A stretch of 45,873 bases of DNA from Candidatus Omnitrophota bacterium (GTDB taxonomy: Bacteria; Omnitrophota; Gorgyraeia; Gygaellales; JAMWDD01): contig JAQUNK010000009.1 of NCBI GenBank assembly GCA_028717645.1, forward strand, positions 1 to 45,873, given 5' to 3'. Below the pieces are notes generated by a model. The model ran no database searches. It worked only from the letters and a program-made list of their open reading frames with translations, and had not been told where the DNA came from. Shown here in pieces: positions 1 to 45,873 of this stretch. Made by a program: the position numbers and the translations under genes. Each line of letters begins with the position of its first letter. Positions within the stretch are counted from its first letter, which is position 1.

Positions 1-704
1 ACACTTTTGGCATAGACTGGAATGCAATTTACAAAAACTTAGGAGATATAAAGCAATTGAGTTTATCTTCTAACTTTGCGGCTCAAAGCATTACTTCATC
101 CGGGTTATTCACTTTAACTGCCACTGGACCTAAGGATGATTCAGGAACAGGTTCTAGCGGTATAAGTGCGCTCATTAAAGGCCTTCAGTCACAAGGAAGA
201 GTGGAAGTGATTTCCCAGCCAAAGATAATGCTACTTAATAACCAAGCAGCCATGGTTCAGGTGGGCACTGTAACCAGCTACGTTGCCAATACCACGACCA
301 CGACAAGCTCGGCAGGCCTTGCTTCAACAAGTGCAACCACTGATCAGGTGCAGGAAGGAGTGTCTTTAAGGCTCATGGCCAGCATCCTGGATGACCGGAT
401 ACTGATACAGCTTACTCCTGTGGTAACCACACTTGATGCTATTAGGAGCATTGACATGGGGCAAGGCACGACCATTGAGGCACCCAAGACTTCAACCAAG
501 TCTATGCACACCCTAGTTAAGATTAAGGATGGCGAGACTATTGCCGTAGGAGGACTGATTACCTCTAACGACAATGTTAGTGAAAAAGGCATACCGTTTT
601 TACGCAGCCTGCCTTTCTTGGGAAAGTTTTTTGAATATAAAAGCAAAACCAATACCAGGACAGAACTGGTAATCTTTATAACCCCTAAAATATTACAAAG
701 ATGA
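1..704 (+). CDS. Secretin C-terminal part (type IV pilus outer-membrane channel), 5' truncated
   Basis: The reading frame is open from position 3, so the gene begins before the window and only its last 233 codons are here. The visible part is the secretin beta-barrel domain. It has a VQEGVSLRLMASI stretch, a Ser/Thr-rich lip region, the KDGETIAVGGLI segment, and the family's C-terminal pattern GIPFLRSLPFLGKFF followed by TELVIFITP. Secretins form the ring through which a pilus or substrate crosses the outer membrane. The downstream gene order matches IncI-type thin pilus operons, where this position is the PilN secretin; a type II secretion or MSHA secretin is less likely. The stop codon overlaps the next ATG (ATGA), which suggests translational coupling. 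Confidence 0.9.
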   Translation, partial: TFGIDWNAIYKNLGDIKQLSLSSNFAAQSITSSGLFTLTATGPKDDSGTGSSGISALIKGLQSQGRVEVISQPKIMLLNNQAAMVQVGTVTSYVANTTTTTSSAGLASTSATTDQVQEGVSLRLMASILDDRILIQLTPVVTTLDAIRSIDMGQGTTIEAPKTSTKSMHTLVKIKDGETIAVGGLITSNDNVSEKGIPFLRSLPFLGKFFEYKSKTNTRTELVIFITPKILQR

Positions 705-1885
705 ACTACCTAATTTTTGATAACGATATTTACTACGATTTAGACGGTAAGACCGGCATTGCTTCTAAGAGCGATATGCAGGCTGTTTTTAAGGGTTCAT
801 CTATGGAAGTTTCAGTTGTGGTCATAGATACCTTGCAAAAACAGGTCGCTGCCCCGGAGAAGATTCCTTTAAGGCGCGATGAAGTTCTGTCATCGGCTTT
901 TACAGGTGAATACCTGACGCAGTCGGAAAGAATATCCGAAAACCTCTTCCAGGTTATCGCCGTTGAGAAACCCAGGATTAACGAGGTTTATAAATATCTT
1001 GGTTTTGGAAATGTCAAGCTCCTGGTCCCTTACGCAGTTGCTTTAAGGGAGTACCTTAGAAACAATAAACTGCCGGATGAAAATAAGAAGGTAGTTTTTC
1101 TGGACCATTTAGGCGACCAGGTCTTGCTTACGATTTTTAACAAGGATGTATTTACCACTCCGCGCAGGCTCACAAAATTCTTAAAGACTATTACTACAGA
1201 GTTAAAGCGAAGCGAAGAACATTATAAATCTCTGAATAAAAGCGAAGAAGAAATTAAATTCTTGATTGCTACCAATAGCAAAGAAATATTGGATGAGATT
1301 GTCTCAAGCGGCTTCGAGACAAAAGAGAATATTGTTTATGTCGAAGACAAACATCCTGCCTTGACCGGATTAAAGCAGGGTAAGTTTTCCATGCACTATA
1401 TGCTTCCTGAGCAGTTCATCCATTTAAGGGAACTAGAGGTTGCCAAGAAGCGTGTTTTAAGGATTGGGATAATGCTGGGAGTTATCGCAGTATTATTTGC
1501 TGCGCTCTTAGGGGTTTACAGCATAAATAAAACGGCATCCAGCCGCTTAAGAAACTTGCAGCTCGAAGCATCCTCATTAAGCAAGTTGCTAGAGGAAGAT
1601 TACTTAGCGAAATACAAAGACATTTTACGAAGCAAGAAAAAGATAAATTTCCCTTATTACCTTAACGCTTTTCTTAAAGTTTTGCCGTTTGAATACAGCC
1701 TAGAGCTAATCTCTATAAGGCAAGCGTCAAACGGCCGTTACAGGTTTGAATCAATTTTATCTTTTGATTTGAAGGATAGGCCTTTCAGTAAAATGCGCTT
1801 ATCCAGAGTTTTTAAGCGGGCTAAAACTGAAAACATTCTAGTGAAGGATAATCCAGGGCTAAAAATTACCCTGGATATTCCCTAA
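701..1885 (+). CDS. PilO2/PilN/GspL-like pilus assembly protein
   Basis: This 394-residue protein has a cytoplasmic N-terminal part of about 250 residues, one membrane span at about 252-275 (VLRIGIMLGVIAVLFAALLG), then a coiled-coil stretch and a small periplasmic domain. This topology is that of PilM-PilN fusions, GspL and the PilO2 accessory proteins of IncI thin pili, which link the motor ATPase to the periplasmic PilP/PilO ring. Its position between secretin and ATPase supports that role. The start overlaps the secretin stop by four bases. No specific motif identifies the family, so the name rests on topology, size and gene order. Confidence 0.65.
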   Translation: MNYLIFDNDIYYDLDGKTGIASKSDMQAVFKGSSMEVSVVVIDTLQKQVAAPEKIPLRRDEVLSSAFTGEYLTQSERISENLFQVIAVEKPRINEVYKYLGFGNVKLLVPYAVALREYLRNNKLPDENKKVVFLDHLGDQVLLTIFNKDVFTTPRRLTKFLKTITTELKRSEEHYKSLNKSEEEIKFLIATNSKEILDEIVSSGFETKENIVYVEDKHPALTGLKQGKFSMHYMLPEQFIHLRELEVAKKRVLRIGIMLGVIAVLFAALLGVYSINKTASSRLRNLQLEASSLSKLLEEDYLAKYKDILRSKKKINFPYYLNAFLKVLPFEYSLELISIRQASNGRYRFESILSFDLKDRPFSKMRLSRVFKRAKTENILVKDNPGLKITLDIP

Positions 1886-1901
1886 AAAGGAGGTGAGTGA
1901 A

Positions 1902-2123
1902 ATGTCGTTTATTATCGGAAAGCTTTCAAGGAAAGTAAGCAAACAGCATAACGAGTATTTCGTGGGAAAGGTCTGCAATTTGCCGGTCAGGGCGTCCTGG
2001 GCAAAAAAAGGGCAGGATGATTTGTGGTTATTCCTGGATACGGAGAAAATCAATTTTCTTTCAGAGCAGAACAAGACCGAAACCGGCGCAGCAGCAGCTC
2101 CCGAAGAGCAGAAACAGCAGTAA
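1902..2123 (+). CDS. Small hypothetical protein in the pilus operon
   Basis: The ATG at 1902 follows a near-perfect ribosome site (AAAGGAGG, about 1886-1893), so I prefer it to the in-frame GTG at 1893. The 73-residue product is basic at the N-terminus, has a SWAKKGQDDLWLFLD segment in the middle, and ends in a low-complexity Ala/Glu/Gln tail. It has no signal peptide and no membrane span. I do not recognise the family. Its place inside the pilus operon suggests an accessory cytoplasmic role. Confidence 0.6.
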   Translation: MSFIIGKLSRKVSKQHNEYFVGKVCNLPVRASWAKKGQDDLWLFLDTEKINFLSEQNKTETGAAAAPEEQKQQ

Positions 2124-2135
2124 TCAAAACTAAAA

Positions 2136-2178
2136 GGTGTGAGCCAGCCGGATTATCTTAGGATCCGCTGGTTCACCC
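2136..2178 (+). terminator. Stable hairpin between pilus genes, possible attenuator
   Basis: GTGAGCCAGCCGGAT (from 2139) pairs with ATCCGCTGGTTCAC (to 2176) with one wobble and one bulged base, closing a loop of about 9 nt. No clear T-run follows, so this may be a partial terminator, an RNA stability or processing hairpin, or an attenuator before the next pilus gene. Confidence 0.4.
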
Positions 2179-2195
2179 TCTAAATTAATAAACCT

Positions 2196-2681
2196 ATGAA
2201 AAGAATAATCCTGATTTTTGTAGTAACACTTTTGGCTTTAATGGTATTGCTGTGGAATCTTGCCTCGGAAATAAACACAATTAACCGCGGCATAAAAAAC
2301 GCTGTTAATGAAATCAGTCAAATTAAAAAAGAGCAGGCAACTCTGGTCAAATATAAGAGTGAGAAGCCGCTTTCCCTGGAAAAGTTTTATCTCGATGTAT
2401 TTAACGACATAAAAGAAGTCTCTTTCTATTACCGCGCGCCTTGCGAGGTTAAGGTTATCGGCGCAAAAGACCTGGTAAATATCAGGAATTTTTTCAAGGA
2501 GTCCCAATACAAGGGGATAAAGCAAGTTGACCTTTTCTGCTCTTTCGATTTGAGAAAACAGCGCAACGCGTATTTGCTCGATGCGCTTTATAAAATACTA
2601 GAATCCAAGCCCCTTGATGTCCTGGATGTAAGCATAGAAAAAGGTATCTTGACTATAACCATGCGACTCTATGGGGCTTAA
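2196..2681 (+). CDS. PilO/GspM-like single-pass pilus protein
   Basis: This 161-residue protein has an N-terminal membrane anchor (about residues 4-22), then a coiled-coil-like segment (about 28-50) and a small alpha/beta periplasmic domain. That architecture is shared by PilO and GspM, which join PilN/GspL and PilP in the inner-membrane alignment complex. It lies between the PilO2-like gene and the PilP-like gene, which supports the call. No ribosome site is obvious upstream, and a strong hairpin lies between it and the previous gene. The assignment rests on topology and context only. Confidence 0.55.
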   Translation: MKRIILIFVVTLLALMVLLWNLASEINTINRGIKNAVNEISQIKKEQATLVKYKSEKPLSLEKFYLDVFNDIKEVSFYYRAPCEVKVIGAKDLVNIRNFFKESQYKGIKQVDLFCSFDLRKQRNAYLLDALYKILESKPLDVLDVSIEKGILTITMRLYGA

Positions 2682-2700
2682 AAAAGGAGGAAGATAAAAA

Positions 2701-3330
2701 ATGAAGAGGCTATTGTTTTTGTTAGTGTTTGTTATGGCGGTAATAGTGTTTAAAAACGGCTATTGTCAGGATAATCTCTCGGCAATAGATAAGATTGATA
2801 CTAAAACGAAGATTCAGGCGCAGGAAAATAAAATTCTTCCTAAAGAAGAGAATCCTGTTAAAGCCGAAGCAGTTCAAGATGAAACAAAGCCAATTGATGA
2901 TTCCAGCGATCAGGACCTGGAGAATATAAGAGCCTACAGAGAGGTCTTGGAAAATAAGCAAAAAGAACTCGAAGTCATCAAGCTTGACCTTGAAAAAAGC
3001 GATCTAATGCTAAAGAAAAGACAGGCGGAAAAAGAGATCTTTGAAATTGATAAAGCCCTTCCCCAGGGAAAGTCGGATGTTTCCTCTGTGTCCGGTGGGC
3101 TTAACCAAGGGGAAAAAGTTTCCTTGGTAGATCCCTCGGATATTAAATTACAGCTTTTAGTGATAGCGGATAACCTAAAAGAAGGCCAGATCAGCCTTAA
3201 AAATACTCCTTATGTTTTTAAGGAAGGGGATTCTATAGCTTCAAAGTTGACCGTTGAGCAAATTGAGCCTACGGGCGTTACTTTTAAGCAGGTTGACGGA
3301 AGCTTATTTAAACTTAACTTCGTAAACTAA
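2701..3330 (+). CDS. PilP-like periplasmic pilus protein
   Basis: This 209-residue protein starts with a signal peptide (MKRLLFLLVFVMAVIVF, then NGYCQ, where the Cys could be lipidated). A charged linker and a coiled coil (about 75-125) follow. The C-terminal domain of about 55 residues (from LQLLVIADNLKEGQ) resembles the small beta domain of PilP, with GDSIASKLTVEQIEPTGVTFKQ. PilP contacts the secretin and the PilN/PilO complex. The start is preceded by AAAAAAGGAGGAAG. The ATPase gene follows after one base. Sequence similarity to PilP is suggestive only; context makes the call. Confidence 0.6.
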   Translation: MKRLLFLLVFVMAVIVFKNGYCQDNLSAIDKIDTKTKIQAQENKILPKEENPVKAEAVQDETKPIDDSSDQDLENIRAYREVLENKQKELEVIKLDLEKSDLMLKKRQAEKEIFEIDKALPQGKSDVSSVSGGLNQGEKVSLVDPSDIKLQLLVIADNLKEGQISLKNTPYVFKEGDSIASKLTVEQIEPTGVTFKQVDGSLFKLNFVN

Positions 3331-3331
3331 A

Positions 3332-4975
3332 ATGCCTGTACAAGAAATAGGAAACATCCTTTTAAGCTCCAAAGTAGTCACGAAAGAACAGCTTGAATTC
3401 GCTCTTACTATCCAAAGGAGCACTAGCCCCGGGCAAAGGCTGGGCAGGATCCTAAAGTATTACAATTTTGTAAGCGACGAAGCAATTGCCCAAGCCTTGA
3501 GTAAACAGGTCGGCTGGAAATATTTTGACAAAAAGTATGTCTTAGATCTTCCTGTAATAGAGAAAATAGGCCTGGATTTCCTGATAGACAGGGCATTTGT
3601 TCCGGTTGAAACAGAGAACGAACTTAGCTTTATTTTCGCCTACCCTTTTGATATCGAAGCAACTGATCTTTTAGCCAGCCTGGGGCTGCGCGACAAAGAG
3701 TTTTATATTGGCAGCGAGGGCGCAATCCGGGCGCATCTGGAGCTGCTCAAGAATAAAAAAATAAAGCAGGAGATTGACAAGAGAATAAACCTGCTTAAGG
3801 AAAGAGGCGTTGTTGGCGATGAGCTAAAAGAGCTCTTGGATGAGCTGCTTAATGATGCGGTTATTCATAATGCCACCGATATCCACATTGAGCCTGAAGA
3901 AGAAATATCCACCATACGTTTTAGGATTGACGGCATACTCTACTTTAAGTTTTGTATTCCCCTGGAGGTGCATAACAACTTAATCAATGTGGTATTTAGC
4001 CGCGCAGAGATTACTGTCTCTGACTTTTACCGCTTCCATGATGCTAGGTTCCAGTATACCTATTCGGATCACTCGGTAGATATCCGGGTATCGAGCATCC
4101 CTTCTATTTTTGGTCCTGCCTTGGTTTTAAGGCTCCTGGATGTAAATAAGACCCTGATTACTCTGCCTAATCTGGGATTTGACCAGATGCACTTTGATAA
4201 TATCAGCCGCATAGTGCGTAAGCCCCACGGAATTATCATTATCACCGGGCCCACAGGAAGCGGCAAAACTACTACTCTTTATGCCATCTTAAACCAGCTT
4301 AAAGACCTTTCCACAAAAGTATTAACCATTGAGGATCCTGTGGAAATCAAGATGCCGCTTATAAACCAGGTGCAGATTAATGAGAAACAGGGCATAAGCT
4401 TTGCCCATGCCACAAGGGCTTTTTTAAGGCATGACCCTAATATCATCTTAATCGGTGAAATCCGTGACCCTGATACGGCGCAGGAAGCAATCCGCGCATC
4501 CATTACCGGACACAGGGTGCTTTCCACGCTGCATACCAACACCGCGGTAGATTCCATTTACCGGCTGCATGACTTAGGTATAGACCTTTCTTACATCGCA
4601 AACAGCATTCTTTGCGTCATTTCCCAAAGACTGATCCGCAAGCTCTGTCCTTTTTGCAGGAAAAGAGTTAAGGTTAAAAAGGAAAACATGCCTGATTCTT
4701 TTAAGAATTTTCTTCTTGGCGAAAACGAAAATGAGATTCGCTTGTTTAAGGCAGGCGGTTGCGAACACTGCCAGGGAGGTTATAAAGGCCGTACCGTGAT
4801 TGCCGAGATCTTGGATTTTGACGAGGAAATTCGCGATATGGTTGCTTCCGGGAAACTTGACCAGCTTCGGCACAAATGGAGAGAAAAGGCATATTTAACT
4901 CTGGAGCAGGATACAGGAACGCTTCTTTTAAAAGGGCAAACCTCGCTTGAAGAGGCGGAAAGGATACTCGGATAG
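3332..4975 (+). CDS. PilB/GspE-family assembly ATPase (IncI PilQ-like)
   Basis: At 547 residues this is a standard hexameric pilus or secretion ATPase. It has an N-terminal MshEN-like domain (QEIGNILLSSKVVTKEQLE), Walker A GPTGSGKTTT (about residue 306), an Asp box region (LTIEDPVEIK), Walker B ILIGEIRDPDTAQEA (about 371) and a His box (VLSTLHTNTA). The C-terminal metal-binding module of GspE/PilB proteins is present as CPFC (about 439-442) and CEHC (about 478-481). It powers pilin extraction and fibre growth from the cytoplasmic face. The stop abuts the ATG of the inner-membrane platform gene, the usual GspE-GspF order. Confidence 0.93.
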   Translation: MPVQEIGNILLSSKVVTKEQLEFALTIQRSTSPGQRLGRILKYYNFVSDEAIAQALSKQVGWKYFDKKYVLDLPVIEKIGLDFLIDRAFVPVETENELSFIFAYPFDIEATDLLASLGLRDKEFYIGSEGAIRAHLELLKNKKIKQEIDKRINLLKERGVVGDELKELLDELLNDAVIHNATDIHIEPEEEISTIRFRIDGILYFKFCIPLEVHNNLINVVFSRAEITVSDFYRFHDARFQYTYSDHSVDIRVSSIPSIFGPALVLRLLDVNKTLITLPNLGFDQMHFDNISRIVRKPHGIIIITGPTGSGKTTTLYAILNQLKDLSTKVLTIEDPVEIKMPLINQVQINEKQGISFAHATRAFLRHDPNIILIGEIRDPDTAQEAIRASITGHRVLSTLHTNTAVDSIYRLHDLGIDLSYIANSILCVISQRLIRKLCPFCRKRVKVKKENMPDSFKNFLLGENENEIRLFKAGGCEHCQGGYKGRTVIAEILDFDEEIRDMVASGKLDQLRHKWREKAYLTLEQDTGTLLLKGQTSLEEAERILG

Positions 4976-6181
4976 ATGTATTACAGATACAGCGTCTTGA
5001 CTCAAACCGGCAATGAAATTAAAGGCTTTGAGCGGGGGGCATACCCAGAAATAGCGAAAAGGCTAAAAGAGAAAAATTATTACATATTATCCTTGGAAGC
5101 GGATTTCTTTAAGTCAATAAAGTTTGTCCTGGAAAAGAAGAGCGTCAAGGCGCAAAGCTTGTCTTTATTTTTTGAGGATCTGGCCAATATGCTTAAAACC
5201 GGTATTGCCATGAACGAGGCGATAAGCGCTCTTCGCGAGTCATCCATTGATAAGGTATTGTCTAAAGCCTTATCGGGAATCGAATATGATCTTGCCAATG
5301 GTTTTTCTCTGGCTAAGGCCTTTGAGAAAACAAAAGTTTTCCCTTGGCTGGTTTTAAACACGCTTAAGGTAGGAGAGAAATCCGGATCTCTTGAGCAGGT
5401 CTTTGTTGACCTGGCGCAGTATTATTCCAGGGAGGCGGAATTCTTGAGCAGTTTAAGGAACGCTGTGATTTATCCGGCAGTCGTATTCTCTATGCTCATT
5501 GGAATAATGTTCTATGTTTCCTTTAAGGTAATTCCGCACCTGGAAGCGCTTCTTCCCATAAACGGCAATAGTTATTTTGCAACCAGGCTGCTTTTATTTT
5601 TAAGTCATTTCCTGAAGGATTACTGGTTTGTCTACCTATTGTTTCCCGTTGTTGGTATTTTTATTTACTCAAGGTTCAGGAAAAGCCCGGCTGGAAGGAT
5701 CGCCTCTTACTATTACAAGATTCCTCTCTTCGGCCCGGTTGCAAAAGACGCGGCTTTCAGCGCGTTTTTCTCTAACCTTGCGGTCCTCTCAAGAAACGGC
5801 ATCAATATCGCTGATGCGCTTTCATTGATTGAGGAAACCACTTCCTATCAGTTCTTAGCTAAAAAGATTGGCAGGCTAAAAGACTACATCGCAAGCGGCC
5901 TAAGTTTCTGGCAGGCGTTACAAAAGGATCCGTTCTTTCCGTCATTTATTTATTATTCGGTAAGAAAGGGTGAGGAGATGGGTTCGCTTGATGAGTATCT
6001 ACAGAATCTTTCCAAGTATTATTTTGAGAAGGTTTCAAGGCGCACGCGCGTAATTTTGAGTTTTATCCAGCCTGCGCTTTTAGTGTTTTGCGCCCTGATT
6101 CTGTTATTTGTTGTCTCGGCATTCATCATGCCGGTTTACAGCAATCTTTCCAACATTGCGGGAGGCAATGTTAAGTTTTAG
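4976..6181 (+). CDS. GspF/PilC-family inner-membrane platform protein (IncI PilR-like)
   Basis: The 401-residue product has the duplicated GspF domain. Each half has a helical bundle (first SLFFEDLANMLKTGIAMNEAI, second AFFSNLAVLSRNGINIADAL) followed by membrane helices (about 170-190, 215-235 and 372-395). The motif LKVGEKSGSLEQVF and its second-half echo VRKGEEMGSLDEYL are typical. The protein anchors the ATPase and passes pilin subunits into the growing fibre. The start codon directly follows the ATPase stop. Confidence 0.92.
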   Translation: MYYRYSVLTQTGNEIKGFERGAYPEIAKRLKEKNYYILSLEADFFKSIKFVLEKKSVKAQSLSLFFEDLANMLKTGIAMNEAISALRESSIDKVLSKALSGIEYDLANGFSLAKAFEKTKVFPWLVLNTLKVGEKSGSLEQVFVDLAQYYSREAEFLSSLRNAVIYPAVVFSMLIGIMFYVSFKVIPHLEALLPINGNSYFATRLLLFLSHFLKDYWFVYLLFPVVGIFIYSRFRKSPAGRIASYYYKIPLFGPVAKDAAFSAFFSNLAVLSRNGINIADALSLIEETTSYQFLAKKIGRLKDYIASGLSFWQALQKDPFFPSFIYYSVRKGEEMGSLDEYLQNLSKYYFEKVSRRTRVILSFIQPALLVFCALILLFVVSAFIMPVYSNLSNIAGGNVKF

Positions 6182-6200
6182 GAGAAAGGAGGTGAGAGCA

Positions 6201-6635
6201 ATGAGGTTAAGGAGCAAGAAAAGCGGTTTTACGCTGATCGAACTGGTCCTGGTCATAAGCATCATCGCGCTTCTGATTATGGCGGTAGGTTTGACCAGCG
6301 GCATCAGGGAGAACGCCAAGGTGCATTCGGCTTCTGAATCGGTCAAGGCTTTAAGGACGGCTGCGGAAAGCTACATTGCAGGCGGTAATATGACCTATAC
6401 CGGAATAACCGTAGCAGGCCTGCAGACGTCAGGGTATCTGCCTGCTGCATTTTCCGCAACAGGTTCGAATCCCTGGGGCGGCAACTACGCGATAGACCCG
6501 AACACCGACGCCAATAAAGTGGATATTTCACTTACCGGCGTAAGTGCTTCCGCGGCAGCGCGCCTGAGTGCATTGTTTGCCAACAGCGCGGCAGCAACAA
6601 GCTATGCATCTGAGACATGGACGATAACGTTTTAA
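6201..6635 (+). CDS. Type IV pilin-like protein 1, likely major pilin (PilS-like)
   Basis: I use the ATG at 6201 because AGAAAGGAGGTGAG lies just upstream and a short leader ending in Gly fits prepilins. The 144-residue product reads MRLRSKKSG then FTLIELVLVISIIALLIMA, a textbook prepilin peptidase site (G before F, Glu at mature position 5) and N-terminal helix. The mature C-terminal domain is small and Ala/Ser/Thr-rich, with few charged residues. As the first pilin after the platform gene it matches the place of PilS in IncI thin pilus operons. It overlaps the next pilin gene by 19 bases. Confidence 0.88.
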   Translation: MRLRSKKSGFTLIELVLVISIIALLIMAVGLTSGIRENAKVHSASESVKALRTAAESYIAGGNMTYTGITVAGLQTSGYLPAAFSATGSNPWGGNYAIDPNTDANKVDISLTGVSASAAARLSALFANSAAATSYASETWTITF

Positions 6636-7090
6636 AAAGGAGGAAGGGATTCAGTTTAGCCGAGCTTAGCCTTGTGCTTATGCTGGCAGGGGTATTTATT
6701 GCCGCAGCGTTTTATTCAGCGGCAAAAATACGTCAGGTTGTTTCAGCGCAAAGGGTGATGACAGAGCTTGAATCAATAGCTCTGGCAAGCACGAGATTCT
6801 ACAGTGAGCGTGGGGCGTGGCCGGCGGCCTTAGCCGACCTTCGCCCCGGCTACCTGGCACAGCAATCAAACGATGTGGATCCTTTTGGCAATGCTTACAC
6901 AATCACCTCTAACGCTTCAAGCGTTTCGGTGTCCACATTTCTGCCGAAAGGCCTGGTTACCCCTGAAAGCTTTGGCAGCGAGATCGTAATTGTAAATCAA
7001 GGCAACAACGATCTAGTGAGTGTTAGCAAGACACCGGAATCAAGAACCTGGAAGTTAAAGTATGAGAAAAAATACATCTATAAACAATAA
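6617..7090 (+). CDS. Type IV pilin-like protein 2 (minor pilin)
   Basis: This 157-residue protein has the leader MDDNVLKRRKG followed by FSLAELSLVLMLAGVFIAAAF, a class III signal with Glu at mature position 5. A pilin-like alpha/beta domain follows (TRFYSERGAWPAALADLRPGYLA, DPFGNAYTIT). The start lies inside the previous pilin gene. A second AAAAAGGAGG sits within its first codons, where it encodes KRRK. This could be a minor pilin or a second structural subunit. Confidence 0.82.
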   Translation: MDDNVLKRRKGFSLAELSLVLMLAGVFIAAAFYSAAKIRQVVSAQRVMTELESIALASTRFYSERGAWPAALADLRPGYLAQQSNDVDPFGNAYTITSNASSVSVSTFLPKGLVTPESFGSEIVIVNQGNNDLVSVSKTPESRTWKLKYEKKYIYKQ

Positions 7091-7889
7091 GAGGGGTTTT
7101 TCCCTTATTGAGCTCTGTATTGCTCTTGGGGTTTTGGTAATTCTAACCTCATCCATTACGCCTGTTTTTATCAAAAAAATGCAGATAAAAGCAGGGGAAA
7201 AGACTGCTTTGGAGATGTCCACAATAGAACAGGCAGCGCTTTCCTATTGCGCAACTAACAATGCCTGGCCCGTAAGTATTCAGGCATTACAAAGCGCGGG
7301 GTATTTAAATCCTTCCTGGAGTGCTTTCAATCCCTGGCAGAACGCGTATACCATCTCTTCAAGCACAAGCGCTTTTACGGTTTCAACTACTGTACCTCAG
7401 GAGTGGACTAATCTTGTGGCAAGAGACCTGCCTACCAGCTCCATATCTGGAGCTGTTGTCGGCAGCACTGTGCCTGCACCAGGCAGTCAAAATGACTCAC
7501 TTGCCATAGGTTCAATCGTTATCTGGTCTGGTACTGTCGCTTCCATACCTGCAGGTTGGCAGCTTTGCGATGGCACTAATGGCACTCCTGATTTAAGGGA
7601 TAGGTTTGTGGTGGGAGCAAGGCAGGATAACGGCGGTGTTTCAATGACGAATGTTTCCGGAACATTGACCAAGTCTGGAGGAGAAGCAAAGCATACTTTA
7701 ACTATTGCTGAGATGCCTGCGCATACGCATAATTACAATGAGCCTACATTCTATAGCAGGTATGACGGACACAGCTCTCCTTTATGCACAGGGACGCAAG
7801 TTTCAAATACCAGCAGTGTAGGCGGTGGTCAAGCACATAATATACTACCGCCGTATTACGCTCTCTGTTTCATTATGAAGATCTCATAA
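7062..7889 (+). CDS. Pilin fused to a phage-tail-collar-like domain (possible PilV-type tip adhesin)
   Basis: At 275 residues this is longer than the other pilins. Leader MRKNTSINNKRG and FSLIELCIALGVLVILTSS form a class III signal and pilin helix. A pilin body with NPWQNAYTIS runs to about residue 120, followed by a Ser/Gly/Pro linker. From about 147 the sequence changes to a tail-collar type domain: IPAGWQLCDGTNGTPDLRDRFVVGA, a HTHNY segment and the C-terminal PPYYALCFIMKI. Such domains occur in phage tail fibres and microcystin-dependent-type proteins. IncI PilV is also a pilin with an adhesive C-terminus that selects recipients, so recipient or surface recognition is a reasonable inference. 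It overlaps the preceding gene by 29 bases. Confidence 0.8.
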   Translation: MRKNTSINNKRGFSLIELCIALGVLVILTSSITPVFIKKMQIKAGEKTALEMSTIEQAALSYCATNNAWPVSIQALQSAGYLNPSWSAFNPWQNAYTISSSTSAFTVSTTVPQEWTNLVARDLPTSSISGAVVGSTVPAPGSQNDSLAIGSIVIWSGTVASIPAGWQLCDGTNGTPDLRDRFVVGARQDNGGVSMTNVSGTLTKSGGEAKHTLTIAEMPAHTHNYNEPTFYSRYDGHSSPLCTGTQVSNTSSVGGGQAHNILPPYYALCFIMKIS

Positions 7890-7893
7890 AACA

Positions 7894-8802
7894 ATGACCT
7901 CTAAATTAAAGAAGGCTTTCAGCATTGTTTTGTTCCTATTCGTTTTATTAGGAAAAGCTTTTGCTCTTGAAGCAACCGATATCCTGGGAATGGTAAATTT
8001 AAACTGCATAGACTTAAGGGTAATCGGTGTATGCGTAAATCCTATTGGTATCCCTGGGATCGTAATCATGTATTGGGAACCTGCCCTGCTCATTGAAACC
8101 GTCAAGCGCCCGGGCGACACGGTAATCGATTCGTTAAAACCGGTTATCGTTGATATGGCAAGCCAGGGAACTAAAAGCCTAATGTCCGGGTTTACCGGGT
8201 TGCCTGTAGGGGTTTCAAGCGGATCCAGCTCTAGTAAGATAACCGGCACTAACCTGCAGTTTAATGAAGCGCACGTGTATGAGTTTCCATTCAGGGATGA
8301 GATTATGTCTTTTATCGATATGCAGTGTCCAGATAAATTACCAACAGGCCCATTTATCAAGTATCTATCGGAACTTGATTCAGCAGAGTGGCGTATAGGG
8401 GCTATTGAGGCTTTGCATCCAAAAAGCATTGCTTCAGCAGCTAGCGGTTTAACCTGCGCTGCCACTGGCGCCTTCCTGGATGATCTGTGCATGGGATTCT
8501 GGGGAGCGACTTACCCCAGACGCGGCTTTGTTACGCATCAGAGCGAAGTAGTGGGAAGCGCAATAGCTGCAACTAGGGCAGTAAGCATAGCTTCGCTTTT
8601 GGGTTCTATTTCGCACATTGTTTTAGAAACAACAGGTTTTATTCCTTCTTTTGAAAGCGATAAGCTGGAGTTAATCTATCCGAATCCAAGCGGTTGCATC
8701 AGAATAGGCCAGCACCCGGCAACCTGGGAATCAGGTAAGTTATCTTCTAGCGGCAAATATCTTTGGGTATATTGGAGAAGAAGAATATGCTGTATTTATT
8801 AA
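7894..8802 (+). CDS. traU: TraU-family mating-pair protein
   Basis: This 302-residue exported protein has a signal peptide (about residues 1-25, ending KAFALE). The sequence NLNCIDLRVIGVCVNPIG near the N-terminus and WGATYPRRGFVTH (about 204-216), followed by AIAATRAVSIAS, match the Cys-rich TraU family of F-type and ICE transfer systems. TraU is a periplasmic protein needed mainly for DNA transfer and mating-pair stabilisation. Several Cys are conserved in place, which fits the disulfide chemistry provided by the thioredoxin-like genes downstream. It overlaps the next gene by 16 bases. Confidence 0.72.
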   Translation: MTSKLKKAFSIVLFLFVLLGKAFALEATDILGMVNLNCIDLRVIGVCVNPIGIPGIVIMYWEPALLIETVKRPGDTVIDSLKPVIVDMASQGTKSLMSGFTGLPVGVSSGSSSSKITGTNLQFNEAHVYEFPFRDEIMSFIDMQCPDKLPTGPFIKYLSELDSAEWRIGAIEALHPKSIASAASGLTCAATGAFLDDLCMGFWGATYPRRGFVTHQSEVVGSAIAATRAVSIASLLGSISHIVLETTGFIPSFESDKLELIYPNPSGCIRIGQHPATWESGKLSSSGKYLWVYWRRRICCIY

Positions 8803-9326
8803 GTGTAGTCTTAAGTATTTTTATATTATTCAATCCCGCTTGTGTAATTGCGGGATTTTTCGATGAAAAAGATACTTCAATACAGCAAAGCGGTTGTAGC
8901 GACTGTCAAAGCCAAAAACTTAACTTGGATCCTGAATTAAAAGATAAAGTCGCAGCTATAGAAAAGAAAATCTCCAATAACCTCAATAAAAATACCAGCG
9001 GTAATGAGATTACCCTATTTATTGGCCTTAGCGACAGTTCCTTTGATCAAGCGGTTAATTCGTTAATCAAATTCAAGAATGACAATCCTAGCTGGGCGGT
9101 TAAAGGAGTTATTATTGGTGGCAAAAATAATTTAAAAGAGAAATTGCTTACGAAACAGAAGTTTTTTGGTAGCGGTGTTGAATTCAGCATTGACCTAAGC
9201 GGTAACCTTGCAAAAGAATTTAATATCCTTAAGACACCGGTTTATCTGATTACCTATAACGGCAGCCAGCAGAAAATAACCAGCCTGTCTGATTTTAATG
9301 GCTTCATATCAAGACTTAATAAATGA
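8787..9326 (+). CDS. trbC: TrbC-like thioredoxin-fold transfer protein
   Basis: I take the ATG at 8787 (GGAG about 10 bases upstream); a TTG at 8763 is possible but would put residues before the signal peptide. The 179-residue product starts with an export signal (MLYLLSVVLSIFILF) and has a CSDC motif soon after. A thioredoxin-like domain follows (EITLFIGLSDSSFDQAVNSL, VKGVIIGGKNN, EFNILKTPVYLITYN), typical of F-type TrbC, a periplasmic pilus assembly factor. It lies directly between traU-like and traF-like genes, an order seen in F-type and ICE systems. Confidence 0.65.
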   Translation: MLYLLSVVLSIFILFNPACVIAGFFDEKDTSIQQSGCSDCQSQKLNLDPELKDKVAAIEKKISNNLNKNTSGNEITLFIGLSDSSFDQAVNSLIKFKNDNPSWAVKGVIIGGKNNLKEKLLTKQKFFGSGVEFSIDLSGNLAKEFNILKTPVYLITYNGSQQKITSLSDFNGFISRLNK

Positions 9327-10051
9327 GATTATTTATTCTTGTGTTTATTATTTTTTTATCGCACCTTGCTTTGGCAAAAGCAGAAAACATCTTTCTGTAT
9401 AGACGGATTGATTTTTTCCAAGATATAGGAATACAACAAGAACCTGCAATAGCGCAAACTAATAATTCTTCCGAAGCTATCCAAGAAGAATGGGCTGAGC
9501 CGATAATTAGCCCTTCAGGTCGGGTAACTATCTATGTTCCGCCTAAAGAAGTAAGGGATTTTTTGGATAAGCCTGATCCGGAAAGCGCAAAGGCATACTT
9601 ACAGTGGAATTTAAAAAGGATTAAGAAATTCATCTTAGCCCAGGAATTGCTAAGGAGAGAAGCAAAGGAGCTTGAGGTAATGAAGGAAACTAAAGGTCTA
9701 CTTGAGCCTGATTCCAGCGATACTTTTAAAGATTCAGGAGGTGATGTTAAAACCGGAACAGGGTATCTGTTTTATTTCATGCTAAAAGGATGTCCAACTT
9801 GCGAGAAAGAATCCCGGGTGATAGAAGATATTTACCTTAACCACCCCGAAATCAGGATTGAGGCCTTTGCCAAAGGTTTCTCTGATAGGGAACTAGAAAA
9901 CCTTAGATTCTCAGCTATGCAGGATAACGGAATGAGCAGCCTTTTTAAAGTTAAATCATATCCGGCTATCGCGGTATTTAACAAGAGGAATAAGAGGTAT
10001 TTTTTGTCTGGGCTTATGGATAAAGATAGGATACTTAATCTTTTCAAATGA
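9323..10051 (+). CDS. traF: TraF-like periplasmic thioredoxin-fold transfer protein
   Basis: The 242-residue product carries a signal peptide (about 1-20) and a C-terminal thioredoxin-like domain from about residue 147: YLFYFMLKGCPTCEKES with a CxxC active-site-like pair (about 157/160) and the later VKSYPAIAVFNK segment. The middle part, ESAKAYLQWNLKRIKKFI, resembles the helical region before the domain in F-type TraF. TraF proteins help fold disulfide-containing Tra proteins in the periplasm. It overlaps both neighbours by four bases (ATGA-type junctions). Confidence 0.75.
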   Translation: MRLFILVFIIFLSHLALAKAENIFLYRRIDFFQDIGIQQEPAIAQTNNSSEAIQEEWAEPIISPSGRVTIYVPPKEVRDFLDKPDPESAKAYLQWNLKRIKKFILAQELLRREAKELEVMKETKGLLEPDSSDTFKDSGGDVKTGTGYLFYFMLKGCPTCEKESRVIEDIYLNHPEIRIEAFAKGFSDRELENLRFSAMQDNGMSSLFKVKSYPAIAVFNKRNKRYFLSGLMDKDRILNLFK

Positions 10052-11319
10052 AGAAAATCATTATATCTCTAGCATTAATCTTGGCATTAAGAAGTATAAG
10101 CTATGCCGATATCTTCTCTAAAGATAATGCCTCTAGCCCTTATACCATTGATAGCGCTATTTCCGAAGAAAGGACCGGATTCTATTACCGAGGAGGGCTT
10201 GATTATCATCCAAATGTGCCACCTGATGAGCCGGAAGTAGGTTATTCTATCCTATCTGGTTCAAAAGGATGCAGCGGTTTTGATTTAGCCTCAAGTTTTA
10301 ATAGCGTGCTTTCAGAGCAGATCCTATCGGATTATATGAAAGGTATCTCTAGCGAAGCCATGGCAGCTGCGCCAATGCTATTGTTGGAGTATGTTTCACC
10401 GACTTTAGCTGATATCATCAAACACTTTAATGCCATGACTAATATGCGCCTAGGCCTCAGGTACGCCCAATGCGAGGATATCGAGAAGGCGGCCGGCGAA
10501 TACATGGATAAGCTAAGGAAGAAAAGCGAAAGTGAGTGTGTTAAAGAAAAGGTCGGCACTGGTCTTGATATTGACTCAGCGCTTAAGGCCTGCAAAGAGA
10601 ATAAAGACCCCTTTGCCTTCCTGAAGAATGCCGAAGGCATTCCCTTGGCACAGGGAGGCAAAATTGACGTCCTGTCTGATATCTTTAAGAGAATAAGCAT
10701 CCCTGATGAAAGGAAAGATTTTGTCAAATCAGTGGTGGGTGAGACTACAATCACCGCATCCCAGATTGAAAACAACAAGGGCGAAAAATCCATCTACAAA
10801 GTAAACGATGAATTCAGGACTGATACCTCTAATAAGCTGTTTTCCCTTACGGATGAATACTTGAATTCAAAAACATTATCTAGCGACTCTTTGAAAGAGC
10901 TATCTTTGCCCAACAATCCCGTAACAGAAGAGCAGATTAGAAACATCACCTTAATGCCCAAGGCAAAACAGTACATTGCGGTTTCCAAGCTATCTTCTGA
11001 CATAGCTTATTTTAAAACTATATCTCAATGCAGACAGGCAATGGATGACCTGTTGGAAGCTATGCGCGCGCTAGGATTGGATGATGTGCAGAGAGGCGTG
11101 CTTCAGCGTGATTATGATTACCTGAAGGAAAAGCTGGAGAGGTCTAAGGAAGAGAGGCAAATCTACAAAGACTATAACGAAGCCGTGGCGGGTATCTTAT
11201 CGGAATCAGAAAAAGAAAAACTCAATACCATCATAAATGATGATGGGACTACTTCGTATTTCAGCGATTCTACTGAAACACAGGATAAAAAAGAAATGTA
11301 TCTGCCTGAAGAGAAATAA
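10048..11319 (+). CDS. traH: TraH-like pilus/mating-pair assembly protein
   Basis: This 423-residue protein has a signal peptide (about 1-20). Its N-terminal pattern FYYRGGLDYHP, then CSGFDLASSFNSVL, AMAAAPMLLLEYVSPTLADIIKHF and the YAQCEDIEKAA segment resemble the TraH family of F-type and ICE transfer systems. TraH acts in the periplasm or outer membrane in pilus extension. The C-terminal third is predicted coiled coil (RDYDYLKEKLERSKEERQ). It is the last gene of the transfer module here and is followed by an intrinsic terminator. Other transfer genes (TraB, TraC, TraG, relaxase) are not in the window. Confidence 0.7.
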   Translation: MKKIIISLALILALRSISYADIFSKDNASSPYTIDSAISEERTGFYYRGGLDYHPNVPPDEPEVGYSILSGSKGCSGFDLASSFNSVLSEQILSDYMKGISSEAMAAAPMLLLEYVSPTLADIIKHFNAMTNMRLGLRYAQCEDIEKAAGEYMDKLRKKSESECVKEKVGTGLDIDSALKACKENKDPFAFLKNAEGIPLAQGGKIDVLSDIFKRISIPDERKDFVKSVVGETTITASQIENNKGEKSIYKVNDEFRTDTSNKLFSLTDEYLNSKTLSSDSLKELSLPNNPVTEEQIRNITLMPKAKQYIAVSKLSSDIAYFKTISQCRQAMDDLLEAMRALGLDDVQRGVLQRDYDYLKEKLERSKEERQIYKDYNEAVAGILSESEKEKLNTIINDDGTTSYFSDSTETQDKKEMYLPEEK

Positions 11320-11386
11320 AGAAGTAGCGAAAGATATCAATAAATATGTCTTTTTAAAGATTAAAGAATTTAAGCTTTTTAAAAGC

Positions 11387-11431
11387 AAAACCTTTGTTCA
11401 TTTTTTATAAATAACCGAGCAAAGGTTTTTG
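11387..11431 (+). terminator. Intrinsic terminator of the pilus/transfer operon
   Basis: AAAACCTTTGTTC (11387-11399) pairs over 13 positions, with one wobble, to GAGCAAAGGTTTT (11417-11429), and a T-run follows. It lies about 70 bases after the traH-like stop. The matching A-run on the other side would let it work in both directions. Confidence 0.8.
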
Positions 11432-11461
11432 TGTTTTTCCCAGGGTTCGCAACTCTTTTTA

Positions 11462-11490
11462 TTGACTATTGACTTCTCTAGATATACAAT
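11462..11490 (+). promoter_or_regulatory. Sigma70-like promoter for the HTH/AbiE operon
   Basis: TTGACT (11462-11467) and TACAAT (11485-11490) are separated by 17 bases, a near-consensus arrangement. It lies about 75 bases before the ATG of the small helix-turn-helix gene and after the terminator of the preceding module. Confidence 0.7.
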
Positions 11491-11563
11491 ATGGACTAAT
11501 AGTAAGTGCTTGAAATTGTATTTAGATGGTCAAAAACTTTAAAATCAGCACAGGTGAACCGTT

Positions 11564-11743
11564 ATGGTAGAGGATTTCAAAAAATATCTTAGCGTTAGCG
11601 ATATTTCCGAGAAATTCGGTGTAACTGAAGAATGGATTCGGGATTTGATTCAGGCCAAAAAGATCAAAGCGACCAAAATCGGACAATGGCGGGTGAAACC
11701 ACGAGATTTGGAAAAGTTCATTAAATCCCGTAGGAATTATTAA
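11564..11743 (+). CDS. Small excisionase-type helix-turn-helix protein
   Basis: This 59-residue protein is one winged-helix/HTH_17-like domain: YLSVSDISEKFGVTEEWIRDLI gives the helix-turn-helix, and KIGQWRVKPRDLEKFI the wing and last helix. Such proteins are annotated as excisionases or MerR-like DNA-binding proteins. No integrase lies nearby. It is the first gene after a strong promoter and heads the AbiE pair, so a regulator of this operon is more likely than an excision factor. A similar 71-residue protein heads the defence operon at 24202. Confidence 0.75.
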   Translation: MVEDFKKYLSVSDISEKFGVTEEWIRDLIQAKKIKATKIGQWRVKPRDLEKFIKSRRNY

Positions 11744-11776
11744 GGAAGTTTTGTATTGTTAGAAGTGAGGTGCACA

Positions 11777-12520
11777 TTGAATAAAAAAGCGTTAGTCAAA
11801 GAGTACGCGGGAAAACATCGATATTTTTCTTTGTCGCAAATTGCGCGGGATACGGGCCTGGATAGAAAAATACTGTGGGATTATTTGTCTCAATTGAAGG
11901 CGGATAAGGTTATTTTTGATGCCGGGTATGGCTGCTATAGCTCAATGGAGAAAGTGTTTATATTACCAACGGTAGCGCGCGCGCAAGATATTACGCAGTT
12001 TATTAAGAAAGAATTCCCGTTAGTCACTGATTTTGTTGTATGGGATACGAAGGCATTGCAATCCTTTTACCACCACACCCAGACACACCATATTACTTTT
12101 GTTGAGGTAGGCAAGGATGTTCTTCCTTCTGTTTATGATAAGGTATACCTTAAATTTCAGAATGTTTTAAGGGAGCATAGGTCTAAAGTATTTTTTAAAT
12201 CGTTTGATGTGACGCATGATCCGGTTGTTATAAGAGGATTGGTTTCCAGATCACCGCGGGTCGACCATGTTCCTACTTTGGAAAAAATATTGATTGATAT
12301 GTTTATGGATTTAGAAGAGTATAATTATATTGGTCGGATGGATTATTTGGAAATATGGCGGGAATTGATTCAAGAATATAGGATGGATATCCGTCTTATT
12401 CATGGCTATAGTAAGCGTAGAAAGTGCTTGGAAGGCATATTTTCACAACTTATTGATATAAAAGAGAGTTACGGTATAGAGTTTTGCCAACTACTCCGAG
12501 AAGTTGGTAAAACTCTATAA
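11777..12520 (+). CDS. AbiEi-like antitoxin/transcriptional regulator
   Basis: I choose the TTG at 11777, giving 247 residues, because GAGGTG sits a few bases before it; a TTG at 11756 and a GTG at 11765 are alternatives. The N-terminus is a winged-helix domain (FSLSQIARDTGLDRKILWDYLSQLKADKVIF), as in AbiEi antitoxins. The rest (FPLVTDFVVWDTKAL, HPVVIRGL-like DPVVIRGLVSRSPRV, VPTLEKILIDMFMD) matches AbiEi/DUF6577-type proteins. In this type IV system the antitoxin represses its own operon and protects against the AbiEii toxin without binding it. The toxin gene follows after 16 bases. Confidence 0.75.
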   Translation: MNKKALVKEYAGKHRYFSLSQIARDTGLDRKILWDYLSQLKADKVIFDAGYGCYSSMEKVFILPTVARAQDITQFIKKEFPLVTDFVVWDTKALQSFYHHTQTHHITFVEVGKDVLPSVYDKVYLKFQNVLREHRSKVFFKSFDVTHDPVVIRGLVSRSPRVDHVPTLEKILIDMFMDLEEYNYIGRMDYLEIWRELIQEYRMDIRLIHGYSKRRKCLEGIFSQLIDIKESYGIEFCQLLREVGKTL

Positions 12521-12536
12521 TTGTTAAGAGGATGGT

Positions 12537-13574
12537 ATGTTTGATAAAAATCAGATAGAGAGCTTACGAAAAGAGTTAAAAATCCGCGATCCCGGAATAT
12601 TTGAAAAGACTGTACGCGCCTTCAACTTGTTGGATGGGCTTCTTAAGGTTTATCCAGGGCTTATTTTTAAGGGTGGCACATCGATATTATTATACCAGTT
12701 TCCACCGGTACGCCTTTCGATCGATATTGATATTCTATTACCTGAGAAAGACAGGGAGCCCCTCTTGGCCAATTTTCAAGCAATTGCGGAAGCATCCGGT
12801 TTCAAGGCCGTAAAAGAAGATGAACGCCAGAGTAAGATCCCCAAAGCGCATTATAAATTTCGCTATGATCCGTTCTTTGGTCCGAGGGAGGATTCGATTC
12901 TTTTAGATGTTGTGTTTTGCGAGCATCCGTATCATAAGGTAGTTGAAAAATCTTTAAATGGATATCCATTGATTTGGTCTGATACGAATGTCGTTGTTAA
13001 AATACCTACAATTGATGGCCTCGTTGGGGACAAAATGACCGCGATTTCGCCTAAAACGCTTGGGCTTCGTTTGACCGAAGGCCGTGATATGGAGTATTTA
13101 AAACAAATCATTGACCTTGGGGTTTTGTTTAGCATGGCTGAAGATCTCGATGATATTCGGAATACGTTTAGTAAGACATGCGCTATGGAGAATGATTTCA
13201 GAAAGGCAAAATATTCTCAGGAAGAAATATTTGACGATATTCTCGAGGTATCTTTTCGGTATTCGCAATGGCTGCTTAAAGGAGCTGACAATTCGTTCAA
13301 AGAGATTGAAAGCATCAATAAGGGGCTTGAACGGTTAAGTAATCACCTTGTCGTACCGATTAGGCCTGATCATTTGAAGGTCGCATTTGCTAAGATTGCA
13401 TATATGATACGTTTGATGCGCGATACGAACGCATCAAAAATTATGAAAGATGTTAATTTGTCGGTTATTGACGGATTAGGTTTTGACGGTAGGTTTAAGA
13501 TTTTAGAAGGACTGAAGAAAATGAATACTCCGGCGTATTTCTATTGGGCCTTAGCTGTTGGGATAAAGAGCTAA
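12537..13574 (+). CDS. abiEii: AbiEii-like nucleotidyltransferase toxin
   Basis: This 345-residue protein has the nucleotidyltransferase core of the AbiEii/AbiGii family: KGGTS (Gly46, Gly47, Thr48, Ser49), then RLSIDIDILLP with metal-binding Asp63 and Asp65. The later lysine-containing motif is VGDKMTAI, around residue 163. AbiEii toxins transfer nucleotides to tRNA or other targets and cause abortive infection. The preceding gene is the matching antitoxin. Length and motifs look intact. A GC-rich hairpin follows the stop. Confidence 0.88.
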   Translation: MFDKNQIESLRKELKIRDPGIFEKTVRAFNLLDGLLKVYPGLIFKGGTSILLYQFPPVRLSIDIDILLPEKDREPLLANFQAIAEASGFKAVKEDERQSKIPKAHYKFRYDPFFGPREDSILLDVVFCEHPYHKVVEKSLNGYPLIWSDTNVVVKIPTIDGLVGDKMTAISPKTLGLRLTEGRDMEYLKQIIDLGVLFSMAEDLDDIRNTFSKTCAMENDFRKAKYSQEEIFDDILEVSFRYSQWLLKGADNSFKEIESINKGLERLSNHLVVPIRPDHLKVAFAKIAYMIRLMRDTNASKIMKDVNLSVIDGLGFDGRFKILEGLKKMNTPAYFYWALAVGIKS

Positions 13575-13590
13575 GAAACTATTCGAAGTG

Positions 13591-13619
13591 GCGCAAGTGC
13601 TTTGGAAAGCCATTTGCGC
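13591..13619 (+). terminator. Hairpin after the AbiE operon
   Basis: GCGCAAGTGCTTT and AAAGCCATTTGCGC form a compact imperfect hairpin 17 bases after the toxin stop. No long T-run follows, so it is a weak intrinsic terminator candidate. Confidence 0.45.
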
Positions 13620-13765
13620 AACTTATTGAAGTGAGTTAATGCCTATTTTTTAATGTGCCATAAATGCGTCAGACAGTACATAAACTCAACTCTAATTTCC
13701 TCTAGCCTTCCAGTCCAGCCATAAAATTTTAATCGCCCACTTTACCATTTAGCCGTCTTTAACTA

Positions 13766-14204
13766 CTACTTCAATCATTCACTTCCTTTCTTGTTTTTTG
13801 TTTTCTCTTGCCGTCACGTAATCCTCCTTTCTTTTTATCCGCCTACAATAACCCAAGCCTGACTTTTGTGCAAGAAAATCCTTTGGAAAAATTCATCTCT
13901 ACCTAAAAAGCCTTTTCGTGGTTTGCCTCGGAAAGGCTTTTTTGGTATCAGAAGTATTCTGCCCCTTGCGGGGAGTCTCAATTTTTCCAAAGGACTCCAC
14001 TGATGCTCGTTCGCTTGGCGCTCACTCCCTTCGGGCATGCCTGTTTTCTTGACAAAAGACCGTATTTTCTGTGGTGTGCCTCAAAAAATACTTCAACTTC
14101 TTGGGTTTTAATTTTCGGCGTCAAAAGAAAGGAGTTTCACATGAGCCAAGAAAAAACAAAACAAAAAACAAATCGAAAGGAGGTGAGTAACATGATTGAA
14201 GTAG
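13766..14204 (+). ncRNA. Structured element copy 1 (candidate cis-regulatory RNA or ssDNA structure)
   Basis: This region has no convincing gene on either strand before spoVG, but it folds extensively. Outer arms: 13766-13778 with 14192-14204 (13 bp), 13780-13790 with 14175-14185, 13791-13804 with 14158-14171 (14 bp), 13824-13835 with 14123-14134 (12 bp). Then AACCCAAG with CTTGGGTT, and CTTTTGTGCAAGAAAA (13863-13878) with TTTTCTTGACAAAAG (14044-14058). Inside are 13880-13893 with 13980-13993 (14 bp), a hairpin 13902-13945 with loop TGGTTTGCCT, CAGAA-GTA-TTCTG, CCCC-TTGC-GGGG, and a hairpin 14062-14091 with loop TGGTGTGCCT. Copy 2 at 17689-18086 keeps the same helices with compensatory changes. 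The 3' arm covers both ribosome sites of spoVG. The family is not one I recognise. The strand is assigned + because the arm pairs with the downstream gene start. Confidence 0.8.
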
Positions 14205-14446
14205 CACGTATTTTCAAAGTAGAAAATAAAGAAGAAAGTACCCTTAAAGCCTTCGTAGACGTCAAAGTCTCCGATGTAGTTTTAATCAAAGGCATCCGGG
14301 TACTGGCTAAAAAAGAGGGTGGGCTGTTTGCAGCTATGCCTTCCAATTTAGCTGGTGACGGTAAGTATTATCCTACCGTCAAGTTTCTGACGGCCGAAGC
14401 CAATGAAGAACTACAAAAGGTAGTTCTTACGGCTTACGAAGCTTAA
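14192..14446 (+). CDS. spoVG: SpoVG-family protein
   Basis: The 84-residue product aligns by eye with SpoVG: IEVARIFKVENKEESTLKAFVDVKVSDVVLIKGIRVL, then GGLFAAMPS and YYPTVKFLTAEANEELQKVVLTAYE. SpoVG is a small site-specific DNA/RNA-binding regulator found well beyond spore formers. I choose the ATG at 14192, right after GAAAGGAGGTGAG, because it begins the conserved domain. An in-frame ATG at 14141, also with a ribosome site (AAAGGAG), would add a 17-residue Lys/Gln-rich extension (MSQEKTKQKTNRKEVSN). Both ribosome sites lie in the 3' arm of the structured element. The modifier gene follows. Confidence 0.88.
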   Translation: MIEVARIFKVENKEESTLKAFVDVKVSDVVLIKGIRVLAKKEGGLFAAMPSNLAGDGKYYPTVKFLTAEANEELQKVVLTAYEA

Positions 14447-14448
14447 GA

Positions 14449-14487
14449 ATTAAAAAAGCTGTCCTATCGGCTATACGGGGAGAAAGA
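14449..14487 (+). promoter_or_regulatory. Repeated leader motif, copy a (upstream of the ubiquitin-like gene)
   Basis: The sequence GCTGTCCTATCGGCTATACGGGGAGAAAG sits between spoVG and the modifier gene. It recurs almost unchanged at 17374-17410 before another small gene. AGC/GGCT-type pairing forms a small hairpin whose one differing pair changes from a T-G wobble to T-A. The end of the motif supplies GGGGAG, about 12 bases from the start codon. It may be a translation control or RNA-binding site. Confidence 0.6.
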
Positions 14488-14495
14488 TAACTAAA

Positions 14496-14729
14496 ATGAA
14501 CTTAAACGAACTGAAAAACGAGAAGATCAACGTAACCATCGCAGGAGAAGAGGTTGAGGTAAAAAGAAGCGATTCCGTAAAGGACACCCTAACAAGGATC
14601 CTTCAGGAGAAGGGAATTGATTCCTTTACCATCCTGGTTGACGGCGCAGAAGTTACTTCAACCGATAACCTGCCAGCTACTTTTGACGGCCATGATATCG
14701 AAGTGGAAAAGTACGTCAAAGCAGGTTAA
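14496..14729 (+). CDS. Ubiquitin-like (beta-grasp) modifier protein
   Basis: This 77-residue protein has the beta-grasp order: two strands (KINVTIAG, EEVEVKRS), one helix (DSVKDTLTRILQEKG), strands FTILVDGAEV and DIEVEKYV, and a short free tail ending Lys-Ala-Gly. Modifiers usually end in Gly-Gly; a single terminal Gly also occurs in bacterial families such as those of PRTRC and related cassettes. The three following genes encode E2-like, E1-like and JAMM proteins, so this is very probably the substrate that is adenylated and conjugated. A 17-bp terminator-like hairpin follows directly, which may give more modifier than enzyme. Confidence 0.82.
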   Translation: MNLNELKNEKINVTIAGEEVEVKRSDSVKDTLTRILQEKGIDSFTILVDGAEVTSTDNLPATFDGHDIEVEKYVKAG

Positions 14730-14735
14730 AGCGTT

Positions 14736-14779
14736 AAGCCAAGAGAGGGAGAGAATTTTCTCCCTCTCTTGGCTTTTAA
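14736..14779 (+). terminator. Strong hairpin between modifier and E2-like gene
   Basis: AAGCCAAGAGAGGGAGA (14736-14752) pairs perfectly over 17 bp with 14759-14775, leaving a 6-nt loop, and TTTT completes it. It has the form of an intrinsic terminator. The next gene's ribosome site begins immediately after, and the operon continues in the same direction, so partial termination or mRNA end protection is the likely effect. Confidence 0.8.
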
Positions 14780-14792
14780 AGGAGAAAGAAAG

Positions 14793-15380
14793 ATGATAGA
14801 TACAGAGCTAATAAATAAAGCCAAGAAAAAATCAGGCCTGATTGAGCAGATTGACGCTGCCTGGCGGGAATTCGTAAACAGACTCAGAGAAAATACCTTT
14901 AGTATCCCTTTTAAAGGCGAATACAGCTGTATGATTAAAGACAGCGACATGTTTGTTGAAGGTTACTCTGGCCTACTTCTCATAGATAAGCTGTATTATA
15001 ACCATAAAACTTATTTCTTGAAGAAGCCTATTAAATATTACCCTTTTAAAATCTACGGCGTATACGGCGAAAGGGGAAGCTTTACGAATTTTGTAACTGA
15101 TCCGGAAATAGGCTTTCATTACCTTGGCTTAAGCGATAAAGGACACTCAATTTGCACAGGAGATATTCAATACCTTAATCCTGAATCCTTAGGCCTGCTC
15201 AAAGAAACTGCTCTTAAGATAATCAGAGCATTCCGGGTAATCAATCTTGAATCCTTGGGAACGGTCATCCTTCCGGAAAGTTACTTAAACCTTAAAAACA
15301 TCTTTTCCAATAAGGATGAAGACGCAAAGCATAAGTTTGAAAAACTGCTTGGTCAAAACCTCATTGAGGAAATCATTTAG
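14793..15380 (+). CDS. E2-like conjugating protein (PRTRC-B/RWD-like), tentative
   Basis: The ATG at 14793 follows AAAGGAGAAAG, giving 195 residues; the frame is open upstream to a TTG at 14769 but that lies in the hairpin. Residues 80-127 resemble the E2 core: PIKYYPFKIYGV, then DPEIGFHYLGLSDKGHSICTGDIQYL. His109 and Cys121 would correspond to the HPN-type His and the catalytic Cys of the G-x-I-C-x-D motif (here GHSICTGD). PRTRC protein B, thought to be E2-like, has a similar GRVCLGSM motif. Position between the modifier and E1-like genes strongly supports the role. Overall similarity is too low to be certain by eye. Confidence 0.6.
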   Translation: MIDTELINKAKKKSGLIEQIDAAWREFVNRLRENTFSIPFKGEYSCMIKDSDMFVEGYSGLLLIDKLYYNHKTYFLKKPIKYYPFKIYGVYGERGSFTNFVTDPEIGFHYLGLSDKGHSICTGDIQYLNPESLGLLKETALKIIRAFRVINLESLGTVILPESYLNLKNIFSNKDEDAKHKFEKLLGQNLIEEII

Positions 15381-15393
15381 AAGGAGAAAAAAC

Positions 15394-16377
15394 ATGCCTG
15401 AACAAGCGATTTATGAACGTCAAAACTTAATCAACGGCCTGGAGATTCCGCAGACTGCTTCTGTTGTAGGCTGTGGAGGCACAGGTTTTTGGACCGCTTT
15501 ACTTCTTGCAATGTCCGGCGTAGAAGATTTAATCCTGATTGATTCTGACATAGTTGAAGTATCCAATCTAAACCGGCTTTTCTTTGAAGAAACCTGCGTA
15601 GGCAAGAAGAAAGCGGAAGCATTAAAGAATCTAATCCTAACAGTAAGAAAACAGGTCAGGATTGAAATCCATGACATGCGCATTGAAAAACCTCTGGACT
15701 GTCAGGTTTTAAGGGGAGAGATTTTCTGCTGTACAGATAACTTAAAAAGCCAGCAGATTATCTGCGCTTATTGCAAAAAGAACGAGTTTGCCTATCAAAG
15801 AATAGGCTATGACGGCACGATCCTGAATGTCTCCAAGACATTCCCGCTTTCCTTTAAGGAAGTAGAACAGCAGGGTTATACGGTAACGCCTTCCTGGGTA
15901 ATCCCAGCGGTATTTGCCGCGGCAGCAGGAGTATCTTCCAGAATATACAAAGAATTATGCCTGATGGATGATCTAGGTAAACTCCATATACAGAAATCTT
16001 CCCACATCTGTAAAAAAATCCTAGATGACGCAAAGAAAGAAGAACGGGAGTACATCGAAGAGAATATCAACGATTTTATTCCTGATAGTTACGGTTATTG
16101 TGATGACTGCGATAGAATTAACCCTGATGATTCCGATTACGGCTACTGTCCGGATTGCAAGAGAGTAGATCCCGAAGACGGTTGGGCGCGCTGTTCTGAA
16201 TGTGATGAGCATTATACTGAAGATGATATTGAAGACATAAAAGAAAAGGCAAAGAATGAGGAGTATGACAGGATAATCGAACAGCTTGAAACAGGCGCGC
16301 TTAGAGACCCAAAACTTATCGCAGCCCTTAAAAAATGGGGAGAAAGGAAGGAGGATACAAAAAATGTTAGAAAATGA
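15394..16377 (+). CDS. E1/ThiF-like modifier-activating enzyme with zinc ribbons
   Basis: The ATG at 15394 is preceded by AAGGAG; the frame runs further upstream but into the E2-like gene. The 327-residue protein has the ThiF/E1 Rossmann nucleotide site VVGCGGTGFW (Gly26-Gly31), LIDSDIVEVSNLNRLFF with Asp50, Asp52, Asn58, Asn60 and Arg61 for adenylation, and CCTDN (Asp115). Candidate catalytic Cys are 112, 113, 124 and 127. The C-terminal part adds three CxxC pairs (236/239, 252/255, 267/270), a likely zinc-ribbon region. It should adenylate the 77-residue modifier's C-terminus and pass it to Cys121 of the E2-like protein. It overlaps the JAMM gene by 14 bases. Confidence 0.88.
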   Translation: MPEQAIYERQNLINGLEIPQTASVVGCGGTGFWTALLLAMSGVEDLILIDSDIVEVSNLNRLFFEETCVGKKKAEALKNLILTVRKQVRIEIHDMRIEKPLDCQVLRGEIFCCTDNLKSQQIICAYCKKNEFAYQRIGYDGTILNVSKTFPLSFKEVEQQGYTVTPSWVIPAVFAAAAGVSSRIYKELCLMDDLGKLHIQKSSHICKKILDDAKKEEREYIEENINDFIPDSYGYCDDCDRINPDDSDYGYCPDCKRVDPEDGWARCSECDEHYTEDDIEDIKEKAKNEEYDRIIEQLETGALRDPKLIAALKKWGERKEDTKNVRK

Positions 16378-17170
16378 TCTTCTAAAAAAGAGTAATATTC
16401 TGGAAGTAAAAATAAAAAACTACGGTGAATGCGGTTTCTGCAGCGACAGGGATAATCAGGAAACCTTGAAAATCCCCTGGAGTATCTGGAGTCAGTGGTT
16501 GTATATCAGCCAGTGCATGGGAGATAAGGAATGGGGCGCGGTATTCTGGGTTAAGGATAACACCATAACCAGCTTTAAAATTCCCAAGCAGGAGGTAGGT
16601 TCAGTAGACTGTGAATTCAAGGAGGAATTGGGCGGTGACGGAATAATCCATTCGCACCATGATATGGGAGCGTTTCATTCTTCGCAGGATGATGCCCACG
16701 CGCGCAATCTCTACACTTACAGCATTGTTACCGCTAATTCAAAAGGCAGTATTGCTACCAAGAGGGTTAAACTTCCTTGTAAAGGCTTTGGCTACGTAAA
16801 AATAAGCTTGCAGTTGGTTGAATTGCCTGCGATAGACCTTTCAAAGATAAGCGAAAGAATAAGGGAATTGATTCCAGAGGCGAACTCAGGATTTGAGGAA
16901 AGCGAGTACCCTTGTGATATTTGTCAGACCGGTGACTGCGAAAATTGTGAACACTCAGGTATGCCTTTTCTATCTTGTCAGATTTGTAATATTTTTAAAT
17001 GCAAATCCTGCAAGGCAACTGCCGGCCTGGAGATTCGGGGAGTGCTTCCTTTTTGCGAGGTTTGTAATGGTTCTGAAACTTGCGCTTCCTGCGAAAAAAT
17101 CGCAAAATATCTTAAAAATTACCCTGAGGAGCGAGGACGCTTGCAAACTCCAGCTGAAAGTCAATCGTGA
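16364..17170 (+). CDS. JAMM/MPN-type isopeptidase with cysteine-rich C-terminus
   Basis: I start at the ATG at 16364, after AAAGGAAGGAGG, giving 268 residues. The JAMM zinc site is complete: Glu56 (KEWGAVFWV), His96 and His98 (IIHSHHD), Ser106 and Asp109 (HSSQDD), with the exact H-x-H-x7-S-x2-D spacing. Such enzymes remove or process ubiquitin-like modifiers. From about residue 182 to 252 there are many CxxC pairs (CDIC, CENC, CQIC, CKSC, CEVC, CASC), so two or three zinc-binding modules probably follow the catalytic domain. It ends the cassette; two inverted repeats lie downstream. Confidence 0.88.
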   Translation: MLENDLLKKSNILEVKIKNYGECGFCSDRDNQETLKIPWSIWSQWLYISQCMGDKEWGAVFWVKDNTITSFKIPKQEVGSVDCEFKEELGGDGIIHSHHDMGAFHSSQDDAHARNLYTYSIVTANSKGSIATKRVKLPCKGFGYVKISLQLVELPAIDLSKISERIRELIPEANSGFEESEYPCDICQTGDCENCEHSGMPFLSCQICNIFKCKSCKATAGLEIRGVLPFCEVCNGSETCASCEKIAKYLKNYPEERGRLQTPAESQS

Positions 17171-17229
17171 AGGTTTATAAATACGCTTGCCCCGCCCTGC
17201 CTTTGTGGGTTTTTGGTTGTGGGTTTGGT

Positions 17230-17311
17230 TTGGGTGATTTTGTTTGGAACGAGCGTGCGGTAGCCTTCGAGAGGGTTGTTGACGAAATCACCCAAAAGGC
17301 TACCGCACGCT
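17230..17311. repeat. Two interleaved perfect inverted repeats after the conjugation cassette
   Basis: TTGGGTGATTT (17230-17240) is the inverse of AAATCACCCAA (17285-17295). The 16 bases 17252-17267 are the inverse of 17296-17311 (core GCGTGCGGTAGCCTT). The arms alternate a-b-a'-b', so both helices cannot form as simple nested hairpins. A terminator, a protein-binding or replication/transfer site, or a switch between two folds are all possible. The rest of 17171-17415 shows no gene. Confidence 0.7.
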
Positions 17312-17373
17312 ATTAGCTTTAAGTGCTTGGGGGTAAAGATAAATTATAAATATTGAATGTGTTCTGAAAAATT

Positions 17374-17410
17374 AATTAAAAGCTGTCCTACCAGCTATAC
17401 GGGGAGAAAG
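17374..17410 (+). promoter_or_regulatory. Repeated leader motif, copy b
   Basis: GCTGTCCTACCAGCTATACGGGGAGAAAG matches 14449-14487 with two substitutions, both in the small hairpin. It lies just before the ATG at 17416, and its GGGGAG acts as ribosome site. Confidence 0.6.
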
Positions 17411-17415
17411 GGAAT

Positions 17416-17616
17416 ATGAGAGTCGATAATTGGGTTGACGAATTAAGGAATCAGTTAAAAAGCTTTGACGAAGAAACATCGGGCAGTGAAATTAAAATGG
17501 CAGATATAACCCTTGGCTACATTGACAGGCAAGGCTTAATTCATTACCATAAAATTGAATACAGGGCAAAAGGGTTTGAGAAGAAGCCGGTCTCAAGCCA
17601 ATCACTACAGAGATAA
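17416..17616 (+). CDS. Hypothetical 66-residue protein
   Basis: This small acidic-then-basic protein (MRVDNWVDELRNQLKSFDEE at the start, ADITLGYIDRQGLIHYHKIEYRAKG in the middle) has no signal peptide, membrane span or known motif. It shares its leader motif with the modifier gene, so the two may be co-regulated. It stands alone between inverted repeats and structured element copy 2. Confidence 0.55.
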   Translation: MRVDNWVDELRNQLKSFDEETSGSEIKMADITLGYIDRQGLIHYHKIEYRAKGFEKKPVSSQSLQR

Positions 17617-17688
17617 AATTGCCGTGTTAAATTTCTGATAGCGGATGAGCAAAATGGCCGCCCTTTCCATAGTTATGCGCTTTTCTCT

Positions 17689-18086
17689 CCATCCTCAAAT
17701 TTTCTTTTCTGTTTTTCCTTGTCGTCACGTAATCCTCTTTCTTTTTCCCGCCTACAATAGCCCAAGATTGACTTTTGTGCAAGAAAATCCTTGAGAATAA
17801 TTCCTCTCTACCTTGCACTTGTGGTCTGCCTCAAGATGCAAGGTATCAGAAGTATTCTGCCCCTATAGGGGAGTCTCAATTTTTCTCAAGGACCCCAGGA
17901 AACTCACTCGCTTGCGCTCGTTCCTTTCGGGCATACCTGTTTTCTTGACAAAAGCCGGCATTTCCTGGGTTGCCTGAAAATGCCTTCAAATCATTGGGCT
18001 TATATTTTCGGCGTCAAAAGAAAGGAGGCTCACATGAGCCAAGTAAAAAAAGAAATGTTAAAGAAAAACGAAAAATTTGAGGATGG
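17689..18086 (+). ncRNA. Structured element copy 2 (candidate cis-regulatory RNA or ssDNA structure)
   Basis: This is the second copy of the element at 13766. Helices: 17689-17703 with 18072-18086 (15 bp), 17734-17746 with 18016-18028 (one bulge), AGCCCAA with TTGGGCT, 17772-17787 with 17940-17954, 17789-17802 with 17878-17891, hairpin 17810-17844 with loop TGGTCTGCCT, CAGAA-GTA-TTCTG, CCCC-TATA-GGGG, and hairpin 17957-17984 with loop TGGGTTGCCT. Stem sequences differ from copy 1 but pairing is kept. The outer arm again pairs with the start of the downstream gene, and that arm sequence is specific to this locus. No credible gene occupies 17617-18033. Confidence 0.8.
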
Positions 18087-18327
18087 GGTGTTGCGCGCAG
18101 ATGCCTGTATGGAAAGGTATCAAAGCAGCCGAGATTCTCAATACAGAACGCATCAAGAGGATTTCCCGGAAGCTGCGTTCGGCTTATCCGCTCTCTGGGA
18201 AGAAAGAAATCTAATGAAGAACGTTTATAAGCTTATGGCGAAAGGATTTAAGCCAAACGGTTCTGAAAGCTTGGAATCCTTTGTTGAGAAGCACCAGAAT
18301 TTGCTTGATGAAGGAGGTGATTTTTAA
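18034..18327 (+). CDS. Hypothetical 97-residue protein downstream of structured element
   Basis: The ATG at 18034 follows AAAGAAAGGAGGCTCAC and begins with the same MSQ-Lys-rich start as the long form of spoVG. The product is helical and charged, with a region ADACMERYQSSRDSQYRTHQ and a C-terminal helix. I do not recognise it. The ribosome site and first codons lie in the 3' arm of the structured element. Its stop overlaps the next ATG (TAATG). Confidence 0.65.
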   Translation: MSQVKKEMLKKNEKFEDGVLRADACMERYQSSRDSQYRTHQEDFPEAAFGLSALWEERNLMKNVYKLMAKGFKPNGSESLESFVEKHQNLLDEGGDF

Positions 18328-18542
18328 TGCAGGAAATCAAGAAGGTTACAACTAGTGAAGTAACTGAAAAATTAACCATAGGCCAGATTGAAAAAGTCTG
18401 GCAGCAGGTTGATTCAAGAAAAGAGCATGATCCAAATCCGCTTAGCTTGCAGGTTTTCTGGTTTGCAGGCGTAGAGGTTTGGGTGGTAAATGAGGAAGGC
18501 ATTATCACAATGATGTTTCCTAATGAAGAAAAGGAGGAATAG
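18327..18542 (+). CDS. Hypothetical 71-residue protein
   Basis: GAAGGAGGTGATTTTTA precedes the ATG. The product has a helical first half (VTEKLTIGQIEKVWQQVDSRKE) and a beta-rich second half (LQVFWFAGVEVWVVNEEGIITMMFP). No known domain is visible. It is coupled to the preceding gene by a one-base overlap and is followed after four bases by a 44-residue gene. Confidence 0.6.
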   Translation: MQEIKKVTTSEVTEKLTIGQIEKVWQQVDSRKEHDPNPLSLQVFWFAGVEVWVVNEEGIITMMFPNEEKEE

Positions 18543-18546
18543 AAAA

Positions 18547-18681
18547 ATGTGGATACAAAAAGATAAATTAATTAAAGAAACAAGTTGGGATAAAATTTCA
18601 GATTGGGTAGTAATTGACGGGGTGTTGTGGGTGGAAATTCAGGAGAAGGAGGTGAGTGAGGTATGTATAGTCCGGTGTTAA
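18547..18681 (+). CDS. Very small 44-residue protein
   Basis: An ATG at 18547 is preceded by GAAAAGGAGGAATAG. The short frame reads MWIQKDKLIKETSWDKISDW and ends at 18681, overlapping the next gene by 19 bases. The strong ribosome site and its place in a tightly packed array support translation, but there is no recognisable domain. Confidence 0.45.
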   Translation: MWIQKDKLIKETSWDKISDWVVIDGVLWVEIQEKEVSEVCIVRC

Positions 18682-18881
18682 GCGAAACAATGGTTAAGAC
18701 GCTATATAGGTTGAAATGCAGTCAGGATAGGCCGATGACTGTGGTGGTTGAGAAGCTGATTTTGCGCTCGATAGCATCTATAGACAAAGGACCTGTGTGC
18801 GAGAAATGCACTAGCGAAAATAATAACGATTGCAGGAACTGTTATTTTTCCTGCATTAAAAAGGAGGTAGAGAAATGTTAA
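18663..18881 (+). CDS. Small protein with helix pair and cysteine cluster
   Basis: AGAAGGAGGTGAGTGAGGT precedes the ATG. The first 45 residues (MVKTLYRLKCSQDRPMTVVV, then EKLILRSIASI) look like a small ribbon-helix-helix-like DNA-binding unit. The rest has five closely spaced Cys (CEKC, CRNC, C), a likely metal site. It could be a small regulator. Its end overlaps the DUF6876 gene by seven bases. Confidence 0.55.
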   Translation: MYSPVLSETMVKTLYRLKCSQDRPMTVVVEKLILRSIASIDKGPVCEKCTSENNNDCRNCYFSCIKKEVEKC

Positions 18882-19216
18882 CGATAAATGAATTAAGACG
18901 ATTTAGCGGAGCAGAGAACTGGTACAAACATTTAAGCGGATATCTTTATACTGATGGCGTTTTATATGTCGCTCAGGAAGGTGGAGCATTTTGGCTAATT
19001 GATAAAATATTACTTACTACTAGAGCAAAAAATAACTTACAGGAGTTCGGAGCCTGGAAGCTTACGGTTAATGAAGATAAATCGGCAATTTTAGTCTGTG
19101 AGGATGGCAACTATCACGAGCTTTACCGGGAGAAAATTGAATGGACAGATTTTCCGCTAAATAAGATTGATTTATGGTTCGAAAATGGCGTCCTAATTCT
19201 GCCAAGTGAACACTAA
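18875..19216 (+). CDS. DUF6876 family protein
   Basis: The 113-residue product matches the DUF6876 pattern by eye: FSGAENWYKHLSGYLYTDGVLY, GGAFWLIDKILL, WKLTVNEDKSAILVCEDGN, TDFPLNKIDLWFENGVLILPSEH. These proteins are common on plasmids and integrative elements and have no known function. AAAGGAGGTAG precedes the start. It closes the small-gene array. Confidence 0.8.
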   Translation: MLTINELRRFSGAENWYKHLSGYLYTDGVLYVAQEGGAFWLIDKILLTTRAKNNLQEFGAWKLTVNEDKSAILVCEDGNYHELYREKIEWTDFPLNKIDLWFENGVLILPSEH

Positions 19217-19273
19217 AAAAGATAGCAAAAGATGAAAGACTGATCCCAAAGCTGCTTCATTCATAAATAAGGC

Positions 19274-19310
19274 GTATACAGAGAGTTTTTCTGCCGCGCC
19301 GTATTTCTGG
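19274..19310. repeat. Direct repeat A flanking the 19.3-23.8 kb module
   Basis: GTATACAGAGAGTTTTTCTGCCGCG followed by three variable bases and TATTTCTGG is repeated at 23760-23796. Weaker similarity continues another 22 bases (TAGG, ACCTC in register). The rest of the 317-base gap 19217-19533 holds only the terminator at 19443; I see no gene in it. Confidence 0.75.
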
Positions 19311-19442
19311 TCCGCTTCATAGGAATTACCTCTCGCGATATACGATAGGACGACTCAAAAAAATGATTTACAGTGTTAAAGATGAGGTATAGAATAATTT
19401 CATTAAATAGAAGGGGTAAATGAAGTTCCCCCAGTAAAATCT

Positions 19443-19476
19443 AAGGTAACTCTTAAATAATGAGTGTTACCTTTTT
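19443..19476 (+). terminator. Intrinsic terminator before the DUF2971 gene
   Basis: AAGGTAAC (19443-19450) pairs with GTTACCTT (19466-19473), extended by inner pairs, and a T-run follows. It likely ends transcripts from the small-gene array. Confidence 0.65.
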
Positions 19477-19533
19477 GCGGCATTTTTTAAAAACAGAAAC
19501 GTCTTTATCTTGTACTAACATAGGTGAATTTGC

Positions 19534-20211
19534 ATGGCGAATACAGATAGTAAAATCTTTTATCATTTTCTTCCATTTAAAGATGCATTATATGACCTTA
19601 AGAGCGAACTGATAAAAGTTAGCAAAATTAGAGACGTAAATGACCCTTTCGAGTTTTTACCATATTTAGGGAAAAAGGGTAGATATAGAAGAAAACCATA
19701 TTACGAATTTAAAAATAGAATATCAAAAAAATTTGGAATATTGTGTTTCTCTGGTGGTTGGCAAGAACCACTCTTGTGGGGGCATTACGCAGATAAGCAT
19801 AGAGGTGTCGCATTAGGGTTTAAAATAGTTAGCTGCGATCTTTTGAAGGTTAAGTATGTAAGGGAAAGACCCATAATTGGTTTAAATAACCCAAAAAATC
19901 GCGAGAGATTTTTGTTTAATAAGTTACTTAAATACAAATATAAAAAGTGGGAATACGAAAATGAATACAGGACTTCGGTTAATTTGTGTGACTGTAATAA
20001 AATAGATAAGCACTATTTTTTTCCTTTTACTAGAAAGCTTATTTTAAAAAAAATAATTTTAGGGTGTGAATGGGAGAAAAATAAAGAAGTTAATGTTATC
20101 AAAGATTTATCAAATAAATATAAGGCTGATTTAATTGTTAGTAGAATGGCCTTCAGAGATTATAGAATTGTCAAAAATAGAAGTAAAACGCGTGAGTTTT
20201 TGCCAGCATGA
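19534..20211 (+). CDS. DUF2971 family protein
   Basis: This 225-residue protein shows the DUF2971 landmarks: RDVNDPFEFLPYLG near the N-terminus, FGILCFSGGWQEPLLWGHYADKHRGVALGF in the middle and KKWEYENEYRTSVNL towards the end. DUF2971 proteins are frequent in defence islands but have no established activity. The gene is clearly more AT-rich than the genes before 19.2 kb. It is followed after about 110 bases by the large unrecognised gene, and both could form a module. A second DUF2971 protein lies at 39492. Confidence 0.8.
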   Translation: MANTDSKIFYHFLPFKDALYDLKSELIKVSKIRDVNDPFEFLPYLGKKGRYRRKPYYEFKNRISKKFGILCFSGGWQEPLLWGHYADKHRGVALGFKIVSCDLLKVKYVRERPIIGLNNPKNRERFLFNKLLKYKYKKWEYENEYRTSVNLCDCNKIDKHYFFPFTRKLILKKIILGCEWEKNKEVNVIKDLSNKYKADLIVSRMAFRDYRIVKNRSKTREFLPA

Positions 20212-20323
20212 TTGGAACAGGGAAAATATAAATGTTTTTCATTCTAATGTTCAGATACGATAATTAGAAGAGGATAGAATATAGCAAGATTATTAAGTGC
20301 CAGTTGTTTTCAAAACAAATAAT

Positions 20324-22780
20324 ATGAAATACGAAAAATTACTTGGAAAAGATAAACAGAAGTGGTTCGATATCGAAGTTACCATTGGTAATGATGGAAG
20401 CTTAATAGAGAGATACCGCCATCAGCTTAAAGTATTGTTTTCTTCTTTCACGGAAGAGGAAACAAGATCGTTAGAGCGCATATTAAAGGCTCGAAAAGAA
20501 GATTTTATTGACAAAAATTCTAGGATTACAAAAAAATTACTGAAGCTGTTGTTGCTTTGGCGGTTTATTTATAGAAACAATCTTTTAATTATTGGGGAAA
20601 TTCTAAGCATATACGAAACAGGTCGAGCTTTAGAGAAAGCAATATTTTTAAAACTTGCAGAAGATTTGTTTGAAAAAAATAAGTTTCCTTTTAATGTCTA
20701 TGCATATTGTGCATTTCGCAAGTTAGGCAGTCCTACGACGTGGCTATATTTTCACAGCAATATTTCAAAAGCTGGAATAAAGCAATTATTGAATCAACAA
20801 GCTGTAAAGTCGCTGTGCAAGTATTTAACATTCCACAAAAAGCAAAGAATGGCGCTCCGCATTCCAGAAGAAATAGGTGATAAAATTCTATTCTTTATTG
20901 CTAAATCGTCTGAAGGGGTGCTTGTGAGAGGACAAAAGCATAATAAAGAAGCCCAGAAATCGGTTTATTCTCTGCTAATATTAGATTTAGAAAAGAGAAG
21001 GGTTGGTATAATATCAAGGAGTAAAAAAGAAGTTTTCCTCGTGCACAGCTATTTAAAAACTAAGATATTCCCGGATCAGCTGCTTGCTCCTAGAAAAGAT
21101 GTGGAGTGTAACCCCAGAGATGTATTTACAAACCTATTGGCAATTTGCCAAAAAAATCCTGAGATTCAGATGCATAAACTCGATTTAAAAAGAACAAACC
21201 TTTCTCATAGTCCTAACCTTAGGCTAAGAAGCAATGACGGAAGACCAATAAATGATGCAATTGCTGATTTACAAAATTGTTATAAGGATATAGGAATCAG
21301 TGATTTAAAAAGTATCGAATATTCTATTAAGGGTCAGAGAGCAAATGTTTATTCTTACGGACAAGATGAATGGCAAAGAAGATTCTTAAATGTTTCTTCT
21401 CAGGGGAAGGGAAATCTTTCAGAGGAAGAAATTCTGGAGGAATTGAGGAAAGTACTCGAGCTTGATATAAAAGAAACGCGTTTTGTTATAGAGAAACTTA
21501 AGACACAAGAGATTATTGAGAAAATATTAAGAGATAAGAAATTGTTGCTAGAGCCACCTATACCAGCATATGTTGAAAAATTGGTAACAGAGTTAGTTAA
21601 GGAGAGGCTTTTAAAGACACCCAAAAGAATATCAAAAAGGATTTGTGAAGATTTGGGGTGCAGTACAAGCTCGTGGGTAGATTGGACATGCCCTAGATGC
21701 GGAAGGCAAATGATAGTTCTAGGAGAAGAAATAACTATTGATTTAAGGGAGTCATTTTTTAATAAGGAGCTGGTAGATAAACTAAGCGAGAAATTTACCG
21801 ATTTTGAAATAGCCAAAAGAACCAAACAGAGAAGACTCAAGTCTAAGTCTTTAATTCATGTTGTAGATGATAAAAGCCAAGTTGCCTTTTATATAGTTAC
21901 TCTTATAAACAGGAAAGACATTTCATTTTTGAGAGCACTAGCTAGAGAAGGCCCGGCTTTAATTGCCCTATGTCACCCCCAATTAAAGAACCGGAAAGAT
22001 GAAATTGTCGGATTAGGAGCTTATTTTTTAGAACTTTCTTCTGTACTTGATGCTTTAAAAAAAGAATCAGATTCTGGTGATTCTCTCTTAGGATCAATAT
22101 TCTCACAAGCACTTACTTCGCAAAAACAACAGACTTTGGAAAGAATCTATCGAAATTTAAAGGATTCTGAGAAATCGCTACGTGAGAAAGGAAAAGAGTA
22201 TGAAGAAATCGCATTTGAAATAGATATTAAGAATATACTTCAAGCATTGGTTCCCAAAGTAGTACGTTTAGGTTCAGAATATAGCGGACAATCAGTGCCG
22301 GATGGGTTTTGTTCATTCTATAGGGAGAGATTTAATAAACGCTATTTATTTGCTTGGGACGCAAAGTTTAGTCTGGCAAAAAAATACAGACTGACAAGTT
22401 TCGATTTTACAAAACAGAAAAAATATATAAAATGGATAAACGAATCTAAAGAACCTAAAGAGACAGGTAATCTTTGGATATATGCAATTGTTTCTAATTT
22501 CGATCAAATTGATAACTATAAGACAGTTTTAAGAAAATTAAGCAGGTGGAAGCAAAAACCGAGGAACTGTAAGATATTATTGATTGAAGAAAAAATATTA
22601 ATTGAGTTAGCAGGTTGGGTTTTAAATAATTGGGTCAAAATTTTAGAGAAAGGTCCAGAAATATCGGAAACCTTTTTTGCCTGGATTAGATCAAATGAGA
22701 GGGAAAAGAGCGGTAGGTGGATTTACTGTACGGGCATAGATTGGGTAAGTTTAAAAAGTCAATTAGAAGCATTGGTGTAG
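20324..22780 (+). CDS. Large unrecognised protein with possible PD-(D/E)XK nuclease site
   Basis: From the ATG at 20324 the product has 818 residues; a GTG at 20297 would add nine. Neither has a clear ribosome site. The N-terminal half is helical and charged. A zinc-type segment WTCPRCGRQM lies in the middle. In the C-terminal part, SGQSVPDGF (Asp about 659) is followed after 19 residues by FAWDAKFS (Asp about 679, Lys about 681), which fits the PD-x(n)-D-x-K pattern of restriction-like nucleases. I know no family with this full architecture. Low GC and defence-type neighbours suggest a transferred defence gene. Confidence 0.7.
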   Translation: MKYEKLLGKDKQKWFDIEVTIGNDGSLIERYRHQLKVLFSSFTEEETRSLERILKARKEDFIDKNSRITKKLLKLLLLWRFIYRNNLLIIGEILSIYETGRALEKAIFLKLAEDLFEKNKFPFNVYAYCAFRKLGSPTTWLYFHSNISKAGIKQLLNQQAVKSLCKYLTFHKKQRMALRIPEEIGDKILFFIAKSSEGVLVRGQKHNKEAQKSVYSLLILDLEKRRVGIISRSKKEVFLVHSYLKTKIFPDQLLAPRKDVECNPRDVFTNLLAICQKNPEIQMHKLDLKRTNLSHSPNLRLRSNDGRPINDAIADLQNCYKDIGISDLKSIEYSIKGQRANVYSYGQDEWQRRFLNVSSQGKGNLSEEEILEELRKVLELDIKETRFVIEKLKTQEIIEKILRDKKLLLEPPIPAYVEKLVTELVKERLLKTPKRISKRICEDLGCSTSSWVDWTCPRCGRQMIVLGEEITIDLRESFFNKELVDKLSEKFTDFEIAKRTKQRRLKSKSLIHVVDDKSQVAFYIVTLINRKDISFLRALAREGPALIALCHPQLKNRKDEIVGLGAYFLELSSVLDALKKESDSGDSLLGSIFSQALTSQKQQTLERIYRNLKDSEKSLREKGKEYEEIAFEIDIKNILQALVPKVVRLGSEYSGQSVPDGFCSFYRERFNKRYLFAWDAKFSLAKKYRLTSFDFTKQKKYIKWINESKEPKETGNLWIYAIVSNFDQIDNYKTVLRKLSRWKQKPRNCKILLIEEKILIELAGWVLNNWVKILEKGPEISETFFAWIRSNEREKSGRWIYCTGIDWVSLKSQLEALV

Positions 22781-22817
22781 AAAAAAATGAAGGCAACTCT
22801 CCAAAAAAAAGATAAAA

Positions 22818-23660
22818 ATGTACAATTTCGATAATACCACTACGCGATTTAGCCTTTTGAATGCTTTAAGATTGGCTGAGGCATCTAGCTTGGTTTATGA
22901 TCCGTTGAGCGCAGTCGAAAGTAAGGTAAAAAATGAATGGGGTTTTCCAAAATGTGAGTTATTCGATGACCATGATACCCAGGCATTTATGTGTAGTAAT
23001 GAGACAATGATAATTTTGGCCTTCAGGGGATCGCAAACCCCGGAAGATTGGCAGACCGATTTTAAAGTAAGATTGGTGGCTTCGGCTTTTGGGCGAGTGC
23101 ACAGGGGTTTTAATGAAGGGCTGGATTATATTTGGGGGGACGTCGAGCGTATTCTAGCGCTATTTCGAGATCAAAACCAGAAAATTTGGGTAACTGGCCA
23201 TAGTCTGGGAGCAGCTTTGGCGGCTCTGGCAGTAGATCGCTTAACAGAAGAGGAAATGGATGTCAGTGGGTTATACACTTTCGGTCAGCCCAGGGTAGGG
23301 GATAATAAATTTGCGGATAATTTTGATGATAAGATAAAATATCGTTCCTTCCGGTTTGTTAATGATGAAGATATAGTAACCAGGGTTCCACCGAGGTCAT
23401 TAGGATATGCGCACATTGGAACGGTCCGCTACTTTGATTGTCACGGAGACCTGTATACAGATAATATTTTCTGGAGAAAATGGTTGAGCTATTCGGAAAG
23501 CGCCACTGTGCGTTCTTCGGATCGTTTCAGCGAACTAAAAAGCCAGTATCCTAATGGGTTAGAAGATCACAGCCTTAATCGTTATATAAAGAATATCCGA
23601 AAGAATTATATTAAGGAAACAGGATTCAAAACCTACAAAGACTATTTAGATAGTATGTAG
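22818..23660 (+). CDS. Class 3 lipase-like alpha/beta hydrolase
   Basis: This 280-residue protein has the class 3 lipase core: IILAFRGSQTPEDWQTDF, then VHRGFNEGLDYIW, and the nucleophile elbow VTGHSLGAALAAL with Ser129. YTFGQPRVGDNKFADNF, the acid region FVNDEDIVTRVPP (about 180-192) and a late His (HSLNRY or YAHIG) complete a likely triad. There is no signal peptide, so it acts in the cytoplasm or on the inner membrane face. It follows the nuclease-like gene after 37 bases and has higher GC than it. A membrane-damaging effector in a defence module is possible but unproven. Confidence 0.88.
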   Translation: MYNFDNTTTRFSLLNALRLAEASSLVYDPLSAVESKVKNEWGFPKCELFDDHDTQAFMCSNETMIILAFRGSQTPEDWQTDFKVRLVASAFGRVHRGFNEGLDYIWGDVERILALFRDQNQKIWVTGHSLGAALAALAVDRLTEEEMDVSGLYTFGQPRVGDNKFADNFDDKIKYRSFRFVNDEDIVTRVPPRSLGYAHIGTVRYFDCHGDLYTDNIFWRKWLSYSESATVRSSDRFSELKSQYPNGLEDHSLNRYIKNIRKNYIKETGFKTYKDYLDSM

Positions 23661-23759
23661 AAAATAGCGGTCGATTCCCATTTTGGTTTTTATGGTTAAT
23701 TACTCGTTCTGAAACGGAATTATATTCTACTCGTCTTAAATTTACCAACTTTCCTACCT

Positions 23760-23796
23760 GTATACAGAGAGTTTTTCTGCCGCGTCATATTTCTGG
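23760..23796. repeat. Direct repeat B flanking the 19.3-23.8 kb module
   Basis: The copy matches 19274-19310 at 34 of 37 positions, the three differences being together. It lies 100 bases after the lipase gene. The rest of 23661-23937 holds no gene that I can support; an AGCGGAGA/TCTCCGCT inverted pair occurs near 23846 and 23899. Confidence 0.75.
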
Positions 23797-23937
23797 GCGT
23801 CTCTCTAGGGTTCACCTCCTTATTGACCCCTTTCTGGAATTCTGAGCGGAGATACCTATTAAAAACAATAAGGTTAAGACAATAATAGTTAGTTAGATTT
23901 CTCCGCTTTCTGCGTCAGTTATAGTGGGAGGTGTAAA

Positions 23938-24117
23938 ATGATTGGTCCAATTATTTGGCTTTGGAATATAAGGCATAGGAAGCTGATTGAGGAAACAAAG
24001 GCTATAATCAGGTTGCATCAATTCCTGCGGTATGATTGCGAATTGAAAGAGGCGGATAGGTTGAGGACGAAGGATTTGAAGGATCTGTTGAGGCGCTTAA
24101 AAACAAAGCCAGGATAA
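23938..24117 (+). CDS. Hypothetical 59-residue protein
   Basis: GTGGGAGGTGTAAA precedes the ATG. The product MIGPIIWLWNIRHRKLIEET continues as a highly charged helix with many Arg, Lys and Glu. The short hydrophobic start could touch the membrane. It may be coiled coil. No family is recognised; the ribosome site is the main support. Confidence 0.5.
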   Translation: MIGPIIWLWNIRHRKLIEETKAIIRLHQFLRYDCELKEADRLRTKDLKDLLRRLKTKPG

Positions 24118-24142
24118 AAAATTTAAGGGGAAGAGTTTTTCA

Positions 24143-24170
24143 TTGTGAAATAAATTTGTTGTGGTAAAAT
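24143..24170 (+). promoter_or_regulatory. Putative promoter of the type III/SNF2 defence operon
   Basis: TTGTGA (24143-24148) and TAAAAT (24165-24170) are separated by 16 bases, about 30 bases before the start of the helix-turn-helix gene. Confidence 0.5.
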
Positions 24171-24201
24171 ATGTTCTAAAATGTAACAGGGAGAACTTTC
24201 A

Positions 24202-24417
24202 ATGAAAGAACTCGTTAAGGCATTTACTGTAGAAGAGATAGCAGAATATTTGCGTCTGCATCCGTATACTATACGAAGATTGGCTAGGGAAAAGAAAATA
24301 CCGGCTTTTCGTGCTGGCGGCCAGTGGCGTTTTCGGAAGGATGATATTGGCCAGTGGTCGAAATCATATCCATTTGCGCTCGGGAATAAAAAATTAAAGG
24401 GGCAATGGCATAAATGA
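24202..24417 (+). CDS. Excisionase-type helix-turn-helix protein heading the defence operon
   Basis: This 71-residue HTH_17-like protein reads AFTVEEIAEYLRLHPYTIRRLAREKKIPAFRAGGQWRFRKDDIGQW, a winged-helix DNA-binding unit. GGGAGAA precedes the ATG. Its end overlaps the helicase gene by four bases, so it is co-transcribed with the defence genes and is probably their regulator. It parallels the 59-residue protein before the AbiE pair. Confidence 0.82.
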   Translation: MKELVKAFTVEEIAEYLRLHPYTIRRLAREKKIPAFRAGGQWRFRKDDIGQWSKSYPFALGNKKLKGQWHK

Positions 24418-27400
24418 TACAAAGTTTTAATAATAAAACCGAGAAAGTCGGAGATGATTTTAAAAAGAATATCGGTAAAGACAGCCGACTGCAAGTCGCG
24501 GCCGGCATTTTTACTATTTACGGTTTTGAGTGTCTCAATGTTGAATTAAAAAAGATCGATAAGTTAAGTTTTATATTCACGGATCCTACCTTTATCGAGG
24601 TTGATAAAAATAGGCGAGAGAAAAAACTATTTCAAATTAAAGCTGATTCCCGGCAAAAAGCCATTAGCGGGTCTGAGTTTGAAATAAATTTAAAGAACGA
24701 ACTTAAAGGGAAGGCAATCGCTAAAGAATGCAAGAAATGGATTGAGCAAAAAGCAATATTTAAAGCCAATATTGGGGATAAATATATCCAGCCGCATATA
24801 ACGCTTGAGAATGGTGAGAATAAATATGTGTATATGGGGATAAATGAATTTAGCAGTGCCGGGTTTGGCTATGAAAAAGACAATTCAATTTTGCACCAGA
24901 TCATTAAAACAGATGATTATGAAGCGACTAAGCAGTACATCCAAAATTTTGAAGAAGTTTGGAATGATGAAAAGATAGTAAAGAACGTGACCGACGAGGT
25001 TCTCGGATATATCGCGGACCTTTATAAGGAAAACTCCCCGGAATTTATCTATTACCTGACGCTCTATAATATCTTTGATGAGTTTTTGGAGGATATTTCC
25101 GAGGATGAACTTGCCAATGAGAAAACCGGCTTTAAGAATTCCGTAATTTGGAATAAGCTCTACGATTTTCAAAAAGACGCCGCTTTAGGAATTGTTAACA
25201 AATTAGAACGGCATAATGGGTGTATTCTTGCAGATAGTGTGGGCCTTGGGAAAACTTTTTCTGCCTTAGCTGTTATTAAATATTATCAGGAGAGAAACCG
25301 CACTGTACTCGTGCTTTGTCCGAAAAGGCTGGGAGATAATTGGCGGACTTTCTTGAACAATTATGACGACAATCCCTTGTTTAAGGATCGTTTGAATTAT
25401 CATGTCTTGTATCACACGGATTTATCCAGAGATCAGGGGCAATCAAACGGTGTCGATCTGTCTAGAGTCAATTGGGGTAATTATGATCTGGTCGTGATCG
25501 ATGAATCGCATAATTTTAGAAATAATGACCCTCGAAAAGATAGGGTGACACGATATCAGAGACTGTTGAACGATGTCATGAAGGCCGGAGTTAAGACAAA
25601 AGTTCTTATGCTTTCAGCGACCCCGGTCAACAACAGGTTTACCGACTTAAAAAATCAGATCGCTCTGGCCTGTGAAGGTGAAACAAATATTGCTGACGGG
25701 AGGATGGATACAGACAAATCGATCGATACCATCCTGACAAATGCGCAGAGAGTTTTCAATGACTGGTCAAAATTGCCGGTTGAAGAACGTACCAGCCAAG
25801 AGCTGTTGAAACGGCTTAATGCGAATTTTGATTTTTTTAAGTTACTTGACAGCGTCACAATAGCCCGAAGCCGAAGACATATAGAAAAGTATTACGATAT
25901 CAATAAGATCGGGAAATTTCCCAACAGGTTAAAACCGGTCACCCATCACGCTGATATTACAGAACTAGAAGGGTTTATTGAAATATCGGAGCTTTACAAA
26001 GAACTCTCGAAATTGTCAATGGTTATCTACTCTCCCACTGAATATATTTTAGACAACAAACGGCAATTTTACAGTGAAATTTACGACACAAAGCTCAACG
26101 GAGATTTTAGTTTTAAACAGGTTCATAGGGAAAGAAACCTCCAAACCCTTATGAGGGTAAATTTCCTTAAACGGCTAGAAAGTTCAGTGGATTCCTTCAG
26201 GATCACTCTTGGCAAATTTATCAGTGAGATCGAGCGGATTATTAATAAGATTGAGGAGTTCGAAAAAACCGGGGCTCAGGGATCGGTTGAGGCTATCCAG
26301 TTCGGCGATATCAATCTCGATGCTGATAGTGACGACTGGTTAAACGATGAATTTAGCGTCGGAGGTAAAGTTAGAGTTAACTTGGAGGATATGAATACAA
26401 CAGGGTGGAAGCAGGATTTGGAGGCTGACGTTCTTGTTGCCAAAGCAATATTCAGAGAGATGGAAAAGGTAACGCCCGAACATGATACAAAACTTAGAGA
26501 TCTAAAAGTATTCATCAAGAACAAATTGAGATCCCCTGTTAATCCTGGAAATAGGAAAATTCTGATATTCAGTGCTTTTGCGGATACGGTGAATTATCTA
26601 TACGAAAATCTTGCCGGGTACAATAAAACGCTTGGCCTTGAGACCGCAAAATTGACAGGATCAGATGAGAACAAGACCACACTAAAGTTAAACAACAACT
26701 TTAATAATATTCTGATCAATTTCTCCCCGCGATCCAAGGAGCGCAGAGATAAGTCAGCGCCGGAAATAGACGTCTTAATAGCGACGGACTGTATTTCCGA
26801 AGGACAGAACTTGCAGGATTGCGACATGCTGATTAATTATGATATTCATTGGAACCCTGTGCGTATTATCCAGAGGTTTGGCCGTATAGACAGGATCGGC
26901 TCAACGAATAAAGATATTCAGCTGGTCAACTTCTGGCCGCAGTTATCCCTTGATGATTATATAAATCTGAAAAATCGGGTTGAAAACAAGATGTTTATCG
27001 TTGATGCGACAGCAACCGGTGAAGATAACGTCCTGACGAATAAATCTTCGGATCTGTTATTTAGGAAGAAACAACTGGAAAGATTACAGGAAGAGATTGT
27101 TGATATCGAAGATATGGGTTCAGGCGTTTCAATTACCGATCTGGGGCTAAATGATTTCCGCATGGATTTAGTGAACTATATAAAAGATAGCGGGAGTCTT
27201 GCGAACGTTGCTAATGGGATGCATACGGTTTGCGGGAAAGACGTTGAGCGTGGGATTAAAGAAGGTGTTATTTTTGTCTTAAAAAATATTAACAGCGAAG
27301 TCAATATTGACAAGACCAATCAGCTTCATCCGTTTTATTTAGTGTACATAACTGCCAATGGGGAGATTTCTTCTAATCATTTGAACGTGAAAACCACGCT

Positions 27401-27659
27401 AGATATCCTTCGAGCGCTTTGTAAGGGCAATAGTGAACCCTTAAAAGACGTGTATGAAGTGTTTAATGATGAGACTGACGACGGCAAAAATATGGCCAAG
27501 TATTCTGGATTACTGAACAAGGCTATCGAATCCGTGCTTCATGTGAAAGATGAAAGCGACGTGGACAGCCTTTTTACGGCTGGAGGCACCACCGCGCTCA
27601 TGAACAATATAAAGGGCCTTGAGGATTTCGAACTCTTGACTTTTATGGTGATTAAGTAA
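24414..27659 (+). CDS. SNF2/superfamily 2 helicase-like ATPase
   Basis: The 1081-residue protein has an N-terminal region of about 250 residues, then both halves of a SNF2-type motor. Motifs are Walker A ADSVGLGKTFSAL (about 272-285), VLVLCPKRLGDNW, DEAH-type VVIDESHNF (about 361), LSATPVNN, and in the second half LIATDCISEGQNLQ and RIIQRFGRIDRIGS. Residues about 520-720 form an insertion. The C-terminal 200 residues are unrecognised. Such helicases occur in phage-defence systems, where they translocate on or remodel DNA. It overlaps the HTH gene and is followed by a DUF4391 gene sharing its last base. Confidence 0.9.
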   Translation: MIQSFNNKTEKVGDDFKKNIGKDSRLQVAAGIFTIYGFECLNVELKKIDKLSFIFTDPTFIEVDKNRREKKLFQIKADSRQKAISGSEFEINLKNELKGKAIAKECKKWIEQKAIFKANIGDKYIQPHITLENGENKYVYMGINEFSSAGFGYEKDNSILHQIIKTDDYEATKQYIQNFEEVWNDEKIVKNVTDEVLGYIADLYKENSPEFIYYLTLYNIFDEFLEDISEDELANEKTGFKNSVIWNKLYDFQKDAALGIVNKLERHNGCILADSVGLGKTFSALAVIKYYQERNRTVLVLCPKRLGDNWRTFLNNYDDNPLFKDRLNYHVLYHTDLSRDQGQSNGVDLSRVNWGNYDLVVIDESHNFRNNDPRKDRVTRYQRLLNDVMKAGVKTKVLMLSATPVNNRFTDLKNQIALACEGETNIADGRMDTDKSIDTILTNAQRVFNDWSKLPVEERTSQELLKRLNANFDFFKLLDSVTIARSRRHIEKYYDINKIGKFPNRLKPVTHHADITELEGFIEISELYKELSKLSMVIYSPTEYILDNKRQFYSEIYDTKLNGDFSFKQVHRERNLQTLMRVNFLKRLESSVDSFRITLGKFISEIERIINKIEEFEKTGAQGSVEAIQFGDINLDADSDDWLNDEFSVGGKVRVNLEDMNTTGWKQDLEADVLVAKAIFREMEKVTPEHDTKLRDLKVFIKNKLRSPVNPGNRKILIFSAFADTVNYLYENLAGYNKTLGLETAKLTGSDENKTTLKLNNNFNNILINFSPRSKERRDKSAPEIDVLIATDCISEGQNLQDCDMLINYDIHWNPVRIIQRFGRIDRIGSTNKDIQLVNFWPQLSLDDYINLKNRVENKMFIVDATATGEDNVLTNKSSDLLFRKKQLERLQEEIVDIEDMGSGVSITDLGLNDFRMDLVNYIKDSGSLANVANGMHTVCGKDVERGIKEGVIFVLKNINSEVNIDKTNQLHPFYLVYITANGEISSNHLNVKTTLDILRALCKGNSEPLKDVYEVFNDETDDGKNMAKYSGLLNKAIESVLHVKDESDVDSLFTAGGTTALMNNIKGLEDFELLTFMVIK

Positions 27660-28297
27660 TGGCTAGTGATAACTTTAAACTGCCTAAAACAGCTTTTGTA
27701 AATAAGTTTATCGCTAAGACTAAGTTTTATGAAAAGGCGGCTTTAAGCGCAAAGTTACAGAAAGAATTTATTGATAAAATTCAAAAGATTACATGGAAAT
27801 ACAAACTGGCGGAAAGTACCATTGGCATCACAAAGACAGCCAAGGTAACCGAAATACAGATATTTGAAATTGAGCTTAAAGAGCAAGTGATACCTAAAAA
27901 TGTTTTACGGATCATTGATAAAGCGATTCCCTATCAGATCCTGTATCGATTTGTTCACAAAGAAAATGTGGCGTATGCGGTCACACTAAAAGATAGCGGT
28001 ATAGAGAATTATTATTTTTCTAGCTGGAATGAGGACAAGAGTTTTGATTTTACCGGTATTGATCTGGAGAAGGTGTACCAGAAGATCATCAAGGCGTTCA
28101 TAACGAGTGAGGCAAAAGCAAAAACCAGTTTCAATGAAATTATAGATACTGACAATAAGATAAAGGCAGTAGAAAACGAGATTGGGGTTTTGGAGAACAA
28201 AATATCAAATGAAAAGCAGTTTAACCGTAAGGTTGAGCTTAACAAAATATTATTGGAGAGAAAATCCCAGCTTAAGAAGATTAAAGAGGAGTTATAA
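27659..28297 (+). CDS. DUF4391 family protein
   Basis: The 212-residue product starts FKLPKTAFVNKFIAKTKFYE and has KIQKITWKYKLAESTIGI and VLRIIDKAIPYQILYRFVH, features of DUF4391 proteins found beside SNF2-like helicases and type III restriction genes. The last 50 residues are coiled coil (NKIKAVENEIGVLENKI). No catalytic motif is visible; an adaptor role is possible. The gene starts on the last base of the helicase stop. Confidence 0.78.
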   Translation: MASDNFKLPKTAFVNKFIAKTKFYEKAALSAKLQKEFIDKIQKITWKYKLAESTIGITKTAKVTEIQIFEIELKEQVIPKNVLRIIDKAIPYQILYRFVHKENVAYAVTLKDSGIENYYFSSWNEDKSFDFTGIDLEKVYQKIIKAFITSEAKAKTSFNEIIDTDNKIKAVENEIGVLENKISNEKQFNRKVELNKILLERKSQLKKIKEEL

Positions 28298-28299
28298 AG

Positions 28300-30225
28300 A
28301 TGGATAAAATGAAAATGCGAACACCTAATTTAACAGAAGAAAATATCGAGCGGCTCGCCTCGCTTTTCCCGAATGCTATTACCGAAATAAAAGATGAGAG
28401 CGGGGCCACAAAGAAGGCTATAGATTTCGATTTTTTGAAACAGGTTTTGTCCAAAGATATTGTAGAAGGTGATGACGAGCGCTACCGCTTGGATTGGCCC
28501 GGGAAAAAGGCATCGCTCTTGAAAGCCAATACTCCTATAACCAAAACTTTGCGACCCTGCCGGGAAGAATCAGTTAATTTTGATACGACAGAAAATCTCT
28601 ATATCGAAGGTGATAACTTTGAAGTGCTTAAAATCTTGCAGGAGAGTTATCTTGGCAAAGTGAAAATGATCTACATCGACCCGCCGTATAATACTGGGAA
28701 TGATTTTATTTATAAAGATGATTTTGCAACGAGCGAAGAAGATTACGAAGAAGAGTTGGGGGCTACCGATGAAGAAGGCGGAAAGCTGTTTAGAAATACC
28801 GACTCAAATGGCAGGTTTCATTCGGATTGGCTCTCTATGATGTATGAAAGGCTGGTGGTGGCGAGGGATTTGCTTGAAGATGACGGGGTGGTTTTTATCA
28901 GTATTAATGATAATGAAGTGCATAATCTTAGGAAAATTTGTGATGAGGTGTTTGGGGAAGAGAATTTTGTGGGCAATGTTGTCGTAGGCAAAGGAACAAC
29001 CACAGGACAAGATGCTAACCTCTTGGGCAGTAGTGTTGACTATATGCTGATGTATACTAAAATGAGTGAAGTTTTTCATCTAATTGGTTTGCCGCTTAAT
29101 GAGCAAGATAAAAAAAGATTTTCATGCGAAGATGAAAAGGGGAAATACTCAGTATTACAGTTTAGAAAAACAGGAACAAATGATCGTAGGCAGGACAGAC
29201 CAAATCTCTATTATGCACTAACGGATCCGGATGGAATTGAAATTTACCCCATTGGACCTGGAGGATACGAAAGTCGTTGGCGTACAAATCGGAAAACATT
29301 TTCTAAGTGGGAAAGTGAAAACCTAATTGAATGGAAAAAAGATAGCAGTGGTACTTACAAGCCATATGTAAAGTATTATTTAGAAGGTAGAACAAAGCAA
29401 GTATCTAACTTATGGACTGATATAGAAGGCAATAAGAAAGCCTCTATAACGATAAAATCATTATTTAATGGGAAAGTATTTGATTTTCCTAAACCAGTTG
29501 AGCTACTAATCAAATGTTGTATTATTTCCAATGTCACACACAACGATATCATCCTTGATTTTTTCTCTGGTTCTGCCACCACCGCGCACGCTGTAATGCA
29601 ACTCAACGCCGAAGATGGCGTCAATCGCAAATTCATTATGGTGCAGCTCCCCGAAAAAACCGATGAAGATAGCGAGGCCTATAAAGCTGGTTACAAAACC
29701 ATTACAGATATCGGCAAAGAACGCATCCGCCGCGCAGGCAAGAAAATAGTCGAAGAGCTTAAAGCGAAGACTCAACAACTAAAAATTGGTGAAGAACCGG
29801 TTGACGCAAGTAAACTAGATATTGGGTTCCGTGTTTACAAGACCGATGATACTAACATGAAAGATGTGTTTTATCATCCAGCCAAATTGGATCAGAAACA
29901 GCTCGCTTTCGTTGAGAGCAATATCAAGAAAGACCGCACACCGGAAGATCTCTTAACTCAGGTGATTCTCGATCTTGGTTTGGAGCTTTCTCTGCCTATT
30001 GAAACAAAGAAAATAGGCAAAAATACGGTATTTATTGTTCAAACCAACGCGCTTGTAGCGTGTTTTGACAATGATATTGACTTCAAAATAGTCGACACGA
30101 TCGCGGGGTTAAAACCCTTCAAGGTAGTTTTTAAAGATGCGAGTTTTAAGGATGACAAAGATCGTATTAATGTGGAAGAGCGGTTTAAGAGGCTTTCCCC
30201 TGAGACAAAGGTTACGGTGATATAA
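28300..30225 (+). CDS. mod: Type III restriction-modification methyltransferase (Mod)
   Basis: At 641 residues this is a beta-class amino-methyltransferase. Catalytic motif IV DPPYNTGNDFIY begins at Asp127, after the NLYIEGDNFEVLKIL segment. The SAM-binding motif I DFFSGSATTAHAVMQ is at about 419-433. The target recognition domain lies between them (about 230-400). The C-terminal YKAGYKTITDIGKERIRRA and the remaining domain match type III Mod subunits, which methylate one strand at N6-adenine. The restriction subunit gene follows after two bases. By eye the middle part is more AT-rich than either end. Confidence 0.93.
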   Translation: MDKMKMRTPNLTEENIERLASLFPNAITEIKDESGATKKAIDFDFLKQVLSKDIVEGDDERYRLDWPGKKASLLKANTPITKTLRPCREESVNFDTTENLYIEGDNFEVLKILQESYLGKVKMIYIDPPYNTGNDFIYKDDFATSEEDYEEELGATDEEGGKLFRNTDSNGRFHSDWLSMMYERLVVARDLLEDDGVVFISINDNEVHNLRKICDEVFGEENFVGNVVVGKGTTTGQDANLLGSSVDYMLMYTKMSEVFHLIGLPLNEQDKKRFSCEDEKGKYSVLQFRKTGTNDRRQDRPNLYYALTDPDGIEIYPIGPGGYESRWRTNRKTFSKWESENLIEWKKDSSGTYKPYVKYYLEGRTKQVSNLWTDIEGNKKASITIKSLFNGKVFDFPKPVELLIKCCIISNVTHNDIILDFFSGSATTAHAVMQLNAEDGVNRKFIMVQLPEKTDEDSEAYKAGYKTITDIGKERIRRAGKKIVEELKAKTQQLKIGEEPVDASKLDIGFRVYKTDDTNMKDVFYHPAKLDQKQLAFVESNIKKDRTPEDLLTQVILDLGLELSLPIETKKIGKNTVFIVQTNALVACFDNDIDFKIVDTIAGLKPFKVVFKDASFKDDKDRINVEERFKRLSPETKVTVI

Positions 30226-30227
30226 GA

Positions 30228-33200
30228 ATGAAACTGCAATTTAAACATCAGCAATATCAGACTGACGCCGCCTCAATGGTTGTCCGGTGTTTTATCGGGC
30301 AAAGCAAAGGGTTTAGGAAGGAGGTCGCGGGGAGGACAGGTTTTTTTGCTCACGAGATCTTCTCCAATAAAAAATTGGAAATTGCCGATAGCGATATCTT
30401 GAAGAATGTTCAAACCCTGCAAAAAGAACAGGGGTTAAAGGTCATTGATCGGTTGGACGGCCTGAATTTTACCGTTGAAATGGAGACCGGAACCGGAAAG
30501 ACCTATGTATATACCAAAACAATGTATGAGCTGAATAAGCATTATGGTTGGAACAAGTTTATTATCATGGTGCCATCAGTGGCTATCCGTGAAGGCGTGC
30601 ATAAATCACTTGAAATAACCGCGGAGCATTTTCAGGAAATATACGGTAAAAAGATCCGTTTTTCCATTTACAACACCCAGAACAAATCAAATCTTATCAA
30701 TATCAAGAGCTTTGCGGACACCTCGAATATTGAAGTGATCATTATGAATTATCAGGCATTTGCCACAACCAGTCAGGAGTCCAGAAAGATTTTCCAGAAG
30801 CTCGATACACTGCAATCTGAGAAACCGATCGATATCATAAAGAGAGCGCGTCCGATCTTGATCATTGATGAGCCTCAAAGATTTGGAGAGAAGGCGGAAA
30901 AGATCTTTTCCGACAGGGAATTTGACCAGTTGTTCACTTTGCGTTATTCCGCGACCCACAGACGAGATTTTAATAAAATCTACCGCCTTGACGCTATTGA
31001 TGCCTATAACCAGAAACTGGTTAAAAAGATTAGCGTGAAGGGTATTGAAGTGGTTGGTAACAGCGGAACCAACAGTTATTTGTTTTTGGATCGGATCCAG
31101 ATCAGCACTGATAAATATCCGGTTGCTTATGTGGAGCTTGAAGTAAAGCAGGCGAGTGGCATTCAGAAGAAAACCAGGCAGATCAAGGAAAAGGATGATT
31201 TGTATATTTTTTCCAATGAGCTTAAGCAATATAAAGGATTTGTTGTAAAAGAAATCAATGGATTGACCAATACAGTAGCGTTTACGAATGGCGTGAAATT
31301 ATCCGTCGGGCAGACCGCAGGGCATGTTGATGAAGAACATGTGCGACGCATTCAGATACGGGAGACAATAAAGTCGCATATTGAAAAAGAACGGATTATG
31401 TTCGCGAAGGGGATCAAGGTGTTGTCGCTGTTCTTTATTGATGAGGTGGTGAAATACCGTGATTACTCTAATCCTGATCAGAAGGGTGATTACGCGCAAG
31501 TCTTCGAAGAAGAATATAGGGAGGCCATAAGCCAGCTTAACCTTTTTGAAGAAGAATACAATAAATATCTTTTGGGGCATCGGGTTGAGGATATTCATAA
31601 AGGATATTTCTCGATCGATAAAAAAGGCCACTTTGTTGATTCTAAGGAGAAAAAGAGTGAAGGTGGGAGTGATGATGAGAGCGCTTATGACCTTATTATG
31701 AAGAATAAAGAGAAACTCTTGGATCTGAAGGAGCCGACGAGGTTCATATTTTCTCACTCGGCGCTTCGGGAAGGCTGGGATAATCCAAATATTTTTCAGA
31801 TATGCACTCTAAAGCACAGCCAGTCAATCATAAGTAAAAGGCAAGAGATCGGCCGGGGTTTAAGAATCTGCGTCAATTCCAATGGTGACAGGATGGACAC
31901 ATCAGTGCTTGAGGGGGAGTTTTTTGATGTGAATAAGTTAACCGTTGTGGCCAGTGAATCGTATGACTCTTTTGCGAGAGAATTGCAGATCGAGATCGTT
32001 GAGTCACTTTCTGAAAGGCCGGTTAAGCTGACCATCGATGTATTGAAAGACCTTGTTTTAAGCAATGATAAAGGGGAGAAATTTATTTTTGACAATCAGA
32101 CATCGATGGATCTTATTTTTGACCTTAAAACAAAAGGGTACGTAAACGAGGCTTACCAGATAACGGATACGCTGATTAAAGATATCTCGGATAAGAAATA
32201 TAAGGTACCGGAGAAGTTAAAAGGGTTTGAAACACAAGTTACTGACCTGTTGACCAAGATTTATACAACGGCCAATTTTAAAGCGGCGGAAAATGAAAAT
32301 GCGAATAATGTGGTCGTTGAGGTATTAACTCCCAACGAAAACTTTGCAAAGAAAGAGTTTCAGGATCTATGGAAGAAGATAAAAGTTAAAACAGTTTATG
32401 AAGTGGACTTCGATAGTGACGAGTTGATTAAAAAGAGCGTTGAGGCGATTGATAAGAATCTGACGGTTAAGAAGATTCTGGTGTATATTACTTCTGGTGA
32501 ACAAGAAGACAAAATGGATGAGACAAGCCTTAAATCAGGCGAGAGCATGAGGAAACAGCAGAATATCACGGAAAAAGCTGATTCACTTCTTGGTTCGTTG
32601 ACATATGATCTTGTTGCAGAAATTGCGAAAGAGACAAATCTTACAAGAAGGACTGTCGTCAAGATATTGCAGAGCCTGCGTGTTGACACTTTTCATAATT
32701 TCAGAGTGAATCCGGAAAGCTTTATCCATGGGGTTGTGCATCTGATCAATAATGAAAAGGCGGCAACCCTCATCAATAACATAGTCTATTCAAAGACAGA
32801 CCAGTCCTATGACGACAGTGTATTTACTATCAATAATTTTAAGGGATCTCTGGCCGACAACATTCTTAAAGTGAAGAAACATGTGCATGATTATGTTAAA
32901 ACTGATTCTAAGGTAGAAAGAGATTTCGCGAAAGCGCTTGAGACCGAAGATGTCTTGGTTTACGCCAAATTGCCACGTGGGCAAAATGGTTTTCAAATAC
33001 CGACACCGCTTGGTAATTATTCACCTGATTGGGCTATAGTTTTCGATGGGGATAAATATAAATATGTTTATTTCATCGCGGAAACAAAAGGAAGCATGGA
33101 AAGCCTTCAGTTGAAAGAGGTCGAACAGAAAAAGATCAGCTATGCTAGAAAGCACTTTGAGGCTTTAGGTCACGCGGATATTAAGTACGATATTATCGAT

Positions 33201-33236
33201 TCGTATCAGGCGCTCCGGGACAAGGTGATGAAATAG
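30228..33236 (+). CDS. res: Type III restriction-modification helicase-nuclease (Res)
   Basis: The 1002-residue protein has the type III Res layout. Walker A is METGTGKTYVYTKTMYEL (about 85), the DEAD-like box is ILIIDEPQRF (about 209), and the motor's second half includes FIFSHSALREGWDNPNIFQI and SIISKRQEIGRGLRICV. Near the C-terminus SPDWAIVFDG (Asp about 934) and FIAETKGSM (Glu about 948, Lys about 950) form a PD-x-ExK nuclease site. Length and motifs look intact, so it is probably active with Mod. It is followed after one base by a zinc-ribbon miniprotein. Confidence 0.93.
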   Translation: MKLQFKHQQYQTDAASMVVRCFIGQSKGFRKEVAGRTGFFAHEIFSNKKLEIADSDILKNVQTLQKEQGLKVIDRLDGLNFTVEMETGTGKTYVYTKTMYELNKHYGWNKFIIMVPSVAIREGVHKSLEITAEHFQEIYGKKIRFSIYNTQNKSNLINIKSFADTSNIEVIIMNYQAFATTSQESRKIFQKLDTLQSEKPIDIIKRARPILIIDEPQRFGEKAEKIFSDREFDQLFTLRYSATHRRDFNKIYRLDAIDAYNQKLVKKISVKGIEVVGNSGTNSYLFLDRIQISTDKYPVAYVELEVKQASGIQKKTRQIKEKDDLYIFSNELKQYKGFVVKEINGLTNTVAFTNGVKLSVGQTAGHVDEEHVRRIQIRETIKSHIEKERIMFAKGIKVLSLFFIDEVVKYRDYSNPDQKGDYAQVFEEEYREAISQLNLFEEEYNKYLLGHRVEDIHKGYFSIDKKGHFVDSKEKKSEGGSDDESAYDLIMKNKEKLLDLKEPTRFIFSHSALREGWDNPNIFQICTLKHSQSIISKRQEIGRGLRICVNSNGDRMDTSVLEGEFFDVNKLTVVASESYDSFARELQIEIVESLSERPVKLTIDVLKDLVLSNDKGEKFIFDNQTSMDLIFDLKTKGYVNEAYQITDTLIKDISDKKYKVPEKLKGFETQVTDLLTKIYTTANFKAAENENANNVVVEVLTPNENFAKKEFQDLWKKIKVKTVYEVDFDSDELIKKSVEAIDKNLTVKKILVYITSGEQEDKMDETSLKSGESMRKQQNITEKADSLLGSLTYDLVAEIAKETNLTRRTVVKILQSLRVDTFHNFRVNPESFIHGVVHLINNEKAATLINNIVYSKTDQSYDDSVFTINNFKGSLADNILKVKKHVHDYVKTDSKVERDFAKALETEDVLVYAKLPRGQNGFQIPTPLGNYSPDWAIVFDGDKYKYVYFIAETKGSMESLQLKEVEQKKISYARKHFEALGHADIKYDIIDSYQALRDKVMK

Positions 33237-33237
33237 G

Positions 33238-33399
33238 ATGGATGATCTATTTGATGAATTTATGGAATACGACTTTACGATGGGATCGGATGTCGTGAAA
33301 TGCCCGCATTGTGGGGCCGACGTGTCATGCAGTTTGTTTTTCGATAATGAAGTTGAATGTCCTAAGTGCGGGAAGAATTTTCGGAAGGATGAGAAATAA
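33238..33399 (+). CDS. Zinc-ribbon miniprotein between Res and TrlF-like genes
   Basis: The 53-residue product starts MDDLFDEFMEYDFTMGSDVV and then carries two zinc knuckles, CPHCG and CPKCG, 19 residues apart, a classic zinc ribbon. It fits exactly between the Res stop and the next start, and resembles CPXCG-type small proteins. It may be a subunit or adaptor of the defence system. Confidence 0.75.
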   Translation: MDDLFDEFMEYDFTMGSDVVKCPHCGADVSCSLFFDNEVECPKCGKNFRKDEK

Positions 33400-33401
33400 T
33401 T

Positions 33402-36377
33402 ATGAGCATGTATCCTAAGGGTTCAGAGTGGCGAAGATGGGATTTGCATGTTCACACACCCAAATCAATAATTCAAGGCTATGGCGGAGATAATAAAACA
33501 GTATGGGATGCGTTTATTCAGAAGATCGCATCTTTGCCTGCGGATATAAAGGTACTTGCAATTACCGATTATTTATTTTGCGATGGTTATGAGCACATCC
33601 TCACCCGCAAGGCTGAAATCCCGAATATTGAGCTAATCCTTCCTAATATCGAATTTCGTTTAAACACTTTTAGCGGAACAGAGAACAATTCCAAAAGGCA
33701 CAATTTTCATGTTTTCTTTGACCCAGTTGTTGGTGTTGATGATATTCGTGAACAATTTTTGAATTGTCTCGCCAGTGGTTACAAAATTCAAGACAACACT
33801 GAATGGCAACAGACGCCTACTCCGAGGTCTTTGGCTGAACTAGGAAAACAAATAAAGGCCGCGGCTCCTGCAGGGAATACCGTTCACAGTAAGTCGGATA
33901 TTGAAGTCGGTTTTGATAGTATCACTTATAAACGAGAGGATATTGTAAAGCTTCTTCAAAAGAATTGTTTTAAGGGCAAATACGTTACTGCGATTGGTTA
34001 TTCGGAGTGGGATCAAAGTAGATGGGATCAATCTGCCGCTGAAAAGCGCGATCTGATTAATTCCGCGAACTTTTGTCTTACATGTTTGGACGACCCAGCA
34101 AAAATTAACGAAAACAAAGAAGATCTTGTTCAAAATAAACTGAACAGCATTGTATTGCATTCTTCGGATGCGCATGAATTGACCAGAATCGGAAATTCAT
34201 TGCTTTGGGTTAAAGCCGATCCTACCTTTGCGGGCCTAAAACAAATTTTGAATGAACCGCTATCCAGAATATTCATAGGTGCAACCCCGCCCAATTATAA
34301 GCATGATTATAAAGTGATCACGAAGATTTCTATTCCGGAATCGAGCGGTTGGTTTGCGGATAACTTTGAAATAGAGTTGAATAGAGATCTGGTTACTATT
34401 ATTGGTGGTAGAGGATCCGGTAAGTCTGCATTGGCTGAAGCTATTGCGTATGGAGCAGGCAGTAAGGATGAGAGCGAAAATGCTTTTTTCAAGAAGTCGG
34501 CAAAACACAAGAATCCGATTACTGGTACAAAAATTCATCTTGAATGGGGTGATGCTTCGAAAACAGATTTCGAAGTTGGAAAATTGGAAGAAGATCGTGG
34601 TTTGGTTCAGTATTTGCCGCAGGGAGCTGTAGAAGAGTTATGTTCGCATAATAATAGTGATAAGTTGAGAAAGCAGATAGAGAACGTAATTTTTCAAGCG
34701 TTAGAAGAAACGGATAAAATGGGGGCTTCGAATTTTGATGAATTGCGTACTCGAATACTGGGTGATTTCCAATATGAGAAAGATCAAGTTGCCAGCACTA
34801 TCAAAAGGATCAATAGCAAGATCTATGATCTTACAAAGGTATTGAAAAGTCTCCCTGGAAAAAAGAACTCGCTAAACGAGAAGAAATCAGAATTAGAGAA
34901 ACTCATTAAAAGTTTGCCCGATCTCCAGTCGGAAGATAAGAAAGGGCAAGAGGAACTTTCAAAGCTTCTCGAATCAAAGAAATTGTTTGAATCAAAAATT
35001 ATTGAACTTCAATCTGTGATGGCGCAGATTTCTGAGATTGAAACGAAAACAAAGATATTTAAGGGTAGGGTAGCTGAATTTAAACAAGATATCGAGGGGC
35101 TATTAATTGGTGCTGGCATCTCTGAATTATCAGTTTTTGAAATTAAGATTAATGAGGCTCAAATTAAGCGAATCCTTGATAAGAAAAAAGCAGATATTGT
35201 GGCGGAAGTAACCATCTTAAAAGAGGGCAGTAAATCCGAGGTTGTTAAACTGCTTGGGGTGGTTGATTCTGATCTACCGTTTGATAACCTTCAGGCGTTA
35301 AATGAAGGGATTGATGATAAGCAAAGGGCCACTAGGGCTTTTGAGACAAGTAAGCTGAAGTATCAACAACAGAAGAAAACGGCCTTTGATTTGAATAACT
35401 CCATCAAGGTCTTAGACGCTGAGATTAACAAAATTAAAGTTGAATCTTTACCGGAGAAGGACAGGTTGCAAAAAGAACGGATTGATCTCTACGCATCGTA
35501 TTTTGAATTGCTCAAGAATGAGAAAACAAAAATGGCTGAGCTTTATGAGCCATTGCAATCGTCTTTGTTGTCCGGGACTGATACCGACAAGAAATTGATT
35601 TTTGAAGCGCAAATAGATTATAAATTGAATGGTCATATCAAGAGCGGATTAGACATTATCGATCGAACTCGGAAAGGAAACTTTCGTGAGTCGAACACCC
35701 TTAAAAAGATCCTCAACGAGATGTCTGAAGAACTTTTTAGAGGTGATTACGGGGAAAAAATAATTGATGCCCAGCTGACAAAAGTTTTAGAACGGTTTAC
35801 CAATCTCGAAGGTGAAAAGATATTGATAGAGGATCAGCTTAGGGAAAATTGCACGATTTTAGATTTTGATAACTGGTTGTTTGACCCGACATATTTTGAG
35901 ATTGTATCGTCATTGCAGTTTGATGGCACAGACCTTTACCTGTTGTCTCCGGGGCAGAAAGGCATCATACTTTTAATGCTTTATCTCGAGATTGACAAGG
36001 CTGATTACAGGCCGCTTATTGTCGATCAGCCAGAAGAGAATTTAGACAACCTATCTGTTTATAAGGATCTGATTGGGTATTTCAAAGAGAGGAAGCAGTA
36101 CCGGCAGATTATTATGGTTACTCATAACCCGAACCTTGTTGTGAATACCGATTCGGAGCAAATTATTGTTTCTAATTATCATGGGAAAAGAACACCTAGA
36201 TTGCAGTATTGCTCTGGTTCTCTCGAAAATCAAGCAATCGCAATCCCGGATGTTCCGGTTGAAGACTTCGAAGACGGTATCATAGAACAAGTGTGCAGTA
36301 TTCTTGAGGGCGGGGAGACCGCTTTTGAAAATCGTAAGAAGAAATATCAGATTTCGTTGAAAAGCCAGATTAAGTAG
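33402..36377 (+). CDS. TrlF-like protein: PHP domain plus SMC/ABC-type ATPase
   Basis: The 991-residue protein begins with a PHP-type metal-dependent phosphoesterase domain (RRWDLHVHTPKS, VLAITDYLF, with further His such as SSDAHEL near 250). An ABC/SMC-like ATPase follows: Walker A IIGGRGSGKSALAEAIA (about 335), long coiled coils (about 440-800), signature-like LLSPGQKGIILLMLYLE, and Walker B LIVDQPEENLDN. This is the layout of TrlF-family proteins, often found next to restriction systems and thought to be antiviral nucleases. It closes the six-gene defence operon. Confidence 0.85.
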   Translation: MSMYPKGSEWRRWDLHVHTPKSIIQGYGGDNKTVWDAFIQKIASLPADIKVLAITDYLFCDGYEHILTRKAEIPNIELILPNIEFRLNTFSGTENNSKRHNFHVFFDPVVGVDDIREQFLNCLASGYKIQDNTEWQQTPTPRSLAELGKQIKAAAPAGNTVHSKSDIEVGFDSITYKREDIVKLLQKNCFKGKYVTAIGYSEWDQSRWDQSAAEKRDLINSANFCLTCLDDPAKINENKEDLVQNKLNSIVLHSSDAHELTRIGNSLLWVKADPTFAGLKQILNEPLSRIFIGATPPNYKHDYKVITKISIPESSGWFADNFEIELNRDLVTIIGGRGSGKSALAEAIAYGAGSKDESENAFFKKSAKHKNPITGTKIHLEWGDASKTDFEVGKLEEDRGLVQYLPQGAVEELCSHNNSDKLRKQIENVIFQALEETDKMGASNFDELRTRILGDFQYEKDQVASTIKRINSKIYDLTKVLKSLPGKKNSLNEKKSELEKLIKSLPDLQSEDKKGQEELSKLLESKKLFESKIIELQSVMAQISEIETKTKIFKGRVAEFKQDIEGLLIGAGISELSVFEIKINEAQIKRILDKKKADIVAEVTILKEGSKSEVVKLLGVVDSDLPFDNLQALNEGIDDKQRATRAFETSKLKYQQQKKTAFDLNNSIKVLDAEINKIKVESLPEKDRLQKERIDLYASYFELLKNEKTKMAELYEPLQSSLLSGTDTDKKLIFEAQIDYKLNGHIKSGLDIIDRTRKGNFRESNTLKKILNEMSEELFRGDYGEKIIDAQLTKVLERFTNLEGEKILIEDQLRENCTILDFDNWLFDPTYFEIVSSLQFDGTDLYLLSPGQKGIILLMLYLEIDKADYRPLIVDQPEENLDNLSVYKDLIGYFKERKQYRQIIMVTHNPNLVVNTDSEQIIVSNYHGKRTPRLQYCSGSLENQAIAIPDVPVEDFEDGIIEQVCSILEGGETAFENRKKKYQISLKSQIK

Positions 36378-36391
36378 ATGGAGATATCGTT

Positions 36392-36768
36392 ATGAGAAAA
36401 TGCGCAATTCTTCTTTTTGTTTTTTTAATAAGTGTTTCGCCGTGTATGGCCGGGCAATAGTTCGATGGGGCTAATGCAAAATTTACTTTTAACATCCATT
36501 CATTGTTAAAGAGTTCTCGAATTGGTTGTCGGATAACCGGCCACTCATGATTACGACGATTGATGTCGCGGCCGCGTTCGACACGAATAAATATCTGGAT
36601 AGTAAGCTTGAGAAGCGCGACAACTGGTGGTTTGCGGAGTCGAAAGAAATAGATGGAGACGGCTCTATCAATCGTTTGGCTATCATTGGATCGGACGGTT
36701 GACCGTTGGTGCAAGTACCGCGTGATGATTCTGGGGATAATAAAACGGGTAAATGGCTATACTGCTGA
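36392..36768 (+). pseudogene. Broken gene for a small secreted protein
   Basis: An ATG at 36392 starts a clear signal peptide (MRKCAILLFVFLISVSPCMAG) that meets a TAG at 36458 after 22 codons. The same frame continues FDGANAKFTFNIHSLLK, then a frameshift near 36512 leads into a coherent frame: EFSNWLSDNRPLMITTIDVA, TNKYLDSKLEKRDNWWFAES, DGDGSINRLAIIGSDG. An internal TGA at 36700 follows, then PLVQVPRDDSGDNKTGKWLYC and a final stop at 36768. Three lesions in one reading path point to a decayed gene. Function is unknown. Confidence 0.7.
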
Positions 36769-36864
36769 GAGTTAGGAAAAAATATAAGAAAAATCTGGTT
36801 CCGAAAGAATAAGCAAAGAAAAGTATTTTAAAGTAAGATTACAACCCTATATCTGGATGGAATA

Positions 36865-37377
36865 ATGACTATTAGAGAAAAAGTTATTGAGATAGTGACA
36901 TACATAATTGTCCCTACTGCTATGTTTGTTATATCTCCTGCGTTGGGCAAATATCTTGATCACCTAGTCTTAAAAACCGATTATCTATTTGTACAAAATA
37001 TAATCCTGATGTCAGTTGGTATTTTAGTATCATTAATGGGCGTATCGTTAATATTGTGGACAATATTCCTGTTTAAAAGATACGGGAAAGGAACTCCCAA
37101 TCCGACGATTCCCCCAAAGGAATTAGTAATCAGGGGTCCGTATAAAATTGTAAGAAATCCGATGGTTTTGGGCGGCGCAATGATATTGTTTGGAGAAGTA
37201 GTTGTATATTATTCTTTGTTCTTGCTTCTCATATCCATACTTTATGTAATAATTACCTATTTTAATGCTATGTTTGTTGAAGAGCCGGAATTAAAAAAGA
37301 GATTTGGGCAACCTTATGAACAATACCTAAAGGAAGTGCCGCGATTTCTCCCAAATATATTTAGAAATCCGAAATAA
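36865..37377 (+). CDS. Isoprenylcysteine carboxyl methyltransferase-like membrane protein
   Basis: The 170-residue protein has four or five membrane spans and the ICMT/PEMT-type SAM-binding signature: LVIRGPYKIVRNPMVLGGAMIL, and near the end EEPELKKRFGQPYEQYLKEVPRFLP. Bacterial members methylate isoprenoid or lipid substrates, with the substrate usually unknown. No close operon partner is evident; the next gene lies 30 bases downstream with its own strong ribosome site. Confidence 0.85.
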   Translation: MTIREKVIEIVTYIIVPTAMFVISPALGKYLDHLVLKTDYLFVQNIILMSVGILVSLMGVSLILWTIFLFKRYGKGTPNPTIPPKELVIRGPYKIVRNPMVLGGAMILFGEVVVYYSLFLLLISILYVIITYFNAMFVEEPELKKRFGQPYEQYLKEVPRFLPNIFRNPK

Positions 37378-37407
37378 TCGTTAGGGAATAATTAGAGGAG
37401 GGTATAT

Positions 37408-38034
37408 ATGAATAACTTGGAAAAATCAGGATTAGAAATCGTTGCTAAATTAATGGCAGTATCTGCCAGAACAGCTCCAAAGTCCGGTGGTATTGACCAT
37501 GTACAAATAATGATTGCAGATTCCAAAGAGCAAAAATCTATCGCCAATATAATGTGCAAAATTGGGGAAGAAATTTGCAATAAACTACCAAATAACAAGC
37601 TTGGAAATGCTATACGACAGGATTGGGAAAGTGATGCAAAGACTATAGCGGCATCCGGTCTTTTGATGTTAATAGGAGTTGAAGGCAGAAAAATAATTGG
37701 ACTGAATTGTGGAGGATGCGGATTTTCTACCTGTTCAGAAATGTTAAAACATCCCCAGGTTTCTATAGTAGAAAATAGCTTCCCCGGCCCTTATTGTATT
37801 TTTAAAGTAATGGATCTTAGCATTGCAACTACATCAGCGGTTAAGACCGCTATGGAACATAATGTTGATAACCGTATGATGTATAAGGCAGGAGTCGCGG
37901 CGTTAAAATTAGGTATTTTAAATCCATGTGATTTAATAATTGGCATACCATTGTCGGCAACAGGAAAGAATATTTATTTTGACAGAGCAGATAAGATTGA
38001 TGCCTGGAAAATAGTCAAATCGAATAATGTCTAA
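37408..38034 (+). CDS. DUF2148 ferredoxin-domain protein
   Basis: TTAGAGGAGGGTATAT precedes the ATG. The 208-residue protein shows VSARTAPKSGGIDHVQIMI near the N-terminus and GLNCGGCGFSTCSEML in the middle, the Cys pattern of DUF2148 proteins, which may bind an iron-sulfur cluster. KAGVAALKLGILNPCDLIIGIPLSATGKNIYFDR resembles nitroreductase-related folds. The role is unknown; a redox protein is likely. Confidence 0.85.
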   Translation: MNNLEKSGLEIVAKLMAVSARTAPKSGGIDHVQIMIADSKEQKSIANIMCKIGEEICNKLPNNKLGNAIRQDWESDAKTIAASGLLMLIGVEGRKIIGLNCGGCGFSTCSEMLKHPQVSIVENSFPGPYCIFKVMDLSIATTSAVKTAMEHNVDNRMMYKAGVAALKLGILNPCDLIIGIPLSATGKNIYFDRADKIDAWKIVKSNNV

Positions 38035-38121
38035 GACTTATCTTTTTTAATTCCCTAACCAATGTTTGTTAGAGGATTTTTTATGGACGTTATGACGCCG
38101 AAAGAGTTAAGGAGATAGGGT

Positions 38122-38430
38122 ATGGATATCAGCAAAAAAACATATCAAACGAAGAATGGTTTAGTTGAAGGGGTGCAGATTAAGTGGTCAAACTTTAGTA
38201 TTCTCCTGGTAGCTGGTAAAAAGGCATTTTTAACGTGTGGCGTTTTTGACCTGGATGCTATTGATACTTTCGGAGGAGCGGCTGCCATAGTAGAGAGCAC
38301 GCCGGATAATCCTATCGGCAATTTAGAACGATTCCCAAACAGAAAAATCACCAAAGTCAATTCAAAAGCAAAAGCTTTAGGTATCGTCGTAGGAATGGAT
38401 GTTAAGGATGCCTTTGAGATGATAGTATGA
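38122..38430 (+). CDS. DUF1805 (YunC-like) protein
   Basis: This 102-residue protein reads VEGVQIKWSNFSILLVAGKKAFLTCGVFDLDAIDTFGGAAAIV, the core of the YunC/DUF1805 family, plus a C-terminal GMDVKDAFEMI. TTAAGGAGATAGG precedes the start. The function is not established. It follows the DUF2148 gene after about 90 bases. Confidence 0.75.
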   Translation: MDISKKTYQTKNGLVEGVQIKWSNFSILLVAGKKAFLTCGVFDLDAIDTFGGAAAIVESTPDNPIGNLERFPNRKITKVNSKAKALGIVVGMDVKDAFEMIV

Positions 38431-38462
38431 AAAAAGTATTTATAAAGTGAGGAGTAAATAAG

Positions 38463-39224
38463 ATGAAGCAATGGTATGAATCATTATTTGAAAATTATGC
38501 CCAGAAATATGATCAAGAATGTTATGTTCATGGGACTTCAGGCGAGTGTGATTTTATTGAACAGGAGATAAACCGTGATAGGTCAATAAAGATTCTAGAT
38601 ATCGGATGCGGGACAGGCAGGCATTCGATTGAACTTACGAAAAGGGGATACAACGTTACCGGCGTTGACCTTTCCGAGAATCAGATAAAAAGGGCAAGGG
38701 AAAAGGCACAAGAGGCAGGGGTGACCATCGATTTCCAAATACAAGATGCGCGCAATCTCTCTTTTGACGGCGAATTTGATCTGGCGATTATGTTGTGTGA
38801 AGGCGGATTCTCTCTTATGGAAACAGATGAGATGAATTTTGAGATACTCAAGAACGCCACAAAAGCGCTTAAAAGTAAAGGCAAGCTCATTTTCACCACA
38901 TTAAACGGATTGTTTCCGCTGTTTCATTCGGTCAGTGAATTCTATAAGTCGGCCGAGAAAGAAGGCCAGTCCCAGTGTAAGGAGTGCTCCTTTGATCTCG
39001 AGACTTTCCGTGATCATAACACCGCTGTTTTTGAGGACGATTCCGGCAATAAAAGGGAGCTTAAGTGCAACGAGCGTTATTACGTGCCCAGCGAGATAAC
39101 GTGGCTTTTAAAGACGCTGGGATATAAAAGAATAGACATTTTTGGCGCAAAGCTTGGGGCATACTCAAGAAACGACAAACTGACCACTGACGATTTCGAA
39201 ATGCTCGTTGTCGCGGAAAAATGA
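38463..39224 (+). CDS. Class I SAM-dependent methyltransferase
   Basis: The 253-residue product has motif I ILDIGCGTGRHSIELTKRGYNVTGVDLSENQIKRARE (about 42-78), FQIQDARNLSFDGEFDLAIMLCEGGFSLM and a later FTTLNG segment, a small-molecule-type methyltransferase pattern. GTGAGGAGTAAATAAG precedes the ATG. Four Cys in the second half (QCKEC, LKCNER) are present but not clearly a metal site. The substrate cannot be read from the sequence. Confidence 0.88.
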   Translation: MKQWYESLFENYAQKYDQECYVHGTSGECDFIEQEINRDRSIKILDIGCGTGRHSIELTKRGYNVTGVDLSENQIKRAREKAQEAGVTIDFQIQDARNLSFDGEFDLAIMLCEGGFSLMETDEMNFEILKNATKALKSKGKLIFTTLNGLFPLFHSVSEFYKSAEKEGQSQCKECSFDLETFRDHNTAVFEDDSGNKRELKCNERYYVPSEITWLLKTLGYKRIDIFGAKLGAYSRNDKLTTDDFEMLVVAEK

Positions 39225-39234
39225 AAGAAGATAA

Positions 39235-39420
39235 GAAAAAAATATTCATCCGGACTCTGGGCTGGCAAATGGGGTATATGTCCTTGAGACTGGATCCAGC
39301 GGTGGAGGATCGGGCTTCTTTATGGATTTGATGTTTGTGAAATTCTCGGAAGGAGAAATCTTCTGGGAGGATAAGAACAATTCGGGGGACAGTTATCGCA
39401 ATTATCATTTTACAAAGTAA
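39235..39420 (+). pseudogene. Fragment of a protein-coding gene
   Basis: This frame lacks a start but reads coherently for 61 codons: SGLANGVYVLETGSSGGGSG, then FFMDLMFVKFSEGEIFWED and SYRNYHFTK before a stop. It follows directly on the methyltransferase gene and runs into a palindromic repeat, so it looks like a gene tail left after rearrangement. The parent protein is not recognised. Confidence 0.45.
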
Positions 39421-39451
39421 AAAGTAATTACAGTAGCTGTCCCCCGAATTG
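39378..39451. repeat. Palindromic REP/MITE-like element
   Basis: CAATTCGGGGGACAG (39378-39392) and its exact inverse (39437-39451) enclose further complementary parts (TTTTAC/GTAAAA at the centre), giving an imperfect palindrome of 74 bases. Ends of the type ATTCGGGGACA are typical of repeats moved by REP-associated tyrosine transposases. No transposase gene is in the window. Confidence 0.75.
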
Positions 39452-39491
39452 CTTAAATTTTAAGGACAGGCAGGATATTGTCAAGTTAAAA

Positions 39492-40568
39492 ATGAAAAAA
39501 CTTTATAGATACCGACCGCTTACAGATTTTCTTTTTAAAGAGTTATATTATAGAGAATTATATTTTGCTTCATACTGTGAACTTAACGATCCATTAGATT
39601 TAAGTGCGAGAATAGATTTTAGACCCATAAATGAACATCAATTTGAATGTTTAATCCACTATTTGCTTAAAACTTCGATCGTTCTGTTGTTGAAAGGCAG
39701 TAGTGATTCTATCAGGGAATATAGCCAAAAACTGATGGAATTTCTCGAAAACAAAGAATTGAAAAAGAAATTTTGTGAGAGGATTTATAACAACCTCATA
39801 GATTCTGACTTTAATAAAGATTTTTTACCATATGATATAGTTGAAAAAAATGTTATAGCTATATCTAAGGAATTTAAAATTGAGATTAGGTTAGCTGAAA
39901 TTAAGAATGAATTAGTGAGGGTAATGAAAGTATTTTTAGAGAATAGTTATGTTACCTGTTTTTCTAAAACTCATACGAATTTTTTAATGTGGTCCCACTA
40001 TGCAAGTAAACATGCCGGAATATGTTTAGAATTCTCGTTAGGGCATGAAGGCCAATTTCCTTACATTTTAATCGGAGAAAGAAAACTTGATAAGGCAGAG
40101 TATTCTAAAAGATATTCTGAAGTGAAATTAAAAGGATATTTATTTCGAGATGAGATAAGGGAGGTAGAATATCATAGAAACCCGCCATTAATTAATTTCT
40201 ATAATTTTTTACCTGTATTTGAGAGTGAAGGTGATTGTGATTTAATGGCACTTTCCAAGAGTAGATGGCATGGATTTGCTCATGACTTGGAAAGAGTTTT
40301 TTCTATAAAAACTTTACCATGGAAATATGAAAAAGAATGGAGAGCTATTGAAATAAGTTTTGAATCAAAAGAACCAGAAGAAAGAATTAGGCATTATCCA
40401 ATAGAAGTTTTGACTGGAATCTATTTTGGCATTCGAACGCCAGAAATAGTGAAATACAGAATATATAACATGCTCAAGTCCAAAAATACAAAAATTAAAT
40501 ATTTTGATGGGCATTTGACAAATCATAGAGATTTAAAGTTTAAGGAATGGGAATGCAATAAAGAATAA
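39492..40568 (+). CDS. DUF2971 family protein, long form
   Basis: The 358-residue protein starts KKLYRYRPLTDFLFKELYYRELYFASYCELNDPLDLSARI and has YVTCFSKTHTNFLMWSHYASKHAGICLEFS and TLPWKYEKEWRAIEI, all DUF2971 landmarks. It is longer than the copy at 19534 because of an additional helical insert (about 55-140). The gene is AT-rich compared with its neighbours and lies right after the palindromic repeat, which suggests transfer. No function is established. Confidence 0.85.
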   Translation: MKKLYRYRPLTDFLFKELYYRELYFASYCELNDPLDLSARIDFRPINEHQFECLIHYLLKTSIVLLLKGSSDSIREYSQKLMEFLENKELKKKFCERIYNNLIDSDFNKDFLPYDIVEKNVIAISKEFKIEIRLAEIKNELVRVMKVFLENSYVTCFSKTHTNFLMWSHYASKHAGICLEFSLGHEGQFPYILIGERKLDKAEYSKRYSEVKLKGYLFRDEIREVEYHRNPPLINFYNFLPVFESEGDCDLMALSKSRWHGFAHDLERVFSIKTLPWKYEKEWRAIEISFESKEPEERIRHYPIEVLTGIYFGIRTPEIVKYRIYNMLKSKNTKIKYFDGHLTNHRDLKFKEWECNKE

Positions 40569-40738
40569 ATTCAGCCCTTCTTAAGATCTGAATTTTAGTG
40601 GGTATAAGATGAGGGGTAAGCGCAAGGTTAGGTCTTGAAATTAGAAATTCACCCTGTTGTTTAAAAAGTTTAGGGTTAAAGGTTTTAACTAATGGAATAG
40701 AAGTGATAAAAGTAGAAGAAACTTAATAAATACAGAAC

Positions 40739-42058
40739 ATGAAAAAAAGAAATAGACTCTATAATGAAGCAAATGTTTTGCCGGATAACTTAGAACTAAA
40801 TGATGAATTCGTAGGCACTTTTAATTTAATAGAAAATACATCGGAGAACATCTTTATTACCGGTAAAGCAGGCACTGGTAAATCAACTTTACTTAAATAT
40901 TTCAAAAAGAACACCGCAAAAAATGTCGCTGTTTTAGCACCAACCGGTGTTGCGGCCGTAAACATCGGTGGTCAAACAATCCACTCTTTTTTCAGATTCC
41001 CTCCGCGTTTAATTCAAAAAGACAATATTCGCAAAAGACGTAATAATGAAATTATCCAAAAGCTCGATACAGTAATTGTGGATGAAGTTTCTATGGTTCG
41101 TGCCGATCTGATGGATGGAATCGACTATGCGCTTAGAGTTAATCGCGAGGAGCCTAAGCTGCCATTCGGTGGTGTGCAAATGATATTCTTTGGAGACTTG
41201 TTTCAGCTTTCTCCTGTGATAAATAAGGAGGAGCTAAACATTTTGGAGCAGCGCTATGGTAGTCCGTATTTTTTTAGCGCCAAGGTTTTTAATAAGCTAA
41301 GGCTGCACTATGTGGAATTAAATAAAAATTACCGCCAATCAGATACCAAGTTTATTGACTTATTGAATAAGATTAGGAATAAGACTCAAAAGAATGCTGA
41401 TCTTGATAAGCTAAATGAGAGGGTAAGAACAATAGTCCCAAGAGATTCTAAGCATTGTGTTATCTTGACAACTACCAATAGCCGCGCTAATGCGGTAAAT
41501 GAAGAAAAACTAGCCAATCTACCGGGCAAAGAATATAGATATGAAGCCGCGATTACTAAAGAGTTTAATGAATCCGCTTATCCGGGTGAGTATTGCTTGA
41601 GGCTTAAGAAGGGCTCACAGATTATTTTGATCAGAAATGACCCGGATAAAAGATGGGTAAATGGAACCATTGCTCAGATTGTGGCGTTATCTGGCGAGGC
41701 TATAAAAGTTTCTATAAATGGAAGTATTTATGAGGTAGAAAAATCAAGCTGGGAAAAGATTGAATACGAATATAATCGAGACGAAGATAAAATCGAGGAA
41801 AGAACTATTGGCACCTTTGAACAATATCCGATAAAACTGGCATGGGCAATTACCATTCATAAGAGCCAGGGGCAGACCTTTGATAATATTGTTATAGATT
41901 TAGGAGCAGGAGCTTTTACTCATGGCCAGGTATACGTTGGCCTTAGCCGCTGTACTTCATTACAGGGCATTATCTTAAAAAAGCCAGTAATGGCCAGGGA
42001 TATTATTTTTGATGAAAGAGTCCATGAGTTTAGAAATAGATTTTTGAATTTAATATAA
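40739..42058 (+). CDS. Pif1/RecD2-like DNA helicase
   Basis: The 439-residue protein has the Pif1-type order: Walker A FITGKAGTGKSTLLKYF (about 41-50), VAVLAPTGVAAVNIGGQTIHSFF, Walker B VIVDEVSMVRADLMDGID, FFGDLFQLSPV, and near the C-terminus AITIHKSQGQTFDNIVIDLG and GQVYVGLSRCTSLQGIIL. Such enzymes unwind DNA 5' to 3' and help with replication through blocks and recombination. It lacks the extra domains of eukaryotic Pif1. The 170 bases before it hold no gene that I can support. Confidence 0.9.
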   Translation: MKKRNRLYNEANVLPDNLELNDEFVGTFNLIENTSENIFITGKAGTGKSTLLKYFKKNTAKNVAVLAPTGVAAVNIGGQTIHSFFRFPPRLIQKDNIRKRRNNEIIQKLDTVIVDEVSMVRADLMDGIDYALRVNREEPKLPFGGVQMIFFGDLFQLSPVINKEELNILEQRYGSPYFFSAKVFNKLRLHYVELNKNYRQSDTKFIDLLNKIRNKTQKNADLDKLNERVRTIVPRDSKHCVILTTTNSRANAVNEEKLANLPGKEYRYEAAITKEFNESAYPGEYCLRLKKGSQIILIRNDPDKRWVNGTIAQIVALSGEAIKVSINGSIYEVEKSSWEKIEYEYNRDEDKIEERTIGTFEQYPIKLAWAITIHKSQGQTFDNIVIDLGAGAFTHGQVYVGLSRCTSLQGIILKKPVMARDIIFDERVHEFRNRFLNLI

Positions 42059-42150
42059 GAATACAAGAAATGCCTTTTTTAAATTATTTGTTCTTTTGAA
42101 GCAAATTTTTTATATACCACAAATGGAGTGTTTATTTAGCCTGGAGGTGA

Positions 42151-43287
42151 ATGGTGCCTAGTTATCGTTTGAATTTGAGTTCTTCAACTTCTGCGGTCAA
42201 GCTAGAAGACTACAAGTATGGGGGAACCGAAGGACGAGATGAATCCTCGCTTCAAAAAGTTATTTCAAGCAACCCAGATTTTATTACTAGTTTGCCAGAA
42301 CTTCAATTAACCGAATCTGAGATTCTTTTAATATTTCGGGAGTATCCAACAGCACGTGGAAATATCGATATATTAATCATAACTGAAAATGCAGAAATAA
42401 TAATTGTAGAAACAAAGTTGATAAAAAATTCTGAGTCTACCAGAACCGTTGTTGCTCAGGCGATTGATTACGTCAAAGCATTTAGCAGCGAAACCATGGG
42501 TAGCTTTTTAGAAAAGATATCTAAAAAAAAGTTAAACAAAAATACACTCTTAGAAAGAATAAAAAATGACGAAAGGTTTATGGCGCTTCTTGCTAAGAAC
42601 ATTAAAGCGGGAGTTTTTCGGGTATTAATCCTGGGAGATGAGATACAGCCGAATGTTCTTGGAATGATTGAATCAATTCAGTCAGCTCCGCATCTTTCTT
42701 TTACAATCTATTTAGTTGAATTAAACGCCGCTATGTTTGACGAAGAAAATATTATAATTACCCCAAAAATTGTTGCTAATACTCTAGAGATTGAAAGAAG
42801 TGTAATAAAAATTGAAATTTTATCTAAAGGAGATTATAAAATAGAATCTGAAATTCCTTCAAAAGAAAGCAAGGGTTCAAAACTGATATTGACCTGGGAG
42901 CAATTTTTGGAGAACGTTTCTAATAAAGAGTTCAGAAATATTATTGAAGACTTTAGGACAAAATGGGTATCTGAAATTAATGATAGCATTAACATGGGCC
43001 AGGTAGGATTTTCCGCTGGTTTAAATTACGGCAACAAGCGTATTCCGATTCAGATTGTATATAACAATCGGGTTGCGATAATATCAGAAAAGATGAGAGA
43101 ATCCTATAATATGCCGGAAAAGCTTTATCAGGAGTATAGAGAAGACTTAAGTAAGTCGCCTATGGTATATGATAAATATGTGAGTGGGAATAAAGTTGAT
43201 GTTGGATTTGATGCGATTGATGCCGAAACGTTTAAACTTATTCTTGATGCTTCTCTCAATTTTGCTAGGAAAATAAAGAATATTTAA
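42151..43287 (+). CDS. Putative PD-(D/E)XK nuclease-family protein
   Basis: The 378-residue protein has RGNIDILIITENAEIIIVETKLIKN, with Asp and Glu-x-Lys placed as in the PD-(D/E)XK fold (about 71-92), followed by AQAIDYVKAF. This pattern is common in DUF4268-like and related nuclease-like proteins. GGAGG lies only three bases before the ATG at 42151 and six before a GTG at 42154, so the GTG may be the true start. The C-terminal half is unassigned. Confidence 0.7.
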   Translation: MVPSYRLNLSSSTSAVKLEDYKYGGTEGRDESSLQKVISSNPDFITSLPELQLTESEILLIFREYPTARGNIDILIITENAEIIIVETKLIKNSESTRTVVAQAIDYVKAFSSETMGSFLEKISKKKLNKNTLLERIKNDERFMALLAKNIKAGVFRVLILGDEIQPNVLGMIESIQSAPHLSFTIYLVELNAAMFDEENIIITPKIVANTLEIERSVIKIEILSKGDYKIESEIPSKESKGSKLILTWEQFLENVSNKEFRNIIEDFRTKWVSEINDSINMGQVGFSAGLNYGNKRIPIQIVYNNRVAIISEKMRESYNMPEKLYQEYREDLSKSPMVYDKYVSGNKVDVGFDAIDAETFKLILDASLNFARKIKNI

Positions 43288-43318
43288 TAAGGTAATTATA
43301 ATTCTAAGGAGATAAAAA

Positions 43319-43921
43319 ATGACAGTGCAGGAACGTTATGAAGCATTAAAAAGCAAAGTTACAAAGCGTAAGAATGAATTTGATACTTTTATCAATATGC
43401 TCGAAAAAGGCTCATCTTGGTTGACCAGCCCGGCAAGCACAAAGTATCACCTGAATAAAGCAGGTGGTTTATTGGAACACAGCGTAGGCGTTACTGAAAC
43501 GCTTCTTAAGTTTAGGGAAACATTGGCGCCTGCAATATCTGAAGAGTCATGTGTTATTGTTGGATTACTACACGATGTGGGAAAAATCGGCATGCCCGGG
43601 AAACCCAGGTATCTTAAGAATGATAACCAGTGGGAGATTGAGAAGAGGAACATGACATATAAGATTAACCCGGATGAGGTTTATATGAATCTGGCTACGC
43701 GCAGCCTGTATTTAATTGCCAAATATATTTCTTTATCTGATTCCGAGGCACAGGCGATTCTTTATCATGACGGTCAGTATGTAGAGGGTAACAAAGAAGT
43801 AGCGCATCATGAAATGCCGCTTACTCTGTTAGCGCACTTTGCTGATCTGTGGACAGCTACGGTTTATGAAGAAGGAAGAAAGATTATAGAAAGCACTGAT
43901 TATTACGATAAAAAGGATTAA
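43319..43921 (+). CDS. HD-domain phosphohydrolase-like protein
   Basis: The 200-residue protein has the HD pattern: GLLEHSVGVTETLLKF with the first His, then VGLLHDVGKIG carrying the His-Asp pair, and later YHDGQYVEG and LAHFADLWTA. HD proteins hydrolyse phosphate esters of nucleotides or related compounds. AAGGAGATAAAA precedes the ATG. Two bases separate it from surE, so the two are co-transcribed and may share nucleotide metabolism. Confidence 0.85.
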   Translation: MTVQERYEALKSKVTKRKNEFDTFINMLEKGSSWLTSPASTKYHLNKAGGLLEHSVGVTETLLKFRETLAPAISEESCVIVGLLHDVGKIGMPGKPRYLKNDNQWEIEKRNMTYKINPDEVYMNLATRSLYLIAKYISLSDSEAQAILYHDGQYVEGNKEVAHHEMPLTLLAHFADLWTATVYEEGRKIIESTDYYDKKD

Positions 43922-43923
43922 AA

Positions 43924-44679
43924 ATGAATATTCTTTTAACTAATGATGATGGTATTTTCTCAGAAGGCATTCGCGTATTATATGAATCTTTAAGTAAGAT
44001 TGGCAAAGTAACAATTGTTGCTCCTGATTCCGAAAGAAGCGCTGTGGGGCATGCGATAACTCTTTCAGATCCCTTGAGAGTAAAGAAGGTGAACCGTGGT
44101 GGCAGATTCTTTGGCTATGCTACTACCGGCACCCCTGCTGATTGTGTGAAGCTTGCCATAAGGGCGATTTTAAAGAAAAGGCCGGATATAGTGGTGTCGG
44201 GTATTAATCTTGGCCCAAACGTTGGCTATAGCGTTCTTTATTCCGGGACTGTTTCCGGGGCAACAGAAGGAGCGATTTTAGGGATCCCTTCTTTTGCTAT
44301 CTCTCTTGGGACATTCGATAACCCAGATTATAGTTTCGCAGCAGAGTTTGCTAATAAACTTGTCAAGCAGATACTTAAGCATAAGGATTTGCCTAAAGGA
44401 ACATTGCTCAATGTAAATGTTCCTGCTGTAGCAAAGAAACGCATTAAAGGCGTGCGCATAGTTAAGCAAAGCGGTCAGGCCATTGAAGAGCGTTTTGATA
44501 AGCGGGAGGATCCGCGTAAGCGTATCTATTATTGGCTCACCGGAGAAATTATCAAGTCTGATGCTAAAGGAGATGCGGATATCGAAACAATCCGCAAGAA
44601 CTACATTTCAATTACTCCTATTCATTGCGACATGACTAATTATGGTTTTATGGATAAGCTTAAGGAGTGGAAGTTTTAA
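43924..44679 (+). CDS. surE: 5'/3'-nucleotidase SurE
   Basis: The 251-residue product has the SurE start MNILLTNDDGIFSEGIRVL with the metal-binding Asp8-Asp9, then VAPDSERSAVGHAIT and TTGTPADCVKLAIR. VVSGINLGPNVGYSVLYSGTVSGATEGAILGIPSFA completes the active site. SurE dephosphorylates nucleoside 5' and 3' monophosphates and exopolyphosphate in the cytoplasm. Length is typical. It is placed between the HD gene and a nuclease gene with short gaps. Confidence 0.95.
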   Translation: MNILLTNDDGIFSEGIRVLYESLSKIGKVTIVAPDSERSAVGHAITLSDPLRVKKVNRGGRFFGYATTGTPADCVKLAIRAILKKRPDIVVSGINLGPNVGYSVLYSGTVSGATEGAILGIPSFAISLGTFDNPDYSFAAEFANKLVKQILKHKDLPKGTLLNVNVPAVAKKRIKGVRIVKQSGQAIEERFDKREDPRKRIYYWLTGEIIKSDAKGDADIETIRKNYISITPIHCDMTNYGFMDKLKEWKF

Positions 44680-44692
44680 AAAGTAGATAGAT

Positions 44693-45445
44693 ATGTCTAA
44701 ATATTATACCGGTAGGAAAACTAAGCATCTTTTCGATCCTCAAAGTAAATCTCCTTTTAGATTAAGCCGCTCTAAAATCGAACTATTCATGAATTGTCCA
44801 CGTTGCTTTTATTTGGATCGAAGATTAGGGGTAGGGCAGCCGCCGGGATATCCGTTTGCTTTAAACTCTGCGGTAGATAGATTATTGAAAAAAGAATTTG
44901 ATATCTATAGAGGAAAGCAGGCTATTCACCCGCTTATGGAGAAATATGGAATTAACGCTGTTCCTTTTAAACACCAAAAGCTTGATTATTGGCGGGATGC
45001 GTTGCATGGAGGGATTGAATATTTACATGCGCCGACTAATCTTTTGTTTTGTGGAGGAATAGATGATCTTTGGGTTGCGCCGGATGGCCAGCTATTTATC
45101 GTAGATTATAAGAGCACCTCCAAGGAAGAAGAGGTCAATATTGATGCGGATTGGCAGATCTCTTATAAAAGGCAGATGGAGATATATCAGTGGTTGTTCA
45201 GGAGGAATGCTTTTAATGTCTCTGCAACCGGTTATTTTGTGTACTGTAACGGATTAACAGATAGGGATGCATTTGAGGCTAAGCTAGATTTTGATATTAA
45301 GGTAATTCCTTATACTGGGGACGATAGTTGGATAGAGGGTATAATATTAAATATACATAAGTGCTTAATGAGCGATACAATACCAGTAAGCGGTCAGGAT
45401 TGCGATTTTTGTAAGTATGCGGATGGGAGAAAAAGTGTTGAGTAA
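44693..45445 (+). CDS. PD-(D/E)XK (Cas4/RecB-like) nuclease-family protein
   Basis: The 250-residue protein opens with FRLSRSKIELFMNCPRCFYLDRRLGV, as in RecB/Cas4-like nucleases. It has the acidic core GGIDDLWVAPDGQLFIVDYKSTSK (Asp, Asp-x-Lys) followed by YKRQMEIYQWLF, the QxxxY motif, and ends with CDFCKYA. Cys near both ends (CPRC and CDFC) could hold an iron-sulfur cluster as in Cas4/AddB. It is 13 bases after surE. No CRISPR array or other cas gene is here, so a DNA repair role is more likely. Confidence 0.85.
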   Translation: MSKYYTGRKTKHLFDPQSKSPFRLSRSKIELFMNCPRCFYLDRRLGVGQPPGYPFALNSAVDRLLKKEFDIYRGKQAIHPLMEKYGINAVPFKHQKLDYWRDALHGGIEYLHAPTNLLFCGGIDDLWVAPDGQLFIVDYKSTSKEEEVNIDADWQISYKRQMEIYQWLFRRNAFNVSATGYFVYCNGLTDRDAFEAKLDFDIKVIPYTGDDSWIEGIILNIHKCLMSDTIPVSGQDCDFCKYADGRKSVE

Positions 45446-45604
45446 TAAGAGGTACGAGTCGTTCTGTAAGTATTAGTTAAAATAAGTATTTTTAGTTGGT
45501 GCCTATATTTAGTTATAGTTCTCCTGCTAACAGCAATTTCCTCCCTTTTAAAATAGTTACATATCTCTTGATCGCTTAATGGAATATGCTTCTAGGTCTG
45601 CTTT

Positions 45605-45873
45605 TTATAAAATAACAGGGTGGGTGACAGTTAATAATTTTGCTGTAGTTAAGCCAATATTTCTTAGGGAATGTTCTACAGAGGCATCGGTAATATAAAG
45701 TGATTGATCGGGGTCTAATGTATATCTGTCTTTTTTTGTTTCTATTGCGATCTTGCCTTCTAGTACAAAGATAAATTTTTGTGAATCAGGAGGCAGCCCT
45801 TCTTCAATTAAGCCGCCAGGATCTAATGTTAAAATCTCCGGGAGCATTTTTTTATTGAAAAGGATATTTTTAG
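45605..45873 (-). CDS. Cupin-domain protein, 5' truncated at the window edge
   Basis: The - strand frame is open to the window end. The visible part reads NKKMLPEILTLDPGGLIEEG, then KFIFVLEGKIAIETKKDRYTLDPDQSLYITDASVEHSLRN, the two cupin motifs with a Glu and a late His. An internal Met at 45847 is not a convincing start because the preceding codons (KNILFNKK) fit the family. Such C-terminal cupins often follow an XRE-type helix-turn-helix domain, which would lie beyond the window. Confidence 0.75.
   Translation of the reverse strand, partial: KNILFNKKMLPEILTLDPGGLIEEGLPPDSQKFIFVLEGKIAIETKKDRYTLDPDQSLYITDASVEHSLRNIGLTTAKLLTVTHPVIL

Follow-up and report, generated by a model that had tools for sequence, protein, structure and literature searches.

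The well-studied single-stranded DNA promoters, those of F and ColIb-P9, belong to enterobacterial plasmids (PMC9849209, PMC11541004, PMC8708921). The two F elements, Frpo1 and Frpo2, share 92% identity and are located ~5 kb apart, upstream of leading-region operons; their single strands fold so that the -35 and -10 boxes are rebuilt, and they are needed for early expression after entry into the recipient (PMC9849209). Anti-defence islands contain Frpo-like promoters as well as AbiE pairs, and leading-region genes of such kind lie on the transferred strand (PMC11541004). Frpo also primes DNA synthesis (PMC7736820). Searches for Frpo elsewhere have been guided mainly by sequence similarity or by promoter boxes (PMC9849209, PMC11541004, PMC8708921). 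In the pLS20-type system, EGeRS1 contains a strong double-stranded sigmaA promoter; the authors found no folded-form promoter in it, and found the wrong strand to be transferred (PMC8708921). Here we describe an element of Omnitrophota that is probably a Frpo-like single-stranded DNA promoter, unrelated to Frpo in sequence.

The element is present twice in the window, the whole 45,873-nt stretch of DNA that was analysed. Copy 1 is located at 13766-14204 and copy 2 at 17689-18086, both on the plus strand (copy 1 being oriented by the downstream spoVG-like gene) and both defined by blastn and covariance-model matches together with a DNA-level fold. The first-pass annotation had described these two copies as sharing a common architecture, and the coordinates, the ~80% identity and the complex fold were all confirmed. 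It had also placed the element before accessory genes of a conjugative-type element, which agrees with the F-type transfer genes that adjoin it: TraU, a weak TraF match and TraH are encoded upstream on the plus strand at 7894-11319, and secretin and pilus-type ATPase genes are also found upstream in the window. From copy 1 onwards the order is spoVG, a ThiF/JAB operon, copy 2, the F gene, DUF6876 and defence-related genes, with an AbiE-like pair preceding copy 1. The SpoVG-family gene (14192-14446, plus strand; Pfam SpoVG, E 1.7e-15) has an in-frame upstream start at 14141 that adds MSQEKTKQKTNRKEVSN. The operon that follows (14496-17170, plus strand) encodes a 77-aa protein, a 195-aa protein, a ThiF-family E1 and a JAB-domain protein; it is of the PRTRC-like or ubiquitin-like conjugation type with generic ThiF and JAB domains, and NCBIfam PRTRC models gave no match above the cut-off (a weak PRTRC_A match had an E of 0.002). 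Copy 2 lies upstream of the small F gene (18034-18327, plus strand), which encodes a 97-aa protein, conserved in an alignment of eight members. No Pfam or NCBIfam family matched the F protein, and its structure was predicted at low confidence (mean pLDDT 66).

The same context recurs in related genomes. Copies near F-type transfer genes have a uniform orientation and are often paired a few kb apart, and TraU was upstream of the element, on the same contig and strand, in all six genomes in which TraU was found. The element in the complete genome G180 is also accompanied by TraG, a coupling protein, TraC and ParB, which makes DNA transfer likely. No relaxase was found in the host genomes with PF08751, PF07514 or PF03432, and no oriT was located for the element.

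Several further features of the region were observed. The AbiE-like toxin-antitoxin pair directly upstream of copy 1 (11756-13574) consists of a DUF6577 protein and an AbiEii nucleotidyltransferase, and defence-type genes downstream at 24414-36377 encode a DISARM/DrmD-like helicase, a methyltransferase, a type III restriction endonuclease and a TrlF-family ATPase. The region just upstream of the tandem copies in G180 (L104:7661-9083) has a second ubiquitin-like system, with a gene for a Multiubiquitin protein and, after it, one for an apparent E1-like protein. A second structured intergenic element at 17190-17335 has pseudoknot-like interleaved inverted repeats (GGGTGATTT ... GCGTGCGGTAGCC ... 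AAATCACCC ... GGCTACCGCACGC) and homologues in related genomes, the one in G102 showing the compensated change GGGTGGTTT/AAACCACCC; it is possibly another folded-DNA site, for example an oriT. A short conserved motif, AAAGCTGTCCTAYCRGCTATACGGGGAGAAAG, is located at 14458-14490 before the 77-aa gene and at 17382-17412 before a small ORF at 17416, and it recurs in seven related genome regions.

Further homologues, whose absence the first-pass annotation had named as a refutation, were found. Blastn of genomes of the same order revealed additional copies, and a covariance model made from 14 copies was then used to find further relatives, detecting two tandem copies in each of two blind, more distant genomes (G151 and G180) and a first copy in G102. 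This gave 18 copies beyond the two in the window, all in Omnitrophota, and 20 aligned copies in total. In a pattern scan of genome contigs covering 85,000 species, the relatives among the matches listed were confined to records titled Omnitrophota or Omnitrophica, and the listed matches outside the phylum were rejected as chance. Blastn of the element against plasmids and phages gave no match, and pattern scans of viral contigs gave chance matches only. Rfam 15 likewise returned no family for the window at the gathering threshold and only chance-level matches at a relaxed threshold, in line with the earlier statement that the fold belongs to no named RNA family. The element is real, new, structured, multi-copy and outside Rfam. 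Two of the copies, L033:8099-8297 (G016) and L028:8893-9069 (G032b), are apparently decayed and are not followed by an intact ORF of at least 60 aa.

The core of copy 1 is made up of a series of helices, given here in plus-strand coordinates. The 5' strand of P2 (13863-13878) pairs with 14044-14058, which includes TTGACA, and the 5' strand of P3 (13880-13893) pairs with 13980-13993. These are followed by the P4 hairpin (13901-13946), which has a recurrent GG-NNTG-CC tip over a T.T mismatch, by the P5 and P6 hairpins (13949-13973), and by the P8 hairpin (14062-14091), which again has a GG-NNTG-CC tip. The recurrent GG-NNTG-CC hairpin was considered as a genome-wide motif and rejected, the host genome containing only the copies within the element and two unrelated sites. 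Compared with shuffled sequences, the plus strand folded as RNA had z-scores of -10.9 (copy 1) and -7.0 (copy 2). The minus strand folded as DNA had z-scores of -12.3 and -13.5, forming a long, stable, imperfect hairpin, and the relatives were similar.

The compensatory changes previously read by eye between the two window copies were borne out. The P3 stem CCTTTGGAAAAATT/AATTTTTCCAAAGG becomes CCTTGAGAATAATT/AATTTTTCTCAAGG in copy 2, where two of the pairs are fully compensated and a single T.T mismatch is present; the hairpin at 13901-13946 is exchanged en bloc; GTATTTT/AAAATAC becomes GGCATTT/AAATGCC; and AACCCAAG/CTTGGGTT becomes AGCCCAA/TTGGGCT. The 16-nt helix that had been called invariant is so between the window copies only: among the relatives the TTGACA side is kept and its partner varies. 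Across the 20 aligned copies, double-sided changes were found in 23 of 49 modelled core pairs, most strongly in P3 (7 of 14 pairs changed on both sides), and whole stems were replaced en bloc with their tips conserved. There were 75 double-changed cells compared to 22 +/- 4 after shuffling (none of 500 shuffles was as high) and to a maximum of 28 when the structure was slid along the alignment; the alignment is biased toward the model, and close relationship among many of the copies makes these counts non-independent, but the effect is large and far above both controls. Paired changes can also arise by template-switch correction of imperfect palindromes.

The first-pass annotation missed that the two ends (13766-13857 and 14100-14204 in copy 1) are themselves a long inverted repeat, which spans the ribosome-binding site and the start of the next gene. 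The outer 90-100 nt on each side are imperfectly repeated. The 3' arm of copy 1 (14100-14204, plus strand) runs through the beginning of that gene, with the Shine-Dalgarno sequence at 14128-14134, the start codon at 14141-14143 and then the first codons. The 5' arm (13766-13857, plus strand) is an inverted, degenerate copy of it, with Watson-Crick pairing at 105 of 130 aligned positions, and can therefore pair with the Shine-Dalgarno sites, the start codons and the first codons downstream. In all 17 usable copies the 5' arm complements the start of translation of the gene that the copy precedes, with cis duplex z-scores of -3.6 to -10.7 relative to shuffled arms (-10.7 in copy 1). For most copies, genes of the matching type, whether spoVG or F gene, give a stronger duplex than genes of the other type. 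When the minus strand of 18 copies was folded, the Shine-Dalgarno sequence was paired at 5-7 of its 7 positions in every one and the start codon in 17, and pairing extended 45-147 nt beyond the start codon. The spoVG and F-gene families have near-identical N-terminal residues (MSQVK and variants). Since both families start alike, the element seems to bring its own ribosome site and start codon.

This complementarity would suit a fold-back mRNA leader, in which a transcript in the plus direction pairs its 5' arm with the Shine-Dalgarno sequence, start and first codons, turning translation off until it is opened by a protein, a ligand, an RNase III cut or a kinetic window. The arms matching their own translation starts in every usable copy argue for such a leader, as do the compensatory changes. 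SpoVG binds RNA in Listeria (PMC4959528), which makes autoregulation conceivable. We favoured this model on the arm complementarity and then demoted it on the strand tests described below; it also leaves the conserved TTGACA and the -10 arrangement at 16-18 nt unexplained, and we now regard it as unlikely.

A functional plus-strand RNA is expected to have more G.U than A.C oppositions in its stems and to fold better than its complement. Neither was observed. On the plus strand, G.U and A.C numbered 20 and 26 in the core stems, 105 and 114 in the terminal arms, and 9 and 28 in P2-P3, showing no G.U excess. Even with RNA energies the minus strand was more stable in 17 of 20 copies (p 7e-4), and with DNA energies the minus strand, which is the template of the next genes, was more stable in 19 of 20 copies by a mean of 9.0 kcal/mol (p 1e-4), many of the copies counted being closely related and hence non-independent. 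These results speak against the first-pass proposal of a new RNA class transcribed with the genes. Unbiased palindromes simulated on the same 3' arms gave a mean difference of -1.1 kcal/mol compared to +7.9 kcal/mol observed, and all 18 testable copies were positive and above the simulated mean; the sign was reversed in ordinary or random segments of the window (-4.4 +/- 3.6). Eight known elements, the Frpo1 and Frpo2 copies of plasmid F plus six relatives, served as the positive control, and in all of them the minus strand folded better by 7-15 kcal/mol. The bias is also seen in divergent lineages of the element, the exceptions being the degenerate G016 copy (a difference near zero) and G032b (reversed). 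By analogy with Frpo, the strand pattern matches that of folded single-stranded DNA of the template strand. The computed energies suggest that it is the minus strand that folds, from which the downstream genes are transcribed.

The folded strand also carries promoter-like boxes. In copy 1 the proposed -35, TTGACA (14049-14054, plus strand; its complement is on the folded minus strand), pairs with TTGCAC on the non-template side (13868-13873, minus strand) with one bulged base. A 17-nt spacer separates the -35 from the proposed -10, TATTGT (13845-13850, minus strand, non-template side), which falls in the loop between P1 and P0. Copy 2 has the same arrangement, with TTGACA at 17945-17950 (plus strand), TTGCAC on the non-template side at 17777-17782 (minus strand) and TATTGT at 17754-17759 (minus strand) with a 17-nt spacer. 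When the non-template side of the folded minus strand was searched without constraints for sigma70-like sites, the best site was at a common structural position in 19 of 20 copies, with a spacer of 16-18 nt; in the exception, G018, extra hairpins are inserted at the site. The -35 takes the forms TTGCAC, TTGAGC, TTGAGT, TTGAAA, TTGAAC, TTGATA or TTGACG, and the -10 the forms TATTGT, TATTTT, TATACT, CATTAT, TACAAA or TAGAAA. The scores are modest, with per-copy p values of 0.007-0.22 (apart from G018), most of them not significant singly, and the W1-type -10 matches just 4 of 6 consensus bases. TTGACA is exact in 16 of 20 copies and the strand paired opposite to it varies, reading TTGnnn in many forms. 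From the position of the boxes, transcription would start a few nt before the Shine-Dalgarno sequence, ~20 nt before the start codon. The decayed G016 copy has the best promoter match of all (TTGATA-16-TATACT).

On the plus strand the two boxes are separated by P8. TTGACA lies 65-107 nt from the Shine-Dalgarno sequence in all copies because P8 intervenes, which suggests that the promoter is not contiguous in double-stranded DNA, although weak linear matches with poor -10 boxes persist there. In the folded template strand, P8 forms a three-way junction within the spacer of the predicted promoter. This junction counts against the promoter reading, as do the modest scores of the boxes and the negative searches for a relaxase and for sequence similarity to Frpo.

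Strand bias and inverted-repeat structure would also fit a folded-DNA site that does not transcribe a gene. It could be a single-strand origin or a site that primes second-strand synthesis, or else a protein-bound cruciform or a site of recombination. The en bloc replacement of stems fits such a site, and the apparent covariation would then be due in part to template-switch correction of imperfect palindromes; Frpo itself primes DNA synthesis (PMC7736820). However, nearly every copy finishes at a ribosome-binding site with its start codon, in one orientation and before two gene families, and the promoter-like boxes have a fixed spacing. These features favour a role in gene expression, and we consider a folded-DNA site of another kind rather improbable, a little more so than the fold-back leader. 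A structured antisense RNA that starts in the downstream gene and runs away from it on the minus strand would show the same minus-strand fold bias, but is very unlikely, as the minus-strand promoter-like boxes would be near the far end of such a transcript rather than at its start, and Frpo elements share the bias though they are not RNAs.

The fold, its strand bias, the covariation and the transfer-gene context were established computationally. If the element is a single-stranded DNA promoter, the minus strand, from which all the neighbouring genes are transcribed, would enter the recipient as single-stranded DNA during conjugation and fold back into the long hairpin that we computed for it. 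The stem would thereby rebuild a double-stranded sigma70-type promoter, in which the -35 (TTGACA/TTG(C)AC), the 16-18 nt spacer and the TATTGT-like -10 in a partly unpaired loop are read from the sequence and are assigned a putative function. RNA polymerase would start close upstream of the Shine-Dalgarno sequence, and transcription of spoVG from copy 1, or of the F gene from copy 2, would precede second-strand synthesis. In the double-stranded state the hairpin would be lost and the P8 insertion would part the -35 from the -10, presumably silencing the promoter. More speculatively, the arms over the ribosome-binding site and first codons might act as a return strand and displace the new mRNA from its single-stranded template, which might in turn free the ribosome-binding site.

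We propose, more tentatively, that the element may represent an independently evolved class of single-stranded DNA promoter on F-type conjugative elements of an uncultured phylum, with a hairpin that includes a gene-matched return strand over the ribosome-binding site and first codons. If true, promoter, ribosome site and start codon would travel together as a portable cassette, active only as single-stranded DNA and interrupted by a hairpin when double-stranded. This would suggest that gene expression from the entering strand is a general, repeatedly evolved step of conjugation, and would mark SpoVG, the ubiquitin-like operon and the F gene as first-expressed establishment or counter-defence genes. 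Covariation by itself is no proof of RNA; combined with strand asymmetry, it provides a test by which single-stranded DNA promoters can be found without sequence similarity.

In the hok mRNA and the leader of the MS2 maturation gene, the ribosome-binding site is paired with a complementary stretch far upstream, and a multi-helix domain lies between the two. The element resembles these fold-back leaders in having an upstream complement to the ribosome-binding site and is unlike them in that the strand evidence disfavours a plus-strand RNA. It resembles EGeRS1 and EGeRS2 of the pLS20 type as a long, repeated non-coding sequence before several establishment operons of a conjugative element (PMC8708921); unlike in EGeRS1, the promoter-like boxes meet only in the fold. 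The closest likeness is to Frpo (Frpo1/Frpo2, ssiD) of F and to ssi2/ssi3 of ColIb-P9, which are likewise long, imperfect intergenic hairpins of ~300-400 nt. In sequence the two appear unrelated, blastn having given no match in plasmids and covariance model R2 no match on Frpo loci. As with Frpo and ssi, there are two copies a few kb apart, before small establishment-type genes and beside an F-type transfer system (PMC9849209, PMC11541004), and the gene-template strand folds better and is predicted here to rebuild -35 and -10 boxes in its stem (PMC9849209, PMC11541004). The element differs from Frpo in its host phylum, Omnitrophota, in a first gene that is spoVG-like or the F gene rather than ssb, and in its several side hairpins, which have a GG-NNTG-CC tip and of which one is inside the spacer. 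In F, the Frpo2 hairpin ends ~50 nt before the start codon, whereas the arms of this element run through the Shine-Dalgarno sequence and the first codons.

Follow-up and report, generated by a model that had tools for sequence, protein, structure and literature searches.

The window, by which we mean the whole stretch of 45,873 nucleotides analysed here, comes from an Omnitrophota genome and carries two copies of a foldback of about 400-440 nt each. The order along it is element 1, the SpoVG-like gene, a 77-aa protein, a 203-aa ORF, ThiF, JAB, element 2, gene2 and DUF6876, and both operons lie on the plus strand. The two copies are 80% identical (13790-14160 and 17702-18049) and are the only ones in this genome of 1.44 Mb. 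The foldbacks and genes are as follows.

13766 to 14204, minus strand (template strand of the downstream genes): whole foldback of copy 1; DNA fold z = -12.3
14141 to 14446, plus strand: SpoVG-like protein (PF04026), with an inner start at 14192
14496 to 17170, plus strand: operon of the 77-aa protein, the 203-aa ORF, ThiF and Prok-JAB
15394 to 16377, plus strand: ThiF (E1-like)
16364 to 17170, plus strand: Prok-JAB
17689 to 18086, minus strand: whole foldback of copy 2; DNA fold z = -12.1
18034 to 18327, plus strand: gene2, a 97-aa protein, the first gene after copy 2

No relative of gene2 was found in PDB, Pfam or PHROG, and a structure search was given up because the model was too poor (pLDDT 64.7). 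Three SpoVG-family genes are present in this genome (G000 C2:50993, C18:17025 and C9:14204), and only the third follows an element. Within copy 1, and at the matching loops of copy 2, the fold consists of the following parts.

13766 to 13823: outer left arm, complementary to about 14147-14204 (second Shine-Dalgarno and first SpoVG-like codons)
13824 to 13835: 5' strand of P1, CTCCTTTCTTTT, pairing with 14123-14134, AAAAGAAAGGAG
13840 to 13857: 5' strand of P2, with the inner loop TACAATA, pairing with 14100-14106 and 14117-14120
13863 to 13878: 5' strand of P3, pairing with 14044-14058 (TTTTCTTGACAAAAG)
13879 to 13994: P4 domain; its helix (13879-13893 with 13980-13994) encloses hairpins A, B and C
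13900 to 13947: hairpin A, with the loop at 13919-13928, TGGTTTGCCT
13949 to 13961: hairpin B, within the P4 domain
13962 to 13973: hairpin C, within the P4 domain
14062 to 14091: hairpin D, with the loop at 14072-14081, TGGTGTGCCT
14123 to 14134, plus strand: 3' strand of P1, holding the Shine-Dalgarno of the ATG at 14141
17822 to 17831: loop of hairpin A in copy 2, TGGTCTGCCT
17966 to 17975: loop of hairpin D in copy 2, TGGGTTGCCT

A sequence-only reading of the window had claimed that one 10-nt loop, TGGKNTGCCT, caps four hairpins with unrelated stems. All four loops were located correctly, and the stems beneath them were indeed four different sequences of 18, 9, 13 and 8 pairs, with one mismatch or bulge allowed. 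The GG/CC pairs that it proposed around a KNTG tetraloop were also predicted by folding programs. The pattern matched the window four times against 0.51 expected, and none of 100 shuffles reached four. When it was searched across the whole genome, 35 matches were obtained compared with 4 for the reversed pattern, and no loop outside the window had more than two contiguous pairs beside it among the 28 of 31 sites examined.

Relatives of the element were then collected. Of 384 genomes of the phylum searched at the nucleotide level, 14 had any match, the window's own included, and by inspection the real relatives were G195, G318, G105, G038, G160, G056, G250 and G335. In 84,980 species scanned by pattern, 15 stretches were found. 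Omnitrophota relatives account for 11 of these; among them, Velamenicoccus archaeovorus (L046) has two copies 768 bases apart. The matches L051 and L056 were set aside as coding, and those from Wolfebacteria (L044 and L047) because they had only GGGGAGTTCTCAATTTTT in common. The Wolfebacteria loci carry a repeated hairpin element of their own, GATGTTTGACCCG...CGGGGAGTTCTCAATTTTT, which shares the core string and is otherwise different. A covariance model of the P4 domain (R1) detected the element in 10 of 384 phylum genomes, with a patchy distribution, and in 10 of 384 class genomes; the two sets overlap to a large extent. Gene2 was found in 9 of 368 class genomes, and the regions upstream of three gene2 loci without a model match held two elements that lack the loop hairpins (G386_C28 and G214) and one in G196. 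Together with these three regions and a third copy in G105, the 19 elements obtained by BLAST or by pattern make up a set of 23. The third G105 copy (L095, 8826-9180) has two loop hairpins with no intact SpoVG or gene2 behind it and is probably a remnant.

Several genomes have two or three copies per cluster, ahead of co-oriented genes, and the gene order is largely stable across relatives, being altered in Velamenicoccus and G056. G318, a genome of another order, has a copy that is 96% identical to copy 1. This identity makes horizontal transfer between orders likely, with a binning error as a possible source since the G318 contig is only 3.6 kb long. A blastn comparison at E 1e-5 with plasmids (72,556 records) and phages (50,697 records) gave no sequence match, and a search of viral contigs found no relative of the element. 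Rfam gave no match at the gathering score; with relaxed settings there were six matches below that score (five microRNA models and one sRNA model), none of them credible. In the literature on Omnitrophota structured RNA, integrative and conjugative elements and single-stranded DNA in conjugation, of which our coverage was partial, no such element was found.

When 19 elements were folded singly, the folds were broadly alike, with differences in the inner branches. In the shared architecture, P1, with the Shine-Dalgarno, is followed by P2 with its inner loop and by a three-way junction to P3 and hairpin D; P3 leads into P4 with hairpins A, B and C, and then comes a variable region E. G250 is without the 3' part of the fold. 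In the P4 domain, 14 of 33 pairs were changed on both sides, and 0 of 500 shuffles were as high. There were 46 cells with such double changes, compared with 14.3 in shuffles and no more than 14 with the pairing slid; because many of the sequences are close relatives, these cells and counts are not independent events. P1 is likewise changed on both sides in G056b/Vela_b, where TTTCTGTTT stands with AACAGAAA. Compensatory base changes of the kind asked of a structured RNA are therefore present, and the same signal would be expected whether RNA or DNA is the folded molecule.

The loop was conserved with the fold. Across 43 loop hairpins, positions 2, 3, 6, 8, 9 and 10 (GG..T.CCT) are invariant, column 4 is T or G, and column 5 is free. 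Mean identity is 0.86 in the loop and 0.54 and 0.53 in the adjoining stem arms. Each of 21 of the 23 elements has at least two loop hairpins, as expected from the proposal of one loop on variable stems used in pairs; the reverse, free variation of the loop over conserved stems, was found in none of those 21. G335 has three, one of which replaces region E. The most divergent member, G196 (L231), has lost the P4 domain almost wholly and has kept both loop hairpins. Since the loop-less L229 and L230 retain the helix that pairs the Shine-Dalgarno and the TTGACA helix, the loops are not indispensable. With its stem fixed, the pattern (TTGTGGTNTGCCTCAA) had 14 matches in 237 Omnitrophota genomes, 12 of them inside these elements, and the reversed control had none. 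A chance likeness of the loops might be argued from the shortness of the motif and its mostly stemless occurrences in the genome; it is refuted by the 43 hairpins in these elements, and we give it virtually no credence.

Candidates outside the family were also considered. We rejected 44 viral matches of TTGTGGTNTGCCTCAA, which had at most 3 further pairs and in which the covariance model detected no element. Among the part of the listed sites examined in 12 genomes, no similar loop hairpin was found elsewhere except one in G017. There, the 16-mer TTGTGGTTTGCCTCAA caps a long hairpin on the minus strand of L162 (G017 C19) at about 9900-9925. The surrounding 760 nt or so are strongly self-complementary, have no clear genes and are unrelated to the SpoVG/gene2 elements. 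Because position N is free to vary, kissing between the two loops was set aside. Of the possible uses of the conserved loop pair, binding of a protein is the most likely. SpoVG, a candidate binder in the sequence-only reading, is reported to be an RNA-binding protein (PMC4959528). PF04026 proteins were present in all 12 genomes searched, including G017, which has no model-detected element, and co-occurrence of SpoVG and the element is therefore uninformative.

We investigated which strand folds. The minus strand was the better-folding one in 18 of 19 elements with RNA parameters and again in 18 of 19 with DNA parameters, and against dinucleotide shuffles it was still stronger in 9 of the 10 elements tested out of these 19. 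Plus-strand folds were strong too (z from -5.5 to -14.1 in the 10 tested; -11.6 for the RNA fold of copy 1). The helices are almost purely Watson-Crick: G.U accounts for 3.6% of the pairs on the plus strand (77 of 2154) and for 5.7% of those on the minus strand. RNase P RNA of the same phylum was used as a control in 8 of 9 sequences, L240 being dropped because it was cut at the wrong place; here the plus strand folded better in 8 of 8, and G.U amounted to about 10.7%. Mismatches within helices that would be minus-strand wobbles numbered 24 against 13 others, and in a symmetric alignment of 17 of the 19 elements (G250 and G335 left out) in-helix wobbles were 28 for the minus strand against 14. 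The low wobble content is the firmer strand evidence; the 24:13 and 28:14 differences are modest and not independent of each other. The few plus-strand G.U pairs had been taken as support for RNA, which was overturned by the better minus-strand folds, the low G.U content and the wobbles that fit the minus strand. The signature of an RNA, with G.U pairs and a more stable sense strand, was thus not found. These results do not support the earlier proposal that the folded molecule is the transcript, and they favour the minus strand or DNA.

They bear on the reading of the element as a cis-acting leader RNA of the plus strand. In such a leader, P1 and the outer stem would lock away the Shine-Dalgarno and the starts, and a loop-bound protein would open or keep the lock. 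The fold of about 330-440 nt would form on read-through or upstream transcripts and would give coordinated translational control of both operons. The strong plus-strand folds and the compensatory changes in the P4 domain fit this reading, the Shine-Dalgarno is paired in the folds and in three divergent relatives, and the paired conserved loops with the inner-loop sequences resemble an RNA-protein module. TwoAYGGAY is a bacterial leader RNA in which two hairpins have the same loop on different stems; it differs from the element in its loop sequence, and the element has no Rfam match and strand evidence that does not favour RNA. The scarcity of G.U and the minus-strand bias, opposite to RNase P of the same phylum, speak against the leader RNA, as does the missing Rfam match. 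We consider this leader, and the translational control drawn from it, the main rival of the promoter proposed below, possible and on balance doubtful.

The minus strand of the 5' arm contains promoter-like hexamers at the following places.

13845 to 13850, minus strand: -10-like TATTGT of copy 1, in the P2 inner loop, 17 nt from the -35-like site
13868 to 13873, minus strand: -35-like TTGCAC of copy 1, in P3, on the non-template arm of the folded minus strand
17754 to 17759, minus strand: -10-like TATTGT of copy 2, spacer 17
17777 to 17782, minus strand: -35-like TTGCAC of copy 2

Read as its reverse complement, the 5' arm is thus TTGCAC-N17-TATTGT in both window copies. In 20 of 22 elements, the best-scoring hexamer pair occupied the same position, with a spacing of 16-18 nt; in 14 of the 15 tested out of these 22, it had p <= 0.05 against shuffles. 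The -35-like variants were TTGAGT, TTGAAA, TTGATA, TTGACG and TTGACA, and the -10-like ones TATTTT, TATACT, TATCTT, TATTCT, TACAAA and others. Both relatives without loops retain the hexamers, the TTGACA being perfect there. The spacing of the hexamers is broken in G335 by the insertion of two hairpins; G196 could not be scored. In the window, the hexamers agree with the consensus at 8 of 12 bases, and a strict promoter scan (9 of 12) did not report them; for Omnitrophota, no sigma consensus is known. That scan found no sense promoter inside either foldback and no plus-strand promoter in 13580-14200, which also speaks against a leader RNA; its one plus-strand match, at 17522, lies upstream of copy 2. 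A leader RNA would moreover leave the conserved spacing of the hexamers unexplained. The 3' arm has TTGAC in P3 in nearly all elements (G105b is the exception), and hairpin D separates it from the -10 region; in copy 1, hairpin D leaves the folded arm between the -35-like and -10-like sites.

The same hexamers would also function in double-stranded DNA, and the element could then be an ordinary leftward (outward) promoter whose inverted repeat is a by-product of gene-start duplication. Of the 13 elements with an ORF to their left, 11 have the nearest one on the plus strand, so an outward reading usually serves no gene. Paired loops are unexplained by such a promoter. Against a mere by-product of duplication, the outer arm is still complementary to the start of its own downstream gene in diverged lineages, in 15 of the 17 elements tested (of 23). 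For copy 1, the complementarity score was 28 compared with 13.1 +- 2.1 in shuffles. Scores against the other gene type were mostly near those of shuffles, with Vela_b as an exception (19.1); the complementarity of L043a was not significant. In L053, the left arm fits spoVG and gene2 lies downstream; this stretch (about 3700-4048 in strand coordinates) is an apparent chimera, as expected from recombination of two copies. We therefore regard a leftward promoter as very improbable.

A priming site or single-strand origin (sso/ssi), at which the fold recruits RNA polymerase or primase for the complementary strand and gene expression is secondary, fits the fold and hexamer evidence equally. According to PMC4595007, sso of rolling-circle plasmids and of ICEBs1 are active only as folded single-stranded DNA, which RNA polymerase can read, and sso and Frpo both use this polymerase. 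The proposed element resembles sso in these two respects, with RNA polymerase as a possible reader. As described there, sso serve priming and are not tied to a start codon. Here, the outer arm tracks each gene's own coding sequence and intact elements end at a start codon, neither of which priming needs, and we judge a priming site improbable.

The gene context is that of a conjugation-type element. The window cluster contains the F-type transfer genes TraH and TraU, and the Velamenicoccus cluster contains TraG_N, TraC, a HerA-like ATPase and a secretin. The conserved gene order is accompanied by variable restriction/Abi cargo. No relaxase or oriT was identified among the ORFs scanned in the window and Velamenicoccus clusters, and no transfer-strand polarity was found. 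An AbiEi/AbiEii pair (11756-13574) adjoins copy 1 on the left, and the cargo at 24414-33236 comprises an HKD+Snf2-type helicase, a type III methyltransferase and a type III restriction enzyme. Type II secretion/type IV pilus-like genes at 3332-8799 stand beside TraU and TraH, which suggests a mixed transfer apparatus. PRTRC or ubiquitin-like cassettes, which we take to consist of ThiF, JAB and a small beta-grasp-sized protein, share the ThiF and Prok-JAB genes with the operon of the window. They differ from it in that PRTRC models matched far below the NCBIfam cut-offs (TIGR03736, 15.8 against 144.75 bits; TIGR03735, 17.7 against 101.8), and by these cut-offs the operon is not a PRTRC cassette.

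Single-stranded-DNA promoters of the Frpo / ssi kind were reportedly described by Masai and Arai in 1997. According to two papers (Samuel 2024, PMC11541004; Couturier 2023, PMC9849209), they are known from F, ColIb-P9 and other conjugative plasmids, and the F plasmid has two Frpo copies, 92% alike and about 5 kb apart (PMC9849209). In the features described there, the present element is alike in being a non-coding foldback of about 300-440 nt upstream of co-oriented genes in an F-type transfer cluster, in having two or more copies (here two, 80% alike and about 4 kb apart), and in a fold of the gene-template strand that unites -35 and -10, which is predicted here. Frpo1/2 of the F plasmid also showed a minus-strand bias with RNA parameters (20-24 kcal/mol) and, over a narrower stretch with DNA parameters, no clear strand bias. 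Used as a positive control for our hexamer scan, Frpo1/2 gave no comparable site in the matching arm (best 5.2 and 2.9). The element differs in the lack of sequence similarity to plasmid or phage records, in a stem that runs through the Shine-Dalgarno into the coding sequence, in its two fixed-loop hairpins and in its Omnitrophota host. A foldback upstream of unidirectional genes of a conjugative element is thus present; because sequence similarity is absent and transcription from single-stranded DNA is putative, we do not file the element as a member of Frpo/ssi.

We propose, with a probability of about 0.5, that the element works like a single-stranded-DNA promoter of the Frpo type, its loops serving as a protein site. 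It would enter a new cell as the single minus, or template, strand and then fold back. The P1-P2-P3 duplex would unite the -35-like site in P3 with the -10-like site, which lies in the mismatched P2 inner loop, and with the downstream duplex P1, which would extend over the Shine-Dalgarno into the gene. RNA polymerase could start near 14117-14122 and give an mRNA leader of about 20-24 nt with a good Shine-Dalgarno. In double-stranded DNA, a sense promoter would be absent because hairpin D parts the TTGACA of the 3' arm from any -10-like site, and the genes would therefore stay quiet until transfer. Hairpin D would branch off the template arm between -35 and -10, with hairpin A at the tip, and the fixed GGKNTGCC loops may be the binding site of a protein that stabilises or gates the fold. 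Against this single-stranded-DNA promoter, a promoter by itself accounts for neither the P4 domain nor the loops, and an RNA that blocks translation would pair the two Shine-Dalgarno sites and the opening codons in just this way. The failure to find a relaxase, oriT or transfer-strand polarity, the weak consensus match in the window, the broken spacing in G335 and the lack of plasmid or phage matches also count against it. The promoter and the RNA leader may both be true of the same sequence.

A wider version of this proposal is tentative. The element could form its own class of Omnitrophota single-stranded-DNA promoter, in which a GGKNTGCC loop code, displayed twice on unrelated stems, is read by a protein of the element and the ubiquitin-like conjugation operon is on only while the DNA is single-stranded; the fold might also lock the ribosome sites of read-through RNA, as a double lock in the resident state. 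The single-stranded-DNA promoters of the cited papers belong to conjugative elements of a few cultured groups. If the promoter reading is true, the element would add an example from an uncultured phylum. This example would have a fixed loop motif and be tied by its structure to the start of the gene, and its sequence would offer a way to find genes expressed during DNA entry. The ThiF/JAB (ubiquitin-like) operon, which has no assigned role, would then be grouped with genes for establishment or anti-defence. If the element is an RNA leader instead, it would be a new family with a clean two-loop recognition code.

Follow-up and report, generated by a model that had tools for sequence, protein, structure and literature searches.

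When Frpo of the F plasmid folds, −35 and −10 boxes are restored, RNA polymerase is recruited, and the leading genes are expressed before second-strand synthesis (PMC9849209, PMC7690428); Frpo itself also primes replication in vitro (PMC7690428). In F, the leading genes are oriented such that the transferred strand serves as the template for their transcription (PMC11541004). Experiments have established single-strand promoters in plasmids of enterobacteria, and a few have been predicted elsewhere (PMC11541004, PMC9849209). Our literature search turned up no single-strand promoter of this kind for the phylum Omnitrophota.

Here we describe an AT-rich inverted-repeat hairpin of about 430 bases, two copies of which are carried by the stretch of Candidatus Omnitrophota DNA analysed in this study (45,873 nucleotides, hereafter the window; Table 1). 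We propose, with a probability of roughly 70%, that each copy serves a conjugative element as a single-stranded-DNA promoter, similar to Frpo (ssi). The likeness to Frpo1 and Frpo2 of F extends to a hairpin of about 330–430 nt in the template strand of the downstream gene, a folding-energy preference for that strand, an F-type conjugation system with the genes co-oriented with the tra genes, and the occurrence of at least two copies, spaced a few kb apart in front of different genes (Frpo1 and Frpo2 are 90% identical and lie about 5 kb apart). In contrast, the first gene is spoVG behind the element but ssb behind Frpo, and the element, unlike Frpo, is AT-rich, contains several conserved TGTGGTYTGCCTCA side hairpins, occurs in Omnitrophota genomes, and possesses outer arms over the ribosome sites and first codons that differ between loci. 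There is also no sequence similarity between the two: a blastn search of 72,556 plasmids, including Frpo-bearing sequences, gave no match, and we therefore describe the element as working like Frpo and do not claim it as a homologous member. Samuel et al. 2024 (PMC11541004) likewise predicted Frpo-like candidates from folded −35/−10 boxes in leading regions outside the classic F sequences. Those candidates came from individual islands by way of a box search, whereas for the present element about 18 copies form a family, to which a strand-preference test was applied and whose arms are specific to their loci.

Table 1. Coordinates of the two hairpin copies and associated features in the window
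Feature	Position	Strand	Remark
Copy 1 (type 1)	about 13766–14204		upstream of spoVG
Outer 5' arm, copy 1, spoVG-specific	13766–13804	+	pairs with 14158–14204 (second ribosome site, first codons)
Inner 5' arm, copy 1	13824–13851	+	pairs in the folds with the first ribosome site (14124–14135) and GGCG
Proposed −10-like box TATTGT, copy 1	13845–13850	−	17 nt from the −35-like box
Proposed −35-like box TTGCAC, copy 1	13868–13873	−	pairs with TTGACA 14049–14054, one bulged base
Side hairpin, conserved loop TGTGGTYTGCCTCA	13900–13947		
Two small apical hairpins and conserved GGGGAGTCTCAATTTTT	13949–13990		nearly invariant columns
TTGACA of 3' arm, partner of the −35-like box	14049–14054	+	near-invariant columns; TTGACT/TTGACC in G180
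Expected single-strand transcript start	about 14117–14120	+	predicted from the −10 position
First ribosome site GAAAGGAG	14127–14134	+	read from the sequence
spoVG (PF04026) with in-frame MSQ extension	14141–14446	+	Pfam E = 1.7e-15; internal start 14192
Copy 2 (type 2)	about 17676–18099		before the 97-residue gene
Outer 5' arm, copy 2	17676–17703	+	pairs with 18072–18099 in the 97-residue gene
Element body, copy 2	17704–18033		about 80% identical to copy 1
−10-like box, copy 2	17754–17759	−	
−35-like box, copy 2	17777–17782	−	
TTGACA, copy 2	17945–17950	+	
97-residue gene behind copy 2	18034–18327	+	matches no known family

Pairing of the arms with the gene starts

A sequence-only reading of this DNA had claimed that the 5' flank of each copy mirrors the start of the gene behind it and hides its ribosome sites. 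The complementarity itself was borne out. At copy 1, all the segments lie where they had been placed, and a stretch of about 39 bases in the 5' flank is complementary to the ribosome sites and the first spoVG codons: CTACTTCAATCAT (13766–13778) with ATGATTGAAGTAG (14192–14204), CACTTCCTTTC (13780–13790) with GAAAGGAGGTG, TTGTTTTTTGTTTT (13791–13804) with 14158–14171, and CTCCTTTCTTTT (13824–13835) with AAAAGAAAGGAG. The arm of copy 2 is different and pairs within the 97-residue gene; the inverted repeat there is 79% complementary over 28 nt. The arm–gene duplex gave z = −8.2 at copy 1 and z = −2.7 at copy 2, with 0 and 5 of 500 dinucleotide shuffles, respectively, being as good. Coverage of the ribosome sites differs between the copies: the copy 1 arms cover both sites, but the specific outer arm of copy 2 meets codons 13–18 and beyond and not the ribosome site, which is covered there by the shared inner arm, conserved in nearly all copies.

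The arms are specific to their loci, as had been claimed. The type-1 arm pairs with a mean energy of −40.5 kcal/mol on the type-1 gene and −31.2 kcal/mol on the type-2 gene, and the type-2 arm with −40.6 kcal/mol on the type-2 gene and −25.9 kcal/mol on the type-1 gene, so that cross-pairing between the types is weaker by 9–15 kcal/mol. Counterparts of the copy 1 outer arm are present in five type-1 homologues (L011, L029, L035, L031, and L010), and L018, L019, L010, L012, and L014 have an arm corresponding to that of copy 2. Own-gene pairing was kept in most copies (z from −3 to −8) and recurred in divergent homologues (z = −7.0, −4.8, −3.8, −5.7, and −3.1), with significant pairing in L014 and in the genomes G180 and G151 (z from −3.1 to −7.0). 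It was missing in a minority of three. L008 retains the gene and the core without the outer arm, the pairing is lost in the decayed L016, and L009 is a natural arm swap, in which a type-2 gene is preceded by a type-1 5' arm. L009 looks like the result of recombination between two copies; since the gene order around the element is rearranged in its genome (G118), we only infer such an event. Loss by recombination has been pointed out as a risk for Frpo1 and Frpo2 of F (PMC9849209), and by analogy the chimera could show the same kind of loss. The type-2 gene of this chimeric element (L009/L037) itself carries an internal deletion.

Each copy also contains two to three side hairpins that have the TGTGGTYTGCCTCA loop in common (e.g., 13900–13947 and 14059–14098), even at class-level divergence. 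The loop is likely a structural or protein-binding motif.

The pairings could be those of a + strand RNA leader, in which the 5' arm of the mRNA sequesters the ribosome sites and start codons of the gene behind it (spoVG or the 97-residue gene) until the fold is opened by a ligand, a protein, or translation of the leader. The coverage of both ribosome sites at copy 1, the recurrence of arms with different sequences at different genes, and 44 sites with two-sided Watson–Crick changes are consistent with such a leader, and the absence of the outer arm from L008, which has the gene and the core, argues against it. As in leaders that sequester ribosome-binding sites (riboswitches and thermometers), the ribosome sites would be inaccessible in a folded read-through mRNA. 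The element differs from such leaders in its strand preference and mismatch pattern, which are not those of a + strand RNA, and in matching no RNA family, as described below.

Strand preference of the fold

Comparison of folding energies between the two strands is a simple test of which strand a hairpin works on. If the functional molecule were a + strand RNA, the + strand should fold better than the − strand, and G·U should be tolerated over A·C. The + strand of the whole element folds well as RNA (z = −12.1 for copy 1 and −7.7 for copy 2 against dinucleotide shuffles), and the minus strand as DNA gave z = −12.9 and −11.0. With DNA parameters, the minus strand, which is complementary to the genes, folds better in 17 of 17 element copies, 9 of 9 Frpo, and 1 of 16 RNase P RNAs; the element copies are homologous and thus offer fewer independent observations than these counts, which makes the P values for strand preference optimistic. 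After the strand difference seen in shuffled sequences had been subtracted, the minus-strand excess with DNA parameters was −7.0 kcal/mol for the element (13 of 14 copies), −8.2 for Frpo (6 of 6), and −0.3 for RNase P. The corresponding values with RNA parameters were −6.6 (10 of 14), −12.0 (6 of 6), and +6.8.

Mismatches were counted at consensus pairs, voted from G·U-free folds of both strands, at three levels of rising pair support, with RNase P as the positive control for a + strand RNA. The A·C:G·T cells numbered 121:126, 59:57, and 41:29 in the element; 49:100, 8:35, and 6:25 in 16 Omnitrophota RNase P RNAs; and 38:11, 34:9, and 23:8 in eight enterobacterial Frpo copies read in gene orientation. 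The ratio in the element is thus near 1 and less extreme than that in Frpo. An earlier mismatch test without an alignment pointed in the same direction, with counts that are not independent. The mismatch pattern and the folding energies agree, and it is thus on the gene-complementary strand that the structure of the element appears to be tuned.

A search of Rfam 15 gave no match above the cut-off and only chance-level matches below it, and assignment of the element to a known RNA family was rejected for want of a convincing match. Of the earlier proposal that the RNA fold blocks translation, the conserved locus-specific pairing with the gene start therefore stands, but the minus-strand preference, the lack of a G·U excess, and the Rfam result do not support it as the main function, which it probably is not. 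Translation alone would also leave the match to single-strand promoters and the association with F-type conjugation unexplained. We consider the RNA leader unlikely.

Putative promoter boxes in the folded strand

On the 5' arm, 17 of the 18 copies have a TTG box followed after 16–18 nt by an AT-rich −10-like box, a raw count, uncorrected for chance, of weak sigma-70 matches. The TTG of the −35-like box is kept in all 18 copies and the AT-rich −10-like box in 17. The boxes of copy 1 (TTGCAC and TATTGT) are themselves weak matches, and the type-1 copies of G180 and G151 read TTGACG-16-TATTTT. The divergent L014 has no contiguous box pair and carries extra hairpins between the boxes in both arms; extruding these by hand would bring the boxes to 18–20 nt apart, and only then. 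In the 3' arm, TTGACA is followed by a side hairpin and is therefore not part of an ordinary + directed promoter.

Conjugation context

Genes for TraU, TraF, and TraH of F-type conjugation lie 2.4–6 kb upstream on the same strand. Among 128 genomes of the order, the element was present in eight and TraH in six, with both in five (Fisher P = 1.2e-6). In the one-contig genome G180, the genes for F-type TraG, the coupling protein TraD, TraB, and TraC (TIGR02746, E = 1e-112) precede the element in the same direction. Searches with three relaxase families (PF08751, PF07514, and PF03432) found no relaxase, and no oriT was found, and thus the transferred strand was deduced from gene direction only. 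In the F plasmid, the leading genes and the tra genes run in one direction; in the window, all of them are on the + strand.

Genes for Type IV/II pilus-like ATPases and membrane proteins are interleaved with those for F-type TraU/TraF/TraH/TraC at 2701–6181 and in L111. The mixed cluster of G180 also includes MSHA/PilN-type secretin genes, making an unusual transfer cluster without a recognisable relaxase.

Proposed function and alternatives

From the hairpin and its conservation, the strand preference, the spaced boxes, and the conjugation context, we infer the following course of events. During conjugation, the strand complementary to spoVG would enter the recipient single-stranded and fold back. 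The 5' arm would serve as the non-template strand in the folded minus strand, offering RNA polymerase a double-stranded −35/−10 region. Transcription would start near 14117 and run outward across the 3' arm into the gene, giving a short leader with a ribosome site, and the genes beside the element would be switched on before the second strand is made. The mRNA from this promoter would lack the 5' arm, so that its ribosome sites would be free. Synthesis of the second strand would then abolish the promoter.

The outer arms speak against this promoter reading to the extent that a single-strand promoter needs no arms reaching about 90 bases past the start, and gene-specific outer arms were absent from the four Frpo tested (z from −1.3 to 1.0). 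Read-through mRNA from upstream would hold both arms and be poorly translated, suggesting that the outer arms may silence such mRNA once the DNA is double-stranded. Such hiding of ribosome sites is a plausible second layer, in which the sequence-only reading may be right, and would in our view best account for the outer arms. In its full form, a dual-state element would act as a promoter on single-stranded DNA and as a translational block on mRNA from double-stranded DNA, its outer arms being refitted to whichever gene lies downstream. We put this forward tentatively, as a possibility that we do not favour; if true, entry genes would be on only during transfer and doubly off afterwards.

If the single-strand promoter is real, it points to the first genes needed on entry, namely, spoVG, the gene for the 97-residue protein, and the ubiquitin-like/ThiF/JAB cassette. 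A sequence-unrelated family in Omnitrophota would also suggest either more than one origin of gene expression from the incoming strand or an age far greater than has been assumed.

The evidence from the strand and the context would equally suit a single-strand initiation site or origin, at which polymerase or primase would be recruited by the hairpin solely for second-strand priming and gene expression would be incidental, in line with the priming activity of Frpo in vitro (PMC7690428). We judge this quite improbable, since the copies lie directly upstream of the ribosome sites of particular genes with the boxes pointing into those genes, and neither two copies per element nor gene-specific arms are needed for priming. 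An ordinary double-stranded promoter on the minus strand of the 5' arm, firing leftwards to yield a small RNA with the rightward pairing as a by-product, draws on the contiguous TTGCAC-17-TATTGT in most copies; it is very improbable, as the boxes of L014 do not form a contiguous pair, no conserved gene was seen in the leftward direction, and the pairing with the downstream gene and the near-invariant 3' arm would be unexplained. Equally remote is an origin of the outer arms as a mutational relic, in which fold-back template switching at the core hairpin copied the gene start into the 5' flank without selection: the arms range from near-perfect to absent among the loci and show no two-sided changes within type 1, but they persist in class-level relatives, which would take repeated regeneration.

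Distribution

The element was found only in Candidatus Omnitrophota, as judged from BLAST against related genomes and a two-part pattern search over 84,980 species anchored on the conserved GGGGAGTCTCAATTTTT. No element was found in phages, plasmids (PLSDB), or viral contigs (IMG/VR), and an origin from a phage, plasmid, or virus was rejected on this ground. The class-level relatives G151 and G180 each carry both a type-1 copy (spoVG) and a type-2 copy (97-residue gene). The set analysed comprised 18 copies. Extra copies in G016 (L044) were spurious fuzzy matches, with the exception of the truncated L013, and a type-2 relative in G157 (L100), the upstream region of which does not contain the conserved core, was left out of the analysis.

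Downstream genes and neighbouring repeats

In every type-1 homologue that reaches that far (L008, L010, L011, L029, G180, and G151), the MSQ codons share the SpoVG frame, and they are therefore probably an N-terminal extension of SpoVG, with the protein starting there or at the internal start. A separate MSQ leader peptide was rejected, the frame being continuous with SpoVG everywhere checked, including in L010 with its 12-nt deletion. The 97-residue gene is conserved behind the element in G137, G018, G180, and G151.

An operon at 14496–17170 encodes a ubiquitin-like protein, an unknown protein, and ThiF (PF00899) and JAB (PF14464) proteins, with weak similarity to PRTRC. It stands behind copy 1 in the window and behind the type-2 gene in G180, and is a candidate early-entry gene set.

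Several further repeats were observed. A short repeat, AGCTGTCCTAYCRGCTATACGGGGAGAAAG, occurs at 14454–14486 and 17378–17410 with 94% identity and includes a ribosome site; it could form a small hairpin or an H-type pseudoknot, and related motifs precede the type-2 element in G180 and G151. TCTAGTCCAGCCATAAAATTT or close variants lie 30–70 bases 5' of the outer arm at several type-1 loci (L029, L031, L035, and L009), and at about 13700–13735 in the window. Finally, the region 17225–17315 contains the long inverted repeats GCGTGCGGTAGCC / GGCTACCGCACGC, nested with GGGTGATTT / AAATCACCC.
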